Shown here: positions 1 through 64,000 of the stretch, one piece after another
Layout of the letters: every line of letters begins with the position of its first letter
Numbering within the stretch: the stretch's first letter is position 1
Assembly (NCBI GenBank): GCA_036924285.1
Contig: JAYKYS010000001.1
Span: 41,973,501-42,037,500, forward strand
DNA from: Asterella californica
Taxonomy: Eukaryota; Streptophyta; Marchantiopsida; Marchantiales; Aytoniaceae
Length of the DNA stretch: 64,000 nt
Direction: 5' to 3'
The notes under the pieces: generated by a model
Database searches by the model: none
Seen by the model: only the letters and a program-made list of their open reading frames with translations
What the model was told of the DNA's origin: nothing
Position numbers and translations under genes: made by a program

Positions 1-2233
1 TGTGACGACCTCAAGGCGCTAAGTATAGGAAGTTTATCAGGTTCAACTCCAACATTTAAGGTTTCATAGCAGAGATAAACCCGGGTCTAGATCTGGACTG
101 GTTCCTCAACTCATGATGCACGAGAGGAAAAGGTGGGGCAGGCACTGATGCAGACAGGCCGAAAAGAAAGGTGAAAAGCGAGAGAGGGAGCGAAGAGGAG
201 ATTTTGAGCCATCAGCTGACGACAAAAGTCAAGGCACGGGTGAGCGAGCGATGTACTAACGTTGCTCCTTTCAAACTGTCCTTGTACTTGCACTTGCACT
301 AGCACTGGCTATGTCGTACCGGTACCGTAACAAGATTCCATTCCTGGAAAGGTCCTCTTACGAAAACTCCAGGGACGATTCTCCCTGTGTCCCCTGCAGC
401 CGGCAGGCAGCACAGCAGTACTACACTGGCTACTGCAGCCGTGTACAGTTGCTTGTACTACCAAGTTCACGAAACTTTTACGACCAAAACGTCGACAGTC
501 TTTGCGCCGGAGGGCTCGTCGAAAAGATATGTTGCCTTCCATTGGTTGAACGAACGGATGGATATGTGGGCTGTCCCGCCCACATATCCATCCGTTAAGA
601 GAAGTTGATAATGTCGATTGTGCTGCTGTATCATGCCAGTGATGTGATGCCAAAAGAAATGAGAATTAAAGTGAATTCAACCGGCACTGGAAGTGATGAA
701 TTTCCATCGCGTGTGACGGTAAATGATTGATTCAGCGGACTCAGAGTCTGAGACACAGACAAGATTCTCTAAGTGGTGATGGCCGTAAAATACTCCCAAG
801 GAAGGAAGGAAGGATCTCCCTTTTCGTATTTCGTTGTAGTACGTCTGTGACGGTACGAACTTCTCCGGATCTGTTGGGGAGAAGGAATTCAAAGCTGTTG
901 TTGCTCGGGGGTGAAGATGGCCTTCTGGGAGATTTGGGTCGTGGATCGAGTTAGTAGAGTAGATTGAGCGGGTGTAACATTCCGCAATGGGGTTGGGAAG
1001 TGGTTCATGGACTGTGTTGTGAGGTGAGGAGGCTGGAATGGAAGGATTGTACAACGAGGTGCACTAGTACTTCCAGTGTGCACTACCGCTCTGTGCAGTA
1101 CAGTCGCACGCGCACAGCACCCGAATCCTCTGTCGGTCTTACCAGTCCCAGCAGATCATGAGGCAGTATAAGTAAGCTCTCGAGCCTGGCTGAAGAGAGA
1201 AAGCTCGCCCAACTCAAGGAGCAGTGGAGGGCAACGCTGGAGACGAAGAGGAGAAAGAGAATTCCTTGGCCTTGGGTTCTTTCTCACCGTCCTCTTCCTT
1301 TCCAGTTTTATGGTTGATGCCGTGTTTCGTCTTGTATCATTCCTCTTCTGTCCTAGCTCGCAGTTCCTTGAGTATACAGGCGCAAATAACCTCAAGCAAT
1401 CAATCGCTGATGTTTTTGACTCTGGGCACCGCGGCTTGTCGTCAAGGACTTGTGCGTTGTGACTCGGGAGGGATGCGCCGAGACACGAGAGGAACGAACG
1501 TCCCGGGGCTTTTTTCTCTTATCTGGTATAACAGTATCTTAGATTATACTGGTAAGGTAGCTCTGACTCTCTTGCTAGATTTTATCAACTGGTCCGTCCG
1601 CCCAGCTCGTGGGACATGGTATGTCGTATCTTCCTTCTCTGTAGCAGCTGCGTTGTTCCTAGTTCGGTAGTTCACTTGGCTTGGTGATCCGTCCGACTGT
1701 AATAGGGAGTAGTGGGATTGATGAGACCTCCGGTCAGTGGTTCGTATTATGACTCTGACGGACGCTGTGTCTGAACTGGAACCTTTCTGGGGGAGAGAAA
1801 CATGGCTTGGAGCGGCCTTCTCGTTCATGAGAGCAACTTCAGCTGTGATACTATTTCAGTTCTTGTCGATACTGAGGGCAAGTGCGGCCGAAGCTGAATC
1901 CGAGGTGAGCAAGCGTCAAGCAGTGTATGCAGTTCGAGATCATACCAACGTAGCACACACCTGACGGAGAAGTGATCGAATGACTTCTGTGTTGAGAAAA
2001 GATCTCCGTTGCATTTCGTTGTTTTGGTTGCTGTATGCTAACAAGTTCACTGCAAAGTTCTCCACTTCGTAATTCTGTTTTGAAAACGGATTACAAAAAC
2101 TTTGGGCCTATCCCTTGTAAGTTCTTCTCCAGTCTGGCTCACAGCTTTTACTAACCTTCTGATTGCTGAATCCATCGTCTTGGTATTACACGATTTCGTG
2201 CAGAAGAATGAGTTCCCAATGCTTGAAGTGTAG
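1..2233. other. No assignable gene; exon-like scraps only
   Basis: All open frames here are short and none shows a recognisable domain. Around 1175-1285 the plus strand is open in all three frames because the DNA is purine-rich. One frame reads as charged helix (EERKLAQLKEQW), which could be an exon or an untranslated leader. A segment near 1738-1900 ends in a good donor context (GAG followed by GTGAGC). I cannot connect these into a gene. The only clear structure is the hairpin at 553-596. Confidence 0.4.
553..596. repeat. Perfect 19-bp inverted repeat with 6-nt loop
   Basis: The arms at 553-571 and 578-596 are perfect reverse complements (left arm AACGGATGGATATGTGGGC), separated by TGTCCC. 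Transcribed RNA would fold into a long perfect stem. No surrounding domain or terminal repeat explains it. Confidence 0.9.
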
Positions 2234-2364
2234 AAGTTCGAAATGGAGCGCCTACTTCTTGGATTGGCGTTGCACGGGACAGAGATGAGAGATGCTAAAG
2301 AATGGAGATTTGCTCGCCCATCACTGTTCCTTGCATCCTCTATCCAAGAAGAGGAGAGACGAGG
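2234..2364 (+). CDS. Candidate internal exon of an unrecognised gene
   Basis: Starting just after a TAG acceptor, one frame stays open to a consensus donor (CGAGG then GTGAGA). It translates as about 43 residues with protein-like composition (for example EMRDAKEWRFARPSLFLASS) and ends in an acidic and basic cluster. The frame is open from splice site to splice site, and the other frames are less protein-like. I do not recognise the family and could not find its partner exons with certainty. It may belong with the candidate exons at 4978-6831, or be chance. Confidence 0.3.
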
Positions 2365-3283
2365 GTGAGACAGCTGGGGTGCGGCAGCGCATGATTAAAA
2401 CAGGAGCAGAAGATGTCTCCTCCTGTCATTCTCATGCACTGCCTCTTCCCTGGCTCCTTCACTCTCTCCGGTCCACTGTTCGCCCAATTCTAGTTCCAGT
2501 TTACCGTATGTGTACCCTGCTTGGGTCATGGGCGCGGGAATACAGTAGTGCTATATTGGTTCGCCTAAACCTGAAGTGAATATTTAATTTCAAGGGAAGT
2601 TAAGATTTCCCATCCTCAGCTTGAGATATAATGAAATCTCACCTTCCCTTTAGATATTTATTGTCGAGTTTCTCCGCCATTATTTCTATTCTAATGCTCT
2701 CGCATGTGAACTAACAACTGAAAGGTTTCAGCACGTTAACAGTTTAAAATGAACTTCCGTGAATGTCCAACGTACTATGGGTATCATAACTCAACTACGA
2801 TACCTGATTGGAATTCTGTGAATAAATATTAAAGTTTTATATTTTGGCTTCACACGTTTCACACCCTGCATAATATTTCACTAATCGTCCTCTCCCTGTA
2901 TCGACAACACTAAGCAAACTGATCCTTTCATGTCAGTATTTCGATGTATGTTTATCACTCCTCCACGTTCAGATCGAGGAGGTATTATGCATACCCATTA
3001 ATTTACGAGCTTAATTTTTTGTGGGAAGGGTTAGTTTATAAATTAATATTAATTTCTAATCATAAATCTTTCACGTCTGAAAACCGATTCAGGGACATAC
3101 ACGGACTGCACGAGCAGGAGCACCACCATCTCCCTTTACAAGATGTAGAGCATTTCCACAGAAACTTGAAGAAATAGTTCAACTTCAAGTTTATCGGATA
3201 GACACGGATTAGCAATTGGGAATGAAAACTGACTGACACAAAACGCTCGTGAGTGCAAAGTCTTGAAATTCACACGTTAATTT

Positions 3284-3575
3284 TTATATGCTAGAATTGG
3301 CTGGAGAGAGTAATAACTGAAATTCGCGCTTCCCTAGAAGAACAGTTGTAGGTTCAAGTTTGGTATCGATAGATCTTCGCGGCATACAGTAAGAATCGAA
3401 TTTTCTCAGACGAGGTGGCCGCACTTTCACGTCTCGCCAGTTTGTTTCAACGTGCACAGCGGGACTCAGTTGGCTGGACAGTTCCTGCAACTCCGACATT
3501 CTACGGCGATCAGGCAAAAGATTATGCTTTTGTCCTCGGAGGGCAGCTTCGTAACACCCTCCGACTTCCAGATTA
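3284..3575 (-). CDS. Candidate terminal exon (strand uncertain)
   Basis: On the minus strand, an acceptor-like ATGCAG is followed by 97 open codons ending in TAA at 3284. The composition is protein-like (SELQELSSQLSPAVHVETNW). The plus strand of the same stretch is also open in two frames; one reads vaguely like a SAND-domain segment ending in EGSFVTPSDFQ before a stop. Only one strand can be coding and I cannot decide between them. No homologue was recognised. Confidence 0.2.
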
Positions 3576-4193
3576 CTGCATAAAATCTCCTCGGAATAGG
3601 AGAAAAATATGTCACCAGAAACATCCCTGCAATGAATTTACATTACATCTACAAACCTTACTTGGTTTCCCTGTAAAGTCTTGACTTCCTGAATTGAATT
3701 CCTCAGTGACTTCTAGTGAGTATGTTTCTTGACATCGTAGTCTGCAAGTACAGTGGGCTTTAACATGACATTACCCAAATTAGCGAAGCAGATGTTGCTA
3801 GCTGCTCGTGAGCCAAGGCCAGACAAATGTGGACGGAAGCAGACGGAACCGTGACTCTTGCAACCTCTGGCTACCATGGCTACATCACTGTTCGCTCATT
3901 ATTCACTGTGAGAAAACCACATGAAAATGAGTTAGTCCTGCTCCTGTCAGTGATTTCTCGTCCTTCAGTACACCTATTCCATCTCCAGAAGGGCCGGCAC
4001 CAACACCCACTTCTGCTGATTAATTTACAAGGAAAGGGCGCTTTCACCCTTCAGTCTGGCTCTCTTCTGTTGCTTGGAACATTGGCAACTGGGTATCTAG
4101 TATTCACTACCCCGGAACGCACTTTCTAACATCTTCTTTCACACGATGAAACTCTCTGTGCTCGTCATCAGAACGTAATCTTAGGCAAGTTAC

Positions 4194-4411
4194 TCAATGC
4201 TGACCGAATCGAAACTTCGTCTTTGTAAGCACATCCTGCGCGTTATTTAAGATATCCAGAGATTTCTTGTGTGTTCCATGCTGAGGCATAGCCCCTTCTA
4301 GTAATCTAATCTGCTCGTTCTTCAGTTCCTTGTACTCCCGTATTCGATCACATAGCATTGGTGATTCATTGGTGCTACCGTTAGTTCTTTCGAAGAATCG
4401 GACCAAGTTGT
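4194..4411 (-). CDS. Candidate exon, possible coiled coil
   Basis: Reading the minus strand from an acceptor-like ATGCAG at 4412-4417, there are about 70 open codons ending in TGA. The charged, helical composition includes DRIREYKELKNEQIRLLEG. No good donor precedes the stop, so it would have to be a terminal exon. It could share a gene with the minus-strand frame at 3284-3575, but two terminal exons cannot belong to one transcript. At least one assignment is therefore wrong. Confidence 0.2.
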
Positions 4412-4977
4412 CTGCATTATATCAAATCGCAGAACGCAAATCGGTAATTTAATCAGACTGATCGTACTAATTGCCTTTGCTGCATGTGCGTTCTAGCCTG
4501 CACTCCTACGGATATGTTTCCATTGGCATCTATAAATGCCCCGGCTTGGAACTTCAATTTCTTCTCTCAAGCTGAGTGTTCCGTAGTGTTCAGGGACTCT
4601 TCACGGTTGTCAGGAACTTCGCATTTCATGATTCATCATAGAGCGTACAAGCTTGGGAACAACAGAAGAAAGCATCAGAGTGAAAGAACATTACCTGATT
4701 ATTTCTCCACCAAAGCTGCTTGGTGAACCGGCCTCTGTAGCAATGTTCCAAAGCTGATGGTGGCCGCTTCTTTAACCAGCCATAACTGGAAACTCTAGAT
4801 ACTCAGGGCCCTCAGCAGCTAGACTCCATCCCCTACTTATCTGAAACTGTAGGCCGACAGGAACTGAATAAATTTCTAACATCATCAAAGATAGAGAAGC
4901 GTTGGTCATCAGATCCTTATACTGTATTCTAAAGCCGAGACCTCCCGATTTGGTAAAATTTCGCAAAGAGATCATGA

Positions 4978-5367
4978 TTATGTTACCGTGCAAGTTACGT
5001 TGCACCCGCTCCAGAGCTGGAGCAGCTTCCAACGGAAACACAGGAAGATGGAACTCTGATCTCAGGGGCTGCGCTATGCAACGGTACCGGTGATTCGTCT
5101 GCGATAGGCTCCAACGAGATTGTTCGTAATAGAACAGCTAGCTTCAGTCATCGGAACCAGCCAGTGCGTAGAAAAGTCTGGCGTTTGTAGTCTACCAGTG
5201 GTCTTGTCGGAACGACACTGTTCACAAACAGTCTCAACTCAGCAGATTAGCAAAGATTTTTGTCTCCATTTTGGCAGTTTCCACCGTATCAGATTCACAA
5301 GCACAAGCTCTTAGCTATGAGCAATGACTCTGGATTCAAACCGCCACAAATCAAATTTCCTGTCTGA
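4978..5367 (+). CDS. Two candidate exons of an unrecognised gene
   Basis: The first exon is open from 4978 and rich in Glu, Thr, Ser and Asn (it includes APAPELEQLPTETQEDGT). It can end at 5163 in phase 0 before a GTGCGT donor. A 114-bp intron ends in a pyrimidine-rich tract and GGCAG, and the second exon runs 5278-5367 in the same phase (FPPYQIHKHKLLAMSNDSGF) to TGA. The match of phases and the plant-sized intron support a real gene. The TGA may be the true end, or the splice model may be slightly off. It lies just upstream of the exons at 5881-6831 on the same strand and may be the same gene. Family unknown. Confidence 0.35.
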
Positions 5368-5880
5368 CGTCAAACATCTAGAAGGAGGTGAGTCATAAGC
5401 TGTTCAAACCGGTACGCATTTTCACCTGGAGTTCATCAGGCGAGAGAGCTGAAGTGTTGATCAAATTACTTGATGCTCTGCCTCTGGATTAGACTATCGT
5501 GAAAAGGTCTTCGGAGTTTTGCCCCGGTCGGATTATAGGACTTTCGAATACATATCTTTTGTTCTGCACCGAAGCTCGGTTTCGATACAAATGGAAGAGG
5601 TTCAGAAGGAGCCCTGGGTAACAATAGAGGAAAGATGCAAAGCGGAGGATCCCAATTGGGATTCGAGGCCTAGAGTTATCTGCAAGAAGCAGGAGAGATT
5701 CTTTTTCAGGCCCTGCAGAACAATCGCAACAACTTTGAAGAAATGGAAGAAGAATTTCTGTGCGTGTAGGATGAGTTCTCTCTGTCAGAGTAGCACCAGA
5801 GCCAAGACTGACCCAGCTATATAAGATCGGAATGCCCAGTGTATACATCCTTGTGCTTAATAACGCGTATGGAGTTGCAG

Positions 5881-6831
5881 TAATCCGGATAAGAACTACA
5901 CAAGACTTATTCCTCCCCGAAGCAACTATGGATCGGTTACGACATTCTTTCAAGGAGCTTGCTGCTCCGACCCAAAGAAATGGACGACTTGGGAAGAAGA
6001 TGAGAAGAAGTTATACGCTGATTCGGTTCCAGCAGAATATCACGATGTTGTTACGAATGCAATCAGATGGTGAGGACCAAGAGCGCCAGACCTAGAACGG
6101 CAATAAACCAACCACCGGCGAAACTGGGACAACTGACACATGGTTACAGCTCGATGATACTGTAATGCCATAAGCACTGGACGATTATTTACCATCATGG
6201 AACTTTTCTCTGGTTCGGCTAGGTTTGTTTTGCAGCAGAACTTGGACGTGCATCCTTCGACCTGGACACCAGACGACGAGTTGACCTCGAGCTTGATGAC
6301 TGTGACTCTGATGTGGCGTTGCAAGTAAAAACCACACACTACTTGCATCCCCTCTGTTCCTAATGTCGAACAACTGTAAGGTCGTGGACAAAGAGGGTTT
6401 AGTCGTATAGTTCCACAAACATGCCAGCTTTGAGTTCTGCGTATACCTGGCACTGTCTTCTGATGTTAGCACGTCTTACGCTTCAGCAGTTTGTTCTTCT
6501 TCCTGCACTTTGTCATCTCTGTCTATCCCGTCATCTTCATCCTATCATGTGGTGTATACATACCCGAGACTGCCTCAAGGACAGGGTGTGCTTAGCACAC
6601 CTTTATACATCAGCGCTTCTTTTTACTTCGTTCTGTTTGTCATATGTGTCTATCCTTGTCAGCTTGTTATCACGTAGTACATATCTGACTGCCTGACGTT
6701 GGATTCAGTTCATGACTGATGTTATAGTTTAGCAGCTATCTGTGCTTCTCTTCTGTTTGTCATCTCCGAATGTCTGCCACTGCAGACTCAGTAAGAGGGC
6801 AATCAAGGAAAGCAGTCGGACTAAGAACTAG
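5881..6831 (+). CDS. 3' exons of an unrecognised conserved-looking gene
   Basis: Three exons join with matching phases: 5881-6069, 6223-6324 and 6786-6831. The introns begin with GTGAGG and GTAAAA and end with TAG and CAG after pyrimidine-rich tracts. The joined frame gives about 111 residues ending in a basic tail (KESSRTKN) and TAG. The protein is rich in Trp, Asp and Glu, with segments such as PKKWTTWEEDEKKLYADS and STWTPDDELTSSLM. The first exon needs two bases from an upstream exon. A plausible donor is at 5760 (GTGCGT), closing a frame that contains NNRNNFEEMEEEF. A second open frame (EEVQKEPWVTIEERC) overlaps that area and is not reconciled. I do not recognise the product. Confidence 0.45.
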
Positions 6832-6999
6832 ATATCGAAAACGTGGATATGTGTCGGGTATTCAATAAGCGCCTGGGGCGTACGAAGATTCATTCATTGA
6901 CAATCTCCCCTCATGCCAGGGATTAATGACCTTAGAAACCTGTTTCGTTACTCTCTTTTTCTCCCAAACCCGCATGTAGTGTTGTGTTTCTCGAGGGGC

Positions 7000-7064
7000 A
7001 GCGATGTCAACTTTGAACCCCGGACCTTTACTCCGCTGAGGGAAGTGCGCTACCTAGTCCCTTT
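7000..7064 (-). repeat. tRNA-derived SINE-like head
   Basis: On the minus strand an A-box-like stretch (TAGGTAGCGCACTTCC) is followed about 35 nt later by a B-box-like GGGGTTCAAA. That is the internal RNA polymerase III promoter arrangement of tRNAs and tRNA-derived SINEs. Acceptor-stem pairing is not evident, so a functional tRNA is unlikely. A SINE head or tRNA pseudogene fits better. Confidence 0.4.
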
Positions 7065-7360
7065 TCCACAACAATGAGCTCTAACCCCAGGGCATTATGA
7101 TGGTGGTGCACGGTATTACAGCAATCAGTACAATCTGTAGACACTGTAAATTACGATGCCCAGGGGATGAGAAAGGTCTTTTCTGTGAGGAGGAAGTGGT
7201 CCCAATTTGTCCGTCTTCTAGAATGAGTGGAAAAGTTCAGGCGGATTGCTACATGATTCTATGAAAAGTAAGATTCCTGTTTCTGAATCATATGCAAACT
7301 GGAAGCCTTCTCGGACCATAGCAGATTGCAGTCCTCGTGAGCCATCCAGCTTTCCTTCTA

Positions 7361-7605
7361 CACTGAAACCTCGTTATAATCACACCATCCGTCTCCGGAA
7401 AATCAGTGAATTACACTTTACTGTAATCTCTAAAAATGACAGTTAAAAGTTATTATAATCGCACTGCTTTGCATATCTGTGATTCTTTTGTGTTTCTAAA
7501 GAATGCGTGATAGTGATTATAACGAGTGCAATTTACAGAATATGAGTCCGTTAAACGCCCTGGAAACCTGTAACTATATAACGTGTGATTCTAACGAGGT
7601 TTCAC
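7361..7605. mobile_element. Pogo/Tc1-type MITE-like element
   Basis: The left end reads CACTGAAACCTCGTTATAAT after a TA dinucleotide. The right end carries its near-perfect reverse complement (20-bp arms at 7364-7383 and 7584-7603 with one mismatch). Further inverted copies of the TTATAATC/GATTATAA core lie inside, at about 7452 and 7511. Ends containing AACCTCGTTATAA are typical of pogo-like Tc1/mariner elements. There is no transposase, so it would be a non-autonomous derivative of about 245 bp. Confidence 0.45.
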
Positions 7606-10021
7606 TTCCCTTCACGATTGGTCAACTGTGGAAACCGGAAAGGAAGGGGGGATTTAGTGTCGTATTAACAGACGGTTAAGAAGAGGGAGCGACGGCGGAG
7701 TGGCTGTGGAAAAACCGAAACGGGAAGGAAGGGGATATAGATCCGGATGAATCGATAAAGATTAACCTCCCAATTCCACTGCAAGTATAGCTCCTTGTTT
7801 AGTTTTCGACAAATTCCCTTTTCGAGAGAAACTCTTTTCTACCGGGAAAGATTCCACTTTATAGCGAACTTTGCATATGAAAGGGAAGGGGCTAAATCAA
7901 ATTCCATTTCAACATTAATCATGCGTCTGAGCCTTGACTGAAGGCTCTTTCACAAGCTGCGGAAACTTCATCCGGCACTGCCACCTGCCGAGTCGGCAGC
8001 TTATGGACGTACTGAAAGCATATGAAGAGACTTCACGAAAACGTCTAGCCGTAGACTTTAAAGATGTGAAGTTTAAATGCTTTTTTGGGATTAAAGTTAT
8101 ACTATTCAATAAAAAAATTACGAAATTATGAGTTTGTTCATCGTAGTTCAGTCGATCTGTAACACGGAATAATAATCTAAATATGTTAATCAGAGCTGTA
8201 ATAGTCTCCAAGGATATTCAAATATTGCGTATATATAGACCAATGAAATCTTTTTCAGAAGTCTTAAAAGAACGAGCAGTTCTCATCACTGTTTCTGATA
8301 CGTAGAATTCACACAAATATATTTCTAAAGTATATCTTTCCAATTCTGCCCGTCCTGTGTTTTACAATATGTGCGTTTTCTCCATGAATCCTTTTGCTTT
8401 TGTAATATCCTTTTTTGTAAACAAAATCTACCGTATATTGTGAGTCCAACAAAGAATTAGATGCATAAAGAACAATGGAATCATAATTTATTTATTTTAG
8501 GAAGCAAGATAGTACTAAAACGAAGCGGACATCAAAACTGCAACAATTTAATTGCAAATCTCTATCGTGATAGAAAGTACAATAGAATGGTTTTAAATCT
8601 CAAAAAAGATAATTACGTCGGCACTCTTAAATCGTGTTTTCTCTTATTCTTCTTGACACTCTAAATTCACTTTGATACAAATGAATCTTTCGATTTTTTT
8701 ATCACGCACGATGAACCTTAGCAGTGTACGACTTATAAAACGAAAGCATTACAATGGCCAATAATAACTTTATCTGAGATTATGAGAAATCCTAAACATA
8801 AAGCGTGGACTCATGCGATGCAGAAACTAAACCTGTGACAACAACTGCTAACAACAACACATTAAATTAATCTAGACACTAACTCTTTATGGCAGAAAGG
8901 TTAGATAATAAATTAAGCTTGCTACCCTCTTCCATCTTCATATGGAAGAGGTGATAAGTGGTTTACTGATTGTGTAGCCTGGAGGCCACTTCCCGACGGT
9001 AAGTGTGGATAGTGTGGTACTTATCTAGCTAATTAACTAGGCATATGACTGTAAGCAATTAATCCCTTCTGGAGCTTGTTGAAACGCCTTGAGTTTAGCA
9101 CGGTTACAGTAAGCTACAGTAGTAAAAGAAATCTAGTGCTATATACCACTTGAGGAAAGAACGTAAGGAAAAGAGCGTCGAATAATTGAGTCGGCTTTGA
9201 GTGACCTGCGCCAGAATCCAAGTTCAAGCAGCAACATTCGTCACTGCCAGTACTACTCCGGTACATCGGAGTCATCCTTTGGGTAAAGCGAGTGAAGACG
9301 AATATAACACGTGTCCTTATATGGTCGGCCAAGCATGTGCCGAAGAACAAGATGCCGAAAAGTGTTGCTCTCCAAATAAGCCACCAGGCCCGGCGGCTGC
9401 TATTATGTCGAATTCCTAGTTCCTATCGTAGTTCATTCTCTTCTCCGGGAACTGGAGACGTTACCGGAACAGGTTTTGTAAGTTTACAGCGATTCTTTTG
9501 TGACTACCGTAGGGAAAGGAAGGTCCACCTCAGAAGTTGGGATGTGAAAGACGGGAAAGATATGGACTCTGTGTTGAGAACCACTTCCAGCGGTACTGCA
9601 CATGCAACGCCACTCACCAAGGTGAAAGTTGTGATCCATCATCCATCCATCGCAGGCACTTCCTAAAGCGCCGGCGAGGTGAATTGATCTTCTAACTCTG
9701 TAGGCGCTTGCAAATGGTCGCCTTGGGCTCGGCTAGATATTCCTAGACGCTGGTCATCGAGCACCGGGTTTCGGTATCGACGGTGGGAACAAGCTGAATT
9801 GAATGCTAAAGAGAACGGAGGCCAGATTGATCCCACACTGAATTACTCGAAATAGGGAGAGCTTTAACAGGCATGTAGTAGGCGGGGTGTTTAGAAGCCT
9901 TCACATGGAGAAACTACTTGACCAAAGCTCTTAGCGGACAGTTTTTGTCGATTGACTGGTTGATGGATTCCTTTTCTGAACAGAAAGCAACGAAAGTGAA
10001 GTGAAACGAAGAAGGAAAAGG
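7606..10021. other. No assignable gene; leader region of VTE1 at the right
   Basis: The stretch 8000-8950 is AT-rich, with only short frames. Between about 9190 and 9670 there are longer open frames (up to 124 codons), but no domain, and the composition looks untranslated. The bases immediately left of 10022 are presumably promoter and 5' leader of VTE1. No TATA box is called. Confidence 0.4.
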
Positions 10022-13651
<3,630 letters not shown>

Positions 13652-16404
13652 AATTCAGCAGCGGTTGGAGAGGGTTTACCCCGTCTGCACGCTCATGTGA
13701 ATAACTCCTATATTTGTACTGGGAGGTGCACGAAAGTTTTACACGGATACTGATCCTCTTATTTCTTCAGTCTCTCCCGCGTATGCTGATGGAGCTGCTT
13801 GTGGAGCGTCATATTCAACTAATCGTAGCCTCCTGCTTCATGTGCATATGTAGTAACAAAACTACCTTCCGCACTGTGTTGAGAAGTCGGGAAGACCGTT
13901 ATAAACTGTAAAATTTTTCCACCTGCATATCATTTCAAATAGGTCCCAAAGATTGTCATCTTCTTCTTTCCTCTTACTGGGTCAGTTTGATGGCCAACTT
14001 CTCAGTATAAGCTCTTGATCGACTGTATGTGTTCTACTAACCAAGAACGGGAACCGAACTGTTGCACACCGATTTAGGTTTAGACATCTGAGGCTCGTGT
14101 ACGATAACAGTTAACCTCGACCGCGGAGTTCAGATATTAGTTGCAAGGTGTTTTGTCCAAATAGAACGAATGAGTCAGATGTGCATGGACAGTGAGATCG
14201 ATAAGCTTATGCGGATGGTTAGCATGTTAGAGTGAACCGTTGGCTCTTGTACAGAGATTGAGCGAGATTGAGCATCGGCCGACTTGTTCTGAGCATTTAG
14301 TGTTGTACTAATGGACAACCATGGACGAGTTCGTAGCGAGTGTAACATACTCTTGTGTGCTATACTTATGCACCATGATACTCTTATGTGCATACTGATC
14401 TCGTCCCCACCCGATAGGTGAAAGCCTAAGAATTGTGTTTTCCCGCTTTGTGTGGAATATGTATTCTTGAGACTTCAAACCGCGTACCACTGTTACGGAA
14501 AGCAATCAACTTTTGTTGTTTTGACAAGTCTCTTCCAGTTACGCATACACTGACGAATATGTCCGATGTTTCTTTTCACATAAGGTTGAGGTGGTGGATC
14601 ACTTTTATGTGTTACTCGTTTCCGCCATCTGCACTCTTTTACTTTAATTGCTCTGACATTCACTATTTCAGAGATAAGTAAGATATGTGCTCCCACAAAT
14701 GAGAGCTCATGTTAGTTGAGATTGGTCTATGAAAGTTTATTCAATCATTGTTTTTTATTCATATTTAGTGACAAGCAATTTACGTATGGGATTTCATTCT
14801 TTCCGAGATTTAGTTTTCTTCTCGTTTCTCTAGTTTTCGTAGGTTCTTTTACTAGTTTCAAAGCTGTAGGGTTAGAGCACGCATAAGCTAACTGCGACGT
14901 TAGATACGGAAGATTGTTACGTGATTTTATTTTTTAAACCTTTTAGTTAGCAAGTTTTATTTCAAGATTACCTTCTTCCATCGAACATAACTTTGGGTTT
15001 TATAAATAAATGATATGTTTAATAAGCATATCTGTCGAGGTTAACGTGTTAATTAAAGTATGTATTATAATCATCTTTAATTGGTTATAACAATACTTTT
15101 TTATAATGGTTTGAATAGATCATAACTATTCATTGGTTGAGGAGATAAGTATCGAATTATGAGATGTCGATATGCTAGAATCATGAAGTGCTACGTACAA
15201 TCTTTCACGATTACTCCATCAATTACAGAAAGTAGACGTTGTAATCCATTCTTTGTTTCCATTTTTCGCTGTAATTTAATTCCATTATGTCTCACTTGAT
15301 CTTCAAATAATAGTTCTTTCGCTTGTTGTTACTCACACCTCATGCCATTAAATCAATCATTTGCTCTGACAACGGCATGAAGTCAATAGTTATTCCAACG
15401 TTGTCAGTGATAAAAAAGAACTCAAAAGCTTAAGAAAAATCTTCTGTATAAGTGTAGATTAAGATTTTACTTGAGTCTTTATCGATAGCATTTAAATTTT
15501 AGGTTAGAAGATAAGATGGTCACTCTCAAGAATCACAGGACAGTGCGTAGTTAGTTGAATGATGGCAGAAACTTTATTTTGCCTAAAAATGAAGAAAATT
15601 TTAGGAAACAGAGAAGATTTATGGTGGAAGACGGTAGGGTTAGAGCAAAAGCATGAATTAACGAAATCTGATCTTGGATCTGGAAGATTAGTTCCACGCT
15701 TAAGCTCTAAGGAAATCTAGAGTAAAGACATACGTACCTCTACCGGACCCACCAGCATATGCATCCAAAATGCATTTCTGGTCGAGGAGAAGAAAAAAAA
15801 ACGATAACACAGCTAAGAAAATTATCATATATAATTTTTTAAAAAGTTATTCAGAGACAAGTTTAGTGAATGTATTTAAAATACATTAAGCAGCGACGAA
15901 TACTTATTAGGATTATCCCAGTATTATTCGTCTAGGAAGACTGATGTTCGACTGCTTTGGAAAATACATTCTAGAGAGGAGGACGAATTATTTTAAATTT
16001 TTTATTTACATTTCCAGTTTATGAACGTATGTAGTAATCTTTAGTCTCATAGTTATGATTTTATGCGTCAAAAGATATTTAAGACAACTTTACCATGCAT
16101 CTTTACACTGTTAATAAAACTATTAACTATGATACTGATTTCGTATTTAAGGGGTAAAATATCCTCTGTGTTTGAAGTGTCTATCATGAAGAGTTGAGCT
16201 CTTTGGTTCTCAAATATTCATGCTGATTCTTTGAAGGTGTTTCTGCCACTCGTCTTATGATATGAAAGGATGATTTAGAGAAGAGGAGGAAAATAACACA
16301 CGAGGATCAATGGTAAAGTTATTCATCTCATTGGAATGGAAGTTGAGATATATTATTAAACGTGTTGGAAAGCTATCTCTTGTTAGAAGAAAGTGAATAT
16401 TCTT
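13652..16404. other. AT-rich intergenic sequence, nothing assignable
   Basis: The VTE1 stop is followed by short frames only. From about 14700 onward the DNA is AT-rich with no coherent coding frame, terminal repeat or RNA signature that I can see. Confidence 0.5.
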
Positions 16405-16446
16405 AGTACTCTGTCACTAAAAATATTCACTTAGTGACAGAGTACT
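16405..16446. repeat. Perfect 16-bp hairpin with interleaved second inverted repeat
   Basis: The arms AGTACTCTGTCACTAA (16405-16420) and TTAGTGACAGAGTACT (16431-16446) are perfect reverse complements with a 10-nt loop. A second inverted pair overlaps it: AAGTGAATATT at 16391-16401 with AATATTCACTT at 16422-16432. The structure lies exactly where the truncated LTR of element B begins. Confidence 0.85.
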
Positions 16447-18411
16447 TCGAGACCCTTGGGTATACTTATTTCCATAATGATCCGAACGGTCCAACTCTCA
16501 TTCACAGACAATTGAAGTACCCCAATCCTCCCTCCTTAAGTTTCATTTTCTCCCAGAACATCCAACACGATACACCTCTTCACAAACCGTCTTACCTTAT
16601 GCATCACATGACAGACCTGAACCCAATCACACTTTATGCGCATGCATTCTATCTCTCAATCTCTCAAAATGTTTATGACATGTCACAAGTACAAGCTAAC
16701 CCCTTAAACACCCCTCTTATGTCAATTTTCACAATACATAAACTCTCCAAAATATGACCAAGCAGACCTCTTACGTCCTTAGTATAGCGCTAAGAACTGT
16801 AAATATTTAGTCAGCGCCGACAAGCTAAAGCTTATCTTGTTGTTTTCATCTTCAAACCTCATTAAGGTAGCCATTAAGCACCCAAATGAAGTAAATGAAG
16901 TGCCATAGAGACATTTCAACGAGCTCTATCACTTGATGCTTTGAGAGTCGAGAGTTGAAGGAGAGAAAAAAGTTGCAATTTTCCTCCATGTGTATTTTTG
17001 GAGCAAAAATATGTACCTTAAAATTCGACTTTAATGTAGAAGTCAGTCTACGACACGACATCCACCCCCTCTTAACTCTGTACATCCTCCGGTATGTATC
17101 AGAGATACCAATCAAGGACTGGACCGGTGCTGCACACAACGCATCACTCCCTCGTATTCTCGGGCTCGACATCTTTCTCGATCACTCTCATACTCAAACT
17201 CTGTTGTGATATCGCTTGTTTTCAACTCTTCGTCTCTTCTCTTAAAGACCTTAACGCGCTTGCATGTCACGGTACCTTCAACTTTACATTATCTAGCTCC
17301 CTTAGCGTGTATGTGGTATTGTTGTTAACCTTTTCTACAACATATGAACCAAACCAACCCTTCGAGAACCTTTGAACTGCACTGTGTTGAATTATCTAGA
17401 CTATTGTCGTAGACAAGAACTCAATCTCCTTCCTCGATTTTTATCTCAATCTCAATCAATGTCGTTGACCGAATTGAATCCTGTTTTTCAAACATGTCTC
17501 TTTTAGCCTTTAGAGTGTAATCTCAATGTCCTCGAGTCGTCGTTCGAGTTGTTGGATTCGAACAGCAAGAAGCTCTTCTTTTGATGGATAACTTATCTTT
17601 CCATGGCAGCACACTCCAAGTTCGAACATGTTTCTCGATTGGCATGATAGACTTCTGTCTTGTCATGAGCTCCACCGACATGTAACATGTCACAGTACTA
17701 TGCATAGTGCGATCTGCTCAGAGTGCGAACGGTAAAAATCAAGATCACTGTTGCAAGTTTTTACCAACACCTTAATGATAGACGGACGACCTCGTGCACT
17801 CTTGACGTTCCTTCAGGATTATAGGTAGATGTTAGTGTCAACTTCATCCTATAGTTCTCGAATAATTCACGTGCTTCATGTGCATCAAGTTCTCCACGGT
17901 CGGTCGTTATCTTTTCTATGCATCTTCCTTCAATAAAAGTTGATATACTTCCTCTATAGACTTCGTTCGAGCGCCCTTTCTTCAACCTAGTTCAATAAAT
18001 CTTCCCAAGCGAGTAACAGATATCTCATTTGTCACAACCCCACTGACATGATTACCAAGTCTACAATCCATTTAAAGTGAATCGTCAATGGATATGTAGG
18101 ATGCAGCTCATCTCGATATCGGATCTTTGAGTACATCTAACATGTTACGCAATTCTCCACAACCGAAATCACACCAGTATCGCTCTTTTAGCTTGGCAAA
18201 GGTGGCTCAAATCCCTCTACGTCTGACCTAGAAGCTCTCATAAAACTCCTTTAGCAGCTTTTGTTGATCCTCATTGTTGTTAATTACTCACAACGACATC
18301 CCGCTTTTCTGCTTCAGTCGCTTCCAAAGAAATCCATCTTGTAGCAAAAATCCGTAGGTCTTCCAACGAACTCTTCAAAAATCCTCATCAACCCAACTAG
18401 GATGTTTGGTT
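16447..18411 (-). mobile_element. Element B, left piece: truncated LTR, polypurine tract and integrase end
   Basis: Decayed Ty3/gypsy sequence on the minus strand. The interval 16447-17060 is a truncated LTR of the same family as element A; on the minus strand it starts TGTCGTGTCGTAG. It is preceded by the purine tract GAGGGGGTGGA. The interval 17523-17985 reads as integrase with many stops, including a recognisable TTDRGELDAHEARELFENY and YNPEG. Further right are traces of the integrase N-terminal region. The piece stops at 18411 exactly where element A is inserted, and continues at 28402. Confidence 0.8.
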
Positions 18412-18416
18412 AACGT

Positions 18417-20280
18417 TGTCGTGTCGTGGACCGGCTCCTACTTGAAATTCAAACTTCGATGCTTGTCGCTCCAAAGACACTCATGAGAAGACAAGCTAGG
18501 CCCCAGCTTACGGGCTTTTGGCGCAACTTCGGATCTTCATTTTCATCACATAGATGGGTAGAGCTCCTTGTCAGCTTTCCAAAGGCACTTTGTCTACTTC
18601 GTTTGGACGCCTAGTGGAGAAGTTACAGGACTCGAAAGATGGAGAAAATAAGCTAGGCCCCAGCTTACGGGTTTTTGGCACCACTTCGGATCTTCGTTCT
18701 CATCACATAGATGGGTAGAGCTCGTTGTCAGCTTTCCATGGGCATCTTGTTTATTTCGTTTGGACATCCAGAGAAGAAGTTATGCGATTCGAAAGAAGGC
18801 AAAATCAAGCTAAGCCCCTAGTTTCTTGCTGACTGGGTATTTAGGGCATCAGGCGTTATATCAAGGACGCGAGGGGCCTGCTTCTGATTATTGAGGGTTG
18901 AACTTCGTACGTACAGACTGTTGCAAGGGGGCTGCTTAAGGGGCTTGCTTGTTCCTACGACCTGTCGGTGGATGTTTTGGAGAATTGGGAAGTCCAATAC
19001 ACGCGCGCAAGGTGTCATCGGGTTCAGATCTGTGCAGGCTACGCACAAGTTAAGACAGTTCTTGAAGAGACGGATCGGGGGTTGTGTTCTGGGAGAAATT
19101 GAGACGTAGGGAGCAGAATTGGGGTTTTCAGTTATCTGTGAAGGAGAGTTGGACCGTTCGGGCCGTTCCGGAGTCCAAACTTGCTGTCCTTGGATCCATC
19201 GGGATCAGAACAACGAGTTCTTCAGGAAATTGAAGACGATACAAAGTTTTATCGGACGGTTTGAGAGTTGTGAGAGAAATTGGCTCGCAGGGAAGCGCTT
19301 ACGTCAGGTTTTTATCGCTTGCGACCTGAGATTGGGTTGTTCTTCGCGATCAGTGAGCCAAGCTCTTCGTTCTTGGTGCCTACGCGATGAGGGAGTCCTC
19401 ATGTACGCATAGGAGAAGACTGTAAGTGAATTGGATTGTTGGTTTGGGTGTGGTGAGCAAATTTGAGCCGCAGGGAGCCGATTTACGTCAGTTTTTTGTA
19501 GCCTGCGACCAAATTTCTCGAGTAGTTTTGCAAGGGGAACTCCAAACGGCTTGTTTGGAGTCTTGTTGGGTTCAGGGTGGCCAGATCTACCTACCAGCGA
19601 AGACGGATATCAGTTTAGACGATCCGTTTGTGCGGTGTGAGCGGTTTTAAGCCGCAGGGAGGAGTTTTTGAAGGTTCGGTCACCTGCGACCGAAAATTGA
19701 CGATATCTCGACTATCGGGAGTCGGATCTGAAGGTTTATTGGGCCAACGGAGTCAGGGAAGGAGACCCTATCAACATTTGAAGATCGTTTGGCGAAAGGA
19801 GAAAGTTCCCAGATAGGTCTTTTTCGGTTCCTTCGCTACAGGTTTCGTCCTTTTGAGTTCGTTAAGGACTTAGTTGGTTGTGTATGGCTTGTGGTAGCTA
19901 GCTTTAGCCAAGAGCTAGTGTGTGGATGTGGTTTGGACTTGGGTTTGGATCGCATGATACTGTTGTGGCTCTGGTTGTTAGCAAAGAGAAGTTCCTCTTG
20001 CTTTGAGCTACGCTTTGGCGATTTCAGACTAGGGTTGCGTTTCAGGGGTTTGTTTTAGGGCTTCTGAAGTAGGTTACAGACCGCTCTGGTCTGTTCCTCA
20101 GTTTTGTGCTGTTTGGAGAAAGAATCGACAGTGTACATACTTTCAGAGTGGTATATATCGCAGCATTCCTTTTCGTGGTTGTTCTTCTCTGTCTTGTCTC
20201 TGTTTGGCACACAGCATCTCCACAGCCAGGAACCTCGCGTTTTCCTGGACATCCTTCACGCACAAAATATCCGACACGAT
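18417..20280 (+). repeat. 5' LTR of element A (1864 bp)
   Basis: Begins TGTCGTGTCG and ends CGACACGAT, imperfect inverted termini of the TG...CA type. It is matched over its entire length by 26538-28401. The short open frames inside it are repeated in the other LTR and have no recognisable product. Confidence 0.95.
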
Positions 20281-20284
20281 ACGG

Positions 20285-20302
20285 TGGTGAACTCGACGTG
20301 AA
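20285..20302 (+). other. Putative primer binding site of element A
   Basis: TGGTGAACTCGACGTGAA starts four bases after the 5' LTR. It begins with TGG, as expected for pairing to a tRNA 3' CCA end. Which tRNA it matches was not determined. Confidence 0.5.
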
Positions 20303-20358
20303 GGTCTGGGGTGGAGATTTCTTCTGTGTGTGAACTTTGAAGAAGAGATTGGCAGTCA

Positions 20359-23005
20359 TGAGTGGGGATGAGAAAGGTGATGGAGATGGAGCTAGTGGTT
20401 CAAGTGGGTTGCCGAAGGTGCAGTTGGATCCAGCGACTGCATCGATGTTCCAAGCTTTCACTATGTTCTTACGGCAGCAACAATCTGATGAGCGGAAGGA
20501 AGCTTTGGCAACAAAGGCGCTACAAGCGGTGGTCAGCAGGATTGACCAGTTTGAAGAGAAAGATGTCTCAAGATATTTGAGGCATTTTGTGAAGGAGATG
20601 GAGCTGAACCGGGTCTCAGAAGATGAGATGATTGAGACGTTTGAGTTAGCAGCAGCTCCAGAGATTATGGATCATGTTAAAATGCTAACGAAGCATTTTA
20701 ACAAGGATTGGGAGACTCGTGCCTTGATGGATGAGTATTTCTTGGAGGACTCTGATCGAGTCACCAAGAAGTCCTTCTTGGAGTGGGTTGAGCAACCAAG
20801 GAAGGGTCTACAAGCTACTGAGTTGCTCAGGGAGTTTGAGAAGCAGTTTTCACGGCTAACCAGGATGGAGAAGTTGACGTTGCAGTCCAACAAGACAGCT
20901 AAAGCACAAGTCTAGCTACTGAGAGCACGTGGAGCTATTTTCACTGACTACCTTATTCTCGTCAGAGAGTCCTTCGATCTGCTACACCCCTATGCTAATA
21001 GAGCTAATAAAGCTCCGGGCTGCTGGCGCGTCTACGCTGTTTCTTTTTTAGTAGAGGGCGCACAAAATGCCCTCAAGCATAAGTCCTCAATTTCCGGGAT
21101 TATAAGAGGGTACGGTAAAGCTCCGAAAATACGAACATTCTCCGGGCTGCAGATGAGAAGTTGCAGGAGAAGCTAGAGGTACTTCCGGAAGACCGGGAGG
21201 AGGACGATGGATTGACTAGCAGCTGGAAGAAGGTTGAAGAAGTTGTTGGTCTGCTCACCAAGAGGGAGCGGAGGCGAGAGAAGGTTCCTGTTAGGAGACT
21301 GGCGCCAACACCTACAGCTGTAACACATGTTCTTGTAGTCCGACCAGTGGTTCCTGTTGCTAGACAGGTAGTACCAGTTGCTCCAGCTGTTCCAGTTGTT
21401 CCAGTTGTTCAGGCACCTATGGTACCTCCGAAGAAGGATGATTCAAACTTTGAGAAGATCATGCGTGGAATGCGAGGCTTGCAGATCAAGCTCACCAGAT
21501 TGGAGGAACAAGGGTCTACAAGCGGAGCGAAACCTGTTGAGAAGCAAGGCTGGATCCAGCGGTGTATCTGGTGAGATGGTACCGATCATCCGCGCAGAGA
21601 TTGCAAGGAGTTCAGTGATACTTTGCAGCAAGGGGTGATCTTCTGGAAGGATGGGAAGGTAGCGTTGAGGGATACTGGTGCACTTCTTCAGACCAACCTT
21701 GGTAGAGGAGGGATGAAGAAGTTGGTTGAGGACCACCTATCAACACAAGCAGTCGCCATCGTGGAAGCTGGAACTTATGGCACAAGGGTAGAGGATCAGG
21801 CTGAGAGGAGTTTCAACAAGCAAGTTGAGCCAAGTGAGTTGTGGTCATCTGCCATCTCCATGAAACAGAAAGGGAAGATGGCACGTGAGACGTTGCAGAG
21901 GACAGCTGCTACGATCAGAAGGGATACTGGATGAGAGGATCCGATAGAAGCTCTATCGGTGCATGCGTACATCGCCAAGAACCAACACGAAGCGTTGTTG
22001 GAAGAGAAGAGAAGGCGAGATTCAGAGGATTCAGGAGAAGGGACTTCTTCAAAGAGGCAGACTCGAGGGGAGAAGGTTCGCCAAGAGCTTCGGGATGCAG
22101 GAGCTCAAGACCTACCGATGGACGATGCTCCTTCTCCATCGAAGGAGAAATCTCAGAAGGAGAAGGGTAAGCCGGTTGCATACAAGCTGCAGTCGGATAT
22201 CGAGGCTTCAACAGACTTGAAGGGAGTCTTGGAAGATCGCATTTTGAATGCGAAGGTGGAGTTTACCTTGAGAGAAGTGTTAGGCATCGTCAAGCGTGAG
22301 TTTCATGATGTCATCATCGATGTCATCAAACGGAAACGACAGATTACGGATGAGACTAGTTTATCGCATGTTGTGGATACTAGGATGTCTGTGGATGAGG
22401 AGAGAGAGCTTGCAAGGTGCAGTGTCTATTCTCCAGAGGAAGAAAGAGATCAAAGACGCAGGTTGCATTTTGAGGATGAAGAGGAGGATGGGAAGCGGAG
22501 CTCAAGTCATTATAGCCACAGTCACTGGGCTCGAGCTACGACGGAGACGTTGGTGAGGATCGAAGACTTGGATGAGCCGGTGGTTGCTCTGATCGATCAT
22601 GGATCAGAAATCAACATCATGTCCAAGGAGCTGTACAAGAAGAAGAAGTGGCCGATCGACACAGAGCATGGATGGGTCATAAGAGCAGCCAACAACACGA
22701 GAAGAGACTTGTATGGAGCTTGTCTAGACATCAGAGTGCGCGTAGGTGATGTTGCTATCGAGCAAAACTTCTTTGTTCAGGAAGCTACATCATACCCGCT
22801 CATTCTGGGCCAACCTTTCATCATAGCGACCCGTATGGAGACAAAGGTACTGGACGACGGATCTGCGTATGCTAGGATCCGAAGTCAAGATGGGAAGAGA
22901 GCGGTACAGTTCCTGACTGTACCGTCCAACCACGAGCGCAACCGAGATCGTTTGAGGGAGAAGCCGCTTCCAAGGGTGAGTGAAGAGTTCAGGGATTTTC
23001 GTTGA
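20359..23005 (+). pseudogene. Element A gag-protease, broken
   Basis: Capsid-type gag starts at ATG 20359. It is interrupted by an insertion at about 20901-21137 and resumes as AADEKLQEKLEVLPEDRE. The zinc knuckle begins CIW near 21565, but its second Cys codon is TGA where element D has TGC; the rest (H and C) follows. A second TGA near 21932 stands where D has TGG. From 21959 a frame of 348 codons is intact and holds the retropepsin-like protease (VALIDHGSEINIMSKELY). It ends at 23005. The pol frame starts in the overlapping TTGA, one base back, consistent with frameshifted expression in the live element. Confidence 0.85.
20901..21137. other. About 237-bp insertion within gag of element A
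   Basis: Homologous gag in element D and in the copy at 59.4 kb runs straight through this point. In A it is split by AT/GC-mixed DNA with stops in the gag frame. No clear terminal inverted repeat, GT-AG intron ends or long target duplication was found. The duplicated gag fragment of D breaks off at the equivalent codon. Confidence 0.7.
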
Positions 23006-26000
23006 GTACCACTATAGAGCGGGATTGTGGTGGTGCGCAAGAGAAGGTACTCTCGCTTGATGGAGATAGTGCCTTTTGTACAGGGTTTGTTGGGTTTTCA
23101 GATTGTGGGATTGCTATTTACAGGAGGATAGAAGAGTTGAGAAGAAAAGAACAAAAACATTTGCGTGGTGTTGAGTTGATGTTGAAAGAGTTGGGTGAGC
23201 TAGAAGGGGATGAATGGATTTCTGGTGTTTATGAAGAGGATGGGTTGGAGGATCCTTTGCGAGAGATCATGTCTATTGGATGGGAGGATATGGATAAGGT
23301 CGTGCAGATTCATTCAAGGGAGGTCTATTCGGTGATCGAATCATTCCGTGCACCAGAGGTTCGAGTTGAGACAAGGTACAAGACAGTGGATAGGAAGGTA
23401 AAGCCAGTTGCTGGTCCTTTGCCGGAAGACACCAACCAACAGATGGATCGAGCTTCAAAGGAGAAGAGTTTGAGAGATCCTGTAATGATAGGACACAAGT
23501 TCACGGAGAAGACCCTTGAAGAGCTGAAGATTGGATCTGATGAGTCTCTTCTACCAGAAGAGAGGATGTGCTTCAAGGAGATGCTTTCAAGACATGGGAA
23601 AGCATTTGCTTTTGAGCCACATGAGATTGGATGTGTAGATCCGTACGTTGTTACCCCGATGGTTATCTTCACGGTACCGCATGTGCCATGGAACTTGAGA
23701 CCAATTCCAGTACCGCGGGCTCACTTGCCCAAACTAGTGGAGTTGCTGAAGGAGAAGATGCGGATGAAGATCTTGGAGCCGTTGTTTGCACCATATTCAA
23801 GCAGATGGTTTACAGTACCAAAGAAGAATGGGTCGCTGCGGTTCATCCAAGACATGCAGCCGGTGAACGCAGTAACAATCAGAAATGCTGGGGTGGGACC
23901 GATTGTGGATGAGTTTGCAGAAGCGTTTGCAAGAAGAGCGATTTACTCGATGGGAGATCTTTACTCAGGGTATGATCAGTTTCAACTAGCGGAGGAGAGC
24001 AGAAGCTTCACGACAATGAGGACACCTTTGGGGTTGGTTAGGATGTGTACCTTACCACAGGGAGCTACCAACTCGGTAGCACACATGATGAACGGGATGA
24101 ATCGAGTTCTAAGGGACTTCATCCCCGAAAAGACGATGTCGTTCTTGGATGACATCCCCATCAAAAGATGTGTGGAAGATGAGAAGGATGAAGCATTAGA
24201 TCAGAGGGGGTGTCGGCGATATGTCACTGATTACATCGCAGACTGTGAGAAGATCTTATCTCGACTTGAGGAAGTTCATCTTACGCTGTCAGGTGCGAAG
24301 TCTACATTTGGAGTTAGAGAGGTTTTGATCGTTGATCATTTGTGTGGATCGTTTGGTCGGAAGCCAGATCCGAATAAGGTGGATGCGATTGGAAGGATGA
24401 AGGAGGTTTGCAACTCGCTGACAGAAGTAAGAAGATTTTTGGGTGCTTGTGTATTCTACCACATTTGGATTCCTCATTATGTGCATGTGGCGGATCCGTT
24501 GTATGGATTGTTGCGTAAGGGTCATAAATTCAGATGGGAGGAAGAGCATACTGATGCGGTAAGGAAGCTGAAGTTTTTACTATCATTTCCTCCTGGGAAG
24601 GATTGATTACAAGGGTGCTAGGCCGGTGGTTCTTACTGTGGATACAAGTCCAGTTGCAATTGGATGGGCAGCCGGACAGGATGATGAGGATGGAGACAGG
24701 TTTGCGGTTAGGTTCGGAGCAAAGGTGTTAAGTGCTCGACAACGTGCTTACCCGCAAGTGAAGAGAGAATTGTGGGGTATTGTTTCAGCTATGAAAACTG
24801 AGAAAGAGTATTTGATTGGAGCAGTAGTGGTGGTTGAAACTGATTGCTTGCCGTTGTTAGGGATGATCATGAATTGTTCAACTCCTGATATTGCGATGTT
24901 ACGATGGATCGCATATATCAAGTCGTTGAACCCGGAGTTTAGACATATCGCAGGGAAGGATAATCTGATGGCGGATATGTTATCTCGGGCTCGATATGAT
25001 GGGGAAGATGAGATGGTAGAAGACATTGACGACGTGGGTACAGAGTTCTATTCGATTGCACAGACAGGAAGAGAAGATGAGTTGTTTGTTGAAGGGTTGT
25101 ATGATGGTGATTTGCTTGATATCGGGAGGTACCTTAGTACGATGGTTAAGCAGACAGGTTGGACAGATGAGAGGTTTCGGAGAGTTAGAAGGAAGGCCTA
25201 CAACTTCATGTTGCAGGATGGGTTTCTTTGGAAGCGATCGAAGCAAAAAGGTGGAGTACCGCTACGGGTGATTTGCAACAAGGAAGGTCAGCAGAAGTTG
25301 CTCAAGGCGTTCCATGAGAGTCTTTGGGCTGGACATCGAGGGATTTGGGCCACTTTTACAAAGATGACAGAGCGGTATTGGTGGAAAAACATGTACAGGG
25401 ATGTTGTATCTTTTGTGGAGTCTTGTTTGACATGTCAGATGTATTCGAATATCCGACATCGTGACGGATTACATCCGACTTATCCGTTGGCGATCCACTT
25501 CAAGTGGGTGGTAGACTTGGTGATTATGCCGGTTGGATTATGGCAGATGAGATACTTGGTACTTGCTAGAGAGGATCTTTCAAGTCGAGGGTAGGGCGCT
25601 TCGGACGAAGACAACTGAAGGGGTATGTAGATTTCTCTTGGAAGAGGTTGTTTGTCGGTATGGATGTGTGGGAAAGATCACTGCAGATCGGGGAGAGCTA
25701 GATGCACATGAGGCTCGTGAATTCTTTGCAAGGTGTGGGGTGAGGTTGTCACTGACAACTGCTTACAACCCCGAAGGGAATGCCAAGAGTGAACGTGGTC
25801 ATCCACCCATTGTGAAGGCTTTGGTGAAGGCTTGCAACGGAAGGGTGCGCGAGTGGCCTCGACTCTTACCATTTGCGTTATGGACAGATAGAACGACGCA
25901 CAGCTCGGTGACAGATTACATGCCGGTGGAACTCATCACAGGTCAGAAGCCTATCATGCCGATTGAAGAACATGTTCTGACATGGAGTGTGTTACCTTGG

Positions 26001-26462
26001 GAGGATAATTTGACTAGAGAAGAGCTTCTTGCTATTCGAATTAGGCAGTTAGAGAGAAGACCAGAGGATATCCAAACTGCTTTGGATAGGCTGCGAGAAG
26101 CACGGTTGAAGAACAAGGTCAGATTTGATCAGCGACATCGTTTGAGACCTAGGGAAATCAAGGAAGGTGATTGTGTGTTAGTCTATGATAACAGTCTAGA
26201 CAACCAGCATAGTGCACTCCGGAAGTTTTCTAGAAGATGGTTTGGTCCGTATGTGGTGAAGAAGGTTCATGACAACGCAACTTACGCCCTGCAAGAGTTG
26301 GATGGAACAAGCTTGAAGGTACCAGTGGCAGGTAAACGAGTCAAGATTTTCAAAAAGAGAGATGAGGAGGTCGATCTAGCAGATATCTTGACGGAGTTTC
26401 AGTTTGAGGATGAGGATTATGCAGAAGATCTTGAAGGTGAGGTTGGTTACGATGGGAAGTAG
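23002..26462 (+). pseudogene. Element A pol: RT, RNase H, integrase, broken
   Basis: Frame 23002-24606 holds the reverse transcriptase, with RFIQDMQPVNAVTIRNAG, TLPQGATNS and the catalytic box as FLDD instead of the usual YxDD. A frameshift near 24606 separates it from RNase H (24626 on: TVDTSPVAIGWAAGQ, ETDCLP). The integrase zinc-binding region follows (HESLWAGHRG, CLTCQ). Another frameshift near 25590 leads to the integrase core in 25563-26462, with ITADRGELDAHEAREFF and the catalytic Glu in NAKSERGH. The C-terminal part contains FSRRWFGPYVVKKVHDNATY, a GPY/F-like module. No chromodomain was seen. Confidence 0.88.
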
Positions 26463-26525
26463 GACGATAAGCCGGTCCACTCCTTGGTTGGTATCTCTGG
26501 TGCATACCGGAGGATGCACAGGTTC

Positions 26526-26537
26526 AGAGGGGGTGGA
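26526..26537 (+). other. Polypurine tract of element A
   Basis: AGAGGGGGTGGA lies directly before the 3' LTR. This is the plus-strand priming position of LTR retrotransposons. Element B has nearly the same tract on the minus strand, before its LTR at 17060. Confidence 0.75.
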
Positions 26538-28401
26538 TGTCGTGTCGTGGACCGGCTCCTACTTGAAATTCAAACTTCAATGCTTGTCGCTCCAAAGACA
26601 CTCATGAGAAGACAAGCTAGGCCCCAGCTTACGGGTTTTTGGCGCAACTTCGGGTCTTCATTTTCATCACATAGATGGGTAGAGCTCCTTGTCAGCTTTC
26701 CAAAGGCACTTTGTCTACTTCGTTTGGACGCCTAGTGGAGAAGTTACAGGACTCGAAAGATGGAGAAAATAAGCTAGGCCCCAGCTTACGGGTTTTTGGC
26801 ACCACTTCGGATCTTCGTTCTCATCACATAGATGGGTAGAGCTCGTTGTCAGCTTTCCATGGGCATCTTGTTTACTTCGTTTGGACATCCAGAGAAGAAG
26901 TTATGCGATTCGAAAGAAGGCAAAATCAAGCTAAGCCCCTAGTTTCTTGCTGACTGGGTATTTAGGGCTTCAGGCGTTATATCAAGGACGCAAGGGGCCT
27001 GCTTCTGATTATTGAGGGTTGAACTTCGTACGTACAGACTGTTGCAAGGGGGCTGCTTAAGGGGCTTGCTTGTTCCTACGACCTGTCGGTGGATGTTTTG
27101 GAGAATTGGGAAGTCCAATACACGCGCGCAAGGTGTCATCGGGTTCAGATCTGTGCAGGCTACGCACAAGTTAAGACAGTTCTTGAAGAGACGGATCGGG
27201 GGTTGTGTTCTGGGAGAAATTGAGACGTAGGGAGCAGAATTGGGGTTTTCAGTTATCTGTGAAGGAGAGTTGGACCGTTCGGGCCGTTCCGGAGTCCAAA
27301 CTTGCTGTCCTTGGATCCATCGGGATCAGAACAACGAGTTCTTCAGGAAATTGAAGACGATACAAAGTTTTATCGGACGGTTTGAGAGTTGTGAGAGAAA
27401 TTGGCTCGCAGGGAAGCGCTTACGTCAGGTTTTTATCGCTTGCGACCTGAGATTGGGTTGTTCTTCGCGATCAGTGAGCCAAGCTCTTCGTTCTTGGTGC
27501 CTACGCGATGAGGGAGTCCTCATGTACGCATAGGAGAAGACTGTAAGTGAATTGGATTGTTGGTTTGGGTGTGGTGAGCAAATTTGAGCCGCAGGGAGCC
27601 GATTTACGTCAGTTTTTTGTAGCCTGCGACCAAATTTCTCGAGTAGTTTTGCAAGGGGAACTCCAAACGGCTTGTTTGGAGTCTTGTTGGGTTCAGGGTA
27701 GCCAGATCTACCTACCAGCGAAGACGGATATCAGTTTAGACGATCCGTTTGTGCGGTGTGAGCGGTTTTAAGCCGCAAGGAGGAGTTTTTGAAGGTTCGG
27801 TCACCTGCGACCGAAAATTGACGATATCTCGACTATCGGGAGTCGGATCTGAAGGTTTATTGGGCCAACGGAGTCAGGGAAGGAGACCCTATCAACATTT
27901 GAATATCGTTTGGCGAAAGGAGAAAGTTCCCAGATAGGTCTTTTTCGGTTCCTTCGCTACAGGTTTCGTCCTTTTGAGTTCGTTAAGGACTTAGTTGGTT
28001 GTGTATGGCTTGTGGTAGCTAGCTTTAGCCAAGAGCTAGTGTGTGGATGTGGTTTGGACTTGGGTTTGGATCGCATGATACTGTTGTGGCTCTGGTTGTT
28101 AGCAAAGAGAAGTTCCTCTTGCTTTGAGCTACGCTTTGGCGATTTCAGACTAGGGTTGCGTTTCAGGGGTTTGTTTTAGGGCTTCTGAAGTAGGTTACAG
28201 ACCGCTCTGGTCTATTCCTCAGTTTTGTGCTGTTTGGAGAAAGAATCGACAGTGTACATACTTTCAGAGTGGTATATATCGCAGCATTCCTTTTCGTGGT
28301 TGTTCTTCTCTGTCTTGTCTCTGTTTGGCACACAGCATCTCCACAGCCAGGAACCTCGCGTTTTCCTAGACATCCTTCACGCACAAAATATCCGACACGA
28401 T
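26538..28401 (+). repeat. 3' LTR of element A (1864 bp)
   Basis: Same length and ends as 18417-20280, with about a dozen single-base differences. It is followed directly by the AACGT duplication and the resumed sequence of element B. Confidence 0.95.
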
Positions 28402-29940
28402 AACGTATCGAGATATCTCCCAATACCTAGCAAAATTCTCTCGTATAACTCTTCGACAAAAAGTTCGTTCATCCTTCCCATTTGTGAAACAATATAGAAC
28501 ACTACACCCATGTCATCTATGTCAACCATCATCTCTTCCTCCTCATTGTACCTCGCTCGCAAGAGCATATCAACCATCAAATTATCCTTTCTCGCAATGT
28601 GCTTGAACTCCGTATTAAACGATTTGATGTACTCGATCCACCTCAACATCGCTATGTCCGAGATCATGCAATTTGTGATCATCTTTAGCAATAGCAAATA
28701 GTTGAGTTTCAACCACCACAGACACACCAGTGAGGTACTCTTTCTCTACCTTCATGGCTGAAACAACTCCCCACAACTCCCTCTTGACTTGCGAATAAGC
28801 ACATTGACGAGCGCTTAGGACCTTAGCACCAAATTGTATTGTCATGTCCCACAGCCCATCCAATCGTAAGAAGATAAGTATCCATGATAAGGACTATCGG
28901 TGTCCTATCACACTTGTAATCCATCTTTTTTAGTATTGGTCAAAACTTGTGACTCTTCCTCAATAAATCATATGACGCCACATGTGCGTAGTGGGGAAGT
29001 CATACGAAACGATAAAACACGCATGTTTCCAAAAGATATTCATATCTCTGTTAAGGAGTTACATATCTCCTTCATCCTCCCTATCGCATTAATCTTGCTC
29101 AGATATGACTTTCGTCTGAATGATCTACAAAGATGTCTTACGACAACAACCTCCTTAACCTCGAATGTTGACTTCGCATTCGATAATGTGAGATAAAATT
29201 CTTCCAGTCGAGATAAGATCTTTTCACAATCTTTTATGTGATCGATGACGTACTTCCTGCACCCTCTCTAATTTAGTGCTTCATTTTTTTCATCCTCTGA
29301 AACCCTTCGATTGAAATATCATCCAAGAATGACATCATCTCGAGAATGAAGTCCCTTAAGACCATGTTCATCTCGTGCATCATATGCGTTATCGAGTTTG
29401 TAGCACCTTGCAGTAACGTACACATCCGAACCAACCTCAACAACATTCTTATCATCATCATGTTCTTACTCTCCTCAACCAACTTAATTGATCGTAACTT
29501 GAGTAGAGATCTCCATCAAACTCGTCCATGATCGATCTCATCCCTAGATTCTTTATCGTTACTACGTTCACCGGCTGCATGTCTTGGATGAATCGCAATG
29601 ATCAATTCTTCTTCGGCACTGTAAACCATCTGCTAGAATACGGCACGAACGATGGCTCCAATATCTTCATATGTATTTTCTTCTTGAGTAGCTCCACCAG
29701 TTTAGACAAGTGAGCCCGTGGTACTAGAATTGATATGAGGTTCCATGGCACATGCGGTACTATGAAGATAACCATTGGAGTCACTAAATACGAATCCACA
29801 CATCTCATCTCGTGTGATTCGAAGACAAATGCTTCCTCGTGCGTGAAAGCATCTCCTTGAAGCATACCATCTCTTCTAATCGACGAGACCCATCCGACCC
29901 AATCTTCAATTCTTCAAGAGTTTTCTCCGTGAACTTATGT
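28402..29940 (-). mobile_element. Element B, middle piece: RT and RNase H remnants
   Basis: On the minus strand, 29865-29602 reads as the start of reverse transcriptase (FESHEMRCVDSYLVTPMVIF, VPHVPWNL). The stretch 29482-29273 holds LLQGATNSITHMM and FLDDI. The stretch 28863-28402 reads as RNase H (SDIAMLRWIEYIKSFNTEF). Multiple stops and frameshifts make it a relic. It joins in sequence to 18411 on one side of element A and to 51150 on the other side of element C. Confidence 0.85.
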
Positions 29941-30231
29941 TGTCACGTCAGTTTGGTACCCCGGCTAGGTTGACCGAGTGCGAAGTGGCGCATCCCGGTA
30001 AGACCGTTAGTGCCGTTAGGGCGAGTTGGTGAGAGAGCCCACTAGGGATATACTTCGCAGGTAAGGCTTGGAGACCTTAGTTCTTCTAGTTGAGCCTTCA
30101 AGCTCCAGGCTATGGTGGATAGTCTAGTTGAGTGTAACCCGGATTCTCTTCGTGTTTAGAGTGGGTTTGGCTTGACCGTTTGTGAGTAATCTTTGTTGTA
30201 GTGTTGGAGATGGTAATTTCTCAATGCAGAT
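29941..30231 (+). repeat. Split direct repeat A1 of element C (291 bp)
   Basis: Starts TGTCACGTCAG at the insertion boundary and matches 50751-51041 end to end. Unlike the right copy, it is not followed by the 108-bp B repeat. The coding region's leader starts directly after it. Confidence 0.92.
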
Positions 30232-31776
30232 TACTCAAAGAACTGAGTGCATGTCGAGGCGGAGTTCAGTAAGAGCTCGATGATCTGAAATCTGAAATCG
30301 TCCGCTGGTATCTTCGGACGTTGTCGTTCGTGCTTGATTGTTTGGAGCTGTGATCGAGGTGTGTGGGCGCATACTACATTGCTGGTCGCAGATCGATTTG
30401 CTGTTGTTGGGGTCGAGTAGAGATTTCTGTCATGTGGAAGCGCTGCAAAAATTTTGTGGAATGTTCTTGAAGTGTCTTGTTGGAGCCAGATTGCGCGTTT
30501 GAGCATGACAGACTGAGTACTTGTCAATGTCAGACCAGAGTGGACTCTTTGGAAGCGCATTTGAGAGACGATTCTAGTGCATTAAGTTTCGTGGAGTTTG
30601 GCCAAGGATTGAAGAAGTTCTGGCATGTCGAAGTTCGCTGCCGTGACACCCGCAAGTGCAAAAAGGTTAGTTACGTCAGATTTTGGTGCAATTTCGTGTG
30701 GAAACTCGAGTTTAGGTGCGTGAGTGCGGAGAGAGGCTTCGAGGAGCATAGGTGCGTGAGTGCGGAGGCGTGAGAGCGGAGTGCGAGAGTGCGGAGGCGG
30801 AGCAGAGGCGGAGCCCGAGCCCGCGTCCGCCCCAAGCCAGCTTGCTGGCGTGCGTGAGAGAGGTATCCAAGCTTCAGTTGTGTGGGAAGAGTAAAACCAG
30901 CTGGTCACCCATCCCAACACTATTCCTGGACCTGGACTCCTAACTCTGTAGTCTTAGCTTTGGCTTTACCACTAGACCAATAGCTCTTGGTGTCCTACAA
31001 GGATGCATGCAAGTACTTATGGACTTGTATAAGGTAGTAGGAGACCTTCTCGCACGTCCCTAGAGGAGTGGTAGGACGACCTCATAGTATTAGGGGTAAG
31101 CTATAGTTGTGGTAGTGCTTGTCTATACCATAGAGACGTGTATAGAGGCAATTGGTGGCAGTTGTCTTGGGTGAGCTAGTAGAGCTACCACGTGGATGTT
31201 TTTGGAGCTACTAGAGGTGTAGACATCTAGTTAGTGACCTCAAGTGTCAGTTACGACAGTTGGTGACCATATATTGTGCATGTGGTCACCGACAGGAGAC
31301 GTCAGTCCGAGTGGGACTGGGTTTCTCTTTATGTGAATGTTTGAGTGTGGAGGGTTATCGTTTGGACTTCTTGTGGTTGGAACCCCTCCATATTCTGCTT
31401 CCTGTTTGTGCGCCGCGTTTGCTTGTGTTGGCGCTTGATTTCCGGAGTGAGTTCACTCCAGTGTGCTGTCGATAGGAGGCTGGAGTTGCGGACCAGTCAG
31501 ACTATCTTTGTCTCTCTCACGGTGCGGTTGGAGTGATCACCAATAGATCGTGAGAGGCTGCTTGTGGTGATGGCAGGTACAGGTTGCCCTTACCTTGACC
31601 GTCCTAGTAGGAGATAGGTGAGCTCAGTAGGAGCGGGGTTAGGCAAGTGGTGGTTACGGTGGTGACGGGAATTGCGACATTCTAGTTGAGGAGTGTGTTA
31701 GCGGGATTCTCTCATCACGGAGTTCTCGGGAGGTTCTGGTGGAGACTTCTCGAACAGTGGGTATACACAGAGTGGG
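30232..31776 (+). other. Leader of element C
   Basis: About 1.5 kb without a long open frame. It includes a GC-rich run of short imperfect repeats (GTGCGTGAGTGCGGAG and variants, about 30716-30830) and the antisense tRNA/5S-like composite at 30897-30985. No TGG-starting primer binding site follows A1 directly, so the priming mode is unclear. Confidence 0.6.
30897..30985 (-). repeat. Composite tRNA A-box / 5S rRNA-like segment, antisense to element C
   Basis: On the minus strand 30985-30962 reads as a tRNA 5' part with the A box TTGGTCTAGTGGTAAAGCC. Then 30952-30897 is 56 nt that align without gaps to the 3' half of plant 5S rRNA, including the strongly conserved GGGATGGGTGACC. The upstream half of 5S is replaced by the tRNA-like part. 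Composite tRNA-5S heads are known in some SINEs. It is not an intact 5S gene. Confidence 0.55.
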
Positions 31777-32760
31777 GTGAGGTACCAACTACCTACACCA
31801 TTGCCGTCGGTTGTTCCAGAGGACGAGTCAGATGCAGATAGTGCGTTTTTTGGTGGTGAGTCTAGTGTCGCCACACCGTTGTTGTGGGACATGGACGAGA
31901 TCTATGGGATCACGAAGGGACCTCGACGTTACTCGAGTACAGTTGGTACCATTGAGCTGGATGACTTCATCCAGGAGTTCGACAGTTGGTGCGATCTGCA
32001 GCAGATGCGGAACCCACAGCTGTTTACACCCTTCATGGCGTGGAAGAGTTTGTTTCAGCACTTGGAGGGACCGCCGATGGACGATTATCATGAGTTCAGG
32101 CGAGATTACAGTGTTGAGATCGAGTTGTGGAGACAACATTGGTCTCCCAACTACGTTTCTATCACTACTGACGCAGTTTCAGGAGGCGTAGCACCTGCGA
32201 GTTCGAGTGCCAGTAGCAATGATACAGCCATAGGTGGCGGAGTACCTACTACCAGCGGTGCGTTCACATGTAGTGGAGCAGGTGGTAGTGTGAGCGGGAT
32301 ACCACCAGGGTTTAACCATGTGGTTCAGTTCTTCCAATGTTTGAGGAAGAACTATTAGGGTGTGCGGACCGACAAGTTGAGGAGTCTGCAGGAGTTCCAG
32401 CGGAAGACTGGAGAGAGCCTACGCGAGACGTTTACTCGCATGAGGCGGTTGATCAGCGTTACCCAAGGGATGACGGAAGCACAAGCAGTCTAGTTCTGGT
32501 ATGGGATACTAGACCGGGAGCTGCGTAGGAGAGTTAGAGATGCTACTCTTCTTAGAGATACCGCTCCGACGTTGGCGGTTGTCTTTAGTCTGGCTGAGCG
32601 GATTGAGCTCAACATGGTGGAGGAGAGGGTGGTGGTTGCTGGGTTCAGCAAGGAGACACCACATGGAGCGATCACCTCTTCTCGAGGATCACAGGCTACG
32701 CAACAGCGTGGTGGTGGTGGTGGTGGTGGTGGTGGTAAGGATCGTGCGGAGCAGTCATGA
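31777..32760 (+). pseudogene. Element C gag (capsid part)
   Basis: One frame runs through the gag region. Its in-frame stops are TAG near 32356, TAG near 32491 (after TEAQAV, where Gln fits) and TGA at 32758. A retrotransposon gag core is recognisable around 32340-32560 (LQEFQRKTGESLRETFTRM). A (GGT)n microsatellite near 32710-32737 encodes a polyglycine run ahead of the zinc knuckles. The frame begins with GTG at 31777 in a Pro/Ser-rich region, so the true start may lie upstream. Confidence 0.75.
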
Positions 32761-34422
32761 TCTCAGGGAGGTGTTGGAGGATCTGGTGGACAGAAACCCA
32801 TGCCGTCCTTCTCTAGCCAGCAGCAAACGGGTCCTTGCTGGACGTGTGATGGTCCTCATCAGCAAAAGGACTGCCCACAGAGGAGAGGTGGTTATGAGAC
32901 GACAGGAACGTCTCAAGCAGCACCTAGACAATGTGAGCATTGCGGACGACCTGATCACAGTAGTGACCGTTGTTTTGATCTCCATCCCGAGTTGCGACAA
33001 GGGAAGGTTGATCGTGGACGAGGTGGAGGAGCTCAGGGAGGTCGTGATGGTCGAGCTGGAGGTAGAGGTCCAGCACCTGGGAGAGGACCGGTCGGTCCAC
33101 CGCCTGCTACGACGTCAGAAGCAGGTATGGCTGCTCAGATTGAGCAATTGGAGCAGAGGATAGCTAGTATGACTATGGCTCAGCGGAGATCAGGTGGAAC
33201 CGAGGCTTCCACGTCTTATGGAGGAGAAGGAGGGGACTTCGACTTCATGGCTGGTGTGGCGCAGATTGAAGCATCTGCGGTAGTGACTAGAGGTGCAGTA
33301 CGTGTCTCTAAGCCACGAGGTGCGTCAGTGGAGTTGGATCTACAACGCGGGGAGGCTGGTAGACAGGCCAGGCTTCCCCAGTCGTTCACGTTATCGGAGG
33401 CGTTGAGGACCACATCTATGGTTCCTAAACGGTCTACCGATGGTGCAGTAGAGTTGGAGGCATCGACATCCAGGAGTGGGTGTGATGTGAGTCCACCTTC
33501 GACGTCTGTGGATGCGACGTCAAATCCGATGTTGGGGGCGGCTACAGCAGTTTTGCGAGCCCCACTATTCTCAATCACTGATATGATGGCATTGGGAGTC
33601 AACTTGGCTCCAGTGTTCCAGTTGGTGGCCACGCTCAGTGAGAGCGAGGATGTAGTTACCTCTAGTGCTGAAGTAGTTCAGCGAGAGACGGTAGACGTGT
33701 CCATGGAGTCGAGGATCAGGACAGCTACCAATGGTACTTGGCAAGCGGCGGCTGCTAGGTTAGATGAGTTACCAGCTAGGCCGGCGATTGACCGTGCTAG
33801 TTTGGCACCAGGTGTGGTGTTGTTGGACAACAGAAGTGGTATCTTCTGTTCGATGGTACCTTCAGGGAAAGTGTATTGACCCCAGAAGGCCTTGTTAGAC
33901 TCTGGAGCCCAACCGTTGATGTTGGGAAAGACGGCGTGTATTGGTTTGGATCTAAAGAGGTCTGAGGTGGAGAGATGTCCATTCCAGTTGCAGACATCTC
34001 TAGGGGGATCAAGAGGTACGGCTCTACACATGACACGTGAGATGTTGACGGTGAGAGTTCGGCCAGATCATCCAACGGATGGCTCTATGGTGAGAATCAA
34101 GGTCATCGTTACAGCCGCAGAGTCTTATGATGTATTGGTTGGAGGTGCTGTGTTGTACCCTATGGGGTTCGTGATCGACTATTGGACCGAGACAACATCT
34201 TACAGACCAGGTTGGCAGTCCGGTGAGGGACGAGTGAGCCGCTTATCAGTGCGGTTCAGTGCTAGAGTTGGAACAACGGAGCCTACACCAGGGACGATGG
34301 CATCCGTTGCAGGTTCAGTTCGGTCATCACTTGGCCGAGCGAGTTGTTGGAGGACAATGTCCATGCGGAGGATACTCCGGTCTTTGAGGAGGTGGAGGAC
34401 ATGTCTAGCATGTCTACGTTAG
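32761..34422 (+). pseudogene. Element C nucleocapsid and aspartic protease
   Basis: Same frame as gag. Two zinc knuckles near 32836-32980 read CWTCDGPHQQKDC (one residue short of the usual spacing) and CEHCGRPDHSSDRC (canonical CX2CX4HX4C). An Arg/Gly-rich stretch follows. A TGA at 33877, where Trp fits, precedes the retropepsin motif LLDSGAQPLMLGKTAC at about 33893. The last part of the frame (after about 34280) turns into unlikely Arg/Ser-rich sequence. At the same place another frame reads EDTPVFEEVEDMSSM, so a frameshift lies near there, just before the methyltransferase. Confidence 0.8.
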
Positions 34423-34465
34423 TACCATCTGCCTTGGATGTTCCACTCTGGAGGCGAGTGGAGAG

Positions 34466-35047
34466 TTGCAGCAGTATGCTGATCAGCTGGTGCAGCAGGC
34501 TTGGAGTGAAGCCTTTGTACCACCAGTAGAGGAACAAAGGGTTGTTCCTGCTACTGGTCCTATGACCTTATCACCGTTGGATACGACTCTCATTGTGTGG
34601 CAGTATCCAGAGGAGGGTGTATGTGTGCTGGAGCTGTTTGGAGGGATCAGCACAGGTTTGGCTGCGGTATTGCAAGCAGGTATACAAGTACAGCGATACT
34701 TGTATGTGGAGAGAGATGAGATTGCGAGACGCATCTCATTGCGACATGTGGCACGTTTGGTGCAAAGATATCTTGAGTTGTTGCCCATATCAGCTGTTAG
34801 AGGATACCAGCAAGCATTACCGTCAGATATTTCGCTGCTGGGGGCGCAGGATCTTACGTTTGTGGGCACCATTCACTTGGTGATCGCCGGATGGCCATGT
34901 CAAGGTCACACGTGTGCTGGGAGAGGTCAGGGTTTACATGACCCACGATCTAGGATGTTCTGGGAGATGTTACGGATCTTACGACATCTCCAGATGCAAC
35001 AGATGGATTCTCCAGCGTACATCTTGGAGAACGTTGTCGGAGTGTGA
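34466..35047 (+). CDS. DNMT3-like DNA cytosine-5-methyltransferase domain carried by element C
   Basis: A 193-codon stop-free frame with the order of C5-methyltransferase motifs: motif I VLELFGGISTGLAAVLQAGI (S-adenosylmethionine site, residues 54-73); motif II YVERDE (80-85); motif IV VIAGWPCQGHTCAGRG with the catalytic Cys at residue 145 (34898-34900); then GLHDPRSRMFWEMLRIL; and motif VI LENV (187-190). The closest resemblance is to the DNMT3/DRM group (GIQVQRYLYVE and the segment after PCQ). After TGA at 35045 another frame continues plausibly (PGFWLWLFTQEVGFQV) until about 35115, where inserted DNA begins. The C-terminal target-recognition part and motifs VIII-X are therefore missing here. 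In a live element the enzyme would be made as part of the gag-pol polyprotein. C5-methyltransferases in retrotransposons have been reported from dinoflagellates and charophyte algae. Confidence 0.9.
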   Translation: MQQYADQLVQQAWSEAFVPPVEEQRVVPATGPMTLSPLDTTLIVWQYPEEGVCVLELFGGISTGLAAVLQAGIQVQRYLYVERDEIARRISLRHVARLVQRYLELLPISAVRGYQQALPSDISLLGAQDLTFVGTIHLVIAGWPCQGHTCAGRGQGLHDPRSRMFWEMLRILRHLQMQQMDSPAYILENVVGV

Positions 35048-35115
35048 TCCGTCTACCTAGGAAAGCGCCGGGCTTCTGGCTGTGGTTGTTTACTCAAGAG
35101 GTTGGCTTTCAGGTA

Positions 35116-36431
35116 ACAACAGGGCTATAAACACTCACACAGGTGTGTAAGATCTTGTAATATACTCAGAAAGCGAAATTCAGGTATAACTGGCAGTAAT
35201 AGGATCCGGCGGCGAACTTTGACACTCACGGAGAAGAAAACTATGAAGGTTTAGACTTCTAAACTTCCCCTACATGCAAATGAGGTACTACTGAACTCAC
35301 ACACGAAGTTTTAGCCTGAGATCAAATTCTGACACCGAGATGTTGACAGAAAAGTTCTGAGTAAGAAAATTGCGGCAATTTCTGGTACCCAGCTGGCTAT
35401 TTCAACCTAGAACAGAAGATTGGCTCGATCAAATTCAAATATTCTCACAGTATTTGAAGTCTACAGGGTGCTGAACATCCCTGTGAAGTTGGGACTCCTG
35501 AATGTACACAGAACTCCAGATCTCCTCCTCTGAAGTCGCTGCTCTAGATTAAGAGCTTTTCAGACCCCTCCAGCTTCAGCGGCCGCCCTGAATTACTCAG
35601 TCACTAAATCGATGCGAAACTTTTTGGGAAATCGTAGCCCTGCTGGCAGAGAACACAACCTTGAAGTTTTGAAGCAATTTCCTCAAATCTGCTGCAAGTG
35701 ACACTGAAAACCCTAAATCCAACAAAAGTGATTCAATTCTGGCACAATTCGAACTTCAATTGGTCATAACTTCATCTTTATTGACTCAAATCGATCAAAA
35801 ATTTCACTGGAAGTGCTTTGCATGACGAGCTCTACCCTCCTGTGCACTCAGATTTCGAAGTCCTTTCACCAAATGCTCGAACTCTCCTTTAGAGCTCTGT
35901 TTCTAAATTTAGAGTTAAACTAAAGACAAAAACAGACCAATGGGAGATCATAGCTCCACTTGGTTGTCCTTTAGTGCCCTAATCCACGTGGTAACTCAAC
36001 TTCACTCAAAGGCTACCACGTCAGCCCCTAAAGTGCCAGCGTAAATCTTAAACTTCACGCGAAGGCATGTAAAATAACACGTAACCCTAAAAGATAACTT
36101 AACCAATCTAGAAAGCATGCATGGGCGACAAGTAAGTACAACCCATGAGCTTAAACCTCTATCAGCATGGAAACCCTAAGTTATGTACTTTCACAACATA
36201 GATAAGCATGATATCAATTGCACAAGCGCAGGAGTGCTTGAACAAGATAGATAACATACTATCAACCTACTAAGACTCAAAATATATAACACAATAGTGT
36301 CAACACCGTATGCAAAGGTGTCAAACATATGTATAAAAGACTATAAGTAACATGAGCTAACTTCTAGAACTACTAAACTCAAGCGTCGGAGTAGAAGTCA
36401 AGCATGTAGCCGCCAAGTAGCGCGACATGAT
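35116..36431 (-). mobile_element. Diverged LTR-like remnant inside element C
   Basis: No coding frame. Stretches such as the run around 35750-35870 resemble, with many changes, the LTR of element D around 38680-38770 (both have ACTTCAA...CATAAC, then AAATCGA and GAGCTCT). The likeliest reading is an older LTR of a related family in the same orientation as D. Its borders with C (about 35115) and with the D duplication (36431) are inferred. Confidence 0.4.
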
Positions 36432-37013
36432 GTTCTGTCTTCCTTAAGTCAAGCGTTGTCCTCTCGGATGGAGACAATTGACAGAACCGTTTCTCAAACT
36501 CACGCAGCAACTCATTTGGCGTCATCTCATTCCCCGGACGCTGCTCTATCCACTCCAAGAACGTTCTCTTGGTTACTCTATCTGCATCATCATCAAAAAA
36601 TTCACTCTTCAACCTCTGCTCATACTCCTCCCAAGAACTCGTACGTGCATCCTTCAGCTTTGTCACTTGACTACGGATCTCAGGTATCACAGCCAACTCA
36701 AAACTAGAAATCATCTCTGTCTCAGGCACACGATTTACCTCCATCTCACAAATATACTCCCGAACATACTTCGTGATGTTCCTTCCATCGAACCTCCCCA
36801 ACTTCTTCACCACCGCTTGTAGAGCTCTTGTAGACTTCTGCTCTCCAACATCGCCTCCTTGTTGTTGTCTCAACAACATCGTCAATGCTCGAAGCAGATC
36901 GTCCGCTCCTCCTCCACTCGTCCCCATTGCTTCGGGAAGATTCATACTTGACGCTTCTCGGCAACAACTCACTCAACCACCTCAAAGCGTGCTCTCAGTG
37001 GAAGCACCAAATA
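36432..37013 (-). pseudogene. Duplicated 5' end of gag next to the left LTR of D
   Basis: Repeats the start of D gag (from 36958 leftward, SCCREASSMNLPEAMGTSGG) for about 178 codons. It then leaves the family sequence after LDLRKTE and ends in an unrelated tail at 36379. The break is at the same codon where element A carries its insertion. Confidence 0.85.
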
Positions 37014-39048
37014 TGTCGTAGCGAGAGCCTTTCCTTTGAGCAAGGGCGTACCTTCTAGCTGTGGTTAGCGATCGATACACAGCAGAGCGACTAGTATCTC
37101 GTAGATTTCTCTCTTAACTTCTTCGATAACTAAGCACTTTCTTTCTCTCAGTAAAGGGTCAAGATAACTACACGAAAATGTTGGATGATCATGGGCACGA
37201 CAAACGTGATATGTGATGACATGATCTCTCGGTAGTATTCCTCTCCGAAGTTTCTCACTACTAGGGCTTCGTACATGACTTTGGGTCGACAGATGTGTCT
37301 TATCTCGCACTGGGTGTTAAAGTTTACAGGAGGGAGCTGATTTAGATCCATCTTTCGTTAGATGAGAATAAAGACAGTGAGATCTCATTCTTGGCCGTAA
37401 GTGACAACAGGTAAGATCACAGGGACAGACGAGAGCATGACTTGCGCGGTAAAGTTATGCCCGAAGGATCCTATCAGAAACTGTTGAAAGTGAACTCGTT
37501 CCATATACATCAGTTTAATCGAGAAAGGGTTTCGAAAAGGGAATCTGGGCGGTAAGTAGAGTCCTTCGTCCATCTCTCACAACATGTGCACTCCAACTAC
37601 AAAGGTATATCGATCCATAAAACTCTGATTCAATCTTATAGGATCACCACGATCTCTCCACGAACAATCTCTTGGATTTTTCCCCAGGTCGAATGCCCCC
37701 ATACAGGTCACTCCCCTTTGCTTAAAAGTTTCGAACACAAAACAAGGATAGGTGCAAGCTCCCTAACCAAGCAACCCAAGCCTCACGGACCGATGAGGTG
37801 GCACACATGCACATCGCATGTTTGGTGCCGTCATACTCATCCACGTGTGGGTGTTCTGGGTGAAAGGTTCTAATGCATGCACCGTAACGTGTCCCAAAAA
37901 CCGGAGACTAGGCTAGACAGGTAGTCGACTCTACAAGTCAAGGATCGCACTTTGCCACGTTGAGTGCGAACCTAACAACCACATGACGTGGATACAACGT
38001 AGGTCGCTAAAGTCACATCTACGCCTAGAATACTCCCCAAAGCAATACAAATGTCGCACTGGATACTTTACAGCCAGCTGTCGCTAACAACTCGAGACCT
38101 AGAGTAGATATCGTTGCCGATACAACTCGGCAGAAAAACCAGCGAACTTTCACACATGATAGGTACAGATCTACAGCTCAGTCTCCTCTCAAACTTGCCA
38201 CGTAGGTAGGATACTAAAATCTCTACTTGCAGGTCAAATTTCAGGAAGATCTGACGGCTAGATCTCCTCCCACAATTAACACAAATCCACAGAAACTAAC
38301 ACGCACTTCCAATCTCAGATTCAGGACAGAAGCTTCTTCGACTAAATGAACCGTCCACTTCCACTCCAACTTCCTGTGCTATCAATTCAGAAGGTAAACT
38401 CACTACACAGGAAATTTGAGCCGATTTGACCGTTCTGATCGTCCTCCATAAATCTGCAAACTCGCTGCTTCAGATTGACAGCTTTCTGCACCCCGTCGTC
38501 TTCAAATCGCCATTGCGCTCAATCCGCAGAACATCCGGTGGTGAAATTTGTGGTCAGAGCTTCAGCAGCTGACAGACTACAAGCTCATGAAATCTGGTCT
38601 CAATCTGACGGTTCAATCACTCAAACCCCTTAATCTTACAATCGGAAGAGAAACTCTTGTACTCTCATCACTCTATGAACTTCAAATCGCCATAACGTAT
38701 GCCCTGGACCTCCAAATCGAGTGAAATTTGTGGTCAGATTGCTCCTCCCGTCGAGAGCTCTCCGCCCATGCCCTCTGATCTCCAAAATCCCTCGTCAAAG
38801 TGCCCCGAACCTCCCAGAGCGCACACTTAGGTAGATGACAAGTTATCTTCACTTTTGGGTGGACCAATGGGAAGTCAAAGGACTCAACCTTGTCCTTTTC
38901 TGCCCCATGGAGACCCCCAACAGATAATAGAGCATTCTAAGCTCATAAGAGCAATGTTTTAGATCCCATTACACCACAACTTCTACAATTGTGTGCAAAA
39001 CGTACTTATACGGATAATTTACATACTAACTGGTCCCACAACAGGACA
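37014..39048 (-). repeat. 3' LTR of element D (2035 bp)
   Basis: On the minus strand starts TGTCCTGTTGTGG and ends CTACGACA. Preceded by the polypurine tract GGTTTGGAGGGGGTGAA (plus 39049-39065). It equals 45091-47125 except for a few bases. Confidence 0.95.
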
Positions 39049-39093
39049 TTCACCCCCTCCAAACCTGCACATCCTCCGGTATGTGCCAACTTG

Positions 39094-42000
39094 TTATCCA
39101 TAGTCATCATCGTAGCCCTCATCAAGCTCTGAATTGTCAGGTTCATCATCCTCTTTTCTCGCATAAGGTCTAGAAAGATGAGAATCAGACTCGAGAAGTT
39201 CATCGAAATCAAGAAATCCTTCACGTCTTCGGAAAACCTTGACCCTTTTACCAGCAATGGGTAACTTCAAGAGTGTACCATCCAATTCTCGCAAACCATA
39301 TGTGGCGTTGTCGTGAACGACAACAACAACATAAGGACCAAACCAACGTCGTGCAAACTTCTTGATAGTGCTGTGTTGGTTATCCAAACTGTTGTCATAT
39401 ACTATGACCCAATCACCTTCTCGGATCGGCTTCTTCCGCAGTCGATGTGTCTTGTCGAACCGTTCCTTGTTCTTCAACCTCGCCTCCTTGAGTTTGACCA
39501 ATGCTTCTTCGAGGTCCTCCTCTCGTCGCTCAAGCTGCTGAATTCGTAATGTCAATAGTCCTTCCCTATCAGAACCATCCTCCCAAGGTAGACATACCCA
39601 AGTAGGAACGTCTCCTTCCGCTGGCATGATAGGTTTTTGACCGGTCATCAATTCTGTAGGCATGTAACCAGTGACAGTACTATGAGTAGTTCTATCAGCC
39701 CACAACGCAAAAGGAAGAAGTCTAGGTCAGTCCCCATGACGCCCCCTGCACGCTTTCACCAATGCTTGGATGATTGGTGGGTGCCCTCGTTCACTTTTCC
39801 CATTCGCTTCCGGGTTCATCGAAGTGGTCAACTTCAATCGTATTCCATATCTGTTGAAGAACTCACGTGCTTCATCTGCATTCAACTCTCCTCTATCTGC
39901 ACGGATTCTCCCCACGCTTTCATATCTAGAAACTATATCTTCTAATATGAATCGACAGACAGGTTCAGTAGCTTTGGTGCGTAGAACCCTCCCTTCTACA
40001 AAGTTAGATAGCTCTTCCCGAGCCAAAACTAAATGACGCATGCCTCAAATTCCTGGTGGCATGGCAACCAAATCCAAAACCCATTGGAAATGAATGGACA
40101 AGGGATATGTGGGTCTCAATCCATCCCTATACCGAATCTTGGATCGGAATTGACATTCAATGCATGACCCAACAAACTTTTCTACATCTCGATACAATCC
40201 TTTCCACCAATACCTCTCCTTGATCTTGGTAAAGGTCGCCCATGTACCTCGATGACCTGCCCATAAGGTATCATGAAATTGTTCGAGTACTTGTTTCTTG
40301 GTCTCTGCATCATCCACTACTCTCAAGGGTACTCCATCTCTCCTCTTTGGCCTCTTCCACAGATATCCATCTCGTAATAGATAGCCATATGCCTGATGTC
40401 GTATCTCCTTGAAGATTTTCTCCGTCCATCCTTCGTACTTCTGAAGAGTGCTTAGATAGCGTCCGATTTCCTTGAGCCTCCCACAGTAGAGTTCTTCCCT
40501 GAAAGGAAGAACACCATCCAAGCGACTCCGGTCCTCGCTTGATAGTTGTAGAACTTGCCCCTCCTCTGCATCATCTTCATCCATATCTTCCGCCTCCATA
40601 TCTTCTTCTTGAGAGTACCTAGCTCTAGACAACATGTCTGCCATCGAGTTCATCTTCCCTGCTATGTGCTTCAACTCTGGATTCAACGACCTAATGTAAG
40701 CTATCCAACGTAACATAGCAATATCAGGCGTTGTGCAGTTTGCTATCATTCCCAACAGAGGTAAGCAATCAGTTTCAAGTAGTACATGTGCTCCAATGAG
40801 ATACTCCTTCTCAGCTTTCATTGCAGTTACAACGCCCCATAGCTCTCGTTTGACTTGAGGGTACCTCCTTTGTCGATCCGTAAGTATGCGAGCACCAAAT
40901 CTTGTTGCAAACCTCTTTTCCTCACCATCATCCTGCCCTATTGCCCAACCTATAGCGATAGGACTAGTATCAACAGTAACGACTATGGGTCTACCACAAT
41001 CATAGCTCAATTGTCGTAGAACTGGTGGTGATTTCAACGCTTCTTTTAGTCGCACCATAGCGACCCTCTGCTCCTCACCCCAAGTGAACCTCCTTCGCTT
41101 CCTCAACAACTCATACAACGGTTCAGACATGTGACCAAAATGAGGAATCCACACTCGATAGAACAAACAAGCTCCCAAGAATCTCCTAACCTCTATGGTG
41201 TTGACACAATCTTTCATCCTCCCAATGGCATCAACCTTTGATGAGTTTGGACGTCGACCAAAAGCTCCACAAAGATGACCAACAACAACAATCTCTGGTA
41301 CTCCAAAGCTCGACTTCTCTGCTGAAAGAGTGAGATTTACCTCCTCAAGCTTTGTTAAGATCATCTCCACATCGTGAATATGATCAACCACAAACCTTCG
41401 ACATCCATCCTCAGTCAGCTTCTCATCTTTGTCTTCAACCGCACACCCTTTCATAAGAATATCATCTATGAAAGGTATGGTCTTCTCCGGAATGAATTCT
41501 CTCAAAATCCTATTCATTGCATTTTGCACATGAGCAACAGAGTTTGTCGCTCCTTGCGGTAATGTGCACATCCTTACAAGCCCAAGCGGAGTACGCATGG
41601 TGGTGAGATCTCTGCTCTCCATTGCCAACTGGAACTGATCATACCCAGAGTACAAATCTCCAATCGAGTAGATAGCACGACCGGCAAAAGCTTCTGCAAC
41701 TTCATCTACTATGGGTCCTGCTCCCATGTTTCGAATGGTCACCTTGTTAGCATGTTGCATGTCTTGGATGAACCTAAGAGCCCCTGACTTCTTAGGTACA
41801 GTAAACCACCGACTCGAGTAAGGTCCCATAGATGGCTCTAAAATACCCATGCGTATCTTCTCTTTCAACAATTCAACAAGCTTTGGCAACATAGCTCGTG
41901 GCACTGGTATAGGCTTCAAGTCCCAAGGCACATGTGGTACTGTGAAGATCACCATGGGTGCTACGACACTCGTATCTGCACATCCAATCTCTTCTGCACT

Positions 42001-42645
42001 GAAAGCAAAAGCCTTTCCATGCCTTCTCAACATCTCATGAAAACGCTTTCTCTCTTCCTCAGTGAGAAACTCACCCCCTCCAATCTGCAGTCGTTTGAGT
42101 GTCTCTTCTGTGAACTTGTGCCCTACTCCCTGTGAATCTCGCAGAACTGGTTCAGTCGATGCTCGTTCCACTTGCTTGTTAGAGTCTTCAGGTAGTTGAG
42201 TAGCCACCGGCTTCACTTTTCGTGCCACAGTCTTGTATTTTGTATGAACCTGCACTTCTCGATGTTTCATGGCTCTACTCCTTTCTAACTCCAACTCATG
42301 ATCTCCTTTCATCTGAAGCTGAACCTTGTAGTCATCCTCGACGAATCGTGTAATCTCCTCATGTAACTCACGTGAACGGATTACGACTAATCCATTAACC
42401 ATAGAATCGGTGCTTATGAACGACAAAACCTCCTCAAGAGTATCTTCAAAGCCCTCTTCTTCATACACCCCGTTAATGAACTCCTGATCTACCAAAACTC
42501 CTTGAGTTTTGAAGAGATCTTCCTGCTTCTTCACACATCGTCTTTGTACACTATCCATCTCTTCTACCACTCGAAATCTATTTACACAAGTTTCAGAAAA
42601 CTGAGCAAATCCACATTTAAACATCTCTTCTTCATCTTCTGGCAC
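39094..42645 (-). pseudogene. Element D pol: RT, RNase H, integrase
   Basis: An 866-codon frame (42645-40045) contains the spacer, reverse transcriptase (LRFIQDMQHANKVTIRNMG, TLPQGATNS, catalytic FIDD), RNase H (TVDTSPIAIGWAIGQ, ETDCLP) and the integrase zinc-binding region (HDTLWAGHRG, CIECQ). Two TGA codons, one near 40043 and one near 39725, interrupt the same frame; the second stands where element A has TGG. Between and after them lies the integrase core (IRADRGELNADEAREFF, GKSERGH) and the GPY-type end (FARRWFGPYVVVVVHDNATY). Only these two nonsense changes are obvious, matching its young LTRs. Confidence 0.92.
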
Positions 42646-42704
42646 TAGCGGAAGGCTCTTTCTCCTATCAACACTCCCATACTCCCGCCCTACAGGAGTG
42701 CTAA

Positions 42705-45049
42705 CTAAAAATCCGAAAACTCTTTGTCAGTCCTTAAGGGACTGTCCCTCAACTTCTCTCTGTTCCTTTCATGACCCGTACGTACAGTAAGAAACTGTAC
42801 CGCCCTTGTACCATCTTGACTTCTAATACGAGCATAATGAGACCCATCGTCCATTACTTCGTCTCCATCCTAGACGCAGTAATATATGGTTGACCTAGGA
42901 TCACAGGATACGCAGCTATACTCTGAACGAAAAAGTTTTGTTCTATCTCTACATCTCCTATCCGAGTCTTGACAGCTGGACAAGCACCAAAAAGTTCACC
43001 TCTTTGGTTGTTAGCAGCACGAAGAACCCATCCATGTCCTGTGTCGATTGGCCACTTCCCCTTCTCGTAAACATTTTTGGACATGATATTAATCTCCGAA
43101 CCGTGATCCACCAACGCCACTATAGCCTCTGACAAGTTACCCAGTCGGACCTTTGTCTCTGTGGTTGCACGAGCCCAATATGCTCGAGAATAGTGACTCT
43201 CATGCTGCTTCTCGTCGCCATATTCTGCAGCACAGTCTGAAACTCTTGCCTCTCTTCCTTTCGACGCCTGTAGTACATGCTTTTGGGCAAATACGCGACC
43301 TAACTCTTCATCTTCTTCCCCAGTGATGTCAGTATCCAATGCTTTCACCATCACTGTATCTGCAGTCATCTGCCTCTTTCTCTTGATCACATCTATGATC
43401 AACTCATGAAAGTCACGTTTGGCTATTCCCAAGGCTTCTCGCAAGGAAAATTCTATCTTTGCATCCAAAATTCTCTCTTCAAGAATCTCCTTCAAGTTGG
43501 TGGTGGTCTCGATATCTGACTGTAGTCTGTAGGTCGGTGCTTTACCTTTGCCCTTTGAAGAAGCTCCTTTGCCTTTCTCTCTCATCTCCGTGTCATAAAT
43601 AGGAACATCAACCATAGGTTCAGATGTAGATGCCCCTTGAGACGTCGAAGGGATATCAGAAGGTGATGCCTCTTGTTGCCCTCTCCTCTTCGTGGCTCTG
43701 GCTCTCCTTGTAGCCTCCTCCGGATCAACAACATCATCATCACGTCTCCTTTTCTCTTCCACAATCGCATCTTGCCAGCTTACATGCTTCTCTTGCACCA
43801 AGTAAGCCTTGACACACCCTGCCTCTACAGGATCATCCCATCCAGTAATGCGGCGAATTGCCTCCGCACCTCGCAACATTACTTCTCGTGGAACTTCAAC
43901 TACATCGCTCTTAACAGCTGCTACAACTGGTACATCTACTTCAATCGCAAATGTTTCTGGCTCTATTGTGCGTATCGCCGTAGCTATACCAATCTGACCT
44001 CTCACCAAACTCTTCATTCCTCCCTTACCAAAGTTGGTATTCAACGGCGCACCAGTTTGAGCGAGATGAATCTTTCCATCTCTAAAATTCACGACTCCGG
44101 TTCTGAGAGCTTCGGAAAACTCCTCACAATCTCGTCGTTGGTGTTCAGTACTGTCACACCAAATACATCTTCTAACAAAATTTCTGCTAGTTGAAGATGC
44201 ATTGGTATCACCAGGACTTCGACTATGCTTTAGCTCTGCCATCTCTATCCTTAACTCTCTCAGACCCTTGACCAACTCATCGATTGCAGAATCTTCAATC
44301 TTGCTATTGGCAGGCTTGGGCAATGGAGCTAAAGAGACATCAGACCTCAAGGTTGCAGCTCTACCTCTTCCACGTTTCTGCTTCGTGAGAATAGTAACAG
44401 CTTCCTCTACCTTTCTCCAGTCTGTGCTCACTCCTCCTTCTTCTCCCTTGTCTGCTAGCATCAAGAAAAGCTTATCCTCTAGATTTTCATCAGCAGCTTC
44501 TAGAAAAAGTTCTGTCTTCCTTAAGTCAAGCGTTGTCCTCTCGGATGGAGACAATTGACAGAACCGTTTCTCAAACTCACGCAGCAACTCATTTGGCGTC
44601 ATCTCATTCCCCGGACGCTGCTCTATCCACTCCAAGAACGTTCTCTTGGTTACTCTATCTGCATCATCATCAAAAAATTCACTCTTCAACCTCTGCTCAT
44701 ACTCCTCCCAAGAACTCGTACGTGCATCCTTCAGCTTTGTCACTTGACTACGGATCTCAGGTATCACAGCCAACTCAAAACTAGAAATCATCTCTGTCTC
44801 AGGCACACGATTTACCTCCATCTCACAAATATACTCCCGAACATACTTCGTGATGTTCCTTCCATCGAACCTCCCCAACTTCTTCACCACCGCTTGTAGA
44901 GCTCTTGTAGACTTCTGCTCTCCAACATCGCCTCCTTGTTGTTGTCTCAACAACATCGTCAATGCTCGAAGCAGATCGTCCGCTCCTCCTCCACTCGTCC
45001 CCATTGCTTCGGGAAGATTCATACTTGACGCTTCTCGGCAACAACTCAC
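42705..45049 (-). pseudogene. Element D gag-protease, one frameshift near its end
   Basis: A frame of 731 codons from 45049. It holds a capsid region, an intact zinc knuckle CIWCDSTEHQRRDC (CX2CX4HX4C), a Lys/Arg/Ser-rich linker and the protease motif VALVDHGSEINIMSKNVY. It stops at 42854 after SRMETK. Compared with element A one G has been lost there. In the shifted frame the homologous tail (DDGSHYARIRSQDG) continues to a TAG at 42705. Start chosen at the first Met after the LTR and primer site. Confidence 0.9.
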
Positions 45050-45067
45050 TCAACCACCTCAAAGCGT

Positions 45068-45086
45068 GCTCTCAGTGGAAGCACCA
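45068..45086 (-). other. Primer binding site of element D
   Basis: On the minus strand TGGTGCTTCCACTGAGAGC starts four bases after the LTR end. It has the expected TGG start and differs in its remainder from that of element A, so A and D may use different tRNA primers. The duplicated unit has the same site at 36991-37009. Confidence 0.6.
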
Positions 45087-45090
45087 AATA

Positions 45091-47125
45091 TGTCGTAGCG
45101 AGAGCCTTTCCTTTGAGCAAGGGCGTACCTTCTAGCTGTGGTTAGCGATCGATACACAGCAGAGCGACTAGTATCTCGTAGATTTCTCTCTTAACTTCCT
45201 CGATAACTAAGCACTTTCTTTCTCTCAGTAAAGGGTCAAGATAACTACACGAAAATGTTGGATGATCATGGGCACGACAAACGGGATATGTGATGACATG
45301 ATCTCTCGGTAGTATTCCTCTCCGAAGTTTCTCACTACTAGGGCTTCGTACATGGCTTTGGGTCGACAGATGTGTCTTATCTCGCACTGGGTGTTAAAGT
45401 TTACAGGAGGGAGCTGATTTAGATCCATCCTTCGTTAGATGAGAATAAAGACGGTGAGATCTCATTCTTGGCCGTAAGTGACAACAGGTAAGATCACACG
45501 GACAGGCGAGAGCATGACTTGCGCGGTAAAGTTATGCCCGAAGGATCCTATCAGAAACTGTTGAAAGTGAACTCGTTCCATATACATCAGTTTAATCGAG
45601 AAAGGGTTTCGAAAAGGGAATCTGGGCGGTAAGTAGAGTCCTTCGTCCATCTCTCACAACATGTGCACTCCAACTACAAAGGTATATCGATCCATAAAAC
45701 TCTGATTCAATCTTATAGGATCACCACGATCTCTCCACGAACAATCTCTTGGATTTTTCCCCAGGTCGAATGCCCCCATACAGGTCACTCCCCTTTGCTT
45801 AAAAGTTTCGAACACAAAACAAGGATAGGTGCAAGCTCCCTAACCAAGCAACCCAAGCCTCACGGACCGATGAGGTGGCACACATGCACATCGCATGTTT
45901 GGTGCCGTCATACTCATCCACGTGTGGGTGTTCTGGGTGAAAGGTTCTAATGCATGCACCGTAACATGTCCCAAAAACCGGAGACTAGGCTAGACAGGTA
46001 GTCGACTCTACAAGTCAAGGATCGCACTTTGCCACGTTGAGTGCGAACCTAACAACCACATGACGTGGATACAACGTAGGTCGCTAAAGTCACATCTACG
46101 CCTAGAATACTCCCCAAAGCAATACAAATGTCGCACTGGATACTTTACAGCCAGCTGTCGCTAACAACTCGAGACCTAGAGTAGATATCGTTGCCGATAC
46201 AACTCGGCAGAAAAACCAGCGAACTTTCACACATGATAGGTACAGATCTACAGCTCAGTCTCCTCTCAAACTTGCCACGTAGGTAGGATACTAAAATCTC
46301 TACTTGCAGGTCAAATTTCAGGAAGATCTGACGGCTAGATCTCCTCCCACAATTAACACAAATCCACAGAAACTAACACGCACTTCCAATCTCAGATTCA
46401 GGACAGAAGCTTCTTCGACTAAATGAACCGTCCACTTCCACTCCAACTTCCTGTGCTATCAATTCAGAAGGTAAACTCACTACACAGGAAATTTGAGCCG
46501 ATTTGACCGTTCTGATCGTCCTCCATAAATCTGCAAACTCGCTGCTTCAGATTGACAGCTTTCTGCACCCCGTCGTCTTCAAATCGCCATTGCGCTCAAT
46601 CCGCAGAACATCCGGTGGTGAAATTTGTGGTCAGAGCTTCAGCAGCTGACAGACTACAAGCTCATGAAATCTGGTCTCAATCTGACGGTTCAATCACTCA
46701 AACCCCTTAATCTTACAATCGGAAGAGAAACTCTTGTACTCTCATCACTCTATGAACTTCAAATCGCCATAACGTATGCCCTGGACCTCCAAATCGAGTG
46801 AAATTTGTGGTCAGATTGCTCCTCCCGTCGAGAGCTCTCCGCCCATGCCCTCTGATCTCCAAAATCCCTCGTCAAAGTGCCCCGAACCTCCCAGAGCGCA
46901 CACTTAGGTAGATGACAAGTTATCTTCACTTTTGGGTGGACCAATGGGAAGTCAAAGGACTCAACCTTGTCCTTTTCTGCCCCATGGAGACCCCCAACAG
47001 ATAATAGAGCATTCTAAGCTCATAAGAGCAATGTTTTAGATCCCATTACACCACAACTTCTACAATTGTGTGCAAAACGTACTTATACGGATAATTTACA
47101 TACTAACTGGTCCCACAACAGGACA
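45091..47125 (-). repeat. 5' LTR of element D (2035 bp)
   Basis: Matches 37014-39048 over the full length. Its outer end at 47125 borders the resumed coding region of element C. The short frames inside it are the same in both LTRs and have no recognisable product. Confidence 0.95.
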
Positions 47126-47392
47126 GCGTCGGACGCGATCGACGGATGTTACTGCTCGAGCACTCTTGAGCTCTTTGCCTACCGAGTCGATGGAGGCAAA
47201 GGCTGGGGGCGAGGCACGTGAGTTCGTCATCCTTGGACATCATGGGATGTCATAGGAGAGAGTGTGAAGCTTGCAGCTAGAACTGCAGAAGTTTTTCGCA
47301 CAGTAGCGGTGGAGGTTGTTGGTGGTGAGCAGAAGGAAACTGCTCCAGAGGCTGCAAGATAGCAGTCAACGACTTCGTCTTCTACCTCTAGC
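47126..47392 (+). other. Element C spacer between inserted D and RT
   Basis: Element C resumes here. Frames are broken, and I could not match the stretch to the missing C-terminal part of the methyltransferase. One frame reads RALLSSLPTESMEAKAGG before a TAG, like a linker ahead of the polymerase. Confidence 0.4.
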
Positions 47393-48837
47393 ATGGTGAT
47401 AGAGGATACTTGGGAGCCGGAGATCGGACCCAAGCTTATAGGAGAGGAGAGACAAAGAGTCCAAAGATTCCTGAAGAGTTACAGGAATTGTTTTGCCTTC
47501 AGTATGAAGGATTTGGGTACCTTGAAGGGACCTAGTATACGGATTGACTTGGCTAATGACACGCCAATCTTTTGACGTCCTTACATGTACAGTGACATGG
47601 AGAGAGCCTTGATCCAAAGTCGGACTCAAGACTTGTTGGAGGCTGGGTTGGTGGAGATGTCGCATGGAGAGTATGCATCTGCCACAGTTATGCCAGCCAA
47701 GAAAGATATGTATGGCAACTACACGGATAGACAGATGTGTGGGGACTACCGTCCTATCAATCGGCAGACGAAGTCTGATAAGTATGCTATGCTGACACCT
47801 GAGGAGATCTTTGATGCAGTGGGGCATGTGAAGGTCTTCAGTACTTTGGATCTTCGAGCATGGTATCATCAGTTGCCAGTGAGAGAAGAAGATAAGTCCA
47901 AGACAGCATTCTGAGGAATTGACTCTCACGGCAAGGATTGTTTCTATCAGTGGCGGTTCTTACCATTTGGGTTGAAGAATGCCCCTGCGAGTTCCAAAGG
48001 GTGATGGACAGAATCCTAGCAGGATTGGATTTTGTCAGATGTTATATTGACGACATCTTAGTCTATAGTGCTACAATGGAGGAGCACGAGAGACACTTAC
48101 GAGATGTGTTTGAGCGGTTGAGAGCTCATGGGTTAAAGTTACACCCTGAGAAGTGTAAGTTCTTCCAGGAGTTGGTAGAGTATCTGGGCCACACCATCTA
48201 TCCAGGTGGATTGGGTGTTCAACAGACGAAGATTGAGGCTATTGCACGTATCTCACGTCCCACAGATGTGAGTCGAGTTCGAGCATTTGTTGGTTTGGTG
48301 AACTTTTATCGTCGATACGTGAAGAGATTTAGTGCAATTGCGAAGCCGTTGACCAAGCTGATGAAGGTGGACCAGGAGTGGCAGTGAGAAGATGAGTAGG
48401 AGCGAGCTTTCAAAGAGCTCAAGGATAGGTTGACATCTGCTCCCATCTTGAGGAGACTCGTTAGGGGGCGTCCTTTCCAACTACACACCGATTGGAGTAT
48501 GTTGGGACTTCGAGCAGTGCTGACTCAGCATGATGATGAGAAAAGGAGTTCGTGGTGGCGTATGCCAGTCGCATGAGGTATAGTTCGTATGAGGGAGAGT
48601 GTTTGACGACAGTGTGGACTGTTGCACACTTTCGATGTTATCTGTTTGAGAACCCCTTTACTCTCATCATTGATCACCAGCCGCTCAAGTGGTTGATGGA
48701 GTTCGATAAGCTTACAGGGAAGCTTGCACGATGGACTCTGATCTTACAGGAGTATGACTTCCAGGTAGTACATAGACCTGGAGTTGCAAACCTAGATGCG
48801 GATGGGTTGAGTCGCAACCCATGCACGAGTCAGCAAG
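47393..48837 (+). pseudogene. Element C reverse transcriptase and RNase H
   Basis: The reading runs through several in-frame stops: after DTPIF near 47573, TGA after KTAF near 47912 (Trp expected), and TGA and TAG around 48386-48400. RT motifs seen are CGDYRPINRQT, VFSTLDLRAWYHQLPV, FLPFGLKNAPCEFQRVMD and the catalytic CYIDDILVYS (about 48043). They are followed by HPEKCKFF and LGHTI, the usual Ty3/gypsy order. RNase H follows from about 48480 (LHTDWS, YASRMRYSSYEGECL, IIDHQPLKWL) and ends at ANLDADGLSRNP near 48822. The canonical YIDD box distinguishes this lineage from A and D. Confidence 0.9.
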
Positions 48838-50290
48838 ATCAGACTGGGGCTCGATGGCATGACGAGGTTGATGAGGAGATAGTGCCAGGGTGGCATGCAT
48901 CTGCCTTTCTTTGTGTGTTGGTCATGAACTCTAGTATGGAGGGCCAAGTCGTATCTTTCTCTGGTCAAAGAGTCGATGATGAGTCTCCAGATCCTGACGG
49001 TGGAGATGGTGTTCCATACCAGCGAGATATCCATGATGATGTGACCGTGATGGAGTATCTACGTACTAGTGTGGTAGTAGGCACAGTAAGTGCCAAGGAG
49101 CGAGATCGTGTCCTTCAACGAGCGAAGAGATTTTGATGAGAAGGACGACATCTAATTCGAGTGTGGGGTGATGGGAGGGTACGGATAGTGTCACATCCAT
49201 CCCAGAGGGCACAGTTAGTACGATATGCCCATGAGGAGTTGAGACATTTTGGAGTGAAGCGTACACATAGCTTACTCCAAAGACAATATTGGTGGCGTGG
49301 TATGCACATCGATGTGCAACAGTTTGTCGCACGTTGTGTGGTTTGTTATCGAGTACGAGCATCGTTTAATGCTCATACTCCACAGTTACACCCCTTACCG
49401 ATTATGAGGTTGGGTTACTGTTAGAGTTTGGATTTTACGGGACTCTTACCGTTGACCGTACGTCACCATCAGTATGTGTTGGTGATGGTGGAGCACTTCT
49501 CCAAGTGGATTGAATTGGTGGCATTACCAGACAAGGCGAGTGAAGGGACAGCGTACGCGTTCTTAGATCGAGTGCTGAGTCGTTTTGGAGCACCAGCTGA
49601 AGTGCTGACAGACCAAGGTACAGAGTTCCTTGGTGAGTTTCAGGCCTTGTGTGATCAGGCGCTGATTGATCATCGGACTACATCTCGAGATCATCCTGAA
49701 GCGGATGGTTTGGCGGAGAGGGTAGTTCAGACGGTGAAGAGAGGATTGCGCAAGTATGGCTTGCAAAAGGGTCACTTAGGAGACTAGGATGTGCAGTTAC
49801 CATGGTTGGCTATGAGCTATCGTTTCAGTCGACAAGCGTCTTTGGCTTCCTTCTCACCGTATTTTCTATTGTATGACCGAGATCCAAATCTACCTTCGGC
49901 CATTCGTCGTGATTCTGCTGAGGTGCTGGACCTTGATCACCCGGATATGTGGATGAGAGCATGTTCTCAACGAGCAGAGACATTTCGGAGAGTTGTGCTT
50001 ATGGCTTTTGAGAACCTAGCGATTGCCCAGCATAGAGACACGTTGCGATATGTGACTATCCGAAGAGGAGGTTATCGGCCGTCGATTCGCAAGTTTCATC
50101 CTGGCGATTATATCTATCTACAGCAGACTGCACCGACGACGTTGGACGTGACCGCAGGGCGTACTATTTTACGAGTGCGTGAGGTGTTACCTTCTGGAGT
50201 ACTCATGTTAGAGGGCCGTGATGGTGTTGTGTGGAAGGACCATGTGCGTAATTGCGCGCCATGTCATCTTCCCAACATTGATGGTACCGT
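48838..50290 (+). pseudogene. Element C DDE integrase
   Basis: A zinc-binding HHCC region is at about 49231-49360 (HEELRHFGVKRTH, CVVCYR). The catalytic core has Asp in LDFTGLLP (about 49428), Asp in VLTDQGTEFLGEF (about 49607) and Glu in DGLAERVVQTVKRGL (about 49717). In-frame stops occur at 49134, 49423 and 49785, the last where Trp is expected. The C-terminal part (RKFHPGDYIYLQQ, LRVREVLPSGVLMLEG) resembles the SH3-like integrase end. Together with the 4-bp target duplication this shows integration by DDE chemistry, not by a tyrosine recombinase. Confidence 0.88.
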
Positions 50291-50327
50291 TGACCCAAGC
50301 TTAGCATTTGTACGCGCGGGCTTGAGG

Positions 50328-50468
50328 TGTATGTTGTGTGGGTCTGCTGGTGGAGCAGCCCGTATGTTGGTGTGTGATGGTTGTTCGAGAGGTTGGGACA
50401 TGTCATGTTCGACTCCACCTCTCAGTGTCGTTCCTACTGGACGGTGGATTTGTCCTCGATGTATATAG
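50328..50468 (+). CDS. PHD finger at the integrase C-terminus of element C
   Basis: The last 46 residues of the frame 49791-50468 read CMLCG, then MLVCDGCSRGWDMSC, then PTGRWICPRC. This gives Cys ligands at residues 180, 183, 195, 198, 206, 221 and 224, the PHD spacing, with Trp two residues before the last pair. The usual His ligand (residue 203) is Asp (GAC, 50397-50399). PHD fingers read histone H3 tails. A module at this place is the positional analogue of the chromodomain in chromoviruses and may steer integration to particular chromatin. The His to Asp change may be decay in this copy. Confidence 0.85.
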   Translation, partial: CMLCGSAGGAARMLVCDGCSRGWDMSCSTPPLSVVPTGRWICPRCI

Positions 50469-50629
50469 CAGGGATAGCCGATTAGATCTTTGCGTGGTAT
50501 AAATTGCAGACATGCGACTAACGATGGGACGATGTAGCACCCGGCCTCCTGATCCTTGCACCCATGAAGGTGTATATCACGTAGTTGGGATATAGAGCTA
50601 CCTGGAGTTAGAGGGACCTAACCGTCAGT

Positions 50630-50642
50630 TAGGGGGACGATT
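50630..50642 (+). other. Polypurine-like tract before B1
   Basis: TTAGGGGGACGAT lies immediately before the B1 repeat, whereas the bases before A2 are not purine-rich. Plus-strand priming would thus start at B1, and not at the terminus seen in the integrated copy. Confidence 0.4.
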
Positions 50643-50748
50643 GTGATACACTTGTGTATGTGTATGACATCGTCCATGTGTTATGTGTATGTGTGGTGTA
50701 CCTCTGACAGCGATGTATGTTGTGTAGCGATGTGTATGCGCACGACAG
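50641..50748 (+). repeat. Split direct repeat B1 of element C (108 bp)
   Basis: From ATTGTGATACAC to GCGCACGACA. It matches 51042-51149 with about three differences. It is separated from A2 by GC only, giving a palindromic junction GACAGCTGTC. Confidence 0.92.
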
Positions 50749-50750
50749 CT

Positions 50751-51041
50751 GTCACGTCAGTTTGGTACCTCGGTTAGGTTGACCGAGTGCGAAGTGGCGC
50801 ATCCCGGTAAGGCCGTTAGTGCCGTTAGGACGAGTTGGTGGGAGAGCCCACTAGGGGTATACTTCGCAGGTAGGGCATGGAGGCCTTAGTTCTTCGAGTT
50901 GAGCCTTCAAGCTCCAGGCTATGGTGGATATTCTAGTTGAGTATAACCCGGATTCTCTTCGTGTTTAGAGTGGGTTTGGCTTGACCGTTTGTGAGTAATC
51001 TTTGTTGTAGTGTTGGAGATGGTAATTTCTCAATGCAGATT
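50751..51041 (+). repeat. Split direct repeat A2 of element C (291 bp)
   Basis: Second copy of A1 (29941-30231), about 4 percent different, directly followed by B2. Confidence 0.93.
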
Positions 51042-51149
51042 ATTGTGGTACACTTGTGTATGTGTATGACATCGTCCATGTGTTATGTGTATGTGTGGTG
51101 TATCTCTGATAGCGATGTATGTTGTGTAGCGATGTGTATGCGCACGACA
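51042..51149 (+). repeat. Split direct repeat B2 of element C (108 bp)
   Basis: Second copy of B1. It ends CACGACA at the insertion boundary and is followed by the ATGT target duplication and the sequence of element B. A2 plus B2 form a 399-bp unit with TG and CA ends, like an LTR. Confidence 0.92.
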
Positions 51150-51153
51150 ATGT

Positions 51154-51706
51154 CTAATCCTCGTAGGATTTCGTAAGTTTTTCTCTCCAAGAATGTTCCA
51201 TCTACTGATTAGTGTTGTTTGATAGAGGTCTCTCAACTGGCTTCATCTTCTTGTCCACCATTTTGTACTTCGTCTATACTCGAACTTCCAGCGTTTCTCG
51301 TTAGAGAGTAAAGTTTCCTCAAGTGAATCTGCGCGATATCATCTTCTTTTCTCAGTCTAGCTAAGGAAGAATCTTCTAACCCATCCTCCTCGTACACATC
51401 CAAAATCTTTTCTCCTTACTCAATTCTCCACATTTTTTCACACCTATCGTCTTATTGTGCCGACGGAAGCTCTTACCAAGTAGGTCGCAAAACTCACAAT
51501 GTTAACTTGCAAACCACAATCACAAATTAGCATACATGCACCACTTATCTTTATCCCATTTGGTCCAGATCAAAGTTGAACCATCTCTCGACTCTATCGA
51601 TAATGGGTCGGTAAAGAGTAAGATTTTGAATTAGAAGGTTGCACTCGTATGTTATATTTTGTGTTTTTCAAACCTCGTGCGTTTTCCACAACTAGATACC
51701 AAACAT
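51154..51706 (-). mobile_element. Element B, right piece: gag-pol spacer
   Basis: On the minus strand, approaching 51154, the frame fragments match the stretch before RT in elements A and D (GELS...DVYEEDGLED, then a Lys-Pro-Val-rich run equivalent to KVKPVAGPL). They continue into the piece at 29940 once element C is removed. Many stops. The outer part toward 51706 is too decayed to assign. Confidence 0.65.
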
Positions 51707-53353
51707 TGTCGTGTCGTGGACTGACTCTTATCTGAAAATGCTTTGCATTATCGCTCCAAAAGCATTCATATGACTAAAAGTGAGCTTTTTGCACAACTTT
51801 CGGATCTTCATTTTTATTGCACCAAGTGGTTGAGCTCGTTGTTAGCTTCCCATGCTAGCACTTCATTTATTATAAATTGACACTTAATGGCAAAGACATT
51901 AGGTCCGAAGGATGGGAAAGTCAAGCTAGGTCCTAGCTTACTGATGCTAACTGGGTATTTGTGACTTGGCACTATACTAAGGGCACAAGGAGGCTGCTTG
52001 ACCATAATCCGGAAAAATCTCACGTATTGTGAACTTGCGTTAGGAGGCAACGTAAGAGATTAGCTTATATCTACGACTTATCGACGAACGTTTCAAAGGA
52101 TTGGGAGGTCCAATGCATGTGCACAAGGTGTCATTGAGATCATATATGTGTATATGTTTGTTAAGACGGTTCGTGAAGAGGTGGTGTGTGTTTTGGAAGA
52201 AATTGGGATGTAAGGAAAGAGATTTGGAGCTCTTAAGTGTCTTACAAAGGAGAGTTAGACAGTTCAGGTTGTTCTAGAGTCCAAACTTGCTGTCCTTGGA
52301 TCCATCGGGATCAAAACACCGATTTCTTTAAGAAATTGAAGACAATATGAAGTTTCATCAGACGATTTGACAATGTGAGAGAAATTGACTCACAAGGAGA
52401 TGCTAACATCAGATTTTTGTCCGTTTGCGACTTGAAGTTGGATTGTTCTTCGCGATCGATGAGTCAAGCTTTTCGTTCTTGATGCCTACATGATCAAGGA
52501 GTCTTTATCTACGCATAAGAGAAGATTGTACAAGACCGGACTATTGTGTTGTGCGTGATGAGTGAACTTGAGCCGCAAAAGAACAATTTATGTCAATTTT
52601 TTTGCTTCTTGCGATCAAATTTCTTGCGTGGTTTTGCGAGGGGAACTCCAAACAGCCTTTTTGGAATCTTGTTGGATTCAAATCAATCTACCAGAGAAGA
52701 CTGATCTTTCAGGTGGTCCATTTTGCAGATGTATGTGGTTTTAAGCCGCATGAGAGTTTGATCAGCTACGACCAAAAATTAGAGATATCTTGAATGTCGA
52801 AAGTCACATCTGAAAGTTCTTGGAGCTAAAGAGTCAAGAGGAAGTCCTTATCGATATATGAAGACCGTTTGACGAAAAGATAAAATTCTCATATAGGTCT
52901 TATTTGATTTCTTCTCTACAATTTTCATTTTTTTGATTCGTTAGAGTTATAGTTGGTTATGTACGACTTGTGGTAGCTAATTTTAGCTAAAGACTTGTAC
53001 ATGGATGTTTTTTGGACATGAGTTCGAATCATGTGAGATTGATGCAAAGTTTTTTGTTAGCAAGTGGTGTTTATTTTACTTTGAGCTACGCTTCGATCAT
53101 TTTGGATCTAGGTTGAGATCCATAGACTTGTTTTAGGAGGTTGGGTGCATATTATATATCACTCATGTCTATTTCTCATTTTTGTGTTCTTAGAGAGAGA
53201 AAAATGAGAGTGTATATAAAGTGGGAGTTGATTCTTCCGAAGCTTGTTCTCATGATTGTTTCTCTATTTCTTGTCTTTGTTCAACATGCGATATCTCCAC
53301 AGCCAAGAATCTCAAGTTTTCCTGGACAACCTTCACGTAAACTTTGATACGAT
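51707..53353 (+). repeat. Solo LTR of the element A family
   Basis: Starts TGTCGTGTCGTGG and ends TGATACGAT, matching the A LTR along its length with many substitutions and small deletions (1647 bp). It is flanked by AACAT (51702-51706) and AGCAT (53354-53358), a 5-bp duplication with one change. No internal region is attached, as expected from LTR-LTR recombination. Confidence 0.8.
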
Positions 53354-53358
53354 AGCAT

Positions 53359-54560
53359 ATTCTTGGATACATCTTTTGTGTCTTACGATATGACAACGCA
53401 TTCATACTACAATTACTAACCTTAGGCTTTGTGCACCCTTTCGCAATATGGCTCGTCTTGTCATAATTGTAGCAAGTAAACTTATAATCATTGTCCTTCA
53501 GAGGTGTTCATCTTGTTGATTTTGACCTTGTTTGTTGCCGCTTTGCTGCCAAGGCAAAAGAGTCATTCCGATCTTTCTCACCCATCTCAATATCGCTTGA
53601 AGTTCTTGTTCTTCTTGTAAACCTTTTCCATGCTGCGAGATTCAAAAGATTTCTATTGCTGGACTTCATAGTCTCCAATCCGTCACCAGTTTCAAAAGTT
53701 CAACACTTGCCTCAGGTAGCTTCAGCATCCGAAAGAAAACCGTCTCCGAGCTAGACTTGAGTCCTTTAGTAAATATGCATATCTCGGTCTCCTTAATCCA
53801 CTTGGAGAACAAATCCAACTTGGTACTGAACTCACACACATATACACTCAAGGTCCTTGTCTGCTTCAACCTAGCTTACTCAATACCTAGCTTATCATCC
53901 CCAATCTTTTGATAATCCGGAGTGAATCATCTCGCGAAGAACTCCTTGAACTCTTTCTAACCAAGCATCGAGATGGTCAAGATATACTTGTCTTTATATG
54001 TAATCCACTCGAGAAATGCATGGTCCTTTTGGAACGTCACCACCGCTCTCACTTTGTCTAACTCCTTAGCTTGTTGCGTCTCAAAGTATAAGTCTAACTC
54101 ATATAAGAAATCATCAACCTTGCAAGCTTGTCTTATACTTACAAACAAGATTGGCAGATTTGTCTTACAAAGCTTTCTAGTAGACGAAGAATATCCTTGG
54201 TCTGCTTCAAGCTCGGTGATATGTTTATCCTTAGAGACCATGCCCTCTTGCATGTTCTTCATCATCTTGATGAGCTTTGCATACAAACCTCGTTGACTTC
54301 TCTCGCTTGAATTGTTGGACACCGTTGACTATACTCCATCTAGTTACACAATTGTCGTAGATGGTTCCAACCTTGGTTCATAGAACCACTTAGAGTTCAT
54401 CTGTTCTCAATTCCCGGTCAAGCCGTTTAGTCCTCTTTGCAAGCGTTCACAACCTAACGCAAGTCCGCTAGAGTTTTGTTGTTCACGTCTACGTCCGATC
54501 TTGAGATTGAAGTTCGCAACAACACTCTCGTAAATCCATCTCAACTTCACACAAATGTTA
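53359..54560 (-). mobile_element. Gag fragment of a different retrotransposon lineage
   Basis: The minus-strand frame 54322-53957 reads VDDFLYELDLYFE, KELDKVRAVVTFQKDHAFLEW and YKDKYILTISMLG, a plant-type retrotransposon gag. Further left (about 53480) is a zinc knuckle with the second Cys changed (CYNYDKTSHIAKGC). It interrupts the gag-protease relic to its right, so it was probably an insertion. Ends are not resolved. Confidence 0.6.
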
Positions 54561-56040
54561 ATTTTTTTTTCTCAATCCTTTAACCCTTCTATACACAACA
54601 ATCTCGCTCTTCGAAAATCCTGCAAACTCTATATAAAAAGCACTTCTCTCTTCGGATGAGAGTACCATCTGTTTTGTACCACTTCAATCTTGCTCTATGG
54701 TGATCCTTTCAAAAATCCTTGAACTCCTCACTCACCTTCGGAAGAGAATTCTCCCTCTGTCGATCTCTATTGCACTCGTGATTAAGCGATACAGTCAGAA
54801 ACTACACTGCTCTCTTCTCATCTTCATTTCAAATCCAAGCGTATGTTGATCCATCAACCAATACCCTCATATCCATCCTCATCGAGGTGATGTATGACTG
54901 TCCGAGAATAAGGAAATATGATGTTGTTTCTTGCACAAAGATGTTATACTCTATTGTAACATCGTCAATCCGTACTTTTACATCAGGGCAAGTACCATAT
55001 CTTCGTGGGAGTTGTTCGTCGTCTTAATCATCCACCTATGTTCCTAGTCGATAAGTCATCTCTCTTTGTCTTATAGAGGTTCTTTGACATTATGTTAATC
55101 TCTTATCTGTGGTCGATCAGAGCAACAATGGACTCCGCTAGATCTCCAACCCTCCCGAGAGTTTCCATTGTCGCACGAGTCCAATGACTAAGATTGTAGT
55201 TATTAAGCTTGCTTTGCGACATCGTCAGCATCTTCAAAATGCACTCTTGGACTTCAGCTCTTTTTCTTCTCTGTCAATTGTGTATTGCAATTCTCTAGCT
55301 CTTTTTCCTCATTAGAAGATACCCTTGTGTCAAGAGCATGCGAAAGTGCTGCTTTTCTTTCATCTGTCTCTTGTGTTTTATTATGTCGATGATGATATCG
55401 TAGACTCTCGCTTTGCAAACTCGAGAACCTCTTGCAATGTAAATTCTACCTTTGTGTTCAAGATGTATTCTTCAAGCACCCCCTTCACATCCATAGCAAT
55501 CTCGATGTCCAACTACAACTTGTATGCAATCGGTTTGTCTTTTTTCTTTGGTTGCTCTTTCCTCTTCTCCTTCGATGATGAAGGAGCATCCTCCATGGAC
55601 AAATCTTGGCTACTAGCCTCCCAAGACTTCTCTCCTCGAGTTTACTTATTGGAGGAAGTACCTTCTCTTGTATCTTTTGTCTCTCGTCTTTGTTTCTCTC
55701 TCACCGACGCTACATGTTGACTTTTCACATGTATTGACAATGATTTGACTGGATCTTGCTATCTCGTAGCTCCTCGAATGGTTGTCGCATTTTCAGTAAC
55801 ACCTCTCTCAACATCTTTTCTCTCTATTATGTATAAATAGTAGATGATCACATCGATCATTGCAACATCATGCGTATGTCGAATACTCGTCAACAACTTC
55901 TTCATACCTCCCTTTCTAAAGTTTTTCTGAAGAAGATCTACCATATCCTTCAACGCAATCTTCCCATCCTTCCAAAATTGATGCATCGTCCTAATGTTTC
56001 CACGAAGACACCACAATCCTTACGTTGTTGTATAATGTGT
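54561..56040 (-). mobile_element. Decayed gag-protease of an A/D-family element
   Basis: On the minus strand 56016-55759 resembles A gag (FWKDGKIALKD, RKGGMKKL). About 55200-55060 holds the protease motif with a mutated Gly (VALIDH, then EINIMSKNLYK). About 54780-54590 resembles the gag end and pol start. Stops and frameshifts throughout. It could be the remaining 5' half of element B or a separate copy. Confidence 0.6.
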
Positions 56041-58544
56041 TTTTCTATCTAAGAATACACTAGGTATATGGTTGTGTAGAGATATGTGGCTCAAACAAGT
56101 TGGCTCTAAATCTTAATCTTTTAACCCAAATGTTTCTCGATCTACTCTTCTAGCACAAGTGACCTTGTACTCTTTCGACTCAAGGTTAAAGTTTGCTACG
56201 ATACAAAGGATACGTATAAGTTGTAGAAAATTATGTTACAAACATATCCTTTTGTGTTCTATCTGAAGTACTCAACTCTGTACTATCTAACTGAAAGTAA
56301 TTCTATAGCACTGGAAGCATGACTTAATAGCTTCCTAGCGACGCTAGCTACTCATCAATCCAACCGCCACAACTCTATCTAGTACAACCGAAAGAAGTTA
56401 TAGGACCGCTCAACCAAACTTAGAATCTCAATACAACTTGTTGCACACCCTGGTCTCCTAAGCATTCCAGCAAGGTAAAGCATACATGCTTCAAGCCAAT
56501 ACTCAGTTCACCAACGATGCCGATACCTGACAGCTCCGAGAATAAACCCAAACAGTGATATTTGATTCATCGTGACTCCTTGTTCCTTTGCCACATAGAG
56601 TTGAAATCAACTCCACACCTTTACAATGTCGACTTGTATGCTAGTATGGCAGTTTCAGCAGCAAACTCCTTCCCAATTGCTCGAAATGAACCAAACGATG
56701 ACAATAGATATGATTGAAAATCTGATCCGCTAATAACAAAAGCTTTTCTAAACTTTGAGACATCATTTCTCCCAAAATGGTCGACCAATGGTGATTAGAC
56801 TTCACAAGAAATTGTATTGGACCCTTCAATCTTACTCTAAATAATTTTCAGATCGAAACCTCAACCCAACTCTCATATATGGATCAAATCATAATTTCTG
56901 TTAACTTAAGAGCTTTACAGACCCATGTAAGCTTGATCTAAGACTTTAAACAAACTATTCAACCATTCAAGATGAAACTTTCTAGATATCTTATTATAAA
57001 GCATCCCTCAATCCTGGAAAGTTTCACTTAAAAATTTGACCTAGAACTCAAGAAATAGCCAATCTCTCATGACTGTCACAGTTTGTAATATCCGTCTCAT
57101 CACGTCTACACCATTCAACTTCAATCATCGATTGATAATGATTCGACTGAACTTGATATCAAAACAACCATCTCGTTGTCAGCTCTCCAACCCAATTGGC
57201 TGTTACTCAAAACTCCTCACAAATCTCGAGAAATTATAAAAAACGTCACAGTGGATATGAATTTCACCCCCTCCACTCAATCAATCATAGCGCCCTCAAT
57301 CTTTCATGAAATCACTCGATTCTTCTCTTCGGATTGTAGCTCCGGTCGAGAGCTTTTCAACCATATCCTTCTTCGCTCGAATGGATCTCCGAAGTCTCTC
57401 AAAACCACAGAAAACATAGAGAAGATCAACTAAAACACTATTGGTCCAAAAAATACCAATGAGAGCCAAAAGAGTTTTTAGTTTCTCTTTTCCTCACTCA
57501 AGTTTTTCCACTAAAACGACTTCTAACACCCAAGGAAACACTAGACACCACTAAGACTAGAAGAAACCAAAAATCTTTAAAACATGTAGAAGGATTCTTT
57601 GCAGAACGTAAATGCACAGAAGCGCTCAACTTAGAATAGGGTAATTGAGTTGCCGACTAGTACAGAGTCAATATTACAACTGAAAACGATCTCCAATGAA
57701 AGACATGACAAAAAGAAACGATAAAACTATCACTCGATTGAGATACTCTTCTCCAAAGTTCCTCACGATACATGCTCCATGATTGATCTTTGGTCTGCAG
57801 TGACATCGAATATCGACCTAGACGTTGAAAAGAACGTTGTCTGGATAGTTGAGATTCATTCTTTGTCACAATAAGATGTACACCATCAGATCTCAAGTCA
57901 CATCCTATGTAACAATCTGAAAGATCATTGGAAGCTATAAATCCACCACCCTCTTCATGAACTCGTCACCAAAATACGAAACTAACCACTACCGAAAGTG
58001 GTCGTTGTGGATGCAATGAAGCTTGATGTGAAATAGATTAAAGAAAAGAAGATCTGGAACAGATATCAGACCTCTGTCTATAACCACCACTCTCGTAGTT
58101 CTTCACCTCCATGCAAACCACCGAGAATCCTCACAAATCACACGCTAAAAGAGAACGTCTTACGAACCCTCGATCCATCATTTTATACCCAAATTCAACG
58201 CCAAGGACCACTGGATTGAACGTGCACAGATTGTTGATTTGGCATGTTCCACTACCGTGCGATCACTTAAATAGATGATCGCAACGTGACATCCATCACA
58301 CTATTCGATGAGTTACGTGGTACGATTCACGAGACATAGAAAAAAACACATCATATGTTCTATGAGAATTTCACACAAGAGCCGTATCACAACACGACAA
58401 CGTGGATGATCAATACCATGTACTTTTGCATGACTCATATGAGAACTCTTTGAGAAGCTCAAGTGGTTCAAGTTTGATAAATGATATAGTCAGCAAAAGT
58501 AATCAGTAAAGGATATGACCAAGCAACAAAGTCTCTACACATGT
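56041..58544 (-). mobile_element. LTR-like remnant, element D type
   Basis: No coding frame. Near 57660-57900 and 56880-57370 the sequence resembles parts of the D LTR at low identity, in the same orientation (for example the frame over 57657-57896 ends in VVILTLY like the one in the D LTR at 37148-37351). Borders are not determinable by eye. Confidence 0.35.
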
Positions 58545-59810
58545 TGTCGTATCGTGGATCAATTTCTACATGCAAGTCAAATTTCAGGGTTACATATTTT
58601 CACCCTAAAGACGTACACGGAAGGAAATAATGACTTTTTGTTCTACTTCGTATCTTGACTCTCAAGAACCAAGTGATTGAGCTCGTCAAAAATCTCCATG
58701 TGCACTTCATCTACTTCATTTGGATGATTAATGATGACGTTATGAGGTTCAAAAGATGAGAAAAACAAGCTAAGTTTTAGCTTGTCAGTGATGACTGGGT
58801 AGTTGTGATTCTTAGCGCTATACTAAGTGCAAAGGACTTGCTTGGTCATATGTTGGAGAATTCACATATGTGAAAATTGACATAAGATGTGCTTTAAAAG
58901 GTTAACTTGTATCCACGACTTGTCAGTGGACGTTTCGAGAGATTGGGAGGTCAAATGCATATGCACAAGGTGTCATTCAATTCAGATATGTGCATGTGAC
59001 ACATAGGATAAGACAGTTTGTGAAAAGGTGGATCATACCGGATGTTATAGAAGAAAATTGAGACGTAAGGAGGAAAGATTAGAGTACCTTAGTAGCTTGC
59101 AAATGAGAGTTGGACCGTTCAGACCATTATGTAGTCCAAACTTGCTATCCTTGGATCAGAACATCGAGTTCTTATGAAAATTGAAAACATTACAAAGTTT
59201 CATCGGACGGTGTGGGAGGTGTGAGAAGAATTGGCTAGCAAGGAGACGTTTATGTCAAATTTTTGTTCACTTATGACTTGAGGTTGGGTTGTTCTTTGCA
59301 ATATGTAGAGCGATCCAACAAAGAGTTGCAAGTGATAGAGTTGTTAAGAGAGTTCGAGAAACAGTTCTCAAGACTTACACGGACGGAGAAACTTACGTTG
59401 CAAGAAAACAATACAAAGCTATTTCTTCGAGTTGTAGATTAAAAAATACAAGAGAAGTTGGAGATGTTGCTTGAGGACAAGGAAGAGGATGAATGATGAC
59501 GACCAGCTGGAAGAAGGTCCAAGAAGAAGTTCTACTTCTTATCAAGAGGGAGCGAAGACGAGAGAAGGTTCTTATAAAGAGATTTATACCAACTTTGGCT
59601 ACTACAACACCTCATCTTGCCATGTGAATTGTACCAATGGTTCCAGTGGTGTCGGTACTCGTGGCTCCAGCTATTGTAGCTCTTAAGAAGGAAGACTTAG
59701 GTCTTCAATATATCATGCGAGGAATGAAAGATCTCCAGATGAAGTTTAAGAAGCTTGAGGAGAGAAGAACGACGAGTGAGACAAGACTTGCTGTTACATA
59801 GACATGAATA
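58545..59810 (+). mobile_element. Truncated A-family copy: partial LTR fused to mid-gag
   Basis: The stretch 58545 to about 59304 matches the first part of the A LTR (start TGTCGTATCGTGG). It then jumps directly into gag (NKELQVIELLREFEKQFSRL, EKLTLQENNTKLFLRVVD) up to about 59810 (MRGMKDLQMKFKKLEE). The rest of the LTR and the first gag half are deleted. Its gag runs without interruption through the point where element A has its 237-bp insertion. Confidence 0.75.
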
Positions 59811-61881
59811 CACGATGAATATGATGCGATAATCGAGTGGAAAAAGTTTCTAAGAATGTAGTGTGGGTTTGTTCGAGCAAGAGTTTTGTCTTAGACAATA
59901 AGTTTTTTGTCTATCAACGTTAGAGTTGAAGTTAAACAACTCAACATTCAGATTGATCATGAGGTTAGAGTGCAATGTTCCAATCTCTTTCGTTCGTGAG
60001 AAAAAACAACAAGAAAATGTCAAAATGGTTACTCACAAAGAGTTTCGATGGAGTTTCGTAGATTACAATAGTTTGATGAAACATGTCAAAGAGATATGAG
60101 TCAATAACACTTTTGGACGAATGTTAGGGTTGTAGTGAGATCTCACATATCCAACTTGCTTGTCTTATCATAAGGTTTGTTAACCATGCAATAAGAGCAT
60201 TATATTTCACTATTGCATCTCTGTAATTTATGCTAACCATAATCATACTTGGCAATTGCATGACAATATATATATATAAGAACGGCATAAGCTAAAATTG
60301 CAATGGATGATTTATGCACATTGTTTGAGACGTTATTAGGTGGTTCACAACATCTTCAAAATGTTCGTATAATTGTGTACAAGATCAGTTCAACAAATTT
60401 GCTACATTTTTTACTAAAATAATAACTTTTAATATCTTGAGATAATTTACATGTGCACTTTGCAATTTATAATTTTGGAGATCGTTCATAACCTACATTA
60501 TGACAACAATTATATCTAGAAATGTTTTATGTGCAATCTCTTCTTCATACTTCTTAATTTCTACGTTTCGTTGACAATCCACTCTCATAATGAAATTTGA
60601 TTGATCAAGTGAGGACTACTTAGTAGAAAATGGATGTGGTACACCAAAACTGGAAAAAGTACAAGTTGACTAGTTGAATGTAGAGCTCCGAGACAAACAT
60701 ATGTTTAGTTTTAGCTTCTCATAAGGAAAGAGTCCCAAATGTCATTATGTACAACCAAAAAGATTGTAACTTTAGTGCTCTGCAATCTCCAACCCCTTGA
60801 CGATCATAAGCTCCACTAATTTATCAACAATCAAGGATTACTGGAGATTTGAATGCAAAAGAATCTGAATTATAATGAATTGGTTATCAAGAACTGCTGC
60901 TAAGGATTTCAAAATGCAATCTAATATCTTCCATGCTACAGTTTTTTGTATTTGTCGTGTTTGATGTGTCAAACTTGATCCATGTGTCGTGTACTCATCA
61001 ACATGAATACATATGATCCAGCTAGTTGTATTTTTGCTTGACATGGTAACTATCTAAGTATCATACGAAGCAAGATCTATTCGAATAGAAATAGAAATCA
61101 ATGAAGGATATGAAACTATAAAGTTTTAATATGAGTCTAATCAAGCAGATTATTGCTCTGTAACATCTATGATCTCACTTTGTCATATTTTAATTTGGGA
61201 CAAAACTTAAATATATAACTTAAATAAATTGATTGATTTTTTATATTTCTTTTATTATAATGATACCAAATATTCTTAAAGTTATATAAAAGTTTGTAAA
61301 AGTTTGTTGTGAATAATATGATGCGTTATATGAAATAGTTTGTGAATAAAAGCTCTTAATATTTTTTAAGTATAACAGTATTCATAAAATTATCCTATAT
61401 ATACATATCTTAACTTAAAAAGTAATTATTAAAAATATTATCATCTAATAAGTTTCTTTGCTTATAGTACAAAATGTTAAAACAAAAACTTTATAAAATT
61501 TAAAATTATTAAAATATATAATATTACAATTATTTTAAATCAGATAATTGAATCAACAAATTCTAAGAAGAATTAAAACAATGATACTTATACATACTTA
61601 TTAGTTATCACATTATATGAAGATTATATGTATGATAATTATGTTTAAAAGAAAATATTTTATTTCAAAATATAATATAATATCTCTTTGTTGAACCACA
61701 TATGATTTCCATAAATAAATTCTCATACTTTAGTTCTACTAATATTGCATATCTCGAATAGATTGACAGATGATGAGGTTGGACCCTACAGTACTCCTCT
61801 AGACTAGAATGTTGGATCTTCGAAAGAGAGAAAAATTGCATTTTCTACGACTCGTGTGAGGTTAATGGCTCCTAAGACTCT
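59811..61881. other. AT-rich sequence, nothing assignable
   Basis: Short frames only. The interval 61190-61700 is very AT-rich. No RNA gene, terminal repeat or domain recognised. Confidence 0.5.
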
Positions 61882-62026
61882 CTCACCACACCCAAACCAA
61901 CATTCTTATCCACATACAGTCTTCTCCTATGCTCAGATAAGGACTCTTGATACATAAGCATCAAGAACGAAGAGCTTGACTTATTGATCACGAGGAACCA
62001 TTCAACTTCAAGTCGCAAGCGAACAA
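61882..62026 (-). repeat. LTR fragment of the element A family
   Basis: The reverse complement matches the middle of the A LTR (around 19315-19455), including CTTCGTTCTTG and GGTTTGGGTGTGG, at moderate identity. Confidence 0.65.
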
Positions 62027-63575
62027 AAAATCATTTAAGATTGTACTGCATGGATTAGTGTCTATTTGTTCACATTGACATGTCCGTTGTTCACGATTAT
62101 CGTTAAGGTCCAAACGCTATAAAGTTTTGTCACACCACAAGTATCTCATTATTTGTGTGTTTGTTTATATTACATTTTTTATGTATGACTATTTTATAGA
62201 TTATTCTAGTTAAAAAATCCAAATCTAGAGTTACTAAAACTAGTCATAACTAGCTGAGATAGTTATAACTAAGTTGAAGAAACTATTAGAAGCTTCACTA
62301 TGGCACTACGTGACAAATACGGAGCTCCAGTATGCTTCTCAAAAATATATAATTTTGTTTATCATCGTTGATTGGATGCATGACGAAAAGTCATGTACAA
62401 ATATATGAAGATGCTCCTTAAAAGACATGTTAGTTTGTTGTCCTCTTTCTACTATATAGTATAAAAAGTTAAACACTTTGGAAAAGCTAAAATGAAGAAT
62501 CTTTTATTTATTTAATAAAATATAACAAGTAATGTGTGTGTTATTCTTAAGTCTTAGTAGTCTTTAGAAGTTTTACTATTTTGGATTTCGTACTCTATGG
62601 ATACTCATGCAATTTTCTATGATTCAGCATCATCAACAATTAATAATTCCAATCGGTAACACTTTTTCATAAGAAAAACTGGAATCTCACATTTTTAACA
62701 CATCTGCCTGACAGTGGTAACCTTCTTACTACAGTTGCTACACTCGAAATAAATGCGAAATCCATTACTGCTGAATTGTAAAATCTTGATTTTCACTGGA
62801 TGGTAAGTACAAGCTACATTGCTCTCTATACACTCAATCATAAACTCAAGATTCCTCGCTCTCCTAGTCATCGTGCGCTATGAAACAACACTGAGACCGA
62901 CACAATGCAATACAATCGCCAATTGAGTAAGAAGCTGAACTCCCTCGTGCACCAGTCGAACTCCGCTCGCTCACTCCCTCACTGGAATTAGAATTTCGTT
63001 TCTCAGTTCATCTCTCCCGAACTCATTCCTTCCCCGCGCATTCGAATTTCACAGTTAACAGTCGTTGTCCGCAGTTCACAGTCCTTCAACTACAGTCATA
63101 GGTACCAGCGTACTGTGTTCAACGTTCATGGTCACGATAACGGAGAACTGGACTGTGAACAACGGACACTAATCCTCGCAGTAGTCTTAAATGTGTACTT
63201 AGGAGCCATTAACCTCACACGAGTCGGAGAGCATCAGATTGTGCTTTCGTGACAACACTGTAGGGTTCTTTCCAGTTCCCTCTCTTTCGGGAACAGTAAA
63301 ACCCTGAGAATACTGTAGAATGATGAGGAAAACAGTGCGACGAGGATCGAGTAAAGCAGACAGTGACTTGAGTGCGCAGAGGGAGTGAAGGAAGGAAGGA
63401 AAGAGCGAATGCTAGCAAACGACTCTAGGAAGGAAGGGGAAAGAGGAGAAGGTCATTTGAAGATGGTCGATATTTTCCTTAAAGCTTGCGAGCTTGCGAG
63501 CTTACTCGCGAGCGAGAGAACGATCGATCAAGTGATAGAATAGACAAGGTAGGGGGGAGGGAGGGGGATGCAACG
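62027..63575. other. Intergenic sequence and probable 5' leader of the RIC1-like gene
   Basis: No gene recognised. From about 62900 the GC content rises. A short repeat of GCTTGCGA occurs near 63483-63505. This is the expected promoter and leader region of the gene starting at 63576. Confidence 0.4.
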
Positions 63576-63710
63576 ATGTACGTGGCATATGGATGGCCCA
63601 AGTTGCTACCGATCGCTGGCAGTCAGGAGCGATTGATTCACGTCAGTGTCTCTGGCTCTTTGCTTCTCCTCGTTTCGTCCTCGGACATCCAAGTTTGGAG
63701 TGCCACTCAG
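63576..63710 (+). CDS. RIC1: RIC1-like protein, first coding exon (gene continues past the window)
   Basis: ATG at 63576 opens 45 codons ending in phase 0 at a GTTTTT donor (CAG then GT). The peptide begins MYVAYGWPKLLPI and continues with VSGSLLLLVSSSDIQVWS. That is the conserved N-terminus of RIC1, whose plant members begin almost identically and whose first beta-propeller starts here. RIC1 works with RGP1 as the guanine-nucleotide exchange factor for Rab6-type GTPases at the Golgi. Only this exon lies in the window, so intactness cannot be judged. Symbol given by family resemblance. Confidence 0.7.
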
Positions 63711-64000
63711 GTTTTTTTTCGTTCCCGTCTCCTTTACTCGATACTCTTGTAAGTTCCGGGTAAGATGTCCCTTCCTGCGCTGTAGATCTGCCTCCATTTT
63801 CGAGACTGTACTTGTATCTCTCCATCATGAATCTGTCTTCCGTGGCCTTTCCTGACGTGCCCGGCGCTCACAGTTAGCCGAGGTGGAATAGAGAGTTATG
63901 GCATGCGGCACTTAAATCATACTTTTCCAGAACAACAAGAGGTCACACTGAATATGTTTAATGCAAGCTTATGGATCGGAATGTGTCTGTAATAGGTTCG
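63711..64000 (+). other. First intron of the RIC1-like gene (partial)
   Basis: Follows the donor at 63711. No second exon matching RIC1 was found before the window ends. Confidence 0.5.

What the first reader, a model, noticed from the sequence alone, without database searches (positions are those of the whole stretch)
34466..35115. A retrotransposon carrying a DNMT3-like DNA methyltransferase
Between protease and reverse transcriptase, element C has a C5-methyltransferase domain with motifs I (ELFGG), IV (PCQ, catalytic Cys intact) and VI (ENV) in order. Cytosine methylation normally silences such elements, so an element that brings its own methyltransferase is striking. It may mark its own DNA or hide it as host-like heterochromatin. 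Similar captures were reported in dinoflagellates and charophyte algae. Whether this one belongs to the charophyte group or is an independent capture is open.
Basis: partly seen in the sequence, partly recalled or inferred. Interest (0 to 1): 0.95.

Follow-up and report, generated by a model that had tools for sequence, protein, structure and literature searches.

The report
Plant retrotransposon family carrying DNA methyltransferase
The piece of DNA-methylating enzyme in this window is real and belongs to a large, recently active family of plant jumping genes that bring their own methylating enzyme, a known but rarely described arrangement that here lies just before a stop codon that looks leaky.

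Summary
Window 34553-35035 encodes the N-terminal half (motifs I, IV, VI) of a DNMT3-type cytosine methyltransferase inside a Gypsy-type retrotransposon (29941-51149, target duplication ATGT). This copy is dead: frames broken, 543 bp of the enzyme (motifs VIII-X) missing, a second retrotransposon nested there. The family is not. A 26-base methyltransferase probe matches 608 times exactly in the 517-Mb genome. All 20 copies read carry the enzyme after Gag and protease. In 6 of 15 measured copies the A repeats are identical. The domain is under purifying selection (Ka/Ks about 0.15-0.22).

(2) The integrase ends in a PHD finger. (3) The ends are split direct repeats (A1...B1-A2-B2), as reported for KnitGypsy-Dnmt3 of Klebsormidium. 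Relatives occur in Marchantia, Calypogeia, Sphagnum and Closterium.

The concept was published in 2018 (algae, dinoflagellates). I saw the land-plant range, the leaky stop and the PHD finger in no paper listed or read here. What the enzyme does for the element is inferred, not shown.

The parts
29937..29940 (.). 4-bp target-site duplication ATGT, left
   Evidence: same 4 bp at 51150-51153; 12 of 15 readable copies have exact 4-bp duplications, the other 3 differ by one base; 5 of 20 copies not readable
29941..30233 (+). A1, left terminal repeat of element C, begins TGTCACG
   Evidence: 12 of 293 bases differ from A2
31702..33163 (+). Gag region (broken frames), with two zinc knuckles at about 32836-32874 and 32932-32973
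   Evidence: motifs read by eye; zinc knuckles-protease order in other copies; limits approximate
33880..34422 (+). retroviral-type aspartic protease (LDSGAQP); no Pfam match here, identified by motif and by position in relatives
   Evidence: Asp_protease_2 at this place in relatives P0161 (26.3 bits, cut-off 24.3) and, just under the cut-off, P0138 (23.6 bits)
34553..35035 (+). N-terminal half of DNMT3-type methyltransferase: motif I 34631-34645, IV 34895-34903, VI 35027-35035
35036..36431 (.). unexplained 1.4-kb stretch replacing methyltransferase motifs VIII-X in this copy
   Evidence: genome search for it did not complete
36432..47125 (-). nested Gypsy element with 2.6-kb direct repeats 36432-39048 and 44509-47125
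47360..47368 (+). leaky-stop site TAG-CAG-TCA between ORF1 (Gag-PR-DNMT) and ORF2 (RT-RH-IN-PHD)
47363..48200 (+). start of ORF2: reverse transcriptase (broken frames)
   Evidence: Pfam RVT_1 in the intact ORF2 of L017; end approximate
48540..49136 (+). RNase H (RT_RNaseH E 2.4e-17) and what follows it in the same open frame
49150..50320 (+). integrase with H2C2 zinc finger and DDE core
   Evidence: by eye; (L017: Integrase_H2C2 1e-16, rve 2e-14); limits approximate
50328..50462 (+). PHD finger at the C-terminus of the integrase
   Evidence: PF00628 E 1.1e-8; L017 6.8e-11
50640..50747 (+). B1 repeat, followed by GC and then A2
50750..51042 (+). A2 repeat
51042..51149 (+). B2, right terminal repeat, ends GCACGACA; duplication ATGT follows at 51150-51153

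Best explanation
Element C is a decayed copy of an abundant, recently active Gypsy-type retrotransposon family whose polyprotein order is Gag - zinc knuckles - protease - DNMT3-type cytosine methyltransferase | UAG CAG UCA | reverse transcriptase - RNase H - integrase - PHD finger, flanked by split direct repeats. Shown by sequence: the order, the presence of the enzyme in every copy read, its DNMT3-type fold, purifying selection on it, the conserved UAG-CARYYA context, the PHD finger, the split repeats with 4-bp duplications. Inferred: because the enzyme lies before the leaky stop, it is made in Gag-like amounts and packaged, while RT-IN-PHD is made only by read-through; it methylates (probably CG) the new double-stranded cDNA before integration, so the copy arrives already methylated. 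Inferred: the PHD finger steers the integrase by reading the H3 tail, probably unmodified H3K4, that is, transcriptionally quiet chromatin. The gain would be a copy not taken for foreign DNA, or placed where it does little harm and is not selected against.
For: Fixed domain: all 20 copies read contain it, picked for long frames from the 123 listed Pfam hits; 608 exact matches of a methyltransferase 26-mer, control 0; of the 150 scored hits of the window fragment, all at 91% identity or more, 41 lie in an open frame of at least 1360 aa. Recent: 6 of 15 measured copies have identical A1 and A2 (293 bp); 5 of 20 were not measured. Selection: pooled Ka/Ks 0.22 for the enzyme (190 pairs), median 0.15 for the 42 pairs with Ks>0.1; PR 0.16, RT-RH 0.10, IN 0.13, PHD 0.09, gag 0.32. 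Type. Leaky stop: all 20 copies hold AGA-TAG-CAG-TCA-ACG, and third-position diversity is 0 to 0.005 from -60 to +60 nt; genome-wide 821 junctions, 800 with TAG; UAG-CAR-YYA is the published type I read-through consensus (PMC3542737, passages). Three Marchantia proteins (P0123, P0128, P0129) end at what looks like the corresponding place. PHD. Repeats and duplications. Published precedent: isolated SymbioDIRS-Dnmt3 domains methylated CG in yeast (PMC5890265, passage).
Against: No activity, expression, methylation or read-through was measured. In the published yeast test the Klebsormidium Gypsy-borne domain gave no methylation, which the authors call inconclusive. The family profile scores one phage methyltransferase (76 bits) as high as the partial DNMT3A chain (69 bits) and above the host's own DNMT3-like gene (52), so descent from DNMT3 rather than from a phage or bacterial enzyme is not proven. 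Relatives P0160 and P0161 have one unbroken frame through DNMT and RT, and five Marchantia gene models (P0125, P0131, P0132, P0135, P0137) run on from the enzyme into RT sequence, so the stop is either not universal or was modelled away. P0163-P0165 carry the enzyme between RNase H and integrase, which would not give Gag-like amounts. Other third-position windows near the stop are also low (0.010 to 0.020 in several), so the constraint at the stop is suggestive only. Two Gypsy elements of this window with no methyltransferase match in the frames scanned have nearly identical repeats, so the enzyme is not needed for retrotransposition in general. CpG is no rarer in these copies than in the rest of the window.
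Confidence: 0.6

Rival explanations
1. A single host methyltransferase gene fragment was inserted into this one retrotransposon copy by chance.
For: In this copy the domain is truncated and out of frame with its neighbours.
Against: 20 of 20 copies read carry it at the same place, and the motif X pattern lies in the same open frame in 18 of them; 608 exact probe matches; 8 of 8 junctions lacking the exact probe still have flanking methyltransferase sequence; the same order protease-methyltransferase occurs in Marchantia proteins. The host's own DNMT3-like gene is interrupted (two separate frames in L001) and distant.
Confidence: 0.01
2. The enzyme methylates RNA (for example a tRNA primer or the element's own RNA) rather than DNA, helping packaging or priming.
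For: It would be produced with Gag, which binds RNA (recalled). One search found none of four typical tRNA primer-site sequences in three copies. The 2018 authors raise RNA methylation for the LINE-borne enzymes.
Against: Profile and fold are nearest to DNMT3, with the tRNA enzyme DNMT2 at E 1e-3.
Confidence: 0.12
3. The enzyme restrains the element: self-methylation silences new copies quickly and keeps the host alive, a self-limiting strategy.
For: Many closely similar copies coexist in the genome. Against three young copies, CpG to TpG/CpA change in the window copy is 0.114 to 0.123 per CpG, other C-to-T change 0.051 to 0.055, as expected if copies are methylated. The 2018 authors name this option.
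Against: It predicts the same sequence evidence as the best explanation, so nothing here separates them; against a fourth, more distant copy (L025) the CpG change shows no direction (0.171 and 0.178 reversed); who methylates the copies is unknown.
Confidence: 0.2
4. The enzyme was captured from a phage, bacterial or giant-virus source and only resembles DNMT3 (an origin question; compatible with either mechanism above).
For: The family profile scores a Croceibacter phage enzyme at 76 bits against 69 for a partial DNMT3A; it has PCQ, as bacterial enzymes do (recalled), though the host DNMT3-like gene L001 has PCQ too.
Confidence: 0.2

Closest known systems
KnitGypsy-Dnmt3 of Klebsormidium nitens (PMC5890265; abstract, section 9 and Discussion read in full, other passages; figures and supplement not seen)
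   Same: Gypsy-type element with an unrearranged DNMT3-type domain in its polyprotein, purifying selection on it, and repeats arranged as in DIRS elements
   Different: Here in a genome whose nearest named relatives are liverworts, with 608 exact probe matches; enzyme on the Gag side of a UAG-CARYYA stop; PHD finger on the integrase. The text I read mentions neither of these two features for K. nitens. Sequence not compared: no protein named K. nitens was listed
SymbioDIRS-Dnmt3 of Symbiodinium (PMC5890265, passages)
   Same: DNMT3-type domain in a retrotransposon polyprotein with split direct repeats; isolated domains methylate CG in yeast
   Different: SymbioDIRS uses a tyrosine recombinase; this element has a DDE integrase and makes 4-bp duplications
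Gypsy chromoviruses (recalled)
   Same: A chromatin-reading domain at the C-terminus of the integrase
   Different: A PHD finger instead of a chromodomain, plus a methyltransferase
Type I stop read-through of tobamoviruses (PMC3542737, passages)
   Same: UAG followed by CARYYA
   Different: Here between Gag-PR-DNMT and RT-IN of a retrotransposon; read-through itself not measured

Membership tests
Ty3/Gypsy LTR-type retrotransposon | RT - RNase H - DDE integrase order | tested here: met
   Pfam on L017 ORF2: RVT_1 121-279, RT_RNaseH 370-471, Integrase_H2C2 619-673, rve 692-785
Ty3/Gypsy LTR-type retrotransposon | the same long terminal repeat at both ends | tested here: not met
   Only A (293 bp) is at the left end; the right end is B1-GC-A2-B2
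Ty3/Gypsy LTR-type retrotransposon | short target-site duplication | tested here: met
   4 bp, 12 of 15 exact, 3 with one mismatch, 5 of 20 copies not readable; window ATGT
DIRS/PAT tyrosine-recombinase elements | split direct repeats A1-ORFs-B1-A2-B2 | tested here: met
   14 of the 15 copies whose two ends were read have A2; L016 has B1 only
DIRS/PAT tyrosine-recombinase elements | tyrosine recombinase instead of DDE integrase | tested here: not met
   rve DDE integrase found in L017 ORF2, no phage-integrase domain listed in its two frames
KnitGypsy-Dnmt3 kind | Gypsy polyprotein with DNMT3-type domain | tested here: met
KnitGypsy-Dnmt3 kind | DIRS-like repeat arrangement | tested here: met
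   compared with the published figure legend
KnitGypsy-Dnmt3 kind | enzyme groups with the K. nitens domains in a tree | not testable with these tools
   no protein named K. nitens listed in three protein searches
DNMT3 methyltransferase | motif order I-IV-VI-VIII-X, not permuted as in DRM | tested here: met
   motifs I and VI matched in 20 of 20 copies, IV and VIII in 19 each, X in the same frame in 18, always in this order; the host DRM-like gene L002 is permuted
DNMT3 methyltransferase | nearest to DNMT3 by profile and fold | tested here: met
   (solved structures only)
DNMT3 methyltransferase | falls inside the eukaryotic DNMT3 clade in a tree | tested here: inconclusive
   6 outgroup sequences only, DNMT3A partial, no DNMT1 or CMT; a phage enzyme scores as high as DNMT3A
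Type I stop read-through | UAG followed by CARYYA, conserved | tested here: met
   20 of 20 copies; 800 of 821 genomic junctions whose flanks match exactly; not in P0160, P0161
Type I stop read-through | measured read-through product | not testable with these tools
   no protein or reporter data

The most novel reading that the evidence does not exclude
A retrotransposon lineage of green plants carries a complete writer-and-reader pair: a de novo methyltransferase packaged in Gag-like amounts because it precedes a tobamovirus-type leaky stop, and a PHD finger on the integrase. It makes its DNA already methylated inside the particle and inserts it into chromatin lacking active H3K4 marks, so that it hides in heterochromatin by its own means rather than by the host's.
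Probability: 0.25. Interest if true: 0.9.

Novelty: new variant of a known kind. Interest (0 to 1): 0.66.

Why it matters
Elements that carry the enzyme normally used to silence them are among the odder findings in transposon biology, and the 2018 paper that described them leaves open what the enzyme does for them. This family puts the question within reach of a laboratory plant: relatives with the order protease-methyltransferase lie in the sequenced genome of Marchantia polymorpha. The host genome here holds hundreds of copies, some apparently just inserted and some old, so methylation can be compared with age, and the leaky stop and PHD finger give testable parts of a mechanism.

Tried and rejected
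Chance or a lone gene fragment: rejected. Recent capture from this host: rejected; the genome has an interrupted DNMT3-like gene (L001) and a permuted DRM-like one (L002), named by me from their sequence, both far from the element's enzyme. Plain LTR structure: rejected. Typical tRNA primer sites: four patterns in three copies, none found. First structure model was poor (pLDDT 43); the second, from a better alignment, reached 88.6. IMG/VR scan gave 27 loci with distant methyltransferases (46% identity at most), none close to the element's enzyme; their surroundings were not read. RT tree: the two Gypsy elements of the window used as outgroup attach with weak support (46 and 36 on the nearest branches), so it does not settle the root. 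Copies lacking the domain: on contig C1, 33 of 86 junction sites have the exact methyltransferase probe within 1.4 kb upstream (37 if listed protein or Pfam hits are added), and 32 of 54 probe sites have an exact junction downstream; 8 of the unpaired junctions were read and all 8 retain methyltransferase sequence, 5 of them broken off or interrupted inside it; the remaining ones were not read, so copies without the domain are not excluded. Probe counts for gag, RT, PHD and the C-terminal methyltransferase half never came back. Species identity of the genome: not determined; the nearest named relatives of the enzyme are liverworts.

Full report
Check of the observation. ORF 34409-35047 (+) matches the C5-methyltransferase family at E=1.2e-8, with ELFGG, PCQ and ENV in order. 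Its relatives in the protein collection reach 76% identity. The homology with other copies of the element ends at 35035, so this copy holds only the first half of the enzyme.

The element. Other copies in the same genome show its usual form. The window lies at G000:C1:41973501-42037500 of a 516.7-Mb assembly. I read 20 of the 123 listed methyltransferase hits, picked for long open frames (1171 aa or more), which biases them towards intact copies. Each has a first frame (1171 to 1381 aa) with zinc knuckle(s) (two in 18 of 20), the protease motif LDSGA and the methyltransferase. By the patterns used, motifs I and VI were matched in 20 of 20, IV in 19, VIII in 19 and X within the same frame in 18. 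In 17 of 20 the next frame follows in the same phase after a single stop. It carries reverse transcriptase, RNase H, integrase and a PHD finger (Pfam on L017) and is unbroken over about 1041 aa in 12 of 20.

The stop. All 20 copies hold AGA-TAG-CAG-TCA-ACG. UAG-CAR-YYA is the consensus of type I read-through known from tobamoviruses (PMC3542737, passages). Across the genome 821 junctions match the surrounding 23 bases exactly with any codon at the stop, and 800 have TAG; of the 100 listed, 95 are TAG, 4 TAA and 1 AAG. Diversity at third positions is 0 and 0.005 in the two 60-nt windows around the stop, against 0.015 to 0.145 in most others and 0.010 in one. The last 70 or so codons of ORF1 have Ks 0.015 against 0.075 in the enzyme. 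The RNA from the stop onward folds better than shuffles in the one copy tried (z -3.1); covariation was not tested. Three Marchantia proteins (P0123, P0128, P0129) end at what looks like the corresponding place, for P0123 97 residues after motif X; five other Marchantia gene models (P0125, P0131, P0132, P0135, P0137) run on into RT sequence.

The ends. The left end carries only repeat A; the right end has B1, the two bases GC, A2 and B2. 14 of 15 copies whose two ends were read have this form; L016 lacks A2-B2. 4-bp target duplications are exact in 12 of 15 and differ by one base in 3; the window copy has ATGT on both sides. The 2018 paper says that the repeats of the K. nitens element are arranged as in DIRS elements (Fig. 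4 legend). The GC between B1 and A2 looks like the junction of a circle made from unprocessed ends; this is inference.

Age and selection. A1 and A2 are identical in 6 of 15 measured copies and differ at 1 to 6 of 293 bases in the other 9; 5 of 20 could not be measured with the anchors used. The window copy differs at 12 of 293. Pooled Ka/Ks is 0.22 for the enzyme, 0.16 for protease, 0.32 for gag and 0.46 for the linker before the enzyme (190 pairs each), 1.7 for the short tail after it (136 pairs, Ks very low), and 0.10 for RT-RNase H, 0.13 for integrase and 0.09 for PHD (66 pairs each).

Copy number. A 26-mer of the enzyme occurs 608 times exactly, reversed control 0. The protein fragment gave 3891 first-look candidates, of which the best 150 were scored, all at 91% identity or more; 41 of 150 lie in frames of at least 1360 aa. 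On contig C1, 33 of 86 junctions have the exact probe within 1.4 kb, mostly at 1161 bases, and 32 of 54 probes have an exact junction downstream. Eight of the unpaired junctions were read: all hold methyltransferase sequence next to the stop, three over essentially the whole domain (one with an insert at its start) and five broken off or interrupted inside it.

Relatives. Polyproteins from Marchantia polymorpha, proteins from Calypogeia fissa, Sphagnum fallax and Closterium sp. NIES-53 and many unnamed ones carry the domain. Two orders exist: protease-DNMT-RT-RNase H-integrase (with a PHD finger in P0161), and RT-RNase H-DNMT-integrase-PHD (P0163-P0165). In a tree of 37 sequences the 31 domains of this family are split at 100% from a partial DNMT3A, the host DNMT3-like gene, the host DRM-like gene and three phage enzymes. 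This favours one capture that later changed place, but the outgroup is small, and not all 31 were seen beside other retrotransposon domains (P0003 and P0018 are short proteins).

The PHD finger. Its nearest solved relatives are CHD4, MLL3 (KMT2C), ubi-d4 (DPF2), PHF12 and KDM5B; that several of these read H3 with unmodified K4 is recalled.

Mechanism. See Best explanation: sequence facts are shown; packaging in Gag-like amounts, methylation of cDNA before integration, and steering by the PHD finger are inferred. Compared with three young copies, the window copy shows CpG to TpG/CpA change at 0.114 to 0.123 per CpG (0.057 to 0.066 in reverse) against 0.051 to 0.055 for other C or G sites; against the more distant L025 there is no direction (0.171 and 0.178). 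CpG content itself is like that of the rest of the window. This is weak support for methylation of copies and silent about who does it.

Literature. Read: PMC5890265 (abstract, sections 9 and 11, passages), PMC12344493 (section 5, passages); passages only of PMC3542737, PMC3441728, PMC6453930, PMC5784723, PMC9516144 and PMC10538959. The 2025 paper mentions retrotransposon-embedded DNMT3, 'LTR Copia and DIRS', citing the 2018 report on streptophytes and dinoflagellates. Among the papers listed in searches (several lists were capped at the best 12 to 20) I saw no title or abstract start on methyltransferase-bearing retrotransposons of liverworts or mosses, or on a leaky stop or a PHD finger in them; figures and supplements of the 2018 paper were not seen.

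Noticed in passing
window 36432-47125: Nested minus-strand Gypsy element whose 2.6-kb direct repeats (99.7% identical) include the start of its own gag frame; its flanks show no target duplication (ACATGA before, GCGTC after).
   Followed up: partly
window 35036-36431: 1.4 kb of unexplained sequence between the broken methyltransferase and the nested element; no match elsewhere in the window, only short weak matches in the three copies tested.
   Followed up: partly
window 18417-28402: A Gypsy element with 1.87-kb direct repeats (99.4%) holding a 177-bp unit duplicated at 157-bp spacing, and a DUF4100-like region; the four frames scanned showed no PHD finger and no methyltransferase.
   Followed up: no
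P0163, P0164, P0165 (C-terminal to the PHD finger): About 315 to 345 further residues with DPW/DPC and later PP motifs, perhaps a second methyltransferase-like fold; in these the DNMT sits between RNase H and integrase.
   Followed up: no
L001 and L002: The host genome's own DNMT3-like gene (two frames, interrupted) and a permuted DRM-like gene.
   Followed up: partly
L017 6060-6200: RNA around and after the leaky stop folds more stably than shuffles (z -3.1).
   Followed up: partly
L011, L017, L020, L021, L022, L023, L028, about 2771-3415 in the element orientation: A second open frame of 214 aa overlaps the gag part of ORF1 in these 7 of 20 copies.
   Followed up: no
for example P0004, P0005, P0006, P0011, P0021: Unnamed metagenome proteins share sequence around the methyltransferase with the Sphagnum fallax protein P0142, suggesting abundant copies in peat moss.
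   Followed up: no
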